The translations under genes and the position numbers were made by a program. From Malacoplasma penetrans HF-2 (lineage in GTDB: Bacteria > Bacillota_I > Bacilli_A > Mycoplasmatales > Mycoplasmoidaceae): a stretch of DNA of 64,000 bases. This document shows, one piece after another, positions 1 to 64,000 of the stretch. How positions within the stretch are numbered: position 1 is the stretch's first letter; each line of letters opens with the position of its first letter. Under the pieces are notes generated by a model. The model was not told the DNA's origin, ran no database searches, and saw only the letters and a program-made list of their open reading frames with translations. The stretch covers positions 868,001-932,000 of the forward strand of contig NC_004432.1 of NCBI RefSeq assembly GCF_000011225.1, read 5' to 3'.

Positions 1-11
1 GTATGTAGAAA

Positions 12-170
12 TAACACCAATTACTTCTACAAAATCTAAACTAAATGCAAAAAATTTATGTTATTTATTTTATTTCTAGTGTTAATTAACAACTATATTA
101 AGTCTTTTTGATATATAAATGAAATATGTTAAATAGATAAAAATATAAAAAGTAGAGTTAATTGGTGTTA
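12..170 (+). promoter_or_regulatory. Invertible promoter cassette of the gene left of the window, OFF orientation
   Basis: Two inverted copies of TAACACCAATTA (12-23 and, as TAATTGGTGTTA, 159-170) flank exactly 135 bp. The interior carries the family promoter TTAACA...TGATATATA reading rightward, away from the gene whose start lies left of position 1. The right core sits in a perfect stem (GTAGAGTTAA/TTAACTCTAC) with A and T tracts. The repeats and promoter motifs are seen directly. The OFF call is inferred from promoter direction. Confidence 0.85.
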
Positions 171-182
171 ACTCTACTTTTT
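147..182. terminator. Bidirectional terminator at the cassette's right core
   Basis: Hairpin AAAGTAGAGTTAA / TTAACTCTACTTT around the 12-bp core, with A-tract before and T-tract after. It would end the leftward gene at 230-1384 and also stop rightward transcripts from the cassette promoter. Confidence 0.8.
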
Positions 183-229
183 ATAATGACACTAACATAT
201 GTAGTTTGTTATAGTATTTAAATTAACTT

Positions 230-1384
230 TTAATTAACAGTCAAGCTTACATCAAAAGTAAATTCTTTAGAACCTGAAGATCCATCATCTCATACATAAC
301 TTGTATCATATGGTTCTGCAGTTACAGTAACTGTATAAACTTTATTACCATTGTTTGTTGCAGTAGCACTAGTATTTTCAGTTGCATTTGTTGGAGTAAA
401 TTTACAATTATAAATTCCTAGAGCAGCTGAAATTTTGTCATTGCTTAAATCAGTACTACCAGTTGCAGTAGTGTAACCTAATTTTTGTAATATAGTTGAT
501 GCAGCATCATCTCCTGTAACTTCATCAGTTGTTGCCGATGGGGCATTACCTGTTTGACTAAAATTAAGTGTAGGATCAATCCCAACATTAAAATTAAAGT
601 TAGTTGTAGTTCTATTAGCTTCACCTACATTTGTTCCAGCAACAGTAATTGTTAAATTAGGAACCACTAAATTAAGATTTGAAACAGGAATTTGTAAATC
701 ATAATTAGTTGCAGTTGCACTAGCTCCTGTTGGTGTAGCAGTTACATTAACATGAAGTAAGTCTCCATTTGTAAAACCTAGATTATTACTTACTGCTAAT
801 GTAGTAGTTTCTGGAATACTAGCAACACCAGCATTTTCTAAAGCAGTTTTTAAAGTTTCTCTTACACTTAGTTTATTGTGCAAATCATCTAATGATTCAA
901 TATTTATTTGATCACTTTCAGATGTATATACAAGCTTGTTTGCATCTGCAATTGTTATATTATTTGAATTATCTTCAGAATCTTCTCAATTTCCAGTTTC
1001 ACCATTAAAAGTTAAACCTGTTCATAATGCTCTTGAAAATTCTCCACTAACTGTAACAGATAGATCAGATACTTCACTTAATGCTTGACCATTGGCAAAA
1101 ACATCACTTAAATGATTATCTTTAATATCAGCAGCTATTTTTTGATTCGCATTTAGAGTTCCTGTTGAATCATAAATATCAGATAAAGAACCGCTTAAGT
1201 TTACAGTTTCATTAAGTTCAGGTGTAATAGTTTGAGTTTGTTGGTTTCCATTACCACCATTATTATTTCCATTGTTATCACTTGTTGAAGAACAAGAAGA
1301 AACAATCACTGGAACTGTTGCAACAATTCCAAAAGCCCCGGTCATAGCCAAAGCTTTCAATAATTTAATTTTTTTAATTTTCAT
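230..1384 (-). CDS. P35-family surface lipoprotein (single unit), paralogue 1
   Basis: Surface lipoprotein of the P35 family, 384 aa with UGA read as Trp. Residues 1-30 form a basic-hydrophobic signal and Cys31 follows ...VIVSS, a lipobox for LspA cleavage and membrane anchoring. A short Asn/Gly linker (about 35-50) follows. The family blocks then appear in order: NLSGSLSDIYD, FANGQAL, LLHVNVTATPTG, LQIPVSNLNL, FNFNVGID, LGY, LGIYNCKFT and a C-terminal WDDG...EFTFDVSLTV. The ATG has an AAAGG Shine-Dalgarno 19 nt upstream, as in all paralogues here. The promoter cassette upstream (1471-1629) points away, so the gene is inferred silent in this sequence. The family is an immunodominant antigen group; the exact function is unknown. 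Confidence 0.93.
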
Positions 1385-1470
1385 ATTTAGTTAATAATTA
1401 TTACCTTTCAAAATTTGAAATTTAAAAAAGACAAATTTACCAGTTAAATAAGAAAAACAGCAAGTAGAGA

Positions 1471-1629
1471 TAATGTAAATTATTTCTACAAAAGATAAAC
1501 TAAATGCAAAAAATATATGTGTTTAATTTTGTTTTGAATACTAATTGTTAACTATATTAAGTCATTTTGATATATAAATGAAATATGTTAAATAGATAAA
1601 AACAAAAAAGGTATAGTTAATTTACATTA
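1471..1629 (+). promoter_or_regulatory. Invertible promoter cassette of the 230-1384 gene, OFF orientation
   Basis: Cores TAATGTAAATTA (1471-1482) and TAATTTACATTA (1618-1629) are exact inverted repeats around 135 bp. The promoter inside has -35 TTAACT (1548-1553), a 17-bp spacer and extended -10 TGA-TATATA (1571-1576), reading rightward. Rightward transcripts would meet the stem at the right core within about 60 nt. Confidence 0.88.
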
Positions 1630-1643
1630 ACTCTACCTTTTTT
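1604..1643. terminator. Terminator stem at the right core of the cassette
   Basis: Stem around TAATTTACATTA with arms AAAAGGTA(T)AG / CTCTACCTTTT, A-tract on the left and T-tract on the right. No gene ends directly against it on the right, so its visible role is to stop the outward promoter. Confidence 0.7.
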
Positions 1644-1744
1644 AAGTTATGGAATTTCAAATTTAGTATTAAAAAAGCATTAACTAAATAAATCTAAATT
1701 GATTTATATCATTAAATAAAATAACTTTAATAATTTTCAGAATT

Positions 1745-1776
1745 AAAAAAAGACATTTTTTAAATGTCTCTTTGTT
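1745..1776 (-). terminator. Terminator downstream of the 1979-2434 gene and its 3' region
   Basis: AGACATTT (1751-1758) pairs with AAATGTCT (1762-1769). On the minus strand a run of T follows, as expected for intrinsic termination. It lies 200 nt past the stop of the DIP1984-like gene, so the transcript would include the GC-shifted stretch at 1785-1975. Confidence 0.65.
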
Positions 1777-1784
1777 TGTTAACA

Positions 1785-1975
1785 AACCCCAAACCTCCCT
1801 CACAATACAGTCAACATCATGGTAATAAACAATAATTAATAACTATACACTTTTGCATTATTAGCTATAACAATAAGTGTATTTTTAATTTAAATTTAAT
1901 TATATTGTTTCAACAAGGATTGCAACTAACGCTGTTGCCTGCGTGATATTCGCCCTGTAATTGTTACCAACTTAA
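1785..1975 (-). other. GC-shifted intergenic stretch, candidate structured RNA or gene remnant
   Basis: No convincing gene. About 1918-1968 is roughly half G+C in a strongly AT-rich region, and a second C-rich patch lies at about 1787-1802 (GAGGGAGG...GGGG on the minus strand). Small stems are visible (GCAAC...GTTGC; ATACACTT...AAGTGTAT; the palindrome GTTTGTTAACAAAC at 1774-1787), and the stretch ends at a terminator. One minus frame reads ...RANITQATALVAILVETI and then stops, which could be a decayed C-terminus. It does not match tmRNA, RNase P RNA or SRP RNA hallmarks that I could recognise. Confidence 0.35.
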
Positions 1976-1978
1976 CAA

Positions 1979-2434
1979 TTATTCAATTAGATCAATTGCT
2001 CAATTACTTTCTTGTAATTTGTTATCTAATAAACGTAGTTCTTTAGACATACTATCAATTTTAGATTGTCAGTTAGAAACTATAATAGTAGATTTAATTT
2101 TAATCTCACTATTTCTTGCACGATATGAACCTTGGCTTCCAGAATATGCAACATCTTTATAAGCTTGAATCTTAACTAAAAGTGCATCCTTTTTAGCAAT
2201 CATTTCAGTTAAAGTAATTCCATCAACTTTAATTAAAGAATTAGTTAAATTAATTTTGGCTACTAAATAATGAAAACGTTCAATTGCATTATCTAAGTCT
2301 TGTTTTAATTTAAGTGGATCTTCTGAAGGTTTTTCTCCTTCTTGAACTAAAACATTAGTTTTTAAACGATTTTTTAATTCTTCAATACTTCTGCTTAAAT
2401 CTGCTCTTTCTTGTAAAGCTTCTGCTAATTTCAT
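1979..2434 (-). CDS. DIP1984-family (septicolysin-like) protein
   Basis: Small helical protein of 151 aa starting MKLAEALQERADLSRSIEEL. It resembles the DIP1984/septicolysin family: an N-terminal heptad-rich helix, the block LQERADL...LKNRL near residues 6-25, and a C-terminal coiled-coil stretch (QSKIDSMSKELRLLDNKLQ) ending in NWAIDLIE. One in-frame UGA (Trp, 2069-2071) lies about 30 residues before the end. The start has AAGGG 6 nt upstream. It is probably cytosolic and its biochemical role is not established. It sits alone between the P35 array and a flavodoxin, with its own terminator downstream. Confidence 0.75.
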
Positions 2435-2597
2435 AATATTCCCTTAAGTAATTAATTACTATATTCTAACAAGAATTAAATTTAAAAGACTAATTGGAAA
2501 ATTAAAAACTTTACCATAATAATATCTAATGTATATAAACACTTAAATACAAGCAAATATTATGTTGTTTAAATTAAAGATATAAATTTATTAAGCT

Positions 2598-3077
2598 TTA
2601 ATCTAATTGATTAATTAGACTTTGAATATCATTATTTAATGAATAACTACTAATTAGTTTTCCTTTTTTAACATTTGCATTAGGAACACATTTTTTAAAA
2701 TCTGAGATTATTGATTCTAAAGAAGAACCTCCTGATGTACAAAAAGGTATAACTGTTTTGTTTTTAAAATCATAAGATTCTAAAAAAGTACAAACAACTT
2801 TTGGAACTGTATATCATCAAATTGGAAATCCAATAAAGAAAACATCATAATCATCAAAATTTTCTATTTTATTAGCAACTTCTGGTCTTGCATCTGTATT
2901 AGCTTCAACTTCTGCACGACAATCTTTTGTATTGTAATCAATATCTTGTGCTGTATATGGTTGTTTTGCTAATATTTCAAAAACATCTGATTTAACTTTT
3001 GAATGTAATGCATTTGCTGCTTTTTTAGTATTTTGAGTTAATGAAAAATAAGCAATTAAAGTTTTATTATTAGCCAT
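2598..3077 (-). CDS. Flavodoxin
   Basis: Flavodoxin of 159 aa, a small FMN-binding electron carrier of the cytosol. The N-terminus KTLIAYFSLTQNTKKAA is the beta-strand plus phosphate-binding loop of the fold (S/T-x-T-x-N/G-T). FFIGFPIWWY near residue 86 is the conserved strand and aromatic loop that stacks on the flavin, and its two Trp are both UGA. PFCTSGGSSLE is the later G-rich loop. This is the longer FldA-like NAD(P)H-dependent type common in Firmicutes. The start has AAAGG and a plausible promoter (-35 at 3138-3143, -10 at 3113-3118). It is monocistronic. Confidence 0.85.
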
Positions 3078-3112
3078 AATATTATTCCTTTAAATTAATA
3101 TGATTTGTTATC

Positions 3113-3143
3113 ATTGTAAAACTTAAAGTAAGGTTTAAGTCAA
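3113..3143 (-). promoter_or_regulatory. Candidate promoter of the flavodoxin gene
   Basis: On the minus strand TTGACT (3138-3143), then a 19-bp spacer and TACAAT (3113-3118). The spacer is longer than ideal, so this is tentative. The rest of 3144-3332 is AT-rich with nothing else recognisable, and no inverted 12-bp cores are present. Confidence 0.4.
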
Positions 3144-3332
3144 TTGCAATTAGATTGGTTTTATATAAATAATTAGTTTACAAAAATTTCTTCAAATCTT
3201 AAACACAAATTTTAATGAAAAAGATAATTTTAAAATTAACAAGATTATTGAATTTTAATAAATTTAAAATAATTTTTTTCAAAACCATTATTAAATAAAA
3301 ATTTATATCTATGAAAAGGAAATGTATAAAAC

Positions 3333-3368
3333 AAAAAAGTAGAGCAAATTTTATTAGCTCTACTTTTT
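3333..3368 (-). terminator. Terminator of the 3412-4563 P35 gene
   Basis: AAAAAGTAGAGC pairs with GCTCTACTTTTT across an 11-nt loop. It resembles the cassette stems but has no TAA-N6-TTA core and no partner repeat, so it is a plain terminator. Confidence 0.8.
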
Positions 3369-3411
3369 GTTAAATTTTTTTAATATAGATTTTTGTTATT
3401 TAAAAACTTAT

Positions 3412-4563
3412 TTAGTTTACAGTTAAACTAACATCAAAAGAAAACTCTTTAGTATCTGTTGAACCATCATCTCAAACATAGTTAGAATCATATGGTGCTG
3501 CATCTACTACAACAGTATAAACTTTATTACCACCAAGACCTGCTGTAGCACCTTGTTTTTCTGTAGCACTCTTAGGAGTAAATTTACAATTGTAAATTCC
3601 TAGAGCTGCTGATATTTTATCATTATCCAAATTATTGCCTGTTTGATACCCTAATTTTTTAAGAACTTCTGTTGCATTATTAGCTTCAGCTGTAGTAGCA
3701 GTAGGAGCAGTACCAGTTTGAGTAAAGTTAAGCGTTGAATCTATTCCAATGTTGTAACTAAAGTTTGTAGTTAAATCACTTACTGCTTCTATATTTGTTC
3801 CAGTAGAATTATTTGTTGCACTAACTGAAACTTTAAGTATTGTTTTTAAGTTAATGTTAGATACAGGGATTTGTAAATCTAAATTAAGATTTCCTCCATT
3901 AGCTGCAGTTCTATTTGCTTTTATATTTACATGAAGTAAGTCTCCATTTGTTAAGCCTAATTTATTTTCAACTGTAAAACTTGAAGTGTTAGAAAAACTT
4001 AAATTTGCAGCAGTTAAAAAAGCTTGTATAGTAGTATCATCTTTAAATGTTTCTTGTTTTAATGCATTTAATGAAGCAATATCTATTTGTGGTGCAGCAG
4101 CAGGGTAAGTAACTTTAACAACTCCTGTAACTGCAGATCATGTAGTATAATCACTTCCTTCAGTTCATTGAGATGCACTAAATCCACCATCTACAGTTAC
4201 AGTAGATTGATTAATAACATCTTTTAATTCAGAACCATTAGTAAAATAATTTTCTGGATTTGCTTTAATATCTTCTGATATTAATTCATTTGTAGTTTTA
4301 GAATCTGTTCCATAAATAGTGCTTAATTTACCATTTAATTCCACATTATCTTTAAGTTCTGGCTTAACAGTTTTATTTTCTTGTTGGTCAGTATTGCCTG
4401 ATCCTCCACCATCACCTTGATTTCCATTTCCACCTGTATTATTTCCTGATCCACCATTATCAGTAGAAGAACAAGATGAAACAATTATTGGAACTGTTGC
4501 AACAATTCCAAAAGCTCCGGTTAATGCAAGAGCTTTCAATAATTTAATTTTTTTAATTTTCAT
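3412..4563 (-). CDS. P35-family surface lipoprotein (single unit), paralogue 2
   Basis: 383 aa with several UGA Trp codons. Signal and Cys31 are as in paralogue 1, followed by a Gly/Asn linker (about 35-60) and VELNGKLSTIYG. The family blocks GLTNGDLLHVNIKAN, DLQIPVSNINL, LTTNFSYNIGID and ALGIYNCKFTPK follow, with C-terminus YVWDDGSTDTKEFSFDVSLTVN. The C-terminal 150 residues are closest to paralogue 1. The start is preceded by the family's far Shine-Dalgarno (19 nt). Its cassette at 4654-4811 points away, so it is inferred OFF. Confidence 0.93.
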
Positions 4564-4653
4564 ATTTAGTTAATAATTATTACCTTTCAAAATTTGAAAT
4601 ATAAAAAAGACAAATTTACCAGTTAAACTAAGGCAATAATTATTAAGGAGAGG

Positions 4654-4811
4654 TAATTGGAATTATCTGAAATTAAATTCAAATAAATACAAAAAATTTA
4701 TGTGTTTTATTTCATTTTCAGTACTAATTAATGACTATATAAACCATTTTTGGTATATAAATGAAATATGTTAAACTAATGCATAATAAAAAGTAGAGTT
4801 AATTCCAATTA
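4654..4811 (+). promoter_or_regulatory. Invertible promoter cassette of the 3412-4563 gene, OFF orientation
   Basis: Cores TAATTGGAATTA (4654-4665) and TAATTCCAATTA (4800-4811) flank 134 bp. The interior carries the family promoter with extended -10 TGG-TATATA reading rightward. Confidence 0.87.
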
Positions 4812-4824
4812 ACTCTACTTTTTT
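4788..4824. terminator. Terminator stem at the right core; ends the 4868-6187 gene
   Basis: AAAAGTAGAGTTAA / TTAACTCTACTTTT around the core, with A and T tracts on both sides, so it can act in both directions. Confidence 0.78.
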
Positions 4825-4867
4825 ATTTAATAAAATACTTAGTTTATTTTTTATTTATAACCAAATT

Positions 4868-6187
4868 TTATGGTTGCGCAGCTGCAGTAATATCAAGAAT
4901 TACATCAAAAGAAATGTTTTTTGCCGTGCTAGTTCCATCTTCTCATACATATCCATCATTTGGTTTAGCACTTAATGTGATTGTATATGTTTTTTCATTT
5001 TCTTCATTACCACTATTAGTTTTGGGTTCTATTTTAGAATTAGAGTCTTTTGAAAAAGTAACATTATAAATTCCTAAACCTTCAATTAAGTTCTCATTAT
5101 TTAATGTTGCTTCTTGACCTTGAGTTCCTTCATTTGCATATCCAAATTTAACTAATATAGTATCTAGCTTCCCAGCATCTGATTCAGTAGCTTGAGGTTT
5201 AGCACCTTCATTATCTTGATTAGTAGAATCATTAATTCCAATATTATAAGTTAATGTTGTTCTTAATGTAGATGTAGTTACATTATCCCCTTTAACTGTT
5301 ACTTCTAAATCAGTTAATTTTAGATTTAAATCTGAAACTGGAATTTGTAAATCATAGTTAGTAGTAGTATCTTCTGAACCTTCTACTTTTGTTGTTCCTA
5401 CAACATTAACATGAAGTAAATCTTTATTGTCAGAACCTAAAGCTTTATTAGTAAAACCTAAAGCATTGTCAACACTATATGTTGTGTTAGCTTCTGGTTT
5501 TGTTTCGGTATCTTTAAGAATCTCTTTAAGTTTTGAATCATTCAATTGTGTTTTCAAATCACTTAATGATGAAATAGTAAGAGGTTGAGTTTTAGATGGA
5601 TACAATAATTTATTTTCTGGTTCAATTAGTATACTAGTTTGGTCTGCTTGATCGTTCCCTCAAAACACACTTGAACCATCCGATGAATGGTTAAAAGGCA
5701 AACCAGTCCAAGTTGAATCTGGAAATTTATGATTTACACTAATGTCTAAACTAGAAATGTCTTTTAATGCTTCCCCGTTATCAAATACTTCACTAAGATT
5801 CTTTTTAATTTCATCTGCTATTAAATTATTTGTATTACTAGTATTAGCTGTGTCATAGATATTACTTAAAGCACCACCCAGTGTTACTGTTGATTTTATT
5901 TTAGGAGTAATAGTTTCAGTTTGTTGGTCTCCTTGATTACCATTCCCATTGTTTTCATTAGGATTACTTTCACCTTGGTTATTGCTATTACTATCACCAT
6001 TACCTTGACCAGAGTTGTTTTCATTGTTGCTGTTATTACCGTTATTATTATTATTATTATTTGAGTTATCATTTGTGTTATTGTCTGCAACTGAACAAGA
6101 AGAAATAATAATTGGAACTATTGAAACAATTCCTAAAGTGCTTGTTAATGCTAAAGCTTTTAATAATTTTATTTTTTTAATTTTCAT
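4868..6187 (-). CDS. P35-family lipoprotein, long divergent paralogue without an invertible cassette
   Basis: 439 aa, the longest single-unit member here. The signal diverges from the others (...ALTSTLGIVSIVPIIISSC, Cys near 31-32), and the Asn-rich low-complexity linker spans about 60 residues against 12-30 in the rest. The body keeps the family blocks: LGGALSNIYD, DLLHVNVVGT, DLQIPVSDLNL, TLTYNIGIND, LGIYNVTF and YVWEDGTSTAKNISFDV. The C-terminal tail is extended (DITAAAQP). The upstream 424 bp contain no 12-bp inverted cores, so expression is probably not phase-variable by inversion. The far Shine-Dalgarno is kept. Confidence 0.9.
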
Positions 6188-6524
6188 ATTTAGTTAATAA
6201 TCATTCCTTTCTGTAATTTAATAAATAAAAAAATAATAGTTAAATAAATAAAAGAAAAAACAAAGTAAAAACAATTTTACTTCTGTGTTCTTTTTACCTA
6301 CTTATTTCTCTTTTAATTTTTAATTACTTATTATTAACTAAAAAAAGTAATATGTCCAATTAAATAAATGCATATATTTTTAACACTTGTTTGGTTCAAG
6401 TTGTTTTTTTTATAGAGTGTATATTTTCTTTTGAACTTTAAATATTTTTAATAAAATTACAAAAAAATAAATGTTTTGTTAACACACTTTTTTAGATTTA
6501 TTAGTTCATTAAAAACAAAAATAC
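6188..6524 (-). other. Fixed upstream region of the 4868-6187 gene
   Basis: AT-rich region without genes. Two weak minus-strand promoter candidates are visible: TTGAAC-17-TATATG near 6370-6400 and TTGGAC-17-TAATAA near 6340-6365. Neither is followed by the conserved leader seen at the other paralogues, and no TAA-N6-TTA inverted pair is present. Confidence 0.4.
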
Positions 6525-6562
6525 CTCTTTATTAAAGAGGCATTTTTGTTTAGTTCCCATTA
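6525..6562 (-). terminator. Terminator of the 6612-7742 gene
   Basis: CCTCTTT (6534-6540) pairs with AAAGAGG (6544-6550), flanked by A and T tracts. It is unrelated to the cassette stems, consistent with no cassette at this junction. Confidence 0.85.
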
Positions 6563-6611
6563 AATAGGAATTTGAATTTATTAAAACTTAGTTTGTTTTA
6601 TTTAATTTATA

Positions 6612-7742
6612 TTAGTTTCCTGTCATTGTAAAAGTAGCTTCAAAAGAAATTTCTTTTTCAGTGTTTGTACCATCTTCTCAAACATAATCAGTCAATGGTT
6701 TTGCTTTAAGTTTAATTGTAAACTTATCTTCAGAACCTTCTACAGGAGTAGCACTTACAGCTGTAAATTCACAATTGTATAAACCTAAACTATTAGAAAC
6801 TTTATCATTATCCAATTTAGTCTCATCACCAGTTTGAGTATATCCTAGTGCTTTTAAAACTTTCATCACTTCACCCTTATCTGTTTTTGCTAAATTTGGT
6901 TTTTCAGTAGGTGCAGTAACTTCTTCTTTTATACCAATGTTGTATGTAAAGTTTGTTGTTAAATCTGATACAGCTGCAACATTATTTCCTGTTGAATTAT
7001 TAGAAGCTGTTACAGAAACTTTAAGATCTGTAATTTTTAAATTAAGATCTGATACAGGAATCCCTAAATCCATATTAAGAGTTTTACCTGCTTGAGTTGC
7101 TGTTACATTAATATGTAATAAATCACCTCCAGTAAACCCTAATTCATTTTGGATCTTGTAACTGTCTGCATCAGCTGTACTAAAAACTAAATTTGATTCA
7201 TCACAAATAGCTTTTATTTTTGCTGAAGTATCTAATTGAGATTTAAGATCTTTTAAAGAATTTATATTTAGTTGTTTTGAAGTAGACTTATAAACACCTT
7301 TGTGAGTATCAGCTACAGCAGATCATTTTGAATAAGCATCTCCTGTTCATACAGAATTTGAATCAAAACTACCATCAACAGTAACACTTCATCCTTCTAC
7401 CTTCTTTAAGTCTTCTCCATTAGTGAAATAATTTTCTGGATTAGCTTTAATATCTTCAGCTATCAAAGTATTTGTATTTTTTCTGGAATCACCAGTGTTT
7501 GTAGTGTCATAAATTTTACTTAATGCACCACTTAAAGTTACATCTGATTTGATTGCAGGAGTATAAGTTGTACCTTGTTGTTGGTCAGTTCCGCTACCTC
7601 CACCACCTGTGTTGTTATCACCAGTTCCTCCATTGTTATCAGTTGACGAACAAGAAGAAACAATTACTGGAACTGTTGCAACAATTCCAAAAGCTCCGGT
7701 TAATGCAAGAGCTTTCAATAATTTAATTTTTTTAATTTTCAT
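6612..7742 (-). CDS. P35-family surface lipoprotein (single unit), paralogue 4
   Basis: 376 aa. Signal ...VPVIVSSC with Cys31, then a Gly/Asn linker and VTLSGALSKIYDTTNTGD. The central blocks are LGFTGGDLLHINVTATQAG, MDLGIPVSDLNLKITDLKVSV, LTTNFTYNIGIK, LGYTQTG and SLGLYNCEFT. The C-terminus is DYVWEDGTNTEKEISFEATFTM. It is most similar to the 9416-10543 paralogue (shared KITxLKVSV block with the same Asn/Gly insertion). Its cassette at 7829-7987 points away, inferred OFF. Confidence 0.93.
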
Positions 7743-7828
7743 AATATTTAGTTAATAATTATTACCTTTCAAATTTTGAAATATAAAAAAGACAAATTTA
7801 CCAGTTAAGTCAAAATCATCAGTAGAAA

Positions 7829-7987
7829 TAATCAGCATTATCTGAAATAAAAGTTCAAATAAATACAAAAAATATATGTGTTTTATTTAATTTAGGAAAA
7901 TATTTAGTAAGCATATAAGTAATTTTTGGTATATAAATGAAATATGTTAAGTTGGATTATGAAAAAAAGTAGAGTTAATGCTGATTA
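7829..7987 (+). promoter_or_regulatory. Invertible promoter cassette of the 6612-7742 gene, OFF orientation
   Basis: Cores TAATCAGCATTA (7829-7840) and TAATGCTGATTA (7976-7987) flank 135 bp. The extended -10 is TGG-TATATA, reading rightward. Confidence 0.88.
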
Positions 7988-8001
7988 ACTCTACTTTTTT
8001 T
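7962..8001. terminator. Terminator stem at the right core; ends the 8041-9129 gene
   Basis: GTAGAGTTAA / TTAACTCTAC around the core, with seven A before and a T-run after. This would terminate the one P35 gene inferred to be expressed. Confidence 0.82.
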
Positions 8002-8040
8002 AATAAAAAAAATTAATGTAATTTGTTTTAAAACAACTTT

Positions 8041-9129
8041 TTAGCTAAAAGTTGCTACAAATGAAATATCTTCTTTTGCTCCGTTTGTACCATCTTCTCA
8101 AAAGTAACCATCATTAGGTGTTGCTTTTAAAGTAACTGTATATTTATTATTATTAGTACTATCTTTTTCACTTTTAACAGCTTCAAATTTACAGTTATAT
8201 AAACCTAATGCATCTGCAAGTTTATCTTGATCTAATGTGTAAGTAGAACCTGAAACAGTAGCATATCCTAATTTTTCTAATACTTTTTCTGCATTTGTTC
8301 TATCAGCTTCTGCTAATGTTACAGCAGCAGGTGTTAGTGTTTTAACAGTGTTATCAATACCAATGTTAAATTTGTAATTTGTTGTTAATTCACTAGTTTT
8401 AATACCTGTTCCACTAACTGATATTTTTAAACCATCTATTTTTAAATTTAAATCAGATACTGGAATAGCTAAATCCATACTAACATCTGTTTGACCATCT
8501 TTTGCTGTTACATTAATGTGTAATAAATCTTCAGATAATGATAATCCATTATTTGTAACCTTATAATCAGTACCATTATTTAATTTTAAGTTTGGAATAA
8601 GATCACAGATTCCCTTAATTGCAGCAGAATCACCTAAAACTGTTTGTAAATCATTTATAGATTTAATATCCAATTGTTTTGATGCTTGTGAATATGTTCC
8701 TTTTTTAACATCTGCTTTAGCTGATCAAACACTGTATGCTTCACCTGTAAATGTTGATTCTGTAAAACCTCCATCTACTGTTACAGTAGCACTAGCTATT
8801 ACATCCTTTAAAGCTTCACCATTAGTGAAATAATTTTCTGGATTAGCTTTAATATCTTTAACTATCAATTGAGAAGTTGTTTCTCTGTCTGTGCCTGTTT
8901 TAGTATCATATATTTTACTTAATGCTCCAGTTAATGATACTTCAGATTTTATTGCAGGTGTAACTTCTGTTTGTTGAGTGTTACCATCTGTTCCACCATT
9001 CCCGTTTCCATTACCATTGTTTTCACTTGTAGAAGAACAAGAAGAAACAATTACTGGAACTGTTGCAACAATTCCAAAAGCCCCGGTTAATGCAAGAGCT
9101 TTCAATAATTTAATTTTTTTAATTTTCAT
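8041..9129 (-). CDS. P35-family surface lipoprotein, paralogue 5; the only one with its promoter facing it
   Basis: 362 aa. Signal and Cys31 are as in the family, followed by a short Asn/Gly linker, VSLTGALSKIYDTKTG, ENYFTNGEALKDV, DLLHINVTAKDGQ, MDLAIPVSDLNLKIDGLKISVSGTG, LTTNYKFNIGID and ALGLYNCKFEAV. The C-terminus is GYFWEDGTNGAKEDISFVATFS. It forms a subgroup with the 10839 and 12225 genes (KIDxLKISVxGTGIK). The upstream cassette is inverted relative to all others, placing -35 TTAACA (9294-9299) and -10 TATATA (9271-9276) toward this gene. It is therefore the one paralogue inferred ON in the sequenced molecules. Confidence 0.93.
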
Positions 9130-9217
9130 AATATTTAGTTAATAATTATTACCTTTCAAATTTTGAAATATAAAAAAGACAAATTTACTAGTTAAACAGA
9201 AAATTAATAAGTAGAGG

Positions 9218-9376
9218 TAACAAGAATTAACTCTACTTTTTTAATTTTTATCTATTTAACATATTTCATTTATATATCAAAAATATCTAATATTGTTAAT
9301 AATTAATATCCAAAATGAAATAAAAAACAAAAAATATTTGCATTTAGTTTCTATTTTTTAGAAATAATTCTTGTTA
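9218..9376 (-). promoter_or_regulatory. Invertible promoter cassette of the 8041-9129 gene, ON orientation
   Basis: Cores TAACAAGAATTA (9218-9229) and TAATTCTTGTTA (9365-9376) flank 135 bp. Everything between the cores is reversed relative to the other seven cassettes, while the outer flanks are not, so the switch point lies inside the cores. On the minus strand the promoter is TTAACA (9294-9299), 17-bp spacer, TGA-TATATA (-10 at 9271-9276), facing the ATG at 9129. The perfect stem is now at the left core (9209-9242), between promoter and gene, where it lacks a T-tract in the reading direction. Confidence 0.88.
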
Positions 9377-9415
9377 ACTCTACTTTTTATTTATAGTTTG
9401 TTTATTTGTTGATCA

Positions 9416-10543
9416 CTAATTTACTGTAAAAGTAACATCAAATGAAACATCTTTTGCTTCTCTAGTTCCATCTTCTCAAACATAATTTTCATTTGGAGTA
9501 GCTTTTAAAGTAATAGTAAATTTATTTGGTGTGTTACTATCTTCTTGAATAGAAGAAGCAACAAAAGTACAATTATATATTCCTACTGCAGCAGCAATTT
9601 TATCATTATCTAAAGACCCATCTGTCTTTGTATAGCCTAATGCTTTTAATGCTTCATTAACATTATTTTTATTAGCTTCTGTAGTTGTAGGAGTTGTAGT
9701 TGGTTGTGTAAAGTCTACAGTATCTTTAATACCAATATTATAAGTAAAATCAGTAGTTAAGTTTTCAACAGATTCAACATTATTACCTGTTTCATTATTA
9801 GTACCATTTACTGAAACTTTAAGACCAGTAATTTTTAAATTAAGATCTGATACCGGAATTCCTAGATTCATATTACGTGTATTATTACCATCTTGAGCAG
9901 TTACATTAATATGCAATAAGTCATCACCTGTAAAACCTACTTGATTCTGAACTTGATAACTACTAGCAGTAGCACTACTAAATCTTAAACCAGGAATTGC
10001 ATCACAAATTGCTTTTAGTTTTGTTGAATCACTCAATTGAGTTTTTAAATCATTTAATGAAGTTATGTTTAATTGTTCTGAAGCAATTGCATAAACACCT
10101 GAAAAAGTAGCATTTGCTGATCATGCACTATATGCTTCTCCTGTTCATGTAGATTGTGAATCAAAATTACCATCTACAGTAACACTTCAACCTTGAACAT
10201 TTTTTAAATCTGCACCATTAGTAAAATAATCTTCAGGATTTGATAAAATATCCTGAGCTATCATTTCATTAGTGTTTTTTCTAGAGTCTCCAGTAGTAGT
10301 GTCATAAATTTTACTTAATGAACCACTTAAAGAAACTTCTGTTTTAATAGCAGGAGTGTAAGTTGTACCTTGTTGTTGGTCAGTTCCACTTCCTCCACCA
10401 TTATTATCATTGTTATTGTTTCCATTACCATTGTTATCACTTGTTGAAGAACAAGAAGAAACAATTACTGGAACTGTTGCAACAATTCCAAAAGCCCCGG
10501 TTAATGCAAGAGCTTTCAATAATTTAATTTTTTTAATTTTCAT
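9416..10543 (-). CDS. P35-family surface lipoprotein (single unit), paralogue 6
   Basis: 375 aa. Cys31 lipoprotein with a linker rich in Asn/Gly, VSLSGSLSKIYDTTTGD, EDYFTNGADLKNVQG, VGFTGDDLLHINVTAQDG, MNLGIPVSDLNLKITGLKVSVNG, LTTDFTYNIGIK, AVGIYNCTFVAS and C-terminal YVWEDGTREAKDVSFDVTFTVN. It ends in UAG. It pairs with the 6612-7742 gene by its internal Asn/Gly insertion. The cassette at 10635-10794 points away. Its 3' stem at 9365-9376 is the imperfect one because the neighbouring cassette is inverted, so termination of this gene should be weaker in this state. Confidence 0.93.
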
Positions 10544-10634
10544 AATATTTAGTTAATAATTATTACCTTTCAAATTTTGAAATATAAAAAAGACAAATTT
10601 ACCAGTTAAATAAATGAAAATTGATGGGTAGAAA

Positions 10635-10794
10635 TAATAGGAATTGTTTCTAAATAAATTAAAACTAAATGCAAAATTTCTTTGTGTTTTATTTCATTGA
10701 GAGTAATAATTATTAACAATATTAGGTATTTTTGGTATATAAATGAAATATGTTAAATAGATAAAAATAAAAAAGGTAGAGTTAATTCCTATTA
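10635..10794 (+). promoter_or_regulatory. Invertible promoter cassette of the 9416-10543 gene, OFF orientation, imperfect core
   Basis: Left core TAATAGGAATTG (10635-10646) and right core TAATTCCTATTA (10783-10794) match over 11 of 12 positions; the last base of the left core is G instead of A. The spacing is 136 bp and the extended -10 is TGG-TATATA, reading rightward. Confidence 0.82.
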
Positions 10795-10807
10795 ACTCTA
10801 CCTTTTT
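10769..10807. terminator. Terminator stem at the right core; ends the 10839-11924 gene
   Basis: AAAGGTAGAGTTAA / TTAACTCTACCTTT around the core, with A and T tracts. Confidence 0.8.
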
Positions 10808-10838
10808 CTATTATTAAAATAAACAATGTTTTTATTTC

Positions 10839-11924
10839 TTAACTATTACTTAAAGTAGCAACAAATGATACATCTGTTTTAGGTGTGTTTGTACCATCTT
10901 CTCAAACATAATCTTTGTTAGGTGTAGCTTTTAATTTGATTGTATATTCTCCACTTGTACTACCAGTAACTGGATCAACTCCAGTAACTTCAAAAGAACA
11001 ATTATACAATCCTAATGCATCTGAAAGTTTATCGTTATCTAAATTAGTTCCAGCTGTATCAGTGTAACCTAAAGCTTTCATTACTTTTAAAAATTCTTTT
11101 CTTTCATTTTCTGCTAAAACTCCCTTAGCTCCAGTTATTGTCTTAACCGTATTATCAATACCAACATTAAATGTGTATTTTGTTGTCAAATCAGTTGATG
11201 TTTTGATTCCTGTTCCATTAACTGATATTTTTAAATCATCTATTTTTAAATTTAGATCTGATACAGGAATAGCTAAATCCATTTTAACACGGTCTGTTTT
11301 TCCATCTTCTTTTGCTGTTATATTAACATGCAATAGATCTCCATCTAATTTTAATGCATTCTTTTCAACTTTATAATCAGAACCATTTGTTATTTTTAAA
11401 CTAGAAATAGATTCACAAAGTGTTTGAATTGCTTTCGAGTCTCCAAGTTGTGTTTCTAAATCATTTATTGATTTGATGTTTAATTGTGCAGCAGATTGCG
11501 GGTATGTTCCCTTTTTTGCATCTTTTGATCAAACATCATATGTTTCACCTTTAAAAGTTGATTCAGTAAATCCACCATTTACACTTACTGTTGCATCTTT
11601 AATAAGTTCTTTTAAAGCATCTCCATTATCAAAATAGTTTGTAGGGTTAGCTTTAATATCTTCAGCAATTAAATCACTTGTAGTTTTTTTACCATCATAA
11701 ATTTTACTTAAAGCACCTGATAAAGATACTTCAGTTTTTATTGTTGGTGTAACTTCAGTTTGTTGTTGGCCACCATCTCCTTGGCCACCTGGATTATTGT
11801 CACTATTTCCATTGTTATCACTTGTTGAAGAACAAGAAGAAACAATTACTGGAACTGTTGCAACAATTCCAAAAGCTCCGGTTAATGCCAAAGCTTTCAA
11901 TAATTTAATTTTTTTAATTTTCAT
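10839..11924 (-). CDS. P35-family surface lipoprotein (single unit), paralogue 7
   Basis: 361 aa. Cys31, linker ending in QQQTEVTPTIK, then VSLSGALSKIYDGKKT, TNYFDNGDALKEL, MDLAIPVSDLNLKIDDLKISVNGTGIK, TTKYTFNVGID, ALGLYNCSFEV and C-terminus YVWEDGTNTPKTDVSFVATLSNS. It is a member of the GTGIK subgroup together with the 8041 and 12225 genes. Its cassette at 12013-12169 points away, inferred OFF. Confidence 0.93.
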
Positions 11925-12012
11925 ATTTAGTTAATAATTATTACCTTTCAAATTTTGAAATTTTAAAAAAGACAAATTTACCAGTTAAATGAATAAAAAT
12001 TGTAAGTAGAGA

Positions 12013-12169
12013 TAATATAAATTACTTCTAAAGAAATAAAAGAAAATGCAAAATTTCTTTGTGTTTTATTTAATTTTGAGTATTAATTATTAAGAATATT
12101 GAGTGTTTTTGATATATAAATGAAATATGTTAAATGTATAACTTAAAAAGGTAGAGTTAATTTATATTA
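12013..12169 (+). promoter_or_regulatory. Invertible promoter cassette of the 10839-11924 gene, OFF orientation
   Basis: Cores TAATATAAATTA (12013-12024) and TAATTTATATTA (12158-12169) flank 133 bp. The extended -10 is TGA-TATATA, rightward. Confidence 0.87.
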
Positions 12170-12183
12170 ACTCTACCTTTTTT
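12145..12183. terminator. Terminator stem at the right core; ends the 12225-13313 gene
   Basis: AAAGGTAGAGTTAA / TTAACTCTACCTTT around the core, with A and T tracts. Confidence 0.8.
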
Positions 12184-12224
12184 CTATTATTAAAATAAAC
12201 AAGTATTTAACTTATTATTATTTT

Positions 12225-13313
12225 TTAATTTAAAGTCGCTTCAAATGTAATGTCTGTTTTAGGGTTGTTTGTTCCATCTTCTCAAACATATCCTTCATTT
12301 GGAGTGGCTTTTAATGTAATAGTATATTTATTAGCTTGACCACTTACGGGTTTGCTACTAACTGCTTCAAAGTTACAGTTATATAAACCTAAAGCATCTG
12401 AAAGTTTATCATTGTCTAATTTATCATCTTGACCTGAAACAGTATACCCTAAAGCTTTCATTACTGTCATCACTTTTTCTCTATCACCTGCAGTTACAGT
12501 TCCTGTAGCATTTGTTATTGGTTTAACTGTATTATCAATACCAACATTGAATTTATAATTAGTAGTTAAATCAGTAGATTCTTTAATACCTGTTCCACTA
12601 ACTGATATTTTTAAAGCATCTATCTTTAAATTTAGATCAGATACTGGTATAGCTAAATCCATACTTACTGCAGTTGTTCCATTTTCTTTTGCTGATATAT
12701 TAACATGTAGTAGATCACCATCTAATTTTAGTGCATTCTTTTCAACTTTATAATCAGAACCATTAGTTAATTTCAAAGTAGGAATAGCATCACAAATAAT
12801 TTTTATATTATTTGAATCTCCAAGTTGTGTTTCTAAATCATTTATTGATTTAATATCCAATTGTTTTGAAGCTTGTGCATAAGTCCCTTTTTTATCACCA
12901 ACTTTAGCTGATCAAGTTTCATATGTATCACCTTTGAAAGTAGATTCAGTAAATCCACCATTAACACTCACTGTTGCATCTTTAATAAGATCTTTTAAAG
13001 CTTCTCCATTGTCAAAATAATTTGTTGGATTTGCTTTAATATCTTCAGCAATTAAATCACTTGTAGATTTATTTGCATCATAAATTTTACTTAAAGCACC
13101 TGATAGAGATACTTCTTTTTTTATTGTTGGTGTAATTTCAGTTTGTTGTTGACCATTACCATCTTGGTTGCCATTGTTGTTATTGTTTCCATTCCCTCCA
13201 TTGTTATCACTTGTTGAAGAACAAGAAGAAACAATTACTGGAACTGTTGCAACAATTCCAAAAGCTCCGGTTAATGCAAGAGCTTTCAATAATTTAATTT
13301 TTTTAATTTTCAT
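12225..13313 (-). CDS. P35-family surface lipoprotein (single unit), paralogue 8
   Basis: 362 aa. It is nearly the same in layout as the 10839-11924 protein: the block around INGG/VNGGFTESTFKG, KKEVSLSGALSKIYD, and KIDALKISVSGTGIK are shared, which indicates recent duplication or conversion. Signal with Cys31 and an Asn-rich linker (about 35-55). C-terminus GYVWEDGTNNPKTDITFEATLN. Its cassette at 13402-13560 points away, inferred OFF. This is the last (rightmost) gene of the single-unit array. Confidence 0.93.
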
Positions 13314-13401
13314 AATATTTAGTTAATAATTATTACCTTTCAAATTTTGAAATATAAAAAAGACAAATTTACCAGTTAAACTAAAAAATAATGAGGAGAA
13401 A

Positions 13402-13560
13402 TAATTAGAATTATCTGAACTATAAAAGGAAATAAATACAAAAAATATATGTTATTAATTTTGTTTTAGATATAAATTGTTGTCTATCTTATTGATTTTT
13501 GTTATATAAATGAAATATGTTAAACTAACAAAATAAAAAAGGTATAGTTAATTCTAATTA
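13402..13560 (+). promoter_or_regulatory. Invertible promoter cassette of the 12225-13313 gene, OFF orientation
   Basis: Cores TAATTAGAATTA (13402-13413) and TAATTCTAATTA (13549-13560) flank 135 bp. The extended -10 is TGT-TATATA, rightward. Confidence 0.87.
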
Positions 13561-13573
13561 ACTCTACCTTTTT
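13535..13573. terminator. Terminator stem at the right core of the last cassette
   Basis: Arms AAAAGGTATAG / CTCTACCTTTT around the core, with T-tract to the right. It stops the outward promoter. The next gene on the right ends 100 nt away, so it may serve that gene as well. Confidence 0.7.
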
Positions 13574-13603
13574 GTGTATATGAAATGAAATTTAGTTATT
13601 TGA

Positions 13604-13663
13604 TATTAATAAGAAAAATCATTGTAAACACTATGTATGAACAACTTATATATTCTTATTAAT
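13604..13663. repeat. Inverted repeat downstream of the 13676-14512 lipoprotein
   Basis: ATTAATAAGAA (about 13604-13614) is the inverse of TTCTTATTAAT (about 13653-13663), with a 38-nt loop. It may be a loose terminator or mRNA 3' structure. No T-tract of note follows. Confidence 0.4.
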
Positions 13664-13675
13664 TATTCAAATATG

Positions 13676-14512
13676 TTATGCAGCAAATGCATAATCCAAC
13701 AAGAACTGTAAACTCTCTTTTTCTTTTTTAATGTTATGAGTAAGATAACCATAAAGATTTTTAACATCTTCTTGACCTTTGCCTAATACATAGGGGTTGT
13801 CCATTTTCTTAGCATAAGCATAAATTAAAAACTCTTCTTTTAATGATGCTAAATGTAAATAGTCACTAAGAAAATAACTATATATTTTATTATCATTGCT
13901 TATATCTTGATTTATGTTCTTATCTATAATTAAAGATTTATGTGTTTCTTTATATGTACTTAAATATTGTGATTTCGAAACAAATAAATGACCAATATTA
14001 TTTTCTTTATATGCCTTAGCAATTTCAGTTCATACATTAATGTAATCACTTTCTTCAGTTCCTGTTACTGCATCAACCTTTGCTTGGAGATCAAATGATT
14101 TATCTGAAATACTTTGTTTTTTAGCATTATGTTCATTTACTTTATCTACCATTGCTTTTAAAGCAGGATCAGAATCATCGTCTCCTTCTTTCTTTTCATA
14201 TTTTTGCAAAGCCTCTAATTCTACTTTTGCATCTGCTGCATTTTTTTGTTGTCTACTTATTTGTGCTTCACTCATAGTTCTATCATTTGTACCATTTGAA
14301 ACCATAACACTAGCTTCTAAATCTGCAGATTCATCTGAGTATTGTTCATTACTATTATTAGAATTGTTACTTCCTGATCCATTGTTATCTGAATTATTGT
14401 TTTGATCAGATGAATTAGAAGAAACTGCTCCACAGCTCGCTAATAAAACAGGAACTGAAACTATAGCTGAAAAAGAAGCAGTACCTAATAATAATTTTTT
14501 TGAAAATTTCAT
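13676..14512 (-). CDS. Lipoprotein of unknown function
   Basis: 278 aa. Signal MKFSKKLLLGTASFSAI... with lipobox LASC and Cys27, then a Ser/Asn-rich linker to about residue 60. A charged, helical region (EAQISRQQKNAADAK..., likely coiled coil) follows, then a C-terminal domain with KTHKSL-like and SYFLSDYLHLASLKEEFLIYAYAK segments, ending in LLDYAFAA. One UGA Trp lies near residue 161. It is not a P35 member. I do not recognise the family. It has its own upstream region with a long nested stem-loop (14543-14592), so it need not be co-transcribed with the folate genes on its right. Confidence 0.8.
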
Positions 14513-14542
14513 ATTTATTTAATTCCTTTAAGTTTATTAAAA

Positions 14543-14592
14543 TTAACTGCTATAAAACTAATCTCTATAAATTAGTTAATAGTAGCAGTTAA
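14543..14592 (-). promoter_or_regulatory. Nested stem-loop between the DHFR gene and the lipoprotein gene
   Basis: TTAACTGCTA (14543-14552) pairs with TAGCAGTTAA (14583-14592). Inside it AACTAAT (14556-14562) pairs with ATTAGTT (14571-14577). It lies 30 nt before the lipoprotein start, followed by T-rich sequence on the minus strand. It could be the terminator of the folate operon or a leader structure; the sequence alone does not decide. Confidence 0.55.
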
Positions 14593-14694
14593 TTAATAGT
14601 TCATCTTTCTAAGTTATCATATTCTAACTAAAAAAAGTAAAAGTTAAAATAATCATTTATTCCACTTTTTTGTGCATATCAATTATAAAGTTGA

Positions 14695-15159
14695 TTAAAC
14701 TTTTCTATATTCAAAAAATGTAAATTGTTCATATTCTTTTTGGTTTACTATTTCAAAACCATCAAAGCTATTATCCATAAATAAATCACATTCATATGCT
14801 GAATTTAGTTTAGATACATATAGTATTGAACATTTGTTAATAAAATAATCATAGATACTTTTACCACCAATAATAAATATTGATTCATCTCTATTTTTAT
14901 ATTCATTATAGAATTGTTCAATATCATCATATACTTCTATATCCTTATATAAGGATGCATCTAATGTTTTAGAAATAACAATATTTTTTCTATTTGGTAA
15001 AGCTTTACCAATTGATAAGAAAGTGTTTTTCCCCATTACTATAGTGTTATTTAAAGTATGTTTTTTAAATAGATTTAAATCCTCTTTAATGTTTCAAGGT
15101 AATTTATTGTTTTTACCTATTCCTCTATTTTTATCTTCACATCAAATAGAAATAAACAT
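14695..15159 (-). CDS. folA: Dihydrofolate reductase
   Basis: 154 aa. It reduces dihydrofolate to tetrahydrofolate with NADPH in the cytosol, regenerating the cofactor oxidised by the neighbouring thymidylate synthase. Visible family motifs: the N-terminal strand FISIWCEDKNRGIGKNNKLPW (Met20-type loop ending LPW), acidic residue in WNIKEDLNLFKKHT (substrate site), VMGKNTF (cofactor loop), GGKSIYDYF (the GG-x-x-I/L-Y NADPH motif) and C-terminal FFEYRKV. Two Trp are UGA. The ATG overlaps the thyA stop by 1 nt (TAATG), which implies translational coupling. AAGGGAAGG lies at the end of thyA. Confidence 0.92.
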
Positions 15160-16028
15160 TATACTGCTACCTTCCCTTTAATAGCTGGATGAGAATTATA
15201 ATCTTTAATTTCAATATCTTCTATTTTAAAATCAAAGATATTTTTAATATTTTTATTTAATACTAATGTTGGTAATTGCAATGGTTCTCTAGTTAGTTGT
15301 TCTTTAACTTGATCAATATGATTGTTATAAATATGAGCTACTCCAATAGTGTGAACAAATTCTTTTGCAGTAGTATTTGTAACTTGAGCAATCATATAAG
15401 TTAATAAACTATATGAAGCAATATTAAAAGGAACTCCTAAAAATAGATCTGCACTTCTTTGATATAACTGACAAGATAATTCATTTTTTGAATTAACAAA
15501 AAATTGAAATAAACAATGACAAGGTGGTAATAACATATTTTTAATTTCACTAGGATTTCAAACACTTACAATTAATCTTCTAGAATACTTATTTTTCTTG
15601 ATCTCTTCTATTAGATTAGTAATTTGATCTACCCCATTAAAATTTCTTCATTGTCTTCCATATACTGGTCCAAGTTCACCAAATTGTTTAGCAAATGAAT
15701 CATCTTCTTTAATTTTTAAAATGAATTCATCAATAGATTCATTTTTGAAATATGGAGATTTTTTATAGTTTTCATAAGGTCATTCATTTCAGATTTTTAC
15801 ATTATTATCCACAAGGTATTTAATATTAGTTTCACCTTTTAAAAATCATAATAATTCATGGAAAATTGCTTTATAAGCCATTTTCTTAGTTGTTAATAAT
15901 GGAAAACCTTTAGTTAGATCATATCTAGATTGTGTTCCAAAATATGCAATAGCATCAGTATCAGTTCTGTTCTCTTGCATTATCCCATTATCTAAAACCA
16001 GTTTTAATAAGTCTTTATATTCTTTCAT
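15159..16028 (-). CDS. thyA: Thymidylate synthase
   Basis: 289 aa, slightly longer than the 264-residue E. coli enzyme. It methylates dUMP to dTMP using 5,10-methylene-THF, producing dihydrofolate. Motifs: N-terminal [12 protein letters not shown]...R(T)DT, arginine-containing phosphate loop region [30 protein letters not shown], the catalytic PPCHC with nucleophile near Cys170, [20 protein letters not shown] (dUMP recognition) and [10 protein letters not shown]. Several Trp are UGA. Its first 14 nt overlap the 3' end of folD and its stop overlaps the DHFR start, so the three genes form one tight operon. Confidence 0.95.
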
Positions 16029-16863
16029 TGTATTTTTCTTTTACTAAATCCATTAAATTTTTAAATATCATAGCTACAGTTAATCTTCCTACACCATTTG
16101 GAACTGGTGTAATATATTTAACATATTCTTGTAGATCTTTAGCTGCATCACCAACAACTTTACCATCTACCACACTAATACCAGCATCTATTACAAAAGC
16201 ATTGGGATTAACCATGTCTTTTGTTAAAAAGTCTGGTTTACCAATTGCTACAACAACTATATCTGCAGTTTTAGTCATCTCTTTTAAGTTTTGTGTTTTA
16301 GTATGACAAACTGTAACAGTGGCATTATTTTCTAAAAATAAACCTATTAAAGGTTTACCTACAATCATACTTCTATTAATGATAACAGCATGCTTACCTT
16401 CTATTGAATAATTTGATTGTTTTAATATTTCTATAATTCCATTAGCTGTACAAGGTTTAGGGTGAAAAAGATTGGAGTTAGCTAAATTTCTAGATATTGC
16501 AAAACTAGATAATCCATCTATATCTTTATTAACATCAATATGCTCACAAATGACATTACTATCAAATCCTTTTGGTAATGGTAATTGAATAATATATCCA
16601 TCAATTGAATCATCATTATTTAAAATATGGATTTGCTTAATTAAATCATCTTGTGTTTTTATTCCTTCACTTATTAAAGTTGTTTTAACACCAAGTTCTG
16701 CAGCTTTTTTTAATTTAATAGAAACATATTTATCACTTGCAGCATCATCATTAATTTTAACTATTGCCATGTGAGGAATAATCTTTTTCTTTTTTAATTT
16801 TTCTAAATCACTTTTAAATTTATCTAAGATATTATTAGCAATATCAATACAGTTAACAATCAT
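16015..16863 (-). CDS. folD: Bifunctional methylene-THF dehydrogenase/cyclohydrolase
   Basis: 282 aa, full length. It interconverts 5,10-methylene-THF and 10-formyl-THF, supplying one-carbon units for dTMP and formylmethionine. Seen in sequence: [13 protein letters not shown] with the catalytic Lys near residue 50, [12 protein letters not shown] (the conserved QLPLP), [19 protein letters not shown] (P-C-T-x-x-G), and the NADP loop [11 protein letters not shown] near 165. The C-terminus has [18 protein letters not shown] (family form TPVPGGVGPMT; here the third position is N and P is R). No UGA is used. The start has AGGTG 5-6 nt upstream. It is the first gene of the folD-thyA-DHFR operon. Confidence 0.95.
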
Positions 16864-16990
16864 AAATTCACCTATTTGCTAATTAATATCTTAAATTATT
16901 TTTTAATAAATCAACTTATAAAATAATTAAATATTCTTAATCCAAAAAAATAAAAATATTATTGACCTAATTCAATTTCAATAAATATAA

Positions 16991-17018
16991 AAAACCATCT
17001 CTGACTTGAGATGGTTTT
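16991..17018 (-). terminator. Terminator of the ADH-PDC operon
   Basis: AAAACCATCTC (16991-17001) pairs with GAGATGGTTTT (17008-17018) across a 6-nt loop, 20 nt past the decarboxylase stop. Confidence 0.88.
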
Positions 17019-17037
17019 AATTTATAAATATTAGATA

Positions 17038-18675
17038 TTACTTGTTAAAGAAACCTTTTAAAGCTTCTGGAATATCATTTTGTTCTAAACAAACTTCAAT
17101 GAAAACAAATTTATCTGAGCTTCTACTAATTACTAATGCTTCTTGAAGTTCAATTTCATTTGTAACTCTTAGTGAAATACTTTTTTCACCTTCTGGATCA
17201 AAAGCTTTAATAAGTTGAGAGTAATTTACTTTTGGTAATTCATTATATGGTTTTCCATCTCCATGAATTACTTTTTCAATTGTATAACCATTATTATTTA
17301 AAAGGATTGTAGTGATTGGAATTTGTTTATTAATTACAGTGATTAATTCATTAAACACCATATTAAATGCACCATCACCTAAAATGTTTACTACTTTAGA
17401 GTTTGAAGCAATTTGTGCACCAATACTTGCTGGGAAACTAAATCCAATTGAAGCTCATAATGGTTGCATAATAAATTTCATATCTTTTTTTAATTGGATG
17501 TATTGAGATAAGAATGTACAAGTACCAACATCTGAAACTAAAATATCTTTTTCAACAAAGTAATTATTTAAAGCCACTTGTAATCTGTTGTAAGTAATTT
17601 TTTCTTCTGTTGGATTAAATTCAACTGCAACTCTATTTTCTAAAACACTTAAACCTTTGTAATTGATATTAGTATCATTAGCTAACATTTTTACTAAGAA
17701 TCCAAATGAGTGGTTAGTAAAGATTTTATTGTCATACTTAACATGAGTATCACTAATTTCTACAACATTATCTTTATTAAAGTTTAATTGGAAAAATGAT
17801 GAAGTTAAATCTGTAAACTTGTTACCAATTATTAAAACAAGATCGGCAGTATCTATAATTTTAGCAATAGCTGCATCTGGAGTTTTTAATCCACTATAAA
17901 CACCTAAATACAATTCATTAGTTTCATCAACTGAACCTTTACCAAATCCTGTTGTAACAACATTAATTCCATTTCTATTAACAAACTTTTCTAAATCAGA
18001 TTTTAATCCATATCTTATAACTTTATGACCTGATATTATTACAGCTTGGTTACTATTATTAATTTTGTTTTTAACATCTTCAATAATTTCTTTATGTTCT
18101 TCTAAATCAAACCCAGAAGCAAAAGATAATAAATCAGAATCTGCCATTATTTCAAAACTAGCAACATCTTGAGGAATCATAATATAAACTGGTTTTTTAT
18201 AAAACACAGCATATTTGATTGCATTGTTAATTTGGTTAATTGCATTTTTAGCATCTAATCAAACAGTTAAACTTGTGATGTTTTCATAGATTTTTTTGTA
18301 AGCTCCAAAACTATCACTTGTTCCTAATGAGTGGTGTAAAATCATATGTCTTTTAAAGTATTCTCTTTTAGGTGTACCAACAATGTGAATAACTGGAACA
18401 TCTTCACTATAACTTCCAGCAATTCCATTAACTGCACTTAATTCACCAACTCCATAAGTTGTTAGAATTGCACCAATACCATTTACTCTTGCATATCCAT
18501 CAACACTATAAGATGCATTTAATTCATTTGTACATCCAATTCAGTTTAAGTCTTCATTTTTAATAATGTCATCTAAAAAACCTAAATTAAAATCTCCTGG
18601 TACTCCAAAGATGTCTTTAATTCCAATTTCAGATAATCTTTCTAATAAATAATTTCCTATTGTTATTTTTCTCAT
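17038..18675 (-). CDS. Thiamine-diphosphate pyruvate/indolepyruvate-type decarboxylase
   Basis: 545 aa, the usual length of the PDC/IPDC family. It decarboxylates a 2-oxo acid, most likely pyruvate, to the aldehyde. N-terminal [13 protein letters not shown] and [14 protein letters not shown] carry the catalytic Glu. [10 protein letters not shown] carries the adjacent His pair typical of PDC (around residue 113) and not of acetolactate synthase. ThDP/Mg motif [13 protein letters not shown] near 432 with [13 protein letters not shown] after it. Trp codons are mostly UGA. The start is 1 nt past the ADH stop, with GGAG inside the ADH end, so the two are translationally linked. Substrate (pyruvate versus longer oxo acids) is inferred from the neighbour, not proven. 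Confidence 0.88.
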
Positions 18676-18676
18676 A

Positions 18677-19837
18677 TTATTTTTTCTCCATTAATGCTCA
18701 AATTACTTTTTGATAAGTTTCTTTCATACTTGGTTCACCAAATCTACAACTATGATTCAATAAATAACTTGCATCTTTTTCATCAAACTTAGCAATGTTA
18801 CCAAATTCAGATCAACGTGTTGGTAGATTAATTGATTTAATAAAATCAACTATAAATTTAATTGTAGACTCAAGAGTTTGAGTTTTGAAAACATTTCTTC
18901 CTAATTGTATAACTTTATCTTTAAATCATTGTTCATTTTGAGATCTAATTTCTAGATAAGTTGGTGTTACAAAAGCTAACCCTGCTCCATGTGTAACATC
19001 TCATAAACCTGAAATTGCATGTTCAATAGTATGTACACTTCAATCAGATTCACATTTAAAACTTCCTAAACCATTTAAAGCCATTGTTGTAGTTCAAAAT
19101 ACATTTGCTCTGGCTTCAAAGTGTAATGGTCTTAAGATAACCATTTTTGCATAATTAATTAGAACTCTTAAATTAGCAAAGATATATTCTCTTGTTCAAT
19201 CAAAAGTTGATTTACCAAAGTATTGTTCTAATAAATGGGAAAAGCAATCAAATATTCCACTAGCAGTTTGTCATGCATCTACTGTAAAAGTATAAGAAGG
19301 ATCTTGTACAGAAATGATTGGAGTTGCTAATGCATTATAAACACTTTTCTTTTCTCACTTTTCAGAATTAGTAATTACACTTGTTCCATTATTTTCACTA
19401 CCAGTTCCAGCTAATGTAATAATAGAGATAATATCTATTGGTTTGTTTTTAGCAAGAGAAGAATCTAAAACATAATCTCAACTACTTTCATAGTAATTCT
19501 TATTAGTTGCAAGTGTTGCTATAACTTTTGAAGCATCAACAACACTCCCACCACCTAATGCAAAAATTAAATCCACCTTATTTTCAATTACAAAATCTAC
19601 ACACTTATCAATAGTTCTAGATCTTGGATTTGGTTCAATCCCTAAGAAATGAATATAAGGAAGATTTACTTTATTGATAACCTTAGTTAAATCATCAAAA
19701 CTTCCATTAGTTTTATATGAACTACTACCAGTTAATATTAATGCTTTTTTATACTTTGAATTGGATAATTCTTTTTCCAATTCAAAAATGGCATTTTTAC
19801 CAAATAAATATTTAGTATTAAGTTTTAGTGATTCCAT
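18677..19837 (-). CDS. Iron-containing alcohol dehydrogenase (YqhD/butanol dehydrogenase type)
   Basis: 386 aa. It probably reduces the aldehyde made by the downstream decarboxylase to an alcohol with NAD(P)H. Family motifs: FALGGGSVVDASKVIA near 93-108 (dinucleotide binding), LAGTGSENNGTSVIT, VDAWQTASGIFDCFSHLLEQYF with the first metal-ligand Asp and His, and HTIEHAISGLWDVTHGAGLAFVTP with the remaining His ligands. Many Trp are UGA. GTGGAG precedes the ATG by about 12 nt. First gene of a two-gene operon with the PDC-like enzyme. Confidence 0.92.
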
Positions 19838-19985
19838 ATTTTAAAAAACTCCACACTATTAATTAAAAACCAAATCTAATAAATATTTTAATAAAAAAAT
19901 AATTTTATCTTTCTATTAAATATTTAAGTTTTATTAATCTTACTAAATGATTTGTGATTATGAAAAACATTATTATGCAAATAAA

Positions 19986-20015
19986 AAAGATACTTGATTT
20001 ATCTCAAGTATCTTT
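19986..20015 (-). terminator. Terminator of lon
   Basis: AAAGATACTTGA (19986-19997) pairs with TCAAGTATCTTT (20004-20015), with an A-tract/T-tract context, 20 nt past the lon stop. Confidence 0.9.
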
Positions 20016-20036
20016 AATATTTAGATTGATTTAAAA

Positions 20037-22382
20037 CTACTTAAATAATCTGTTGTATACATCATCATATGTATCAACTAAAGTAATCTTAATTTTGCTT
20101 CTAACTTCTTCTGGAACATCATCAAGATATCTTTCATCTTCTTTAGGCATAAAGATATCATTAGCTCCACCACGATATGCAGAGATAGTTTTTTCTTTTA
20201 CACCACCAATGATTAATACTCTTCCTCTTAAAGTAATTTCACCAGTCATTGCTACATTACTTGGGATCTTAACATTTTTAAGAGCAGATAAAATTGCAGT
20301 AGTTAGAGCAATTCCAGCACTTGGCCCATCTTTAGGGATTCCACCACTTGGAACATGGACATGTAAATCAATTTCTCCAAAGATTTTAGGATCAATTCCA
20401 AATTTAACAGCATTTGTTTTTACATATCCTAATGCTACATTTACAGATTCTTTCATTGTTTCTTTCAAGTTACCTGTAATTTCAATTTTCCCTTTTCCAG
20501 GAGCAAAAGTGGCTTCAATTGGAAGTAAGTCACCACCAGCAGTAGTGTAAGCCATTCCATTAACTACACCAGGCATATATTCTTTATCCTTTTTAGTGTA
20601 ATCATAGATTTCTTTTTTAAGGTAGTATTTAACCTCTTCAACACCTATTGTTTGACTAGTAAGTTTTTCTTTTTGTTGTCTTACAACAAACTTTCTAGCA
20701 ATTTGTCTAATTGCTCTTTCAACTTCTCTAACTCCAGCTTCTCTTGTATATCTTTTAATAATGTAACTTAAACCATCATCAGTAAATTTAAGTTCATCTT
20801 TTTTAAGAGCAGATTCAACTAAGATCTTTTTAACTAGATAGTTTTTAGCAATTGATAGTTTTTCATTTTCAGTATAAGAACTTAATCTAATAATTTCTAA
20901 TCTGTCATGTAAAGGTTCTGGAATATTTTCTTCATAGTTTGCAGTAGCAATAAACAATACATTTGATAGATCGTAATCTTCTTCAATGTAGTTATCACTA
21001 AATCTATTGTTTTGTTCTGGATCTAAAATATCTAGCATTGCACTTGCAGGGTCACCTTTATGATCGCTTCCAAGTTTATCAATTTCATCTAATAAGAATA
21101 CTGGGTTAACAACTCCAGCTTTACTCATAGCTTTAATAATTCTACCTGGCATTGCGCCAATATAAGTTTTTCTATGCCCTTTAAGTTCTGCTTCATCTCT
21201 CATACCACCCAATGAAACTTTTACAAATTTCTTTTTCAAAGCTTCAGCAATTGATTGAGCTAATGAAGTTTTCCCAACACCTGGAGGACCAACTAAACAA
21301 ATAATAGAACCTTTTGCAGATTTAGATTTCATTCTAACTGCTAAATATTCAATAATTCTTTCTTTAACTTTTTCTAACCCATAGTGATTGTTATTCAATA
21401 CATTTTCAACATCAGCCAATGAATCAACATCATCAGTTTTTTGTCAGTAAGGTAAATCAATTAATCAATCAATATATGTTTTAGACATTGAGTATTCATT
21501 AGAGTTACTAGAACTTTCTAATTTGTTTACTTCAGATAAAATTCTTTTCTTAATATGTTCTGGATAAGGATTATTTCTAACTCTATCTCTAATAGATTCA
21601 GCATCATCTTCTTTACTAGAAATATCACCTAATTCTTCTTTAATTGCTCTTACTCGTTCACGTAAGTAAAATTCTTTTTGTTGTTTAGAAAGATTAGTGT
21701 TAATCTTTTTTGAAATTTCAGAATCAATTTTTTGAGATACTCTCTCATCAATTGTGAAACTTAAAATTTTTTCAATTCTTTTAGAAAGACTTGGTTCTTC
21801 TAATAATTGTTGTTTTTCTTCTAAAGAAAATTTTAAAGCAATTGGTAATCAGTCAACTATAGTATGTCTATTTTCTTTTGAAAGAGCTAGATCTTTTTTA
21901 GGGAAGAAAGTTAAATTGTTTAATTCATTTTCAAATTTAGCATGTAGATCTTTAATTGCTTCTTCATTAGACTTACTAAGTTTAGTATCTTCTTCAATTT
22001 CTGAATAATCAGCATAAAAGAATTTAGTTTTAATTTCTCCATCTGATGCTTTTTCAGATAGCTTGTTAATTTTTACTCTTTTAATACCAGTGAAGATAAT
22101 ACTATAAGAACCATCTGGATGCTTGTTATCTATTTCAAATGAACAAAGTGTACCTACAGTAAAAATTTCATTTTTACTTGGAGAATCAATTGATGGGTTT
22201 TCTTGAGAAACAACTATCATGTTTTGTTTTTTCTCTTTACTGTCATTAATAGCAGCAATAGATTTTTCTCTTCCAATCTCAATTCTTATTTTTGTGTTTG
22301 GATAAAAAACTATTCCTCTAGTAACTAAAACATTAGCAATCTCTTTATTATTTGTTGTTTTTTCATTCTTCTTATTATTCAT
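20037..22382 (-). CDS. lon: ATP-dependent protease La
   Basis: 781 aa, normal length. Cytosolic AAA+ serine protease for damaged proteins. Order seen: N-terminal substrate-binding domain (1-200) with LVTRGIVFYPNTKI; coiled-coil linker; Walker A GPPGVGKT at about 365-372; Walker B FLLDEIDKLG; sensor region NVLFIATANYEENIPEPLHDRLE; and the proteolytic domain with PKDGPSAGIA (catalytic Ser near 688) and GGVKEK (catalytic Lys near 731). UGA Trp occurs in the N-terminal half. AGGAGG lies 4-5 nt before the ATG. A CIRCE operator overlaps the promoter, so HrcA heat-shock control is likely. Confidence 0.96.
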
Positions 22383-22426
22383 GTTCCCTCCTGAAATAAT
22401 AGTATTGATAAAACCTAATACTTCAT

Positions 22427-22468
22427 ATTATACATAAAAAATTAGCACTTTAAATATTTAAGTGATAA
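22427..22468 (-). promoter_or_regulatory. lon promoter with CIRCE (HrcA) operator
   Basis: TTAGCACTT (22442-22450), 9-bp spacer, AAGTGATAA (22460-22468) matches the CIRCE layout TTAGCACTC-N9-GAGTGCTAA, with one arm close to consensus. It lies directly upstream of -10 TATAAT (22427-22432) and covers the -35 zone. HrcA/CIRCE control of lon is established in other mollicutes. Here it is inferred from the site. Confidence 0.88.
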
Positions 22469-22548
22469 TTTTTTATACCTAGTATTTTAAACAAAAATAA
22501 CTAAATTAAATTAATTAATTTAGTTATGTATAAAAAATTTATAATGGA

Positions 22549-23886
22549 CTATTTAGCAGCTTTAGCTACTTGGTTTTTTAAGTATTCAAATACTTTTTTA
22601 TCAAGTGCTTCTCTTTTAATAGAAGAGTAAACTGCAAAATCTTCTTTAATTTCTTTTTCTTTAGTATTTGAGTTAGCTGCAATTTCTTTAATTTCTTTTT
22701 CAATATCTTCATTTGAAACAGAAATCTTTTCAACTTTAGAATATTGTTTTAAAGCAAACTTAACTTTTAAATATTCTCTTGCTTGGTTTTTTTCTTCTTC
22801 AATTAATTTTTCTTTAGTTAAAGCACCTCTACCACCATCAATCATTTTTACAAATTCATCAATGTTAACAACTTTACCAATTAAAGAAATCATTAATCTT
22901 GAAATAAAGATTTCAGCAACATTGTTTACTAAACCTTCATGAATTTTAAGATCACTTGGAACCATTTTATTTAATTCAGTATAAAGAGCTGATTGAATTT
23001 GGTTATCAACTGTTCCATCTAATTGTTTTTGAAGCTCTGCTTCTAAATGTTTTTTGTATTCTGCTACTGTATTAACATTTTTTAAATTTAAAGATTTAAC
23101 AAATTCATCATCAAGTTTTGGAGTTTCAACTTCATTAACAACATGAACTGTTACTTCAAATTTAGCTTTCTTTCCTTTTAAATTAGCAACATGGTAATCT
23201 TTTGGAAAAGTAACATTTACATCTTTTTTATCTCCAGCTTTTAAGCCAACTAATTGTTCTTCAAAGTTATCAATAAAAGATTTAGAACCCAATTTAAGTT
23301 CATAGTTTTTAGCTTCTCCACCTTCAAATGCAACATTGTCAACATACCCTTTAAAATCAATGATTACAATATCATTTAATTTTGCAGCTCTTTCTTTTAC
23401 AGACATAGTTTCATTTTTAGCTAATTCTTTTTCAATTGCTTGATCAACCATTTGTTTGTTTACTTTTGACTCAATTTTTTCAATTTTAATATCTTTAACA
23501 TTTTTAACTTTGAATTCTGGGTACTTACCAAAAGACATTGTAAAAGATACTGTTTTATTTAGAACATTATTGCTATTATTTGGTTTTGAAGTAACTGGAT
23601 CAAAATCACAAATTTCATCAGCCATTTTTTTGAATTCATCTTGATCAATAATTCAATCTTCAATTCTTTCTCTAGCTGAACTTAAAGCATTAACAAAGCA
23701 AACTGGCATATTAATATTTTTCTTAGCGATTTCTAAAGGAACTTTTCCAGGTCTATATCCTGGCATCTTTAAATTTTTAGATGCTTTTAAAATTTCTTTA
23801 TCTAAAAATTCATTTCATTTCTTTTCAGATAAATCAATTTCAAAACTTACTAATTCCTTTTCATTTTTAACAGATGTAATTTTCAT
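22549..23886 (-). CDS. tig: Trigger factor
   Basis: 445 aa. Ribosome-associated chaperone and peptidyl-prolyl isomerase. The N-terminal ribosome-binding domain includes GYRPGKVPLEI (the ribosome-binding G-F-R-x-G-K-x-P signature, with Y for F) near residue 45. The FKBP-type domain (about 160-240) shows VIIDFKGYVDNVAFEGGEA and FEEQLVGLKAGDKKDV. The C-terminal helical cradle is Lys-rich. UGA Trp lies near 25 and 75. Start with GGAGA about 6 nt upstream. It sits next to lon, so two protein-quality genes are adjacent, but each has its own signals. Confidence 0.95.
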
Positions 23887-23984
23887 ATATTCTCCATTAT
23901 TAAATTTAATTTAGATTTTTATATATCCTTAATATCTTAAATTAAAAATAAAATTTTAAATTACAAATTTTAAAATTATATAAA

Positions 23985-24016
23985 AAACTTTCATTGTTAT
24001 TATCCAATGAAAGTTT
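23985..24016 (-). terminator. Terminator of the APC permease gene
   Basis: AAACTTTCATTG (23985-23996) pairs with CAATGAAAGTTT (24005-24016), 15 nt past the permease stop. Confidence 0.88.
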
Positions 24017-24030
24017 AATAAGAAATTGGT

Positions 24031-25620
24031 TTACTTAGTAGCAAATTTTCTAGTTTTAATAAAACTATTTCATTTTATTGGTTTAAATAATTTATTTGTC
24101 ATTCTTTCATCCACTGGAGTTTGTTTTTTAATAACAAAGTAATTTACCACTGGGAAAGCAATACATCAAATAAACATTAATCAGAATAAAATTGCATCAT
24201 ATTTTGTATATCAAGCATCTCCATTAGAGAAGAATAATCCTGAGCTACTTACTCTATTAGCATTAACAATTGCTAAATAAATGTTGTTGTAGAACATTAC
24301 ATATATAAAGACCATGATTATTAATACAGAAGCAACACTTGCTGTAAATACATACCCTTTAACTCTCTTACATTGTTTTTTAGTATATCTATCTTTAATC
24401 CCAATAATCATAGTATATGCATATACTAAGAAGAAAATTAAGATTGGAGCATTTGTAGCACTATCTAAAATTGCATCATTATTCATTACTACTGCTGGAA
24501 TTCCAAAGAGAAGCATGTAGAAAAGAATTTGAATTAAGTATAAAACTAGTGTTCCTAAATTTTCTTTTTTATCATTTAGGTTTTCTAAGTTTTTGTAGAA
24601 CATAATTTCTTTTGAAGCAATTAACCCTTCACAGCTTTTTAGTGAACCCATTTGAATTGCATTTACTACAAAGACTGCACTTAATGTAATAAAGACATTA
24701 ACAATTATGTCTACTGTACTTGCTATTTTTGGGCTGTCTGGTAAAAATGATTGTAATATACCACTTACTGAGCTTTCTCCAGTTAAACCTGATCCTATTG
24801 AAATTAAGATGTATATAACAGAACTTATTATTATAGTTAGTAATGCTATAAAAGGAACATTCCTCTCAGGTTTTTTAACATCATTTGCAAGATTTCCTAC
24901 AACTAAAAATGAGTCAAATGAGAATAGTACTGCTGGAAGTGCTGTAATTATTCCAGAAAAATTAAAGAATTGCATATCTGTAGTTGGATAAAAAGCACCT
25001 GGTGCTAAACCTGTTGTACCTTTATCAATTACATGAGAATCATTAACTCCAATTAATCCAACAACAATTGCTAGTGCTAGTGGGAACATTTTTATAATAG
25101 TTCCAACAAATTGAACTCTACTAGATAGTTTTAAAGCAAAGAAGTTTAAAGCTGTTAATCCTATAAATAAACAAAATCCTGCTAAAAATACTCAACCAAA
25201 GTGCATAGTAGCTGTTGGTCCATTAATAGCATTATTAATTGCTTTAAATAACCCTTCTAATGCAATTGATGGTAAACACGCTAATAATACTGAGTAGTAA
25301 AATCCTGAGTGTACAATTCTTGTGAAAAATCCTGGTTTTACTCCACCTAATACTTCTACTCATCCAGCTAATCCACTCTTATTCTGTTTGCTTGTAGCAA
25401 TTTCAGAGAAAGAATAAGCTGCAAATAAAGAAATAATAGCTGCAATTACCCATGATAAAATCAATCCTCAAAAATTGAAATAATTAAATTCACCATTGCT
25501 TTCTGCAATTGCTTTCATTACACTACCATTTTTTAAAAAGATACCAATTCCAATGACTGAACCTAGGGTTATTGATAATGATGCTCAAAAACCTATTTTC
25601 TTTCCTGTTGCTAAGTCCAT
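24031..25620 (-). CDS. APC-superfamily amino-acid permease
   Basis: 529 aa polytopic membrane protein, about 12 hydrophobic helices. N-terminal KIGFWASLSITLGSVIGIGIFL is the helix 1 signature of the APC family (G-S-x-I-G-x-G-I-F), where the substrate backbone binds. FSGIITALPAVLFSFDSFLVVGNLANDVKKPERNVPFI is the helix 6/loop consensus (F-x-F-x-G...E-x-x-N-P-x-R-x-x-P). Substrate unknown; amino-acid uptake fits an organism with little biosynthesis. Several Trp are UGA. AAAGGAGG lies 14 nt before the ATG, longer than usual. A possible -10 TATAAT is at 25697-25702. Confidence 0.9.
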
Positions 25621-25794
25621 AAAAGTTTTTTCTTCCTCCTTTTCTATTTTTTGAAAATTATCATAATAAGATTAGACCCATCAACAATTAAGTAGGATTA
25701 TAGGTTTAATATTTTTTGATTATTTTTTAATAATATTTATAAACTATTATTTAAATTAATAAAGTCTACCACAATTTATTTTTATAAATTGAAA

Positions 25795-27132
25795 TTAATT
25801 AAAATTCATTTTCCGATTATTTCTATCAACTCATTTGTAGTTAAAGACAATATAAGTTAAACCAATTATTACAAAAATGATTTCTTGCAATACAAAAAAT
25901 ACTGAATAAATTGGGTTTCCAAAATTGATATCTGAACCTGAATCTAAATAATTTGTAAAGATTGCAAGATTTGGATTTAAATTAGTAACCCAAGAATAAA
26001 CTGATACTCCAGTATTAAAAGGCAAAATAATTAAATACAAAGCATACATTAATGGATAAACAATGACTAATGCTGCAGTTTTAAAAATATTTCTATGACA
26101 CTGAAACTTATAAGTTGTTTTCATTAAATAAATTGATAGTCATATAAAAGTTCAAGGTGTAACTATATGAATTCAAATTGTAGATATTTTCCCATAAATT
26201 GATATTGGAAAAGTATTAGTCAAAATAAAGTTAGGTAATAATATTAAACATCACACTGTAGTGACAATAGTAATGTATGTAGTTGCCATAATTTGAAATA
26301 AATTATTTTTAAATATTTGTCATCCTGGAAAAAATAATATTAAGGTAACAAATAAGAAAACTAACATATTACCTTGTAATGTAAAAAATGAAACAGTATA
26401 AAATCAAAAATTATTTCCCCAGTTATTTAATTGAGAATCACTATAATCAGAAATAAATAAAATTGGAATTAAAGGCAAATAAATAATTCACTCTAATAAC
26501 AAAAGTAATCTTTTCTTAGAACCAATTCTAAATTGTCTTAATAAGAAATCTTCACTACTAAAAAATTTATTAACTTGATACTTAATAATTAATAAATCTA
26601 TATTTTTAGAACAATTAACTATTATGAAAGTCAAAGAGAAGATAGGAATTAAATTAAGAAAAGGAAATAAACAATAAAATGGTTTAGCTTTTCTTTTAAT
26701 ATAAATAAATCCAATCTTAATACTATATAGATAAAAAAATAAGGTTCAAACAATAGCTAAATCAAAGACTGCTCTAATTACTCTTAAGTTAGCAGGAATC
26801 ATTCCTAAATTTGCTCAATTAGTAACTGGATTACTTTCTCCAATTGGAGGCATTTGATCAGCACTATTACCAACTAAGTTTAATCTATCATTTATTACAT
26901 AGTTTCCACTGTTTCCATAATATCCAAAAAAACCTGTAACTATTAGCAATATAGTAATTAAAAATAAACTTGATGATACAAAAGTATTTTTAATAAACTC
27001 TGATTTTAAATAATTATCAGGATGTTTCTTATTAAAAATAGATATAAAAAAATCTTTTAACTCACTTGATAAGTTAGAAGATCTAAAAATACTATTTTTG
27101 AAAATCAGATTTTTGTTTTTTATCATACACAA
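25795..27132 (-). CDS. Polytopic membrane protein of unknown function
   Basis: 445 aa from the ATG at 27132; 443 if the second ATG at 27126 is used. Neither has a clear Shine-Dalgarno. A hydrophilic N-terminus (about 45 residues) is followed by roughly 8-9 hydrophobic helices. WFYTVSFFTLQGNMLVFLVTLILFFPGW resembles the aromatic/Gln-Asn segment of the Pr6Pr-like and mycoplasma MAGa3780-type membrane proteins; this is a weak resemblance by eye. The Trp-rich segments are mostly UGA. It lies between the permease and the giant lipoprotein operons, and nothing in the context gives a role. Confidence 0.75.
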
Positions 27133-27182
27133 AAATTTTAATATTAGAGTTACTAAAATTTTTATATATTTTAATAAAAAAT

Positions 27183-27212
27183 AAACAAGACAGATTAGCT
27201 TATGTCTTGTTT
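27183..27212 (-). terminator. Terminator of the first giant-lipoprotein operon
   Basis: AAACAAGACA (27183-27192) pairs with TGTCTTGTTT (27203-27212), 10 nt past the stop of the A gene. Confidence 0.88.
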
Positions 27213-27221
27213 ATTTTGCTA

Positions 27222-30200
27222 TTATTTTGAAATTGTTTTAAAGTTTCTAACTCATGTAATTCCATCACTTGAAATTGCATTGTATGCTCTAATGTCATAA
27301 ATATCTACTTTATTAGTTCCAACTATATTTGATATTCAATTAGTTTGATTACTTGCTTGTGAAGCATATTGAACTACCAAGTTACATATAATTTCATCTG
27401 CCACTTTGTAAGAATTAGTATCACTACTACTTGCACCAAGAGCAGTTTGTAAAGAACTTAGTGAATTAAAGTCACTTGCTTTTAATTCAATTGCATATGT
27501 TCCATATTTAGCAACTGAAGTTGCATCAGATGAATATGAATTAATTGTAGTAGTTGTACCACTTGTTGAAACACCAACATAGTTTTTAAATTGAGTAAAT
27601 AACTGATCACTATCAGACATTGAATCAATTACAGCATTTAAATCTGCTTTCTTTTCATTTAATGATTTAGTAGTGTTTATAATTCCACTGAAGTTATATT
27701 TAGAATTAGTTACAGTATCTAAATTAGTTGCTAGTGTTGTTAAATTTGCTAGTGTAATAATATTTGATACTTCAGCTTTTAAGTTTTCTTTACTTGTGTA
27801 TTGATAAAAAGCACCAGTAGTTCCAATATTGTAATCATATGGTTTTGTGAATAATGCATTAGCAACATCTGAAGGTAAACTATTAGATGAAGATAATTGT
27901 AATCCCATAAATCCAACATTTACAGAATTTGTAGAACTACCATTCATTGTAGTTAAGTTATTAGAAGTAGAAGAAAAATAACTTGTATTAATGCTTGATT
28001 GGTAAGAAGCATTAGTTTCTAAATTATAAGCATTTGCTGTAGCATTTGAATTTGATCCACCACTTGATGAACTATTATATGGACTTTTACCTACATAATT
28101 ACCATAAATTGCATTATTAGTGTTTATTGATAAATTTTCTTGAGTAACTAAACTTTGAGAAGTTGGAGTTGTGTAACTACTTGTAGTTTTTAAAGCACCA
28201 ACATTTGTATTGGTAGAATTTTGTCATGCAACATAAGCTTTTTCATTTCCTATATAACTTCTCATATATTGTAAGAAGTTAGATAAATCAGTTCCTAATA
28301 GATATTTAATACTTGCAACTGTTCTATATAAAGTATTGTAATTAGATGCTTGAGTAGAAGGATCTAAAGCATTTTTATCATTTCATAAATCCCAACTATA
28401 ATCTCTAATATTTTTTAATAGATTTGTAGCATTATTACTTGTAGTTATAGATGAAACAGTTTTAGTATTAGTAGTTGCCCCAAAAGAAAATAAACTATTA
28501 GTTTCTCCAATATAGTTGCTTAAGAAAAAGAAATTATAAAGTGCACTTTGTAAATAATTTTGTAAGTCTGTTATTGAAGAATTACCAGAAGAAGAGAAAG
28601 GATTAGTAGAACTTAAATTAAATGTGTTGTAATTGTTATTATTTGATGTAACAGAATAAAAATTACTAATATAAGAAGTTAAAACTGGATTTTGAATTTC
28701 AGCAGATACATAACTAGTATTTGATAATACTGAAGTCATTGCAGCATTTACATAATAATTATCTGAATATAAGTATTGTGTGTATCTATTGTAATCAGCA
28801 TCTTGTTTATTAATTGCATTGACCACTGCATTTATAGTAGATAATACTTGAGCATATAATGAAGTAGTAGTGCCACTACTGCTAGATGATGTGTTAGCAT
28901 TTTTTGTTGTTGAAGTAGCAACATATGGATTACTAGCAGTTGAAGCTAACATTGCATTTTCATAAAAGATATTAGGATTTACATAGTTGTTTTTAGCATC
29001 ATCTATTGATCCATATGCATAGTTAAAATTAGATGCAAAACCATTACTATAAACACTATATCCATAATTTTGGTTGTATGTCTTTTTAGCAGCATACATT
29101 TTTTCTGCAGCTGAATAAATATTGTTGTAGTAAGTTAAAGCTGGTGTGAAAAATGAGATAGCCTTAGCTAATGCTTGATCACTTACACTAATATCACTTA
29201 ATTCAAACATTGTTTGTCTACCAAGAGAAGTTCCATCAATTCCTGTTTGTGAACTATCATTTGCATATTGATAAATTAGTCAATCAATATTAGAACTAAA
29301 GAATGTTGATAACTCTGAACTTAAATCTATTGTAAAGTTGGAATGTCCTTGATTTCCCATGAAGTATCTATACAATACAACATTAGCTGCTTTTACTTTT
29401 TTATCATTTACTGTTGTAGCCTTTTCTATTAAAGTGCTTCCATCAATTGAAGCTGCTTCAACACCTGTAGAACTTCTAAAGAACATAAACTTATCTAAAG
29501 AATTGGTAGAATTGTTAGATGATGTACTACCATCAACTTTTACAGTACCTGGAATAAAATTATCTATCACATACAAATCACTATTAGCCACACTACTTAA
29601 AGAACCTGTTGTTTTAATAATGTTTGAAATATAAGACTTATCTAATTTTAAATATGAAATATTTGCAGATGAACTTCCAGAGCTTGTTGTATAAAGAGAG
29701 CTAGTTGAAATGAAATTTGATGTAATGTTATCAAAAGAAGTTGTTGCAGTTAAATCTATATTATGTTTTATATTGTTACTTATATCTTGCAATTGTGAGT
29801 TACTAGAACCATTTGTTTTGCCAAGCACCCCATACAAGTAAGAAACTGCAGACGCATATTCTGCACTTTGATCATTAAAGATAGTGCTATTTTTTACAAA
29901 TTTTAAAGTTGAATCACCATCGGTAAGTGATTTTTCAATATTTTTTAAACCTACATCAGTATCACTAGTTTCTATGAAATTAGACTTAGAAATAGCTTTA
30001 GTTAAAAATTCTCTAAATTTCTTAACAGTCCCTCCTGAAGTGTTAGTTCCATTTTCATTACCAAAATAAGGAAATGCATAACTCCCTGAATTTACAGTAG
30101 TTGTAGTACCACTATCACTATCAGAATCTCCACTATCACCAGATGAAGAATCATCATCTGCAGTTGGTGTTATTTCACTTGTAGAATTTGATCTTCTTGT

Positions 30201-31115
30201 TACAAAAGAACTTGTTGAAGAAGTACTTCCATCAGAAGACGAATCCCCTGAAGAGTCACCACTATTTGAATCACCATCTCCAGATGAACTATTAGTTGGG
30301 ATTTTATAAAGTGAATTTATTCCATCAGATCCAATTGGTGTTGAATAATTTCATTGAACATTATCAACAATATAAGGATTTTCATATTCAACATATTTTT
30401 GATAAATGTAATCTTGGAATGCTGCAAATGATTTATTAGGTTCTGCATCTGCACTAGTGGTTAAATCAACTTTGTTATCAAATTTAAATTTTAAATTTGA
30501 ATTTGTTCCATTAACTCCTGAAGTATTTTTTAATGCATTTAAAATATCATCCTTGCTTGGATAAACTTCTATGCTATTAGTTGATGTATCATAAACCGAT
30601 AAAAAGAATGTAGAAAATAATTTATCAGTAAAAGTAGATCTAGCAAAAGAATATAATTGACTATTAATATAAGCTTCTTTTGTTCCACCATTTGGATCTA
30701 AAACTTCTTGTTGAAACTTAAGTTCTCAATTACTTCCATGAGTTTTTTTATAACTTTTTACTGAATCATTGTAACTGTTATTAATTGAATTTCTTTGGTT
30801 ATCCAATAGTGTTTTATATTCACTATTGTTATTACCTAAATTAACTAATCAGTTATAAAGAATTCTGTCTACTACTGATTTTAAATAAGCAGACATCCCA
30901 CTAGTTGACTGTAATGATTTTGTAGCAATACTAGAAAGTGAAAGATTACTAGTGAATTGATCACCAGTAACAATGTAAGAATTTTTAATTAATGTAGAAC
31001 TTACCCCACAAGAAGAAGCAATTACAGGAATTACTCCCAATCCTAAAGTTCATCCATATTTTAATAATTTTCCTTTTTTGGTTTTATTAATAAATTTATT
31101 ATTTATTCTTTTCAT
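27222..31115 (-). CDS. Giant lipoprotein A, copy 1 (P80-like, last gene of operon)
   Basis: 1297 aa. Signal with lipobox ASSC, Cys36. The N-terminal region (about 75-200) contains LYNWLVNLG and FQQEVLDPNGGTKEAY (near 133-145), which recur in all six paralogues and resemble the foldase-like start of mycoplasma P60/P80 membrane-complex lipoproteins. A Ser/Asp/Gly low-complexity stretch follows near 255-320, then FFRSSTGVEAASIDG near 540-555, a Tyr/Asn-rich helical half, and the C-terminus DIYDIRAYNAISSDGITWVRNF. Many Trp are UGA. AAAGGAAAG is 8 nt before the ATG. It follows gene B by 32 nt. Surface exposure is inferred; function unknown. Confidence 0.87.
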
Positions 31116-31147
31116 TGTAATCTTTCCTTTTGTATTACTTTTTTAAA

Positions 31148-34100
31148 TTAAGAACTAGATTGGTCTTTATAATTTGATGCTCATCTTGAACCTAATTGGT
31201 TATTCAACCTAACATCATATACTGTTACTTTTCTATTGGTTGTAGTGTTTGTCAATAAACTTGATATTGCAGTTCCTTGGATTGAAGAATCTGTTGCTAG
31301 TTGAACTACTAAGTTTCAAAATACACTTCTAGCTTGTTTTTCTGCTTCAGAATTAGTTGCACTTGGTGTTGAAGGTGTTGAAGACGAAGTTGGTTTAGTA
31401 GCTGGATCACTTGTGCTAAAACTGTTTTTTAAATAATTGAAGAAACCACTAGCACCATTGTTATTAGCACCATTGTTATTAGCACCATTGTTATTGTTGT
31501 TTAAATCTACACTTGATAATTGAATAACAAATGATCCATAGTTCATGTTATTAACATTATCTTGTGAATCTTTATAGAAATTTCCTTCATTTATATAGCC
31601 ATTTCTTGGTTTATAAGCATCTTCTGGAATTTTTGCAGTGTCATCAATCAATGTAGTTAATGAATCCACATCATTAATATTTGAAGTATCAATATTAAAT
31701 AATTTTCCTAGTGTATTGGCAAATGCAGTTACTTGTGAACTAGAATAACTTCTAACTAATGTCTTTAAATTTTCTTTACTACTTGCATACCCATACAGTA
31801 ACCCTGTTTTATTAGTGTTATAAGTTGTAGGAGTAGTGAATAATGTTGCTGTTAATAATGAAGAAATGTTAGAAGAAGATACATTAGTTTGGATTCCTTG
31901 GAAACTATTCATATCTGCAACATGTGTATAGTAGTTTGATGAAGTTGTAGAGTCTGTGAAAGTTGAATTATTATTGTTTTGATCTACATATGTATTTATA
32001 TTAGATTTACTAGGGTAATATGCAGATGATTGGGAATTTGCATTATTAGTAATTAATAATTGCTTATCTGTAGTATCACCATACAACAACTTTGTAGCAT
32101 CTGATAAATATTTATCAGTTCCAGTTGTACTTGATGAAGGGTTTTTAGCTATTGCTTTCCCAGTTTCTAAATTTGCATCAGAACTTCCTTCTCACACTAA
32201 GAATGATAAGTTACTATCACTATCTGATAATTTAGAAGATAGTTGGCTTATAAAATTTCTTCCATTACCTTCTAGTAAATAATCAATTGTTGCTAAAACA
32301 GTTAAAAATGAAACATAATTATCTGCACTAGAACTAGTATAAGTTAGATTGCTATCTACTCACATATTTCTTCTGTAAGTATCAAAACTTGTATAAGAAA
32401 TAGTTTGATAAGTAGATTTAGTACTATCACTATAATCTGTGTTTACTGTTTCTTTTAATCTAGTTCATTTATTAGAGCTACTACTAAATGTTGAATTGAA
32501 GAAGTAATTTGATAATGCACTATTAATATAATCTTTATCATCTGAACTTGATCCAGTTACAGAACTTGTGAAATTTTTAAGTTCATATGAATCATAGTCC
32601 ATATAATCAGTGCTTGTTAAAGCATTTGCATGATTTGTATTAAATGCATCTATTAATATATTTTTCTTAATTAAATCACTCAATAAATTACCATCATTTC
32701 CAACCGCTAATATTGCTTGGTTTAAAAAGAAGTCATTTGTAAGAATATATTCACTATATTGAAAACCAGCAAAAGAAGAAGTTAAAGGACTAATAGATAA
32801 TGAGCTAACATATGCAGAAATACTTTCATTTAGTTTTTTATAAATTCCACTATTTGTGTCATATGGATCAGTAGTGAAGTAACTATTGATTGCAGTGTCA
32901 CTAAATGGGTTTTCTAATTTCAAAGTACTTAATTGTTTGTAGTATCCAATTGTTGCTGCAGTTGAAGTTGTTGTATTTGCACTTGCACTATTTGTGAAAG
33001 TATAAGGGAATTGTGAAGCAAAACCATTTAATACAGTTTTAGTTCCATAATTTCCAGAATATGTAGCTTTGTTAGAATATACAGCTTCTTGGTAAGTTTC
33101 AACTCTTTGATATCTATCAACAATATATAAATATGTTGTTAAATCATTTAAAGCATTTTTTTCACTTTGACTTAGAAAGTTAAAATCAAATAGATTTTGA
33201 GTTGTTTGTGAAGTTGCATATTTATAAACTAATCAATCTTTATTATTAGTAAAGAATGTACTTAAACTAGAAGATAAATCAATTGATAACCCTGCATTAG
33301 AATTTGTTTTATTTTGTAAGTGTCTATATAAAACAACATTACCAGCTCTAGTTTTTGCATCACTTAATGTTGTTGCTTGTGAAATATATTTTTCACCATC
33401 TAAAGTAATTGCATAAACACCAGTTGAGTCTCTTAAAAATAAAACATTATTTAGTCCATTGTTAGATGGAATGAATGCATCAATAGCAAATAAACCATTT
33501 GCTGTTTGGTAACCATTAGATGAACCTCCACTTCCACCACTACTTGTAGTTAAACTACTATAAGCCCCAGAAGATAATATTTTCTTAACTAAACTATCTG
33601 CTATTTGAGTATAGGGAATATAAGTTGATGTAGAAGTATTTGAATTAGATCCAGTAGAACTTAAAGTTGAATTCTTTAATGCTTCTTTATCAGAAACTAT
33701 AAAGTTAGAAGTAATAGGGTCTAATGATCCTGTTGTTGTAGTTGCAGTTGCTCTAGTTAACTTACTTCTTTCAGTGTAATCAATTCCAGTTGTAGCAGAA
33801 CCACTTCCACTAGAACCTGAACTAGCAACAGTAAAAGCAGTATCAAACAGATATGTTGATCCTAGTGCTAAAGGAGCTTGTAAATCACTATAAGAACTAG
33901 TATTAATTACTAGCTTATAACTAGCAGAAGTATCATCAGAATATAAACCAGTTCTATTTAAATTTGTTAATCCTAAATCAGCAGCTTTAGAACCAGTATC
34001 AATATATACATTTGATGTAGATGCATTACCAACAAAGTTTTGGTATTTTAAAACACTACTATTTGTATCATTAGTTTTTGTGTTATTAAAGTATGGGAAA

Positions 34101-34945
34101 GTATAACTTGCAGATGCAGTAGTACTAGTTGCTGACATCCCAATTGCATCTTTATCATAAATTGCATCCAATCCTTCTTCAGGGTTTGAATAACTTCATT
34201 GAAGATAGTTAATCATGAATGGGTTTTCAGATTGAACTCATTGATCAAAAATAAATTTTTGGAAGTTTGCATATTCAGTAGCAACATAAGTATCTACAGA
34301 TTTATTAAGAGCTTTTGAAGAGAAAGAAAACTTGTATGAACCAGAAGTGTTAGAACTATCTTCTAATGCTTGTTGAAGAATCTCAACTGTTGGATTTACA
34401 TAGTTACCATTACTATCAGTTACTGATAAATATAAATTAGCAAAAAGATCAGTTGAGAAAGTAGAGCTTGCTCAATCCAATCATTTTTGTCTTTTTCAAG
34501 AATCTTCAGTTCCACCATTTGGATCTAAAGTATCTTGTTGAAATTTTAAATTAAAGTTACTTCCTTCACTTTTTCTAGAAGAATCATAAGTGTCTTTTCA
34601 GTCATCATTAATAGTTTTAGTTTGAGTATTTAAAATTCTAGAATACCCAGCTCTTTCACTTGATTGACTAGATGAACCTGATAAATGATTATATCAATTG
34701 TAAATTGCTTGATTTACTAATTGAGATAATCATTTTTTATTACCAGTACTAGTTGTTAAAGAATACTTCACAACATCAGCTAATGAAGTGTTAGAAGCAA
34801 TGTTTAAACCATTTCCCTTGCTTACAAGTTCATTTAATAAATCACTTGAAATTGAACTACAAGAAGTTAAAACAGCAGGTACAGTAATAACTCCACCAAC
34901 TGTAAATAACATAGACATTAATTTTCTAATATTCTTTCTTTTCAT
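31148..34945 (-). CDS. Giant lipoprotein B, copy 1 (middle gene of operon)
   Basis: 1265 aa. Signal MKRKNIRKLMSMLFTVGG... with lipobox LTSC, Cys29. Shares the paralogue blocks: FQQDTLDPNGGTEDSW near 137-150, MINYLQWSYSNPE, TSSYSDLQAPLALGSTYLF, FLRDSTGVYAITLDG and AGNVVLYRHLQNK. The middle carries FAGFQYSEYILTNDFFLNQAILA. A 15-bp unit (31452-31496) is repeated three times and encodes NNGAN repeats near residue 1150; copy 2 lacks it. The codon at 34481-34483 is UGA (Trp), the site that is UAA in the duplicate. It starts 21 nt after the end of gene C with AAGGG 8 nt before ATG. Confidence 0.87.
31452..31496 (-). repeat. Three tandem 15-bp repeats inside gene B
   Basis: GCACCATTGTTATTA occurs three times head to tail (the third ends in G), encoding NNGAN repeats on the minus strand. 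The unit is a multiple of 3, so copy-number change would keep frame. The duplicate gene B at 42938 lacks it. Confidence 0.85.
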
Positions 34946-34966
34946 AATCTATACCCTTAACTTCCA

Positions 34967-37900
34967 TTAACTACTTGATGAAGAATCCCCACTACTGCTA
35001 TCACCTGATGAACTAGATGAAGATCCATTTGTAACTTTTCAGTTCTCTAATCATTGTGGTCCAAGAGATGTGAATAGTCTTACATCATATGCATTAATTT
35101 TACCCTGTGAAGCAATGATTAAATTTAAGATAGTACTTTGTAAAGTTGTATTAACTGCTTGCTGAACAACTAAGTTAGAGAAAATATCATAAGCATTTTG
35201 TTCTTGTGTTGGAGTACCTGAAGAACCTGTAGTTCCATTATTATTTTTTAGAACAGTAATAAAACTATCTAATGATGATAAGTTGCTATTATTTATTTGA
35301 ATAACATATGAAGAGAATTGAGTTGTAGGATTAGCTGAATCTGTAATAAATCCTTTATTATTGTTTTCTGAAGTTTCAGTGCCATTTACAATTCCATTTC
35401 TTGCTTGGAAAACTTGAGAAATACTTGTTGAAGAATTATATTTTAAATTAGTCAAAGCAGTAACTATTCTTTCTTTCTTTTGATTTAAAGATAACTTCTT
35501 ATCATCTGCAACTTGTTTTAAAGATGATTGTTTTAGTTTTGATGCTAAATCATTTGCAATAGTATTAATAGAACTAATGTTAGTTATATTTTGAACATAA
35601 CTAATTAGTGAGTCATAACTATCACCATATCCATACAAGATTCCAGTGCCATTAGGATTGTCTGTTGATAAGTTGGTAAAGATTCTATCTGTAATTAAAG
35701 AATTCATAGAATTAGTAGAATTTGTTTGTAATCCCAAGAAACCTAACATACCACTAGAAACTGTATAGTAGTTTGTAGCAGTAGTTGAATCTTGATAAGA
35801 AGATTTTCCACCAATATTAGGGCTTGAAACATCTGTTCAATTATTTTTGTTTAAATCTGTTTCATAAGTAATAGTTAAATTACCACTTGTAGTATATAAA
35901 TTTTCTCCACCTATATATGAAGAAACAAAGTTATTATTAACATTTCTTTTTAATACACTAGCACTTAATAGTTGAGTAGCATCTGTTCCAGCTTGTTTTT
36001 CTAAAACTTCATTTTGAGAAGTTTGTCATGCAACATATGCAGTTGAACCAATTGTTACTTGAGTAGATAAATAATTTAAAAAGTAACTAGCATTATTTTC
36101 TATCATATATACAACTGAAGCTACAGTTGTATATAAACTTAAATAGTTTGAAATAGCAGTTGAAGTTAATACTTGGTTTTCTTGTTTTCAAAGTTTGATT
36201 TTATAATTTTTTAATTCTTCTTTTTGGTTGTTAACTGCTCCTGTTTGAGCTTCAATAACTTTGTTTCAAGCTAAACTTTCAGTAACCCCAAATTTTAATC
36301 ATTTAACTGTATTCGAATCAAATGAAGAATTAAAAAAGAAATTAGACAGACCATAATTTAAATAATCTTTTATGTCTTGTGATCCCACTGATGCACTTTT
36401 AAACTGTAATGTTGAATCATCAAAATATGAACTTACATAACTTTTTAAATAATTAAGTTTAACTAAATTTTGTAAATCTGAACCCTCAGCTCCAAAAGCT
36501 ATAAGAACAGTATTAACATAGTAAGAATTTGAGTAAATATATTGTGAATATCTAAACCCTTCAAATGACACATTACTTAATGCTGTTAAAGTATTTGTTA
36601 ATGTAGTAATAGATGATTTTAAACTAGTATTTGAAATATATGTAGATCCATCATAGTTGTTAGTAGGTGCAGTTTGACCATTTGCAACTGTAGCAAAAGG
36701 ATCTTTAACTATACTAGCTGTTGCTGCAACTTGGAAAGAAATAACAGAGTTTGAATCATATTTTGTAGCATCTGCATCTGTGAAAGATTCATAAGTTCAA
36801 GGAGCTGCTAATCCATTTTTATATACATCAATTCCATAGTTTGCACTATATGTGCTTTTACCATTATATAAAGCTTTGTTGTAATCATCTACTTTTGTAT
36901 AATATGAAACTTCATGCAAATAATTATTAATTGCAGTAGCTAATGTTTTTTCACTGTCACTTAAAGAAGTTAGAGAAGACATCTCAAATAGATTTTGTCC
37001 TTCTGTTTGAGCATAGTTATAAATTAATCAAGTAAGATTATTTGTATAAAAAGTTTTTAGTTCACTTTGAACATCAACTGCAAAACTATAGTCACTTTCA
37101 TTAGTGCTTTTATTAGTTAAGTTGTTGTATAGTGATCTAAATAAAACAACTTGTCCTGCTCTTTTTTTCTTTTCAGAAACACTTAGTGTTGAAGTTTGAT
37201 TACTTGAACCATTAATAAAATAATAACCATCAATAGTTATTGCATGAACCCCAGCAGAGTTTCTTAAAAGCATGAAATTAGTTAAATTGTTATCACTGGG
37301 AATAAATGAATCTACGACATATAATTTATTGTCTCTTAAACCATTCAATTTACCATTTTTAGTAATTATCTGATTAACATATGAAGAATCTAAATCTAAT
37401 TCATAGTTTTTCCCACTTGAACCTGAAAAAATATCTGTTTGAGAAACAAATTGTTTTGTTATTAAATCTAACCCTGTTGTTGTATCTGGATCTAAGTTAC
37501 TATTGTTAATTGTTCCAATAGCTTTTTGAATATTGCTATCTATTGAATCTATGCCATAATGTGTAGAACTATTAGTTGCATCTGCAGAATATTCAAAATT
37601 TGTATTACCATCTGTAATACCATTATTTCTTCAGAACAAGTAGCTACTAGCAGCAGCAAATTCTATATATAGATCACTATATATAGAAGTATTTTTAGCA
37701 AGAATATAAGTTGACGAGTCATCTGTATAAGAATTTGGAATATTTAATAATCCATAACCGTTAGTATCATAAGAAGATTTAAAAGGAATTTTAACTTGTG
37801 TTCCAGAACCTCCACCTGAACCACCATTACCAGTAGAAGGCAAAGTAACATTTGTATCAGTTGCTGAATTTGCTGAATTAACAAAATTTGCAAACTTAGT

Positions 37901-38821
37901 TAAAGTCCCTGTTGCAGAAGTTGAAGAAGTTGATGAATCATTACCAAAATATGGATAAATATAGTTTCCGGCATTTGCAGTAGTAGTTGATCCTGAATCA
38001 CTATCTGAAGATGAATCATCACTTGAATCATTTTCAGTAGTTGTAGTACTTTCAGCAAATGTATAGTATTGGTCAATACCTTGAGTTGGAGTACCATATT
38101 TTCATAATGACATATCAACAACATATGGGTTTTCAATTTGCACATATTGATCTCAAATGTATTGCATGAACTGTGCATATTCTTTGTCATAGTCATTTGT
38201 ATTAGTAGTTGGAACTGCAAATTTAAACTTTTGGCTTTGCAATGCAGTATATAAATCACTTACAGTTTTTGAACTTAATTGACTTTGATCAACAATATTA
38301 CTATTTGCATCTTCATAAGTTAAATAATCTGTATTAAATAAATAAGTTTCAAATTGACTAGTAGCTCATGAATGTCACTTATCTTTTTTATAAGCATCTT
38401 CAGTTCCACCTACTGGATCTAAAACTTCTTGTTGAAATTTTAAAGCTCAAGAACTTCCATGAGTCTTTTTATAAGAATCTACTAAATCTTTATAATCTTC
38501 ATTAATTTGAGCTCTTTGATTATTATATGAGTTAGAAAAGCTAACATTTGAAGTTTGACTTAATTTATATAATCAATTAAGAATTAAGTCATCTGCAATT
38601 GTTTGCATATATTCTTTCATTCCAGTATCACTATTTAATGCATTATCTGCAAAATTACTTAAAGTAGTATTAGAAGATAAAGCAGAACCATTTCCTTTAG
38701 AAACAGTTCTAGAAATTAAAGTACTAGAAGAAGAACAAGAAGATAAAACAATTGGTGTCACACCAAATGCAAGCAAACCTAAAGCTTTAAAAGCTTGTTT
38801 TTTGTTTTTTATTTTTTTCAT
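34967..38821 (-). CDS. Giant lipoprotein C, copy 1 (first gene of operon)
   Basis: 1284 aa. Signal MKKIKNKKQAFKALGLLAFG... with lipobox LSSC, Cys29. Paralogue blocks: FQQEVLDPVGGTEDAY near 130-145, ENPYVVDMSLWKYGTPTQG, YIYPYFGND, TSIYSDLYIEFAAASSYLF near 380-400, LLRNSAGVHAITIDG near 520-535, QVVLFRSLYNN, FEGFRYSQYIYSN. The C-terminus is INAYDVRLFTSLGPQW plus a Ser-rich tail. A perfect -10 TATAAT (38842-38847) lies close to the ATG; the Shine-Dalgarno is weak and the leader is short. First gene of the C-B-A operon. Confidence 0.87.
37661..37688. repeat. Perfect hairpin inside gene C
   Basis: TTCTATATATAG, ATCA, CTATATATAGAA: a perfect 12-bp inverted repeat with a 4-nt loop, within codons for SIYSDLYIEF. 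The duplicate gene keeps 11-bp arms at 49404-49429. Confidence 0.85.
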
Positions 38822-38841
38822 CTTAAAACCAAATATTTAAT

Positions 38842-38847
38842 ATTATA
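38842..38847 (-). promoter_or_regulatory. -10 box of operon copy 1
   Basis: TATAAT on the minus strand 20 nt before the ATG of gene C. No good -35 at 17 bp; TTATAT lies at 18 bp. The region differs completely from the promoter of copy 2. Confidence 0.55.
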
Positions 38848-38929
38848 GTAGAATTTCACAAAACAATATAATAATATATCATACACAAATATAAAAAGAT
38901 TTTAATAATAAAAAATGTTGAAAAATAAA

Positions 38930-38958
38930 AAAAGATAAGAGTTTGTCTCTTATCTTTT
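38930..38958 (-). terminator. Terminator of the second giant-lipoprotein operon
   Basis: AAAAGATAAGAG (38930-38941) pairs with CTCTTATCTTTT (38947-38958), 25 nt past the A' stop. It separates the two operon copies. Confidence 0.9.
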
Positions 38959-38982
38959 AAAAAAAATTAACTTTAAATCTTT

Positions 38983-41900
38983 TTATTTAGATATTGTTTT
39001 AAAGTTTCTAACTCAAGTAATTCCATCACTTGAAATTGCATTGTATGCTCTAATGTCATAGATATTAATTTTGTTGTTTCCAACAATATTTGAAATTCAA
39101 TAAGTTTGATTATTTGCTTGTGAAGCATATTGAACAATTAAGTTACATATAATTTCATCTGCTAGTTTGTATGACTCTGCATTTCCACTACTTGCACCAA
39201 GTGCAGTTTGTAATGAACTTAAAGAATTAAAGTCACTTGCTTTTAATTCAATTGCATATGTTCCATATTTAGCAACTGAAGTTGCATCAGATGAATATGA
39301 ATTGATTGTAGTAGTGCTACCACTTGTTACAGAATTTCCAACATAACCTTTAAATTGTTTGAATTCTTCTTCACTTAATGAATCAACTACATTAATTAAA
39401 TCAGCTTTCTTTTCATTTAAAGATTTAGTACTATTTATAATTCCAGTAAGGTTATGAGCATAGTTTGTTAATGAATCTAAATTAGTAGCTAATGTTGTAA
39501 GGTTAGCTAATGTAATAGTATTTGTAATTTCTGATTTTAAATTTTCTTTAGTACCATATTGATAATACACACCAGTAGTTCCAATATTATAATCATATGG
39601 TTTTGTAAATAATGCATTAGCTACATCTGAAGGTAAACTATTTGATGAAGATAATTGTAATCCCATAAATCCTGTATTTACTGAAGAGTTAGATCCTCCA
39701 CCACTACTTCCATTACTAGTAAATGAATTAGAAGTTATTGAAAAATAACTTGTATTAATACTTGATTGATAAGAAGTGTTTGTGTCTAAGTTATAAGCAT
39801 TAGCTGGACTTGAAGTTGATCCTCCACCACTTGAAGAAGAAGTGTAAGGGCTCTTACCAACATAGTTACCATAAATTGCATTATTAGTATTTATTGATAA
39901 ATTAGATTGTGTTATTAAACTTTGAGATGTTGGCGTTGTATATGTAGTTGTTCCAGTTTTCAAAGCACCAACATTTGTATTCTCAGAATTTTGTCATGCA
40001 ACATATGCTTTTTCATTACCTACATAACTTCTCATATATTGTAAGAAGTTAGATAAATCAGTTCCTAATAGATATTTAATACTTGCAACTGTTCTATATA
40101 AAGTATTGTAATTAGATGCTTGAGTTGATATATCTTTAGAGTTGTTATCATTTCAAAGATCAAAACTATAACTTCTTATATTTCCTAAAAGATTTGTTGC
40201 ATTATTACTTGTTGAAATTGAAGAACTGCTTTTAGTATTTGTAGTTGCACCAAATGAAATTAAACTATTTGATTCACCAGTATAATTGCTTAAGAAAAAG
40301 AAATTATACATAGCATTTTGTAAGTATGTTTGGAGTTCACCTGTGCTAGTACTATCAGAAGAATTGCTGGTACTAAAAGGATTTGCTGATAAAGAAAAAC
40401 TATTTCTATTACTTCCATTTGTTACTGAATAAAAACTACCAATATAGTTATTTAAAATAGGATTTTGAATTTCTGCAGATACATATCCAGTATTAGATAA
40501 TACTGAAGTCATTGCTGCATTTACATAATAGTTAGTTGAATATAAATATTGAGTGTATCTATTATAATCTGCATCTTGTTTATTAATGTTGCTAACAACA
40601 CTACTTATGCTATTTAGTACTTGTTGGTATAAAGAACCACTAGTGCCTGATGACCCTGTAGTAGCATTAACATTTTTAGAAGTTGCAGTTGTTAAATAAG
40701 GGCTATTTGCAGTCGCTGCAACTAATGTGTTTTCATAAAAAATATTTGGATTTACATAATTGTTTTGAGCGTCAGTAGATTGTCCATAGTTGTAATTAAA
40801 GTTTGAAGCTAACCCATTACTATAAACACTATATCCATAATTTTGGTTATATGTCTTTTTAGCAGCATACATTTTTTCAGCTGCTGAATAAATATTATTG
40901 TAATAAGTTGATGCTGGAACAAAGAATGAAATTGCTCTAGCTAATGTTTGGTCATTTGCACTGATTTCACTTAAGTTAAACATTGTTTGAGAAGTTGAAG
41001 TTCCATCAATACCTGCAAAATTAGTTCCTTCATTAATATATTGATAAATTAATCAATCTATATTTGAGCTAAAGAATGTTGATAATTCTGAGCTTAAATC
41101 TATTGTGAAATTTGAGTGACCCTCAGAGCCCATAAAGTATCTATATAAAACAACATTAGCAGCATATGCTTTTTTATCTTTTACTGTTGTTGCTTTTTCA
41201 ATTACTGTACTTCCATCAATTGATACAGCTTCAACTCCTGTTGAACTTCTAAAGAACATGAATTTATCTAAAGGGTTTCCAGTAGCAGTTGAAGAACTGC
41301 TAGTCTTTATAGTTCCTGGAATAAAGTTATCAACGACATATAAGTTATTTGAACTTAAAGCACTTAAAGAACCATTGGGATTAATAATGTTAGAAAGATA
41401 TTCTTTTGGTAACAATAATGAATTAATACTAGGTGTTGAACCACTTGAGCTTGTATATAAATTACTAGTTGAAACAAAATTTGAAGTAATGTAGTCTAAA
41501 CCATTAGTAGCTGAAGTTAGATCAATATTGTGTGTAATTTGACCTTTTATATCAGTCATTTGTGATGTGCCATTAGTTGTACCATTTGTACTACTTAAAA
41601 CACCATACAAATAAGATACAGCTGAAGCATACTCTGCACTTTGATCATTAAATATTGTACTATTTTTTACTAGTTTTAAAGTTGAGTCACCATCAGTATG
41701 AATCTTATCAATACTTTTTAAACCAGTATCAGTATTTGTAATATAGTTACTTGTAGTTGAAGAACCATTTAAGAAATTTACAAATTTAGTAACTGTACCA
41801 TACGAACTGTTAGTACCATTTTCATTGCCAAAATATGGAAAAGCATAACTACCTGAATTTGCAGTAGTTGTTGTACTACTATCACTATCAGAATCTCCGC

Positions 41901-42906
41901 TATCCCCAGAAGAAGAGTCATCATCTGCAGTTGGTACTGCTTCACTTGTAGAATTTGATCTTCTTGTTACAAAAGAACTTGTTGAAGCTGTGCTTCCACC
42001 AGAAGATGAGTCTCCACTAGAATTTCCTGAAGAATCACCACTATTTGAATCACCTTCTCCAGATGAACTATTAGTTGGAATTTTATAAAGTGAATTTATT
42101 CCATCAGATCCACTTGGTGTTGAATAATTTCATTGAACATTGTCAACAATATAAGGATTTTCATATTCTACATATTTTTGATAAATGTAATCTTGGAATG
42201 CTGCAAATGATTTATTAGGTTCTTCATTTGCATCAGCAGTTAAATCAACTTTATTATCAAATTTAAATCTTAAATTTTGATTTGCATTTGTACCATTATT
42301 AGTAATTCCTGATGAATTTTTTAATGCATCCAAAATATTCTCTTTTGTAGGATAAATTACTACTTCATTTTTTGAAGTATCATAAATTGATAAATAAAAA
42401 GTAGAAAATAATTTGTCAGTAAAAGTAGATCTAGCAAAAGAATATAATTGACTATTTATATATGCTTCTTTTGTCCCACCATTTGGATCTAAAACTTCTT
42501 GTTGAAACTTAAGTTCTCAATTACTTCCATGAGTTTTCTTGTAAGACTTTACTGAATCATTGTAACTGTTATTAATTGAATTTCTTTTGTTATCCAATAG
42601 TGTTTTATATTCACTGTTGTTATTACCTAAATTAACTAATCAGTTGTAAAGAATTCTGTCTACTACTGATTTTAAATAAGCAGACATCCCACTAGTTGAC
42701 TGTAATGATTTTGTAGCAATACTAGAAAGTGAAAGATTACTAGTGAATTGATCACCAGTAACAATGTAAGAATTTTTAATTAATGTAGAACTTACCCCAC
42801 AAGAAGAAGCAATTACAGGAATTACTCCTAATCCTAAAGTTCATCCATATTTTAATAATTTTCCTTTTTTGGTTTTATTAATAAATTTATTATTTATTCT
42901 TTTCAT
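38983..42906 (-). CDS. Giant lipoprotein A', copy 2
   Basis: 1307 aa. It is a close duplicate of the 27222-31115 protein. The N-terminal signal (Cys36), the C-terminal DIRAYNAISSDGITWVRNFKTISK and long stretches such as YGYSVYSNGLASNFNYNYG are almost the same, while the Ser/Gly-rich linker and variable loops differ. It carries FFRSSTGVEAVSIDG near 540. It follows the B' pseudogene by 31 nt, and its expression may suffer from polarity of the B' stop. Function unknown. Confidence 0.87.
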
Positions 42907-42937
42907 TGTAATCTTTCCTTTTGTATTGTTTTTTAAA

Positions 42938-45900
42938 TTAAGAACTTGATTGATCTTTATAATTTGATGCTCATCTTGAACCTAATTGGTTATTCAATCT
43001 AACATCATATACAGTTACTTTTCTATTGCTTGTAGTATTTGTTAATAAACTTGATATTGCTGTTCCTTGTACTGAAGAGTCTGTTGCTAGTTGAACTACT
43101 AAGTTTCAGAATACACTTTTAGCTTGATTTTCAGCATTGTTATTTGTTGTACTTGGTGTTCCAGGAGTTGCTGATCCATTTGGTTTAGTAGCAGGATCAT
43201 TAGAGTTAAAACTTTGTTGTAAATAAGTGATAAAAGCATTTGTGCTACTTAAATTAGAACTAGATAATTGTAAAACATAAGAACCATAATTAACATTATT
43301 TACACTATCTGAAGCATCTTTATAAAATGTACCACTATTAATGTATCCATTTCTTGGTTGGAATGCAGCTTCAGGTATATTAGTTTTATCAGTTCTTATT
43401 ATTGAAGCTAATGATCTACCATTAGTCACACTTGAGGTATCAATTCCAAATAATTTTGATATTGTACTAGCAAAAGCTACTGCTTGAGAATCAGAGTATT
43501 CTCCAACCTGATTTGCAAGTGATTCTCTATCACTAGCATATCCATATAATAATCCAGTTTTACTATCATTATAAGTTGTAGGGCTAGTAAACAATGTTGT
43601 AGTTAAAAATGAAGAAATGTTTGAAGAAGATGTATTTGTTTGAATTCCTTGGAAACTCTTCATATCTGCAACATGAGTATAATAATTTGATGAAGTTGTA
43701 GAATCTGTGAAAGCTGAATTGTTGTTATTGTTCTCTACATATGTATTGGTATTTGATTTACTTGGATAATATGCAGAAGATTGAGAGTTAGCAACATTTG
43801 TAATTGTGTATTTATTATCAGTTGAATCACCATACAATAACTTAGTTGCATCAGATAGGTAAGTAGCAGTGCTAGAAGTTGAAGAACCTGTTTTAGCTAT
43901 ATCCTTACCTGTTTCTAAATTACCATCTGAGCTTCCTTCTCAAACTAAGAATGATAAATTAGTATCACTATCAGATAATTTTGAAGATAATTGGCTTAAG
44001 AAATTTAAACCACCATTATCTAGTAAATAATCAATTGTTGCTAACACAGTTAAGAATGATACATAGTTATCAGCACTAGAACTTGTATAACTTAAATTAC
44101 CATTTACTCACATATCTCTTCTATATGTATCTAGATTAGTGTATGAAAGTGTTTGGTAAGTTGATTTAGTTCCATCACTATAATCTGTGTATACAGGTTG
44201 CTTTAATCTAACTCATTTATTCGAACTACTATCAAATGTTGAATTAAAGAAATAATTAGATAATGCACTATTAATATATTGAGATACATCTTCACTTGAA
44301 CTATTTGAATTCCCTACAGAACTACTATAACTTTTTACTTGATATGAATCATAATTCATGTAATCAGTACTAGTTAATGCACCACTATGTTTTTCTTGGA
44401 TAGAACTTACTAATATATTTTTCTTAATTAAATCACTTAATAAATTACCATCACTGCCAACTGCTAATATAGCTTGGTTTAAAAAGAAGTCATTTGTAAG
44501 AATATATTCACTATATTGAAAACCAGCAAAAGAAGAAGTTAATGGATTTATGGACAATGAATTAACATAAGTTATAATACCATCATTTAATTTTTTATAA
44601 ATTCCACTAGTTGTATCATATGGATCAGTTGTAAAGTAATTACCAACTGATGAATCACTTGTTCCAAATGGATTTTCTAATTTTAAAGTACTTAACTGTT
44701 TGTAGTATCCAATTGTTGCAGAAGAGCTATTTGCACTATCTGTAAAAGTATAAGGGAATTGTGAAGCAAAACCATTTAATACTGTTTTAGTTCCATAGTT
44801 ACCAGAATATGTAGCTTTGTTAGAATACACTGCTTCTTGATAAGCTTCAATTCTTTGATATCTATCAACTATGTATAAATAATTTGATAAATCACTTAAT
44901 ACATTTCTTGCACTCTCACTTAAGAAGTTAAAATCAAAAAGTTTTTGATTTGATTGAGTAGTAGCATATTTATAAACTAATCAATCTTTATTGTTAGTAA
45001 AGAATGTACTTAAACTAGATGATAAATCAATTGATAGTCCTGCATTTGAATTTGTTTTATTTTGTAAGTGTCTATATAAAACAACATTACCTGCTCTAGT
45101 TTTTGCATCACTTAATGATGTTGCTTTTGCAATATAACTTTCACCATCTAAAGTTATTGCATAAACCCCAGTTGAGTCTCTTAAAAATAAAACATTGTTT
45201 AAGTTTGTATTAGATGGAATAAATGCATCAATTGCATATAGGCCATTGCTAGAATTATAGTTATTATTACTTCCACCTGTTGTACTTGTTAAACTTGTAT
45301 AAGCATTATCAGATAATATCTTTTTAACTAGAGTATCAGCAATTTGAGTATGAGGTATATAAGTAGTTCCATTGCTTGGTGTACCACTAGCACTTAAAGT
45401 AGAGTTCTTTAAAGTTTCTTTATCTGCAACAATAAAGTTAGAAGTAATTGGATCAAGTGAACCTGTAGAAGTATTAGTACTTGCAGTTTTTGTTAACTTA
45501 CTTCTTTCTGTGTAATCAATTCCTGTGGTTGATTGTTGTGAACCACTGCCACCGGTTGTAGAAGTAGTAAATGCTGTATCAAATAAATATGTTGATCCTA
45601 ATGCTAAAGGAGCTTGTAAGTCGCTATAAGAACTAGTGTTAATTACTAACTTATAACTAGCTGAAGTATCATCTGAATATAAACCTGTTCTATTTAAATT
45701 TGTTAACCCCAAACTTATTGATTTAGTTCCAACATCTGCATAAGCATTTGCGGTTTTTGTACCATCATTAATAAAGTTCTCAAATTTTAAAACACTACTA
45801 TTTGCATCATTTGTTTTTGTGTTATTAAAGTATGGGAAAGTATAACTTGCAGATGCAGTAGTACTAGTTGCAGACATTCCAATTGCATCTTTGTTATAAA

Positions 45901-46684
45901 CTGCATCCAATCCACTTTCAGGGTTTGAGTAACTTCATTGAACATAGTTAATCATGAATGGGTTTTCAGATTGAACTCATTGATCAAAAATAAATTTTTG
46001 AAAACTTGCATATTCACTAGCTACATAGGTATCTACAGATTTGTTTAAAGCATTTGAAGAGAATGAAAACTTGTATGAACCAGAAGTGTTAGAACTTTCT
46101 TCTAAAGCTTGTTGAAGAATTTCAACTGTAGGGTTAACATAGTTACCATTACTATCAGTTACCGATAAATATAAATTAGCAAAAAGATCAGTTGAGAAAG
46201 TAGAACTTGCTCAATCCAATTATTTTTGTCTTTTTCAAGAATCTTCAGTTCCACCATTTGGATCTAAAGTATCTTGTTGAAATTTTAAATTAAAGTTACT
46301 TCCTTCACTTTTTCTAGAAGAATCATAAGTATCTTTTCAGTCATCATTAATAGTTTTAGTTTGAGTATTTAAAATTCTAGAATACCCTGCTCTTTCACTT
46401 GATTGACTAGATGAACTTGATAAATGATTATATCAATTGTAAATTGCTTGATTTACTAATTGAGATAATCATTTTTTATTACCAGTACTAGTTGTTAAAG
46501 AATACTTCACAACATCAGCTAATGAAGTATTAGAAGCAATGTTTAAACCATTTCCCTTGCTTACAAGTTCATTTAATAAATCGCTTGAAATTGAACTACA
46601 AGAAGTTAAAACAGCAGGTACAGTAATAACTCCACCAACTGTAAATAACATAGACATTAATTTTCTAATATTCTTTCTTTTCAT
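42938..46684 (-). pseudogene. Giant lipoprotein B', copy 2, interrupted by an in-frame UAA
   Basis: Full-length reading would be 1248 aa with the same layout as the 31148-34945 gene (Cys29 signal, FQQDTLDPNGGTEDSW, FLRDSTGVYAITLDG). At 46220-46222 the codon is TAA where copy 1 has TGA (Trp), within RQK-W-LDWA, codon 155. The rest of the frame is open and the flanking 100 nt are almost the same as in copy 1. Translation would give a 154-residue lipoprotein stub that keeps the N-terminal block only. A sequencing error or readthrough cannot be excluded, and the remainder shows no other break that I saw. Confidence 0.8.
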
Positions 46685-46705
46685 AATCTATACCCTTAAC
46701 TTCCA

Positions 46706-49700
46706 TTAACTACTTGATGAAGAATCTCCACTACCACTATCACCTGATGAACTAGATGAAGATCCATTTGTAACTTTTCAGTTAGCTAATCATTGTGGCC
46801 CAAGAGATGTAAATAATCTTACATCATATGCATTAATTTTACCTTGTGAAGCAATGATTAAATTTAAAATAGTACTTTGTAAAGTTGTATTAACTGCTTG
46901 TTGAACAACTAAGTTAGAGAAAATATCATAAGCATTATCTTCTTTAGTTGGAGTGCTTCCACTACTTGCTCCTCCATTGTTATTACTTAATACTGTAATG
47001 AAACTACTTAATGATGAAACATCATTATTATTAATTTGAATAACATATGAAGAGAATTGAGTGCTAGGATTAGCAGAATCTGTAATTAATCCTTGTGCAT
47101 TATTTTCTGAAGTTTGATCTCCAGTTACTATTCCATTTCTTGATTTAAATACATCTCTAATTGATTCAGATGAATTAGTACTTAAATTAGTTAAAGCAGT
47201 AACTATTCTTTCTTTCTTTTGACTTAAAGATAGCTTTCTATCATCTGCAACTTGTTTTAAAGATGATTGTTTTAGTTTTGATGCTAAATCATTTGCAATA
47301 GTATTTATAGAACTGATATTAGTTATATTTTGTACATAACTAATTAATGAATCATAGCTGTTACCATATCCATATAAAATTCCAGTTCCATTAGGATTGT
47401 CTGTTGATAAGTTTGTAAATATTCTATCTGTAATTAAAGAATTTAAAGAATTACTAGAGCTTGTTTGTAAACCTAAGAAACCTAACATATTGCTAGATAT
47501 TGAATAATATGAAGTTGCAGTAGTTGAATCTTGATAAGAAGATTTTCCACCAACATTAGGACTTTTAGTATCTGTTCATCCAGATTTATTTAAATCTGTT
47601 TCATAAGTAACCGTTAAATTACCACTAGAAGTATACAAGTTTTCTCCACCAATATAAGAAGATACAAAGTTATTGTTAATATTTCTTTTTAATACACTTG
47701 CACTTAATAAAGCAGTTGCAGAAGTTCCAGCTTCTTTTTCTAATGTTGTATTTTGAGAAGTTTGTCATGCAATATAACTAGTGCTTCCAACTGTTATTTG
47801 GTTAGAAAGATAATTCATAAAGTAATTTGCATTATCATTCAATAAATAAACTATTGAAGCAACTGTTGTATATAAACTCAAATAGTTACTAATTGCTGTT
47901 GAAGTTAAAACTTGATTTTCTTGTCTTCAAAGTTTAACTTTATAATTCTTCAATTCTTCTTTTTGTTTGTTAGTAGCACCTTGAGCTTGTTCTACAACTT
48001 TATTTCATGATTCAGTATCAGCTGCACTGAATTTTAATCACTTATTAGTACTAGCATCAAAGGTAGAGTTAAAGAAGAAGTTTGATAAACCATAGTTAAG
48101 ATTTTCAGTTAAATCTTTATTATTAACTTGTGAAAGACCTGTTTTAAATTGCAATGTAGATTCATCAAAATAATTACTTACATATCTCTTTAAATAATTT
48201 ATCTTAACTAAATTAGCTAAGTTAGATCCCTCTGAAGCAAAAGCATTCATAGCTGAATTTACATAAGATAGATTAGAGTAAATATATTGAGAATATCTAA
48301 AACCTTCAAATGATACATTGCTTAATACATTTAAGTTATTTGTTAATGCAGTAACTGAAGATTTTAAACTAGTGTTAGAAACATAAGTTGAACCATCATA
48401 GTTTAAAGCACTTGATGTAGTTGTAGTATCAAAAGGATTTTTTACAATACTTGCAGTTGCTCCTACTTGGAATGAAATAATTGGATTTGAATCATATTTA
48501 TTAGAATCAGTATCAGTAAATGATTGGTAAGTTCAAGGAGCTGCTAAACCATTTTTATATGCATCAATTCCATAATTTGCACTATATGTACTTTTACCAT
48601 TGTATAAAGCTTTGTTATAGTCATCTGTTTTTGTATAATAAGAAATTTCATGTAAGTAATTGTTAATTGAAGTTGCTAATGTTTTTTCTGAATCTGATAA
48701 TGAAGTTAAAGCTTTCATATCAAATAATGTTTGATCTGTTTGTTGTGCATAATTGTAAATTAATCATGTTAGGTTATTTGTATAGAAAGTTTTTAATTCA
48801 CTCTGTACATCAATTGAAAAACTGTAGTCACTTTCACCATTGTTTTTATTAGTTAAATTATTGTATAAAGATCTAAATAAAACTACTTGTCCAGCTCTCT
48901 TTTTCTTTTCAGCTGTAGTTAAAGTAGATTTAGCTTCTGAAGCACCATTAACATAATAATATCCATCAATTGAAATTGCATGAACTCCAGCTGAGTTTCT
49001 TAACATCATGAAATTAGTTAAATTGTTATTTTTAGGAATAAATGAATCAACTACATATAAATCTTTATTTAATAAACTTTTTAATGAACCGTTGGGATTA
49101 ATAATTTGGTTAACATATGATTTATCTAGTTGTAGCTCATAGCTTTTACCACTTGAACCTGTAAATATGTCTGCAGTAGATACAAACTGACCTGTTAACT
49201 TATCTAATCCTGTTGTTGAGTCAACTCATGAAGTAGGATCAGATGTAACAGATGAATTTGATATATCTTTTTCAATTTCTTTATCTATTGAAGGAATTCC
49301 ATAATTACCAGAAGTTGTACCAGTTGTAGCAGCTTCCATATTTACATCAGTGCCTGTTATCCCACTATTTCTCCAGAATAGATAACTACTTGCAGCAGCA
49401 AACTCTATATATAGATCACTATATATAGAAGTGTTTTTAGCAAGAATGTAAGTTGATGAGTCATCAGTATAAGAATTAGGAATATATAATAATCCATACC
49501 CATCTGAGTCATATGTTGATTTGAAAGGGATTTTGACTTTGGATGAAGTAGGAGAAGAACTATTATTACCTGTTGATGGCAATGTTACATCACTTTCACT
49601 CACTGAATTTGCAGCACTAACAAAATTTGCAAACTTAGTTAAAGTACCAGTTGCAGAAGTAGAAGAAGTTGATGAATCATTACCAAAATATGGGTAAATA

Positions 49701-50569
49701 TAACTTCCTGTATTTGTAGTAGTTGTTGAACCTGAATCTTCACCTGATGATGAATCACTATTTGATGAATCTTCATTTTGTGTAGTTGTAGTACTTTCAG
49801 CATGTGTATATAAACTACCAAGACCTTGAGTTGGTGTTCCATACTTTCATAAAGACATATTAACTACATATGGATTTTCAATTTGCACATATTGATCTCA
49901 AATGTATTGCATGAACTTAGCATATTGAGCATCATAATCATTTGTATTTGAAGTTGGAACTGCAAATTGAAAATTCTGATTTTTTAAAGCAGTATATAAG
50001 TCACTTACAGTTTTTGAACTTAATTGACTTTGTTCAACTATATTTCCATTAGCATCTTTATAAGTTAAATAATCTGTATTAAATAAATAAGTTTCAAATT
50101 GACTAGTAGCTCATGAATGTCATTTGTCTTTTTTATAAGCATCTTCAGTTCCACCTACTGGATCTAAAACCTCTTGTTGAAATTTTAAAGCTCAAGAGCT
50201 TCCGTGAGTCTTTTTATAAGAGTCTACTAAATCTTTATAATCTTCATTAATTTGTGTTCTTTGGTTGTTATATGAGTTAGAAAAACTAACATTAGAAGTT
50301 TGGCTTAATCTATATAATCAATTAAGAATTAAGTCATCTGTAATTCCTTTTAAGAACTCTTTCATTCCAGTATCACTATTCAATGCATAGTTTGCTTGTT
50401 CTTTTAATGTAGTATAAGTTTCAAATAAACTACCATCATTTTTAGATACAGTTCTAGAAATTAAAGTACTAGTAGAAGAACAAGAAGACAAAACAATAGG
50501 AACTATACCAAAAGATAATATTCCTAGAGTTTTTAAAATTCTTTTCTTATTAATTAACTTTCTAGCCAT
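46706..50569 (-). CDS. Giant lipoprotein C', copy 2 (first gene of operon)
   Basis: 1287 aa. Duplicate of the 34967-38821 protein, but the first 50 residues are more diverged (MARKLINKKRILKTLGILSFG..., lipobox LSSC, Cys30) than the body. Keeps FQQEVLDPVGGTEDAY, TSIYSDLYIEFAAASSYLF, MLRNSAGVHAISIDG, FRYSQYIYSN and the C-terminal INAYDVRLFTSLGPQW with Ser-rich tail. The upstream region is unlike copy 1: a promoter with a palindrome in its spacer (50607-50635) and a second candidate further up. This suggests that the two operon copies are regulated differently. Confidence 0.87.
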
Positions 50570-50606
50570 TTTTCAATTACCAAACTTTCTGTTCTTATTT
50601 ATTAAA

Positions 50607-50680
50607 ATTATAAAATAGCACTCATAGTGCTCAATCGTTAAAATTTACCATAGTTTAACAAAAAAATAAGTCTAAGTCAA
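50607..50680 (-). promoter_or_regulatory. Promoter region of operon copy 2 with an operator-like palindrome
   Basis: Proximal: TTGAGC, 16-bp spacer, TATAAT (-10 at 50607-50612). The spacer holds AGCACT-ATG-AGTGCT on the minus strand (50617-50631). Distal: TTGACT (50675-50680), 17-bp spacer, TAAACT (50652-50657). The palindrome arm TAGCACTC equals a CIRCE arm, but the arms are only 3 bp apart instead of 9. Confidence 0.55.
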
Positions 50681-50749
50681 AAGTCCATTTAATGTTTTCT
50701 GATTAAATAGAAATTATATAAATAAGTATTTTAAATATTTAAAAATATA

Positions 50750-50785
50750 AAAAGATAGAGTTACTTCAATTGACTCTATCTTTTA
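50750..50785 (-). terminator. Terminator of the 50826-52919 gene
   Basis: AAAAGATAGAGT (50750-50761) pairs with ACTCTATCTTTT (50773-50784). The arms resemble the cassette stems of region 1 (GTAGAGT/ACTCTAC), but there is no TAA-N6-TTA core or inverted partner. Confidence 0.87.
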
Positions 50786-50825
50786 TTAAATGTTATAAGT
50801 TACTAAACTATTTATTTATAGATTA

Positions 50826-52919
50826 TTAAGAAACTGTAAGATCAACCTTAAAAGAAAGTTCTTTAGGAACATTTGTTCCATCTTCTCAATAATAGTTAGT
50901 ATTAGGAGTTGCTTTTAAAGTAATGGTAAAGTTATTAGCAGTAGATGCATCTTCTTGGATTGATATCCCTTCAAAAGTACAATTAAATACTCCTAAAGCT
51001 GCAGATATTTTATCTTTATTTAAAGTGTAATTAGTTCCACTTTTAGTTGCAAACCCTAATGATACTAATGCCTCATTAACATTTGTTTTATTAGCAGAAG
51101 ATAATGCAGTTACACCAGTTGTTGGTTTAACAAAGTTTACTGTATCATCAATCCCAACATTATAGGTGTAGTTAACAGATCCATTAGATAATGCTTTTAC
51201 ATTACTTCCAGAAACTGATACACCAAGATTAGAAACTTTTAAATTAATATCAGATACTGGTATTGCTAAATCTACTGTGAAAGGATTTGTTGTCCATTCG
51301 GATGTTATTCTTATATTGACATGCAATAAGTCACCACCAGATAAACCTATTTCATTTTGAATAGCAAAACTAGAACCACTAAATTTTAAACCTGCTGCTA
51401 AAAGGATTCCATACAAACCTTTAGTTGTTAGTTTTGTTTTTAAATCATTAAGTGAAGTAATATCAATTTGTGCTGATTCTGATGAATATATACCAGTATA
51501 AGATGTTGATGATTTTCATGTATCATAAGCAACTCCAGTTCAAGTAGAAGTTGGGAAATTACCATTTACTGTTACATCTAAATCTTCAACTGTTTTTAAA
51601 TCATTACCATTAGAAAAATAATTATTTAAATTTGATTTAATATCTTCAGCAATTACAGTATTAGTATCTTTTCTAGTACCACTTCCACTAGTGTCAAAGA
51701 TTCTACTTAATGAACCTTTTAAATCAAGAGTTGAATTTAATGATGGTGTGATTTCATCAACACTTACATTAACATTAAAAGATACTGGTTTAGTATCTGA
51801 AGTTCCATCTTCTCATACAAAATCTTTATTAGGAGTTGGAGTGGCATCTAGAGAAATTTTATATGAACCTGTTGTTCCATCTGTTGTTGAACCATTTGGA
51901 GCAATTGAAGCATTAGCGTTAGAAAAAGTTACATTGTAAATTCCTAACTCTTCTTTTAATAAATCCTGGTTTAAAGTTATTTGGTTATTTGCTGCAACTT
52001 CAGCATATCCTAATTTAACTAAAATCTTATTTGCACTCTTAACTTCTGAAGCACTTGCAACAGGGGCATCAACTGGATTTGTAAATTGGCTTTGATCACT
52101 AATACCAACATTGTAAGAAAAATTAGTTGTTTTATTAGTTTGTGTTTCTACATTATCCCCACTTACTGAAACAATCATATTTGAAACATTTAAGTTAATG
52201 TTAGAGATTGGAATTTGTAAATCTATACTTTTAGTGTTGCTAGAAGCATCAGTTTCTATAACATTAACATGAACTAAATTATCACCAACTAAGCCTAGAT
52301 TACTTCCACTAGCAATTGAATAAGTTGCAGTTGAATCAAATTTAGAAGCATCAGACTTAGAAATAATATCTTTCAGTTTTGTATCATTATTTAACTGTGA
52401 TTTAAAATCATCTAATGAAGAAATATTAAACTGATCTAAACTTGATCCATATAAAATTTCATTACCTACAGTTTCTTTACCTCACCCAATATTTTGATCA
52501 TATTGTTTGTTTCCTCAAGTTACACCACCTGAAAAACCACCATCTACACTAATTGATAGATTATTTACTTTTTCCAAATCTGATGCATTATCAAAAGATT
52601 TATCTAAGTTATTTTTAATCTCTTGTGCAATCAAAGAATTAGTATTAGAAGAAGACGAATTTTTAGCATCAAATATTTTGTCTAATGAACCAGATAAATT
52701 AATAGATGATTTTAATTTAGGAACAATTGTTTGAGCTTGTGGTGTAGTGTCTCCTCCACCATCTTGATTGTTGTTATCTTGATTATTTTGATTTTTAGAA
52801 TTTGTTAAACTAGCTGATATTACATATTTAGATAATAATGTTATAGGAACAGCTGCAGTTGCAACAAAAATACCTGTTATTGACAGGATTTTCAATAATT
52901 TTTTTCTTTGTGATTTCAT
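50826..52919 (-). CDS. Two-unit P35-like surface protein, no lipobox
   Basis: 697 aa made of two P35 units. N-terminus MKSQRKKLLKILSITGIF... is a basic start plus a hydrophobic segment (8-35) without Cys, so anchoring is by a membrane helix or secretion, not by lipid. An Asn/Gln linker follows, then unit 1 (INLSGSLDKIFD, NLVHVNVIE, DLQIPISNINLNVSN, NFSYNVGISD, LGIYNVTFSNA, FVWEDGTS). Unit 2 follows directly (LKGSLSRIFDTSGSG, SNYFSNGNDLK-like, DLLHVNIRITS, DLAIPVSDINLKVSN, VNYTYNVGIDD, LGVFNCTFEG, YYWEDGTNVPKELSFKVDLTVS). Far Shine-Dalgarno (20 nt) and extended -10 TGT-TATAAC at 53022-53027. Confidence 0.88.
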
Positions 52920-53257
52920 ACCTTAAATTAACAATAGTGCCTTTCATGCTTATTACTTTAAGGAATAAAATCTATTAAAGTAAAAAGTAAATTGAAACAA
53001 TATCAAAATTATTTCCTACTTGTTATAACATATTAAAAAATTTAATTATTTGTCCTAATCAATAGTTATTTAAATAGTAGTAAAAATGGTATTACAAGAA
53101 ATTAAATGGTATGTATTACTAATAAATTGTATTGATGTGATTTTTATAATAATCATTAAAACTTTATATCATTTTACTGTTTAAGAATTGACTATCTAAA
53201 CTTTTAATGATTACCTTTGATAAAGTTAATTATCTTAATCTCTTTTACAAAAAATAA
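52920..53257 (-). other. Upstream region of the 50826-52919 gene, fixed promoter
   Basis: Contains TGTTATAAC (53022-53029 area; -10 at 53022-53027) within a block shared with the 57987-60065 gene's upstream region (AATAATTAAATT...ATATG-TATAACAA). No inverted TAA-N6-TTA cores. Beyond about 53040 nothing recognisable. Confidence 0.5.
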
Positions 53258-53292
53258 AAAAATCTAAAGTCATTTATCAACTTTAGATTTTT
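53258..53292 (-). terminator. Terminator of the 53310-55353 gene
   Basis: AATCTAAAGT (53261-53270) pairs with ACTTTAGATT (53280-53289), with A and T tracts. Nearly the same as the one at 55560-55595. Confidence 0.88.
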
Positions 53293-53309
53293 ATAAAATA
53301 AATAATTTA

Positions 53310-55353
53310 TTAAGAAGAAACAAGATCTACTTTAAAAGAAAGTTCTTTATAATCTCTTGAACCATTCTCTCAGTAATAATTTACATTTGGAGTTGCTCTT
53401 AACACAATAGTGAAGTTGTTAGGTTTTGATTGATCTTCAGTAATTGAAACACCTTCAAAAGTACAATTAAAGACTCCTAATGCTGCTGAAATTTTATTTG
53501 AATTCAAAGTATAAGAACCTGAATTTCTAGTTGCAAAGCCTAAAGAAACTAAAGCTTCATTTACTTTATTTTTGTTTGCAGAAGATAATGATGTAACTCC
53601 AGTTTTTGGTTTTACAAAATTCACAGTATCATCAATACCAATGTTATAAGTAAAGTTTGTAGTATCAATTAATAAATATTGAACATTTTCACCATTAGCA
53701 GTAACTCTAAGTCCAGGAATTGTTAAATTAATATCAGAAACTGGGATTTGCAAATCTACTGTAAAATCTTCACCATATCCTGATTCTACAAATATATTCA
53801 TGTGAACTAAATCTCCATCTGTAAATCCTAATAAATTTTGAATAGTAAAAGTTGAGTTGCTAAATTTCAAACCAGATTCTAACAAAATATTTTGAAGTCC
53901 TTGAGAATCTCATTTAGTTTTTAAATCATTTAGTGAAGTTATATTTATTTGTGGCAAAGAAGATGCATATACTGTAGAGTGTTTAACATTACTTGATCAG
54001 TTAGCATATGCTAAACCTGTTCATGAAGAAACAGAAGGAAATGAACCAGAAGCATCTATTGTTAAATTGTTAACAGTTTTTATATCATTTCCATTGGAAA
54101 AATATTTTTCTAAATTAGCATGAATGTCTTGTGCAATCATAATATCAGTACTTTTTCTATAGCTAGCTGGGGTATTTACATCAAAAATCCTAGTTAATGA
54201 ACCTGTTAAATTAATAGTTTTATTTATTGCTGGTGTAATTAAAGCAACATCAACATTAGTATCAAAAGATATCTTTTTAGTATTTGAAGATCCATCTTCT
54301 CAAACAAAACCTTTGTTAGTAATTGGGGTTACATCCAAAGTGATTGTATAAACTCCAGAATACCCATTTTGTGTGTTTTTGCTTGGACTGATTGAAGCAT
54401 TTGAAAATTCTACATTATAAATTCCAAACTCTTCTTGAAGCACTTCTTGGTTTAAAGTTATTTCTTTATTTGAAGCAATCTCAGCATATCCAAGTTTTAC
54501 TAAAATTTTGTTTGGATCTTTTGCCTCACTAGAACTACCTCTTGGAGTAGAAGTTAATTGTGGCAAACTACTTTGAGAATTAATCCCAATATTGTAATTA
54601 AAGTTAATGGTAGTATTAGTTGTTCTTACATCAGTTCCACTAACTGAGATTTGCATATTAGGAACATTAAAATTAATACTAGAAATAGGAATTTGTAAAT
54701 CAAAATTTCTTGTACCTGAACCTAATGTTTCAAGTACATTAATATGAACTAAATTGTTGCCTGGTAAACCCTGGTTTATTTTTTACACTATATTCAGCAG
54801 TTCAATTTAATTTAGAGCTATCATATTCATTTAAGATTTCTTTAATTTTTGAATCAGTTAATTGATTTTTTAAGTCAGTTAAAGATGAAACATTCAATTG
54901 CTCTAAACTAGCACTATATAAAATTTGATTCTCTTTTGTTAAACTGCTTCATCCATTGTTTCCATCATATGGATTACCATCCCAACTTGAACTGTCTAAA
55001 AAATCGCCATTAATAAGAATGTTTAAATCAGTAACACTTTTTAATTCTTCAGAATTCTCAAATGCTAAATCTAAATTTGTTTTAATTTCTTGTGCAATTC
55101 AATCATTTGCTTCAGATGCATTTTGTGAATTATAAATTTTATCCAATGGTCCAGACAAATTTATAGAAGATTTTAATTTTGGAATAATAGAACCATCTTC
55201 TGGATTGGTATTAGAATCATTTCCGTTACTATCACTTAAACTTTTATTTGAAAATACATACATAGAAACTAATGAAATTGGTGCAGCAGTTGAAGCTGCA
55301 AAAATTCCTACTACAGAAGAAATTTTTAATAATTTAGCTACATTGGATTTCAT
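53310..55353 (-). pseudogene. Two-unit P35-like protein gene, frameshifted
   Basis: Start chosen at the ATG giving MKSNVAKLLKI (55353), matching the paralogues; another ATG six codons upstream exists. The first frame reads through the linker and most of unit 1 N-terminus (LSGPLDKIYNSQN... AEYSVKNKPG), then stops at 54739-54741. The next frame picks up GNNLVHINVLE, DLQIPISSINFNVPN, NYNIGINSQ and all of unit 2 to LVSS. Compared with the paralogues at 55612 and 57987 one extra base lies around 54757-54779. Total 2044 nt, not a multiple of three. It keeps its terminator and far Shine-Dalgarno, so the lesion looks recent. Confidence 0.82.
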
Positions 55354-55559
55354 ATTTAAAATTAATAACAAAACCTTTCTTGCTATCTTTATAAAATAGA
55401 GATGATTTGATAAAACTCATTAGTTATTATTAAAAAACTAAAAGTTTCTCCTTGTATCATCAATTAAATTTTACGTCTCCAAAGATAGTGAATTAAAACT
55501 ATTTAAAGCAATTAGATTTACTAAAGAAAATAAAAATATAGTACCAACATACATAATAA

Positions 55560-55595
55560 AAAAATCTAAAGTCATTTAATAACTTTAGATTTTTA
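55560..55595 (-). terminator. Terminator of the 55612-57753 gene
   Basis: AATCTAAAGT (55563-55572) pairs with ACTTTAGATT (55582-55591), with A and T tracts. Confidence 0.88.
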
Positions 55596-55611
55596 TAAAA
55601 TAAATAATTTA

Positions 55612-57753
55612 TTAAGAAGAAGCAAGATCAACTTTGAAAGAAAGTTCTTTAGGATCACTTGAACCACTCTCTCAGTTATAGTTGGCATTTGGTGATGCTT
55701 TTAAAACAATAGTGTAGTTGTTTGGATTTGATTCATCTTCAGTTATAGAAATACCTTCAAAAGTACAATTAAACACTCCTAGAGCTGCTGAAATTTTTTC
55801 AGAATCCAAAGTATAAGTATATGGATTTGAACTAGTATTTCTAGTTGCAAAACCTAAAGAGACTAAAGCTTCATTTACATTTGTTTTATTTGCAGGAGCT
55901 AATGCTGTAACTCCAGTTGTTGGTTTTACAAAATCAACAGTATCTTTAATACCAATGTTATAAGTGAAGTTTGTAGTATCTACCTGTAAAGATGCAACAT
56001 TACTTCCATTAGCTGTAACTCTAAGAGTTGGAACTGTTAGATTGATATTAGATGCTGGAATCTGCAAATCAACTGTAAAATTTGCTGTATATCCAGAATT
56101 AACAAATATATTCATGTGAAGTAAATCTCCACCTGTAAACCCTAATAAATTTTGAACAGTGAAAGTTGAATCACTAAATCTTAAACCTGAGCCTAATAGA
56201 ACATTATAAATTCCTTGAGAATTTCATTTTGTTTTTAAATCATTTAGTGAACTAATATTTATTTGTCCTAGAGATTGTCCATACACTGCTGAATATTGGA
56301 CTGAAGTAGATCAAGTACTATACTCTGTTCCAGTTCAAGAAGAAGTAGTTGGAAAACTACCACTTGCACTTACACTTAAATTTTCAACAGTTTTTAAATC
56401 ATTACCATTTGAAAAATATGTATCAAGATTTGCTTTAATATCTTCAGCAATTAAAGTATTAGTGCTTTTTCTAGAGCCACTTGTTCCTTCTACATCATAA
56501 ATTTTACTTAGTGGGCCTGTCAAATTTAGAGTTGTATTTAAAGCTGGTGAAATTTCACCAATATCTACATTAACATCAAAAGAAACTGATTTAGTTGAAG
56601 TTGTTCCATCTTGTCAAATAAAACCTTTATTTGCAATTGGAGTTGCATCAAGAGTTATTTTATATGATCCAACCTGTCTATTTGTAGAAGTATTTGGAGC
56701 AATTTTAGCATTAGAAAATTCTACATTATAAATTCCAAATTCTTCTTGAAGAAGTTCTTGATTTAAAACTATTGAATTATTTGTTCCAACATCTGCATAT
56801 CCTAGTTTAACCAAAATTTTATCTGCATTTGTAACTTCACTTGAACTTGCTTTTGGAGTAGATGTTGGTTGTGGAGTATTGCTTTCAGTATTATTAATAG
56901 CAATATTATAATTAAAGTTTGTAGTTGCATTTGTTGTTTGAACATCAGTTCCACTTACTGAAATTGACATGTTAGAAACATTGAAATTAATACTTGAAAT
57001 AGGAATTTGTAAATCAAAATTTCTTACACCTGAACCTAATATTTCCATTATATTAACATGAACTAAATTATTGTTTGTAAACCCCAGTTTATTTTTGACA
57101 GTATATTCAGCACTTTCATTTAATTTAGAACTATCTGATGATCTTAAAATCTCTTTAATTTTTGCATCTGTTAGTTGGTGTTTCAAATCATTTAATGAAG
57201 AAATATTTAACTGATTTAAACTAGTACTATATAAAATTTCATTTCCAGTGGTTGAACCACTTCAACCATTTGTTCCATCATATGGATTCCCACCTCAACT
57301 TGAAGTATCTGCAAAATTACCATTAACAGTAATGTTTAAATCATTAACATTTTCTAATTCTGTTGAATTATCAAATGCTTGTTCTAAATTTGTTTTAATT
57401 TCTTCTGCAATCAAATTATTTGTTTCAGATGCATTTTGAGAATTATAAATTTTATCTACTGTTCCAGATAAATTGATAGAAGATTTTAATCTTGGAACAA
57501 TAGATCCATCTTGTGGTGTTGTGTTGTTATTGTTAGAATCATTCCCACCATCATTATTTCCATTATTATCATTTGGATTACTATTATCATTACCATTATT
57601 ATTTCCACTATTATCATCAACATTTCCATTACTACTAGAAGTTTTAGTGAAAATTACATATTTGGAAACTAATGTAATTGGAACAGCAGCTGAAACTGCA
57701 AAAATTCCAATTACAGATAAAATTTTTAATAATTTGGATCTTTTGGACTTCAT
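55612..57753 (-). CDS. Two-unit P35-like surface protein, no lipobox
   Basis: 713 aa, the longest of the two-unit group because of a long Asn/Asp/Gly linker (about 42-85). N-terminal MKSKRSKLLKILSVIGIFAVS..., hydrophobic without Cys. Unit 1: INLSGTVDKIYNSQN, NNLVHVNIME, DLQIPISSINFNVSNMSISV, NFNYNIAINN, FGIYNVEFSNA, IWQDGTTSTK. Unit 2: LNLTGPLSKIYDVEGTSG, DTYFSNGNDLK, DLLHMNIFVNSG, DLQIPASNINLTVPTLRV, NFTYNIGIKD, LGVFNCTFEG, YNWESGS. AAAGG 20 nt before ATG. Upstream has TGA-TATAAAT as a possible extended -10 near 57835. No invertible cassette. Confidence 0.88.
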
Positions 57754-57986
57754 AATTTAGATTAACAATAAAACCTTTCTTGTTATCTTTAATAAACTTA
57801 AGATGATTTATCAATAAAGTTTTGAGGATTGATAAACACTCTAAACCTTATTTATATCATCTATTAAATTTTACACTTTTAAACATAAGGAAATCAAAGG
57901 TATTAGAATCTACTGAATCCAAAAATAACAATATATGTAGGTATTATTTACTATTAATTGCAAAAAATTTGTTAACTATATAATCA

Positions 57987-60065
57987 CTAAGAAGAAGCAA
58001 GATCTACTTTAAAAGTAAGTTCTCTCGATTCATTTGTTCCACTATCTCAATTATAGTTTGCATTTGGAGTTGCTTTTAATGTAATAGTGTAGTTATTAGC
58101 AGAATCTTCTTGAATAGCAATTCCTTCAAATGTACAGTTATATACTCCTAAAGCTTTAGATATTTTAGTTGAATCTAAAGTGTAAGTGTTTGGATTAGAA
58201 TTAGTATTTTTAGTAGCAAAACCTAATGAAACTAAAGCTTCATTAACATTAGTTTTATTTTCTTCAGTTAATGGAGAAACAGTAGTTGGTTTTGTAAAGT
58301 TAACTGTGTCATCAATTCCAATGTTATAGGTATAATTTGTATTTCCATTAGTAAGTGTTTGAACTCCTGTTCCATTAACTGAAACAGCTAATGCAGAAAC
58401 TGTTAAGTTAATACTAGACAATGGAATACCTAAATCAACATTAACATTCCCATATGTTGAAGTGACTCTTACACAAACATGTAACAAGTCATCATCAGTA
58501 AAACCTAATTCATTTTGAAATGCAAAAGTAGCACCACTATATGTTAACCCAGATGTTAAAAGAACATTGTAAATGCCCAGTTGATTTATTTTAGTTTTTA
58601 AATCACTTAATGAAGATATATTCAATTGTGGCAATGATGGAGAATATATTCCTACATTAGTGCTAGTAACAGTGCTTTTTCAAGTTTCATATGGTGAACC
58701 AGTTCAAGTAGAAGTAGGAAAATTCCCATTTACAGTTACAGCTAAATCAGATATGGTTTTTAAATCACTTCCATTAGAAAAGTAATTTTCTGGATTTGCT
58801 TTAATATCTTCAGCAATTACAGTGTTTGTATCTTTTCTTGTGCCACTTGTAGTTGTTGTATCAAAAATTTTACTTACTGACCCTGTTAAATTAATAGTTT
58901 GGTTTAAATCAGGTGTGATATTACCAACATCTACATTTACATCAAAAGAAACTGATTTAGCAGTAGAAGTTCCATCTTCTCACACAAATCCTTTGTTAGC
59001 AATTGGTGTAGCATCAAAAGATATTTTATATGCTCCAGATTGTCCATCTGTTGTAGTTCCACTTGGAGCAATAGAAGCATTAGAAAATACAACATTATAA
59101 ATCCCTAGTTCTTCTTGAAGAGCTTTTTGATTTAAAGTTACATTATTGTCAGAACCAATTTCTGCAAACCCTAACTTAACTAAAACTTTATTTACATCAC
59201 TAATTTCACTAGCAGTTGCAGTTGGTCTAGAAGCGATTTGTGTTGAATTAGTTTCAGTATTAATTGCTACATTATAGTTAAGTGTAGTTGTTGCGTTAGT
59301 TGTTTGGACATTATCTCCACTTACAGATATTTGCATATTAGAAATATTAAAATTAACACTTGAATAAGGGATTTGTAAATCTAAATTTTTTACACTTGAA
59401 CCAAGAATTTCAAAAACATTTATATGAATTAAATTATTACTTGTAAAACCAGGTTTATTTTTTACAGTATATTCTGCATTTGTTTTTAATTTTGAACTAT
59501 CTGATGCATTTAAAATTTCTTTAATTTTAGCATCTGTTAGTTGGTATTTTAGATCATTTAATGATGAAATATTTAGTGTATTTAAGTCTGTACTATATAA
59601 AACTTCATTTCCACTTACAGTACTACTTCAACCATTTGTTCCACTATATTCAATACCAGCCCAACTTGAATTATCTCCAAAATCTCCTTCAACACTAATA
59701 TTTAAATTATTAACACTTTTTAATTCTTCTGAATTTTCAAATGCTGAATCTAAATTATTTTTAATCTCTTGAGCAATTAAAGTTTTTGTATCAGATGAAT
59801 TTTGAGAGCTATAAATTTTATCTATTGAACCAGATAGATTAATAGATGATTTTAATTTTGGTGTAATAGTTTGGTTTTGAGGGTTTGTATTTCCACCACC
59901 ATTGTTATTGTTGTTATTACTATTACCATTAGAAGAGTTTTTAAATATTACATATTTAGAAACTAGTGCGATTGGTGTTGCTGCTGAAACTGTAAAAATT
60001 CCAGTTATTGCTAAAATCTTTCAAAATTTTCCTTTTTTTGACTTCGTATCTTTTTTTGATTTCAT
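57987..60065 (-). CDS. Two-unit P35-like surface protein, no lipobox, duplicated start
   Basis: 692 aa. The first codons are an imperfect 18-bp duplication: MKSKKD followed by TKSKKG, where the second copy's ATG has become ACG. Then KFWKILAITGIFTVSAATP..., hydrophobic without Cys. Unit 1: INLSGSIDKIYSSQN, NNLIHINVFE, DLQIPYSSVNFNISNMQISV, LNYNVAINTE, LGIYNVVFSNA, FVWEDGTSTAK. Unit 2: INLTGSVSKIFDTTT, ENYFSNGSDLK, DDLLHVCVRVTS, DLGIPLSSINLTVS, NYTYNIGIDD, LGVYNCTFEG, YNWDSGT. Extended -10 TGG-TATAAC (60168-60176). Ends in UAG; I see no clear terminator in the 230 nt before the next gene. Confidence 0.87.
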
Positions 60066-60404
60066 ACCTTAAATTAATAAAAAACCTTTCCTACTTTTTA
60101 CTTTAGATATACTAAAGTATTAAAACTGAAAAATAGAATGAGATAATTCAAAAATTAACTCCTATTTGTTATACCATATTTAACAATTTAATTATTTCAC
60201 TCTAGCAATGTGTGTAGCCACACATATTCAGACACTAATAATAAAATTAAATAAAGAAAATAAGTAATAAATTTAGTAGCTTTGTTTATTGATAAAAACT
60301 AATAATATTTTTAACACTTAATAATAGAATTAGCAGATTTGTTTAGTAAACTTTCTATTCAGATACAGTGATTTATTAGTTTAATAGAATCAATTTTTAA
60401 CCAA
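60066..60404 (-). promoter_or_regulatory. Upstream region of the 57987-60065 gene
   Basis: Extended -10 TGGTATAAC on the minus strand (60168-60176). About 40 bp upstream of it is the perfect palindrome ATGTGTG-TAGC-CACACAT (60208-60225), unusually G/C-containing for this sequence. Remaining sequence to 60404 is AT-rich with nothing recognisable. Confidence 0.5.
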
Positions 60405-60456
60405 TTAAAAACTCAAATCACTTTACTTTTTTATTGGTAAAGAAATTTGAGTTTGT
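60405..60456 (-). terminator. Terminator of the 60473-61957 gene
   Basis: AAACTCAAAT (60409-60418) pairs with ATTTGAGTTT (60445-60454); inside it CTTTAC pairs with GTAAAG. A longer two-part stem than the other terminators here. Confidence 0.82.
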
Positions 60457-60472
60457 TTTTTATAATCTTATA

Positions 60473-61957
60473 TTAATTAGGAATTCATATTTGTATAAGT
60501 TGAACTTTAGTAAATTCAGGATTTCCAGATGCTACCTCAAACCCTTGGTCTACTGTTGCAGATAGATAAACTCTTCATCTTAAACCATGTTCTAAAGTAT
60601 AGTATGAATCCTGAAACTTCAAAAATTTAAAACTAGCATTTTTTAAAATACCTAAATTTTTAGCAGTAGTATTTATTTCATCTAGTAAAGCCCTCAAAGA
60701 AGGGTCATCACTTTTTCCTTGTGCAAAGTCATCAATTCTTTTTTCCACTTGCTCTTTACTTGAAACTGTAGGTAGCCCTGAGTTTCTTCAAGCAAATGTT
60801 TGATTTTGGAATTGAGTAATATTACTTGAATATTTATAGAAGGCTGCATTTCTTTGAAGTAGTTTCACAGGGAAAGAAAACTCTTTAGAAGTTGTTCCAT
60901 CTTCAAAGCAATAATCTGCATTTGCATTACCAGTGATTGTGACTTTAAAAGTTAAATAGTTACCTTCGTTAACTGCTGAATTATCTAGTTCCAATTTAGT
61001 ATTACTAAATGTAGTATTAAATACACCTAGTGCTTTACTAACTTTATTATTGTCCAAAATAAGTTCTGATGATTCATTTTTAGAAGAAGACAAAAATCCT
61101 AAACCAGACATTACAGCACTTTCTGATGCATATCACATTTTCATGATTTCTGAAGAACCATTATATTTTGATATAGATTTGATGCCTATAGAATATTTGA
61201 ATGCAACTCTTTGTTTAGTTTCTACAACATCATTACCAGTCACTTTAATATTTAAGTTTTCAAATGAGAAATTTATATTAGAAGTTGGAATTTGTAAATC
61301 ATAGTCAGCCTTTTTGTTTGAAACTGATGCTTCAACATTAATATGAAATAAACCATCTGATAAACCAATTTTATTTTTAATTGATGGTGTAGTATTACTA
61401 TCTACATTTAAACCGGCTGCTGTTAAAGAATCTTTTAACCTAGAACCAGCATTTAGTTTAGCTTTAAAATCATCTAAAGATGAAATAGTAAAATTAGGAG
61501 AAGATGAAGAATATAATAATTTGTTAGATTCTTCAATTGTATTTCCTCAATTTCCTTTACTAACATCATAACTTTGACCTGTTCAAGCAGAACTAGATAA
61601 GTTATCTTCTACAACAACATCAAAATTTTTACCTGCTAATACTTCAGGATTTTCAAAAAATAGTGATGGGTTATCTTTTATTTTTTGAGCTAATAATTCA
61701 TTTGTTGTTTTATTTGAGCCTAAATCAAATAAATCTTCTGACCCCATCATTTGAATAGAAGATTTTAATTTTGGTGTAACTTTTGTATTTTCATGTCCTG
61801 AAGGATTAGAAGGAATTAAAGCATCACCAGATTGGTTATTAGCAAAGTTACCATTTAAAGCAGCTGAAGATAACACAGCAGCAGGAACTGCAGCAGTTAC
61901 TGTAAAAATACCAGATAATGCTATAACTTTTCCTATTTTACTTCTTTGTGTTTTCAT
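60473..61957 (-). CDS. Single-unit P35-like protein with an extra C-terminal domain
   Basis: 494 aa. N-terminus MKTQRSKIGKVIALSGIF... hydrophobic, no lipobox Cys. One P35-like unit (IQMMGSEDLFDLGSNKT, LSDGLFHINVEA, YDLQIPTSNINFSFENLNI, LGVFNTTFSNT, YCFEDGTTSKEFSFPV), diverged from the rest. It is followed by about 125 residues not found in the neighbours: LQRNAAFYKYSSNITQFQNQTFAW, a charged helix VSSKEQVEKRIDDFAQGKSDD, and a tail YTLEHGLRWRVYLSATVDQGFEV. Its Shine-Dalgarno (AAGGA, 7-8 nt) is at normal spacing, unlike the others. Promoter TTAACT-17-TATATA at 61989-62017. Confidence 0.85.
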
Positions 61958-61988
61958 ATATAGTTCCTTTTATTTAAAATGATCTCTA

Positions 61989-62017
61989 TATATAATTCTT
62001 TAGTTTAATAAAGTTAA
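61989..62017 (-). promoter_or_regulatory. Promoter of the 60473-61957 gene
   Basis: -35 TTAACT (62012-62017), 17-bp spacer, -10 TATATA (61989-61994). The same hexamers and spacing as in the invertible cassettes, but without flanking inverted cores. The remaining 62018-62305 is AT-rich and I see nothing in it. Confidence 0.6.
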
Positions 62018-62305
62018 CCTAAAATAAAAAGCTTATAAGTCAAACTAAATTAATTTAAACCTATATAAAAGAAATCAAGTTATTTACCTTTAATTTTTTT
62101 CTCTATTTTTACACCTTAATTATTATTCTTGAAATTGATTAAGTAATGATCTATTTAGGTAGCAATTATAAATAAATACATGATTATTTAGTAAGAAAAT
62201 AAATATTAACTTCAAATATATACTTTAGATATTTATTAACTATATTTTTTTACTAAAGCTTTTAAATAATTTAAATTCCTTTTAATTAATCTTCTTGTGT
62301 TGAAT

Positions 62306-62341
62306 TAAAAAACAGAGTTATTTTAATTAACTCTGTTTTTG
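62306..62341 (-). terminator. Terminator of the 62370- gene
   Basis: AAAAACAGAGTTA (62308-62320) pairs with TAACTCTGTTTTT (62328-62340). Confidence 0.88.
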
Positions 62342-62369
62342 TTTATAAAGATTAAATTTTAAGCACTTA

Positions 62370-64000
62370 TTAAGAAGCTGTTAAATTAACAGTAAATGAA
62401 AGTTCTTTAGATGTATTTGTTCCATCTTCTCAATAATAATTGTTGTTTGGAGTAGCAATTAAAGAAATAGTAAAACTTCTACTAGAACCATTAGAAACAT
62501 CTTTAATAGATATACCTTCAAAAGTACAATTAAAAACTCCTAATGCTGCTGAAATTTTATCTGGATTTAAAGTATAAGTTCCAGGGTTTGAATCAATATT
62601 TCTTGTTGCAAAACCTAAAGATACTAATGCTTCATTAACATTATTTTTATTTGCATCACTTAATGGAGTTACCCCAGTTGTTGGTTTAATAAAATCAACA
62701 GAATCATTAATTCCAATATTATAAGTAAAGTTAACTGGAACACTTTGTAAAGTAACATTATCTCCAAAACTAGCAATTTTTAAATTACTAATAATTAAAT
62801 TAATATCTGATGTTGGGATTCCAACATCAACTGTAAATGTACCTTGAGTATAAGGAGAATTTACTAATATATTTACATGGATAAGATCCCCACCTGTGAA
62901 ACCTAGTTGATTAAGAATCGTAAAACTTGCATCTCTAAATAATAGATTAGAGTCAAGTAAAAATTTACCTAGACCTATAGAATTTAATTTAGTTTTTAAA
63001 TCATTCAAAGATGTAATGTTTATTTTTTGTGAAGATGAAGAATAAATTCCTTTAAATCTTGTTGTTTTACTTCAAACTTCATAAGGTTCTCCTGTTCAAA
63101 CTGAAGTTTCTGGAAAATTACCTTCAACTCTTATATTTAGATTTTCTACAGTTTTTAAATCATTACCATTAGAAAAGTATTTGCTTAAATTTGATTTAAT
63201 ATCATCAGCAATTACATCATTTGTTCTTACTCTATTGTTGCCTGTTCCTGTATTAGCAGCAAAAATTTTACTAAATGGTCCAGTTATATTAAGAGTAGAG
63301 TTTACTGTTGGAGTTATTTCTCCAACATTTACTCATACTTCAAAAGTAATAGTTCTGACAGTATTTTGTCCATCATCTCAAACAAAATCTCCATTAGCAA
63401 TTGGAGTTGCTTGAAGAGATATTTGATATAACCCAGATTTACCATTAGTTGTAGTTCCGCTTGGAGCAATAGAAGCATTAGAGAACTCTACATTATAAAT
63501 TCCCAATTGCTCTTGGATAGCTTTTTGGGTTAAAACAATTTGGTTTCTTGTTGTAACTTCAGCAAGTCCTAATTTAACCAAAATCTTATTTGCATTAGTA
63601 ACTTCACTTGCACTAGCAACTGGTGTAGAAGCAGGATTCATGAAATAACTTTTTGGTGCTAAAGAAACATTATAGTTAAAGCTTGCTACTGCACTAGTAA
63701 GTGGTTTAACATTATTTCCACTTACTGAAATAGACATATTAGAAATATTCAAATTTATACTTGATGTTGGAATTTGCAAGTCAAAATATTTTGTATTTGA
63801 TCCAAGAATTGCAATCACATTAACATGAAGTAAATTATCATTTGTTACTGCAGGTTTATTCTGAATTGAATATATTGCATTTTGGTTTAATTTAGAACTG
63901 TCAAATTCTCTAATAATTTCTTTAATTTTTGCATCATTATCTAATTGTGTTTTCAAATCATTTAAAGAAGAAATGTTTAACTGACCAAATTTAGAACTAT
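62370..64000 (-). CDS. Two-unit P35-like surface protein, 5' end beyond the window
   Basis: At least 543 aa; start, signal and linker lie past position 64000. Unit 1 C-terminal part: ISSLNDLKTQLDND, DNLLHVNVIAILG, DLQIPTSSINLNISNMSISV, NYNVSLAP, LGIYNVEFSNA, FVWDDGQNTVR. Unit 2: LNITGPFSKIFAANTG, SKYFSNGNDLK, GGDLIHVNILVNS, DVGIPTSDINLIISN, NFTYNIGINDS, LGVFNCTFEG, YYWEDGTNTSKELSFTVNLTAS. The order and length match the two-unit genes on its left. One odd point is that the NYNVGI-type block of unit 1 is degenerate (NYNVSLAP). Confidence 0.87.

Follow-up and report, generated by a model that had tools for sequence, protein, structure and literature searches.

A recombination site predicted to double as a bidirectional intrinsic terminator at the invertible mpl promoters of Malacoplasma penetrans

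We identified a family of invertible promoter cassettes in the mpl (P35) lipoprotein gene array of Malacoplasma penetrans HF-2 and consider it probable, with good confidence, that they act as a coupled switch, in which the recombinase-inverted mpl promoter has a right recombination site that doubles as a bidirectional intrinsic terminator. The right site scored as a terminator in 29 of 32 cassettes in the OFF orientation (promoter reading away from its own gene) and in 0 of 32 in the ON orientation, both when read leftward, as the neighboring gene's mRNA arrives, and when read rightward, as the OFF promoter fires. These counts support the original prediction that the OFF right site ends the right-hand gene and that promoter and terminator flip together.

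The window, the whole stretch of 64,000 nucleotides analyzed, covers bases 868001-932000 of the single 1,358,633-bp contig and lies in the mpl/P35 lipoprotein array. The genome was searched with one OFF cassette and the cores were then delimited, yielding 32 closely similar cassettes, a count drawn from genome stretches around cassettes that could miss others elsewhere in the genome. The cassettes are ~159 bp long and are bounded by a 12-mer left core resembling TAAYNNNDATTA and by its reverse complement, which is exact except in one cassette (11/12). The central core bases are gene-specific, and a promoter block, ATATAAATGAAATATGTTAA, is invariant and near one segment end in an alignment of 16 same-sense segments. 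Thirty cassettes were OFF and 2 were ON, at window 9218-9376 and genome 852234-852392; the remaining ON junctions reported here are sequence inverted in silico. The cores of the ON cassette in the window, TAACAAGAATTA at 9218-9229 and TAATTCTTGTTA at 9365-9376, are exact inverted 12-bp repeats, and its promoter motif is aimed left at gene 8041-9129, the 7 other cassettes of the window being aimed right. Among the 31 segments closely similar to it elsewhere in the genome, 30 are oppositely oriented relative to their own gene. Both flanking genes belong to PF07668 (MpPF1, M. penetrans paralogue family 1; E values in Table 1) and encode P35/mpl-type lipoproteins on the minus strand, with TGA as tryptophan; gene 9416-10543 is itself OFF in this genome. 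Decayed mpl copies are suggested at genome 832515-833658, 835486-836645, 839876-840985, and 866816-867925, with frame breaks or TAA and cassettes still intact.

A promoter segment between short inverted repeats upstream of an mpl gene, found in both orientations and belonging to a gene for a P35-type (MpPF1) lipoprotein, matches what is described for mpl (P35) of Mycoplasma penetrans, a lipoprotein family of ~38 genes in three clusters with individual promoter inversion and a Xer-like tyrosine recombinase. Inversion of individual mpl promoters is known (Horino et al. 2003, 2009, as relayed in passages of PMC2268961, PMC9187656, and PMC10502178), and the cassettes described here are very probably the same loci. 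Those passages mention only the promoter flip and not the terminator half of the switch; the original mpl papers may already describe the terminator, and our claim to novelty is limited accordingly. Two tyrosine recombinase (Phage_integrase) genes are located away from the main array, at genome 379833-380297 (+) and 1096333-1096773 (-); they are presumably MYPE2900 and MYPE8180 of the literature.

Table 1. Window features of the mpl promoter cassettes and their neighborhood (d, terminator score; a dot marks features assigned to neither strand)
Feature	Position	Strand	Details
Invertible promoter segment, ON	9218..9376	-	promoter reads left; exact 12-bp inverted cores at both ends
Left hybrid site (ON), GTAGAGGTAACAAGAATTAACTCTAC	9211..9236	.	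leftward d = -32; folding
Right hybrid site (ON), TTAGAAATAATTCTTGTTAACTCTAC	9358..9383	.	broken hairpin; leftward d = -109, rightward d = -59
Conserved promoter block, TATATAAATGAAATATG	9260..9276	-	(near-)invariant in 16-cassette alignment; start putative
mpl (P35 family, MpPF1) lipoprotein gene, driven by ON cassette	8041..9129	-	translation, code table 4; PF07668, E 9e-107
Neighboring mpl lipoprotein gene	9416..10543	-	translation; PF07668, E 5e-116; no predicted terminator <=260 nt past stop in present orientation
OFF cassette of gene 9416-10543 (comparison)	10631..10793	+	promoter reads right; core 11/12
OFF right site, GTAGAGTTAATTCCTATTAACTCTAC, bidirectional predicted terminator	10776..10801	.	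d = 33.6 leftward, 16.8 rightward; fold z -5.3, -6.7
OFF right site ending ON gene 8041-9129 (predicted)	7969..7994	.	d = 13.0 leftward, 17.3 rightward
OFF right site, cassette 12-170	152..177	.	stem pattern, terminator score
OFF right site, cassette 1471-1629	1611..1636	.	rightward d -8.6, one stem mismatch
OFF right site, cassette 4654-4811	4793..4818	.	stem pattern, terminator score
OFF right site, cassette 12013-12169	12151..12176	.	stem pattern, terminator score
OFF right site, cassette 13402-13560	13542..13567	.	rightward d -10.8, one stem mismatch
Fixed terminator (predicted; no inverted core partner) of mpl gene 3412-4563	3339..3363	.	d = 14.5; no cassette just downstream
TTGGAATTGTTGCAACAGTTCCAG hairpins	9054-9077, 7667-7690, 10468-10491, 11849-11872, 13238-13261	-	window

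The OFF right site has the form GTAGAGTTAAT-N4-RTTAACTCTAC, A-rich before and T-rich after, with T-tracts on both sides. Its core sits in the hairpin loop, and the two stem arms therefore lie on opposite sides of the crossover. The GTAGAG/CTCTAC stem with T-tract that had been proposed around the right core of OFF cassettes was found at the 7 window sites starting at 152, 1611, 4793, 7969, 10776, 12151, and 13542, with one mismatch each at 1611 and 13542, and a pattern search of the window returned 16 strand matches against 0.00 expected in shuffles.

Every junction was scored in the OFF and the ON orientation, read leftward and rightward, using ViennaRNA and a score formula in the style of d'Aubenton-Carafa, d > 0 being taken as a terminator. 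The underlying rules come from E. coli and Bacillus, and their support in mycoplasmas consists of the published use of a related terminator score by the M. agalactiae authors (PMC2268961). The median leftward d at the right site was 16 in OFF and -102 in ON, and the 29 OFF sites scoring in each direction have a stable stem-loop followed immediately by a U-tract, as in intrinsic terminators. The outcome was unchanged when entire cassettes were scanned together with 60 nt of flank to either side, and dinucleotide-shuffled downstream regions reached d > 0 in 1 of 336 cases. Leftward scores failed in cassettes 855437, 973791, and 852, and rightward scores in cassettes 833891, 869611, and 881542. 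Folding the junctions separately, a check called for by the original prediction, gave -20 to -23 kcal/mol for OFF right junctions (z -5 to -10), against -2.5 kcal/mol for the ON right junction (window 9340-9405, minus strand), no better than shuffles (z 0.01 and -0.5), in line with the poor stem expected there. The sigma-70 scan was uninformative in this AT-rich DNA (47 found, 45.5 expected), so the transcription start is only bracketed; an outward RNA of ~60 nt, as first proposed, is plausible, but with a putative start 45-65 nt is the safer range. No RNA family was found by Rfam in window 1-16000. No Rho was found above the family cut-off in this genome, and the weak matches at 69-73 kb are probably F1-ATPase-type paralogues.

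The ON cassette combines the halves differently. Its left hybrid site joins the left outer arm to the inner arm that in OFF is part of the terminator; the GTAGAG/CTCTAC stem is kept with one G/A mismatch, and the leftward tail, UUAUUAAUUUU, is a weak U-tract. The folding model makes this site a hairpin in the 5'UTR that lacks a good U-tract in the gene direction. The supposed perfect left stem thus survives in its GTAGAG/CTCTAC pairing but not as perfect or general, since CTCTAC is found in the left outer arm of only 8 of the 32 cassettes and full 7-base pairing with it as an ON hybrid in 0 of 32. The readthrough anticipated at this site is still expected because of the imperfect stem and weak U-tract, and read leftward from the ON promoter the left site scored as a terminator in 0 of 32 cassettes. 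At the right hybrid site the outer T-tract (9384-9388) is stemless, and re-inverting the site in silico to OFF restored d = 11 and 15. Termination of gene 9416-10543 had been predicted to be weakened, which understates the result because no back-up terminator was found up to 260 nt past its stop; the gene being itself OFF, readthrough would be of consequence only where both genes are ON in the same cell.

For 36 mpl-type reading frames we scanned the 260 nt that follow the stop. Almost all intact mpl genes have one predicted terminator and no more, either a fixed hairpin or the right site of the following cassette in OFF; in most adjacent pairs that right site begins 33-54 nt beyond the stop. 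The only apparently intact main-cluster gene without a predicted terminator is 9416-10543, which has the ON cassette downstream; the other genes without a match are two apparent fragments (836106 and 973092) and 973865, where the stem of the cassette contains a mismatch. The second ON cassette is located 193 nt beyond its neighbor, which keeps its own fixed predicted terminator. Cassettes 855437 and 852 (852234, locus L032), in which the leftward score fails and the rightward score is good, are far from a neighbor with a fixed terminator, which fits relaxed selection, the number being too small for proof.

The stem arms coincide with the inverted arms expected around a tyrosine-recombinase core, are present at every site, and are related in sequence between left and right sites, so the palindrome could be a recombinase binding site only, its terminator look being incidental in AT-rich DNA. 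The left site provides an internal control for this reading because the same recombinase must use it. Arms paired over all 7 nt were found in 28 of 32 OFF right sites, 4 of 32 OFF left sites, and 0 of 32 hybrid ON sites; therefore, recombinase binding alone does not force symmetry. Mean T-tract scores were 3.98 (right outer), 4.25 (right inner), 2.02 (left outer), and 0.45 (left inner) against a background of 1.26, and left sites have no strong T-tracts. The base pair just outside the arms covaries, being a matched G-C or A-T pair in 30 of 32 cassettes (table 13, 1, 1, 17; Fisher p 5e-7, the 32 paralogues not being independent), with 8-9 changes per side on the tree of cassette segments; this also speaks against a recombinase site alone, although we give it moderate weight because covariation could also be mimicked by gene conversion that copies both arms of the 26-bp site at once. 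Fixed hairpins of similar sequence, with no core partner, were moreover found at a similar distance past mpl genes without a nearby cassette. On this evidence, chiefly the left sites that are bound to serve the same recombinase without symmetry or T-tracts, we rejected the incidental palindrome as unlikely.

Arm asymmetry might instead bias recombination, as OFF pairs like with like (homotypic arms) and ON pairs hybrid sites, so that one state would flip faster and the terminator would be a by-product. The excess of 30 OFF over 2 ON cassettes in this genome fits such a bias, but it does not account for the one-terminator-per-gene arrangement, or for the fact that only the right site has T-tracts to its left and right; as the whole explanation it is very improbable, and as a contributing effect it is compatible with the coupled switch and does not exclude it. 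A main role of the hairpins in stabilizing or processing RNA instead of terminating it, whether in the 5'UTR or at the 3' end of the mRNA, is favored by the stable ON 5'UTR hairpin (-14.2 kcal/mol, z -4.6) but is hardly credible given a U-tract directly after the stem, which indicates termination rather than processing, and a terminator score that separates OFF and ON completely.

In the coupled switch that we favor, one stem arm and the leftward U-tract would move with the segment, and the other arm and the rightward U-tract would stay outside, because the crossover core lies in the hairpin loop. In the OFF state the halves would meet, and the hairpin would halt transcription from the outward promoter after ~45-65 nt, before it runs antisense into the neighbor; the same hairpin would end the neighbor's mRNA, so that an active neighbor could not leak into the silent gene. 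In the ON state the inner arm would be carried to the left site, where imperfect pairing and a weak U-tract in the gene direction would let the gene be read, while the right hairpin would be dismantled and the neighbor, if also ON, would read into a gene already ON. We lean, with less assurance than for the switch itself, toward the broader reading that the binding arms of the recombination site are the strands of a bidirectional terminator stem and that with each flip of the promoter an insulator is assembled or taken apart, at each of ~30 loci independently.

Tandem genes that are switched independently need insulation, as transcription of an active gene must be kept out of a silent neighbor and a turned promoter still fires. 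A single 26-bp site would solve both problems with no extra sequence, and the insulator would be removed only when unneeded; insulation would presumably be the selected benefit. If so, a family of outward RNAs, 45-65 nt in length, would be expected from OFF cassettes, and dicistronic transcripts from adjacent genes only when both are ON. The arrangement would represent a compact design rule for coupled promoter/terminator switches in an organism without recognizable Rho.

Known switches share parts of this design. In E. coli, inversion of fimS links the fim operon with its promoter, and fimE with a terminator that depends on Rho (PMC9993118), so that one inversion connects or disconnects a promoter on one side and the terminator of the neighboring gene on the other, and the mpl inversion likewise disconnected the neighboring gene from its predicted terminator in silico. 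However, the fimS terminator is Rho-dependent and carried by the element, whereas the 32 mpl cassettes have an intrinsic hairpin split across the recombination site in a genome with no recognizable Rho; they would work like fimS but are not members of its class because their terminator is not Rho-dependent (no Rho above cut-off). In Clostridioides difficile cwpV, inversion at an inverted repeat is proposed to create an intrinsic terminator in OFF only, but the invertible segment does not contain the promoter, and the gene blocked by the terminator is cwpV itself (PMC2784873); in the mpl cassettes it is the promoter that is inverted, with the terminator facing the outward promoter and the neighbor. 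The vpma locus of M. agalactiae combines Xer-type inversion of lipoprotein genes with intrinsic terminators after each gene that keep its units monocistronic, but these terminators are reported 40-80 nt after stops, with no description of a split at the recombination site (PMC2268961). The difference from these precedents is the combination of an intrinsic hairpin split exactly at the crossover core, bidirectionality, ~30 loci, and no recognizable Rho. The cassette pattern, searched in 10 genomes of the genus, matched in this genome only and in none of nine congeners; mpl homologues in two congeners have no such inverted cores before their starts, and no related cassettes were found in the genome-contig and viral-contig collections searched, so a between-species comparison had no relative with the same cassette to draw on.

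Besides the 32 cassettes, 3 more inverted-core cassettes with divergent segments and the same arm type were identified at genome 967985-968155 (L035), 938826-938993 (L034), and 335658-335827 (L036). Their terminator scores are mostly weak; the cassette at 967985, which has a perfect stem at the site proximal to its gene, may represent a third of the ON-like kind. Window 50800-64000 contains another tandem array of MpPF1 paralogues, with units of ~2.3-2.5 kb, and no GTAGAG-type recombination-site pair was seen in it. Further, the part of mpl genes that encodes the signal peptide repeatedly contains a 10-bp hairpin, TTGGAATTGTTGCAACAGTTCCAG, which may be merely conserved coding sequence.
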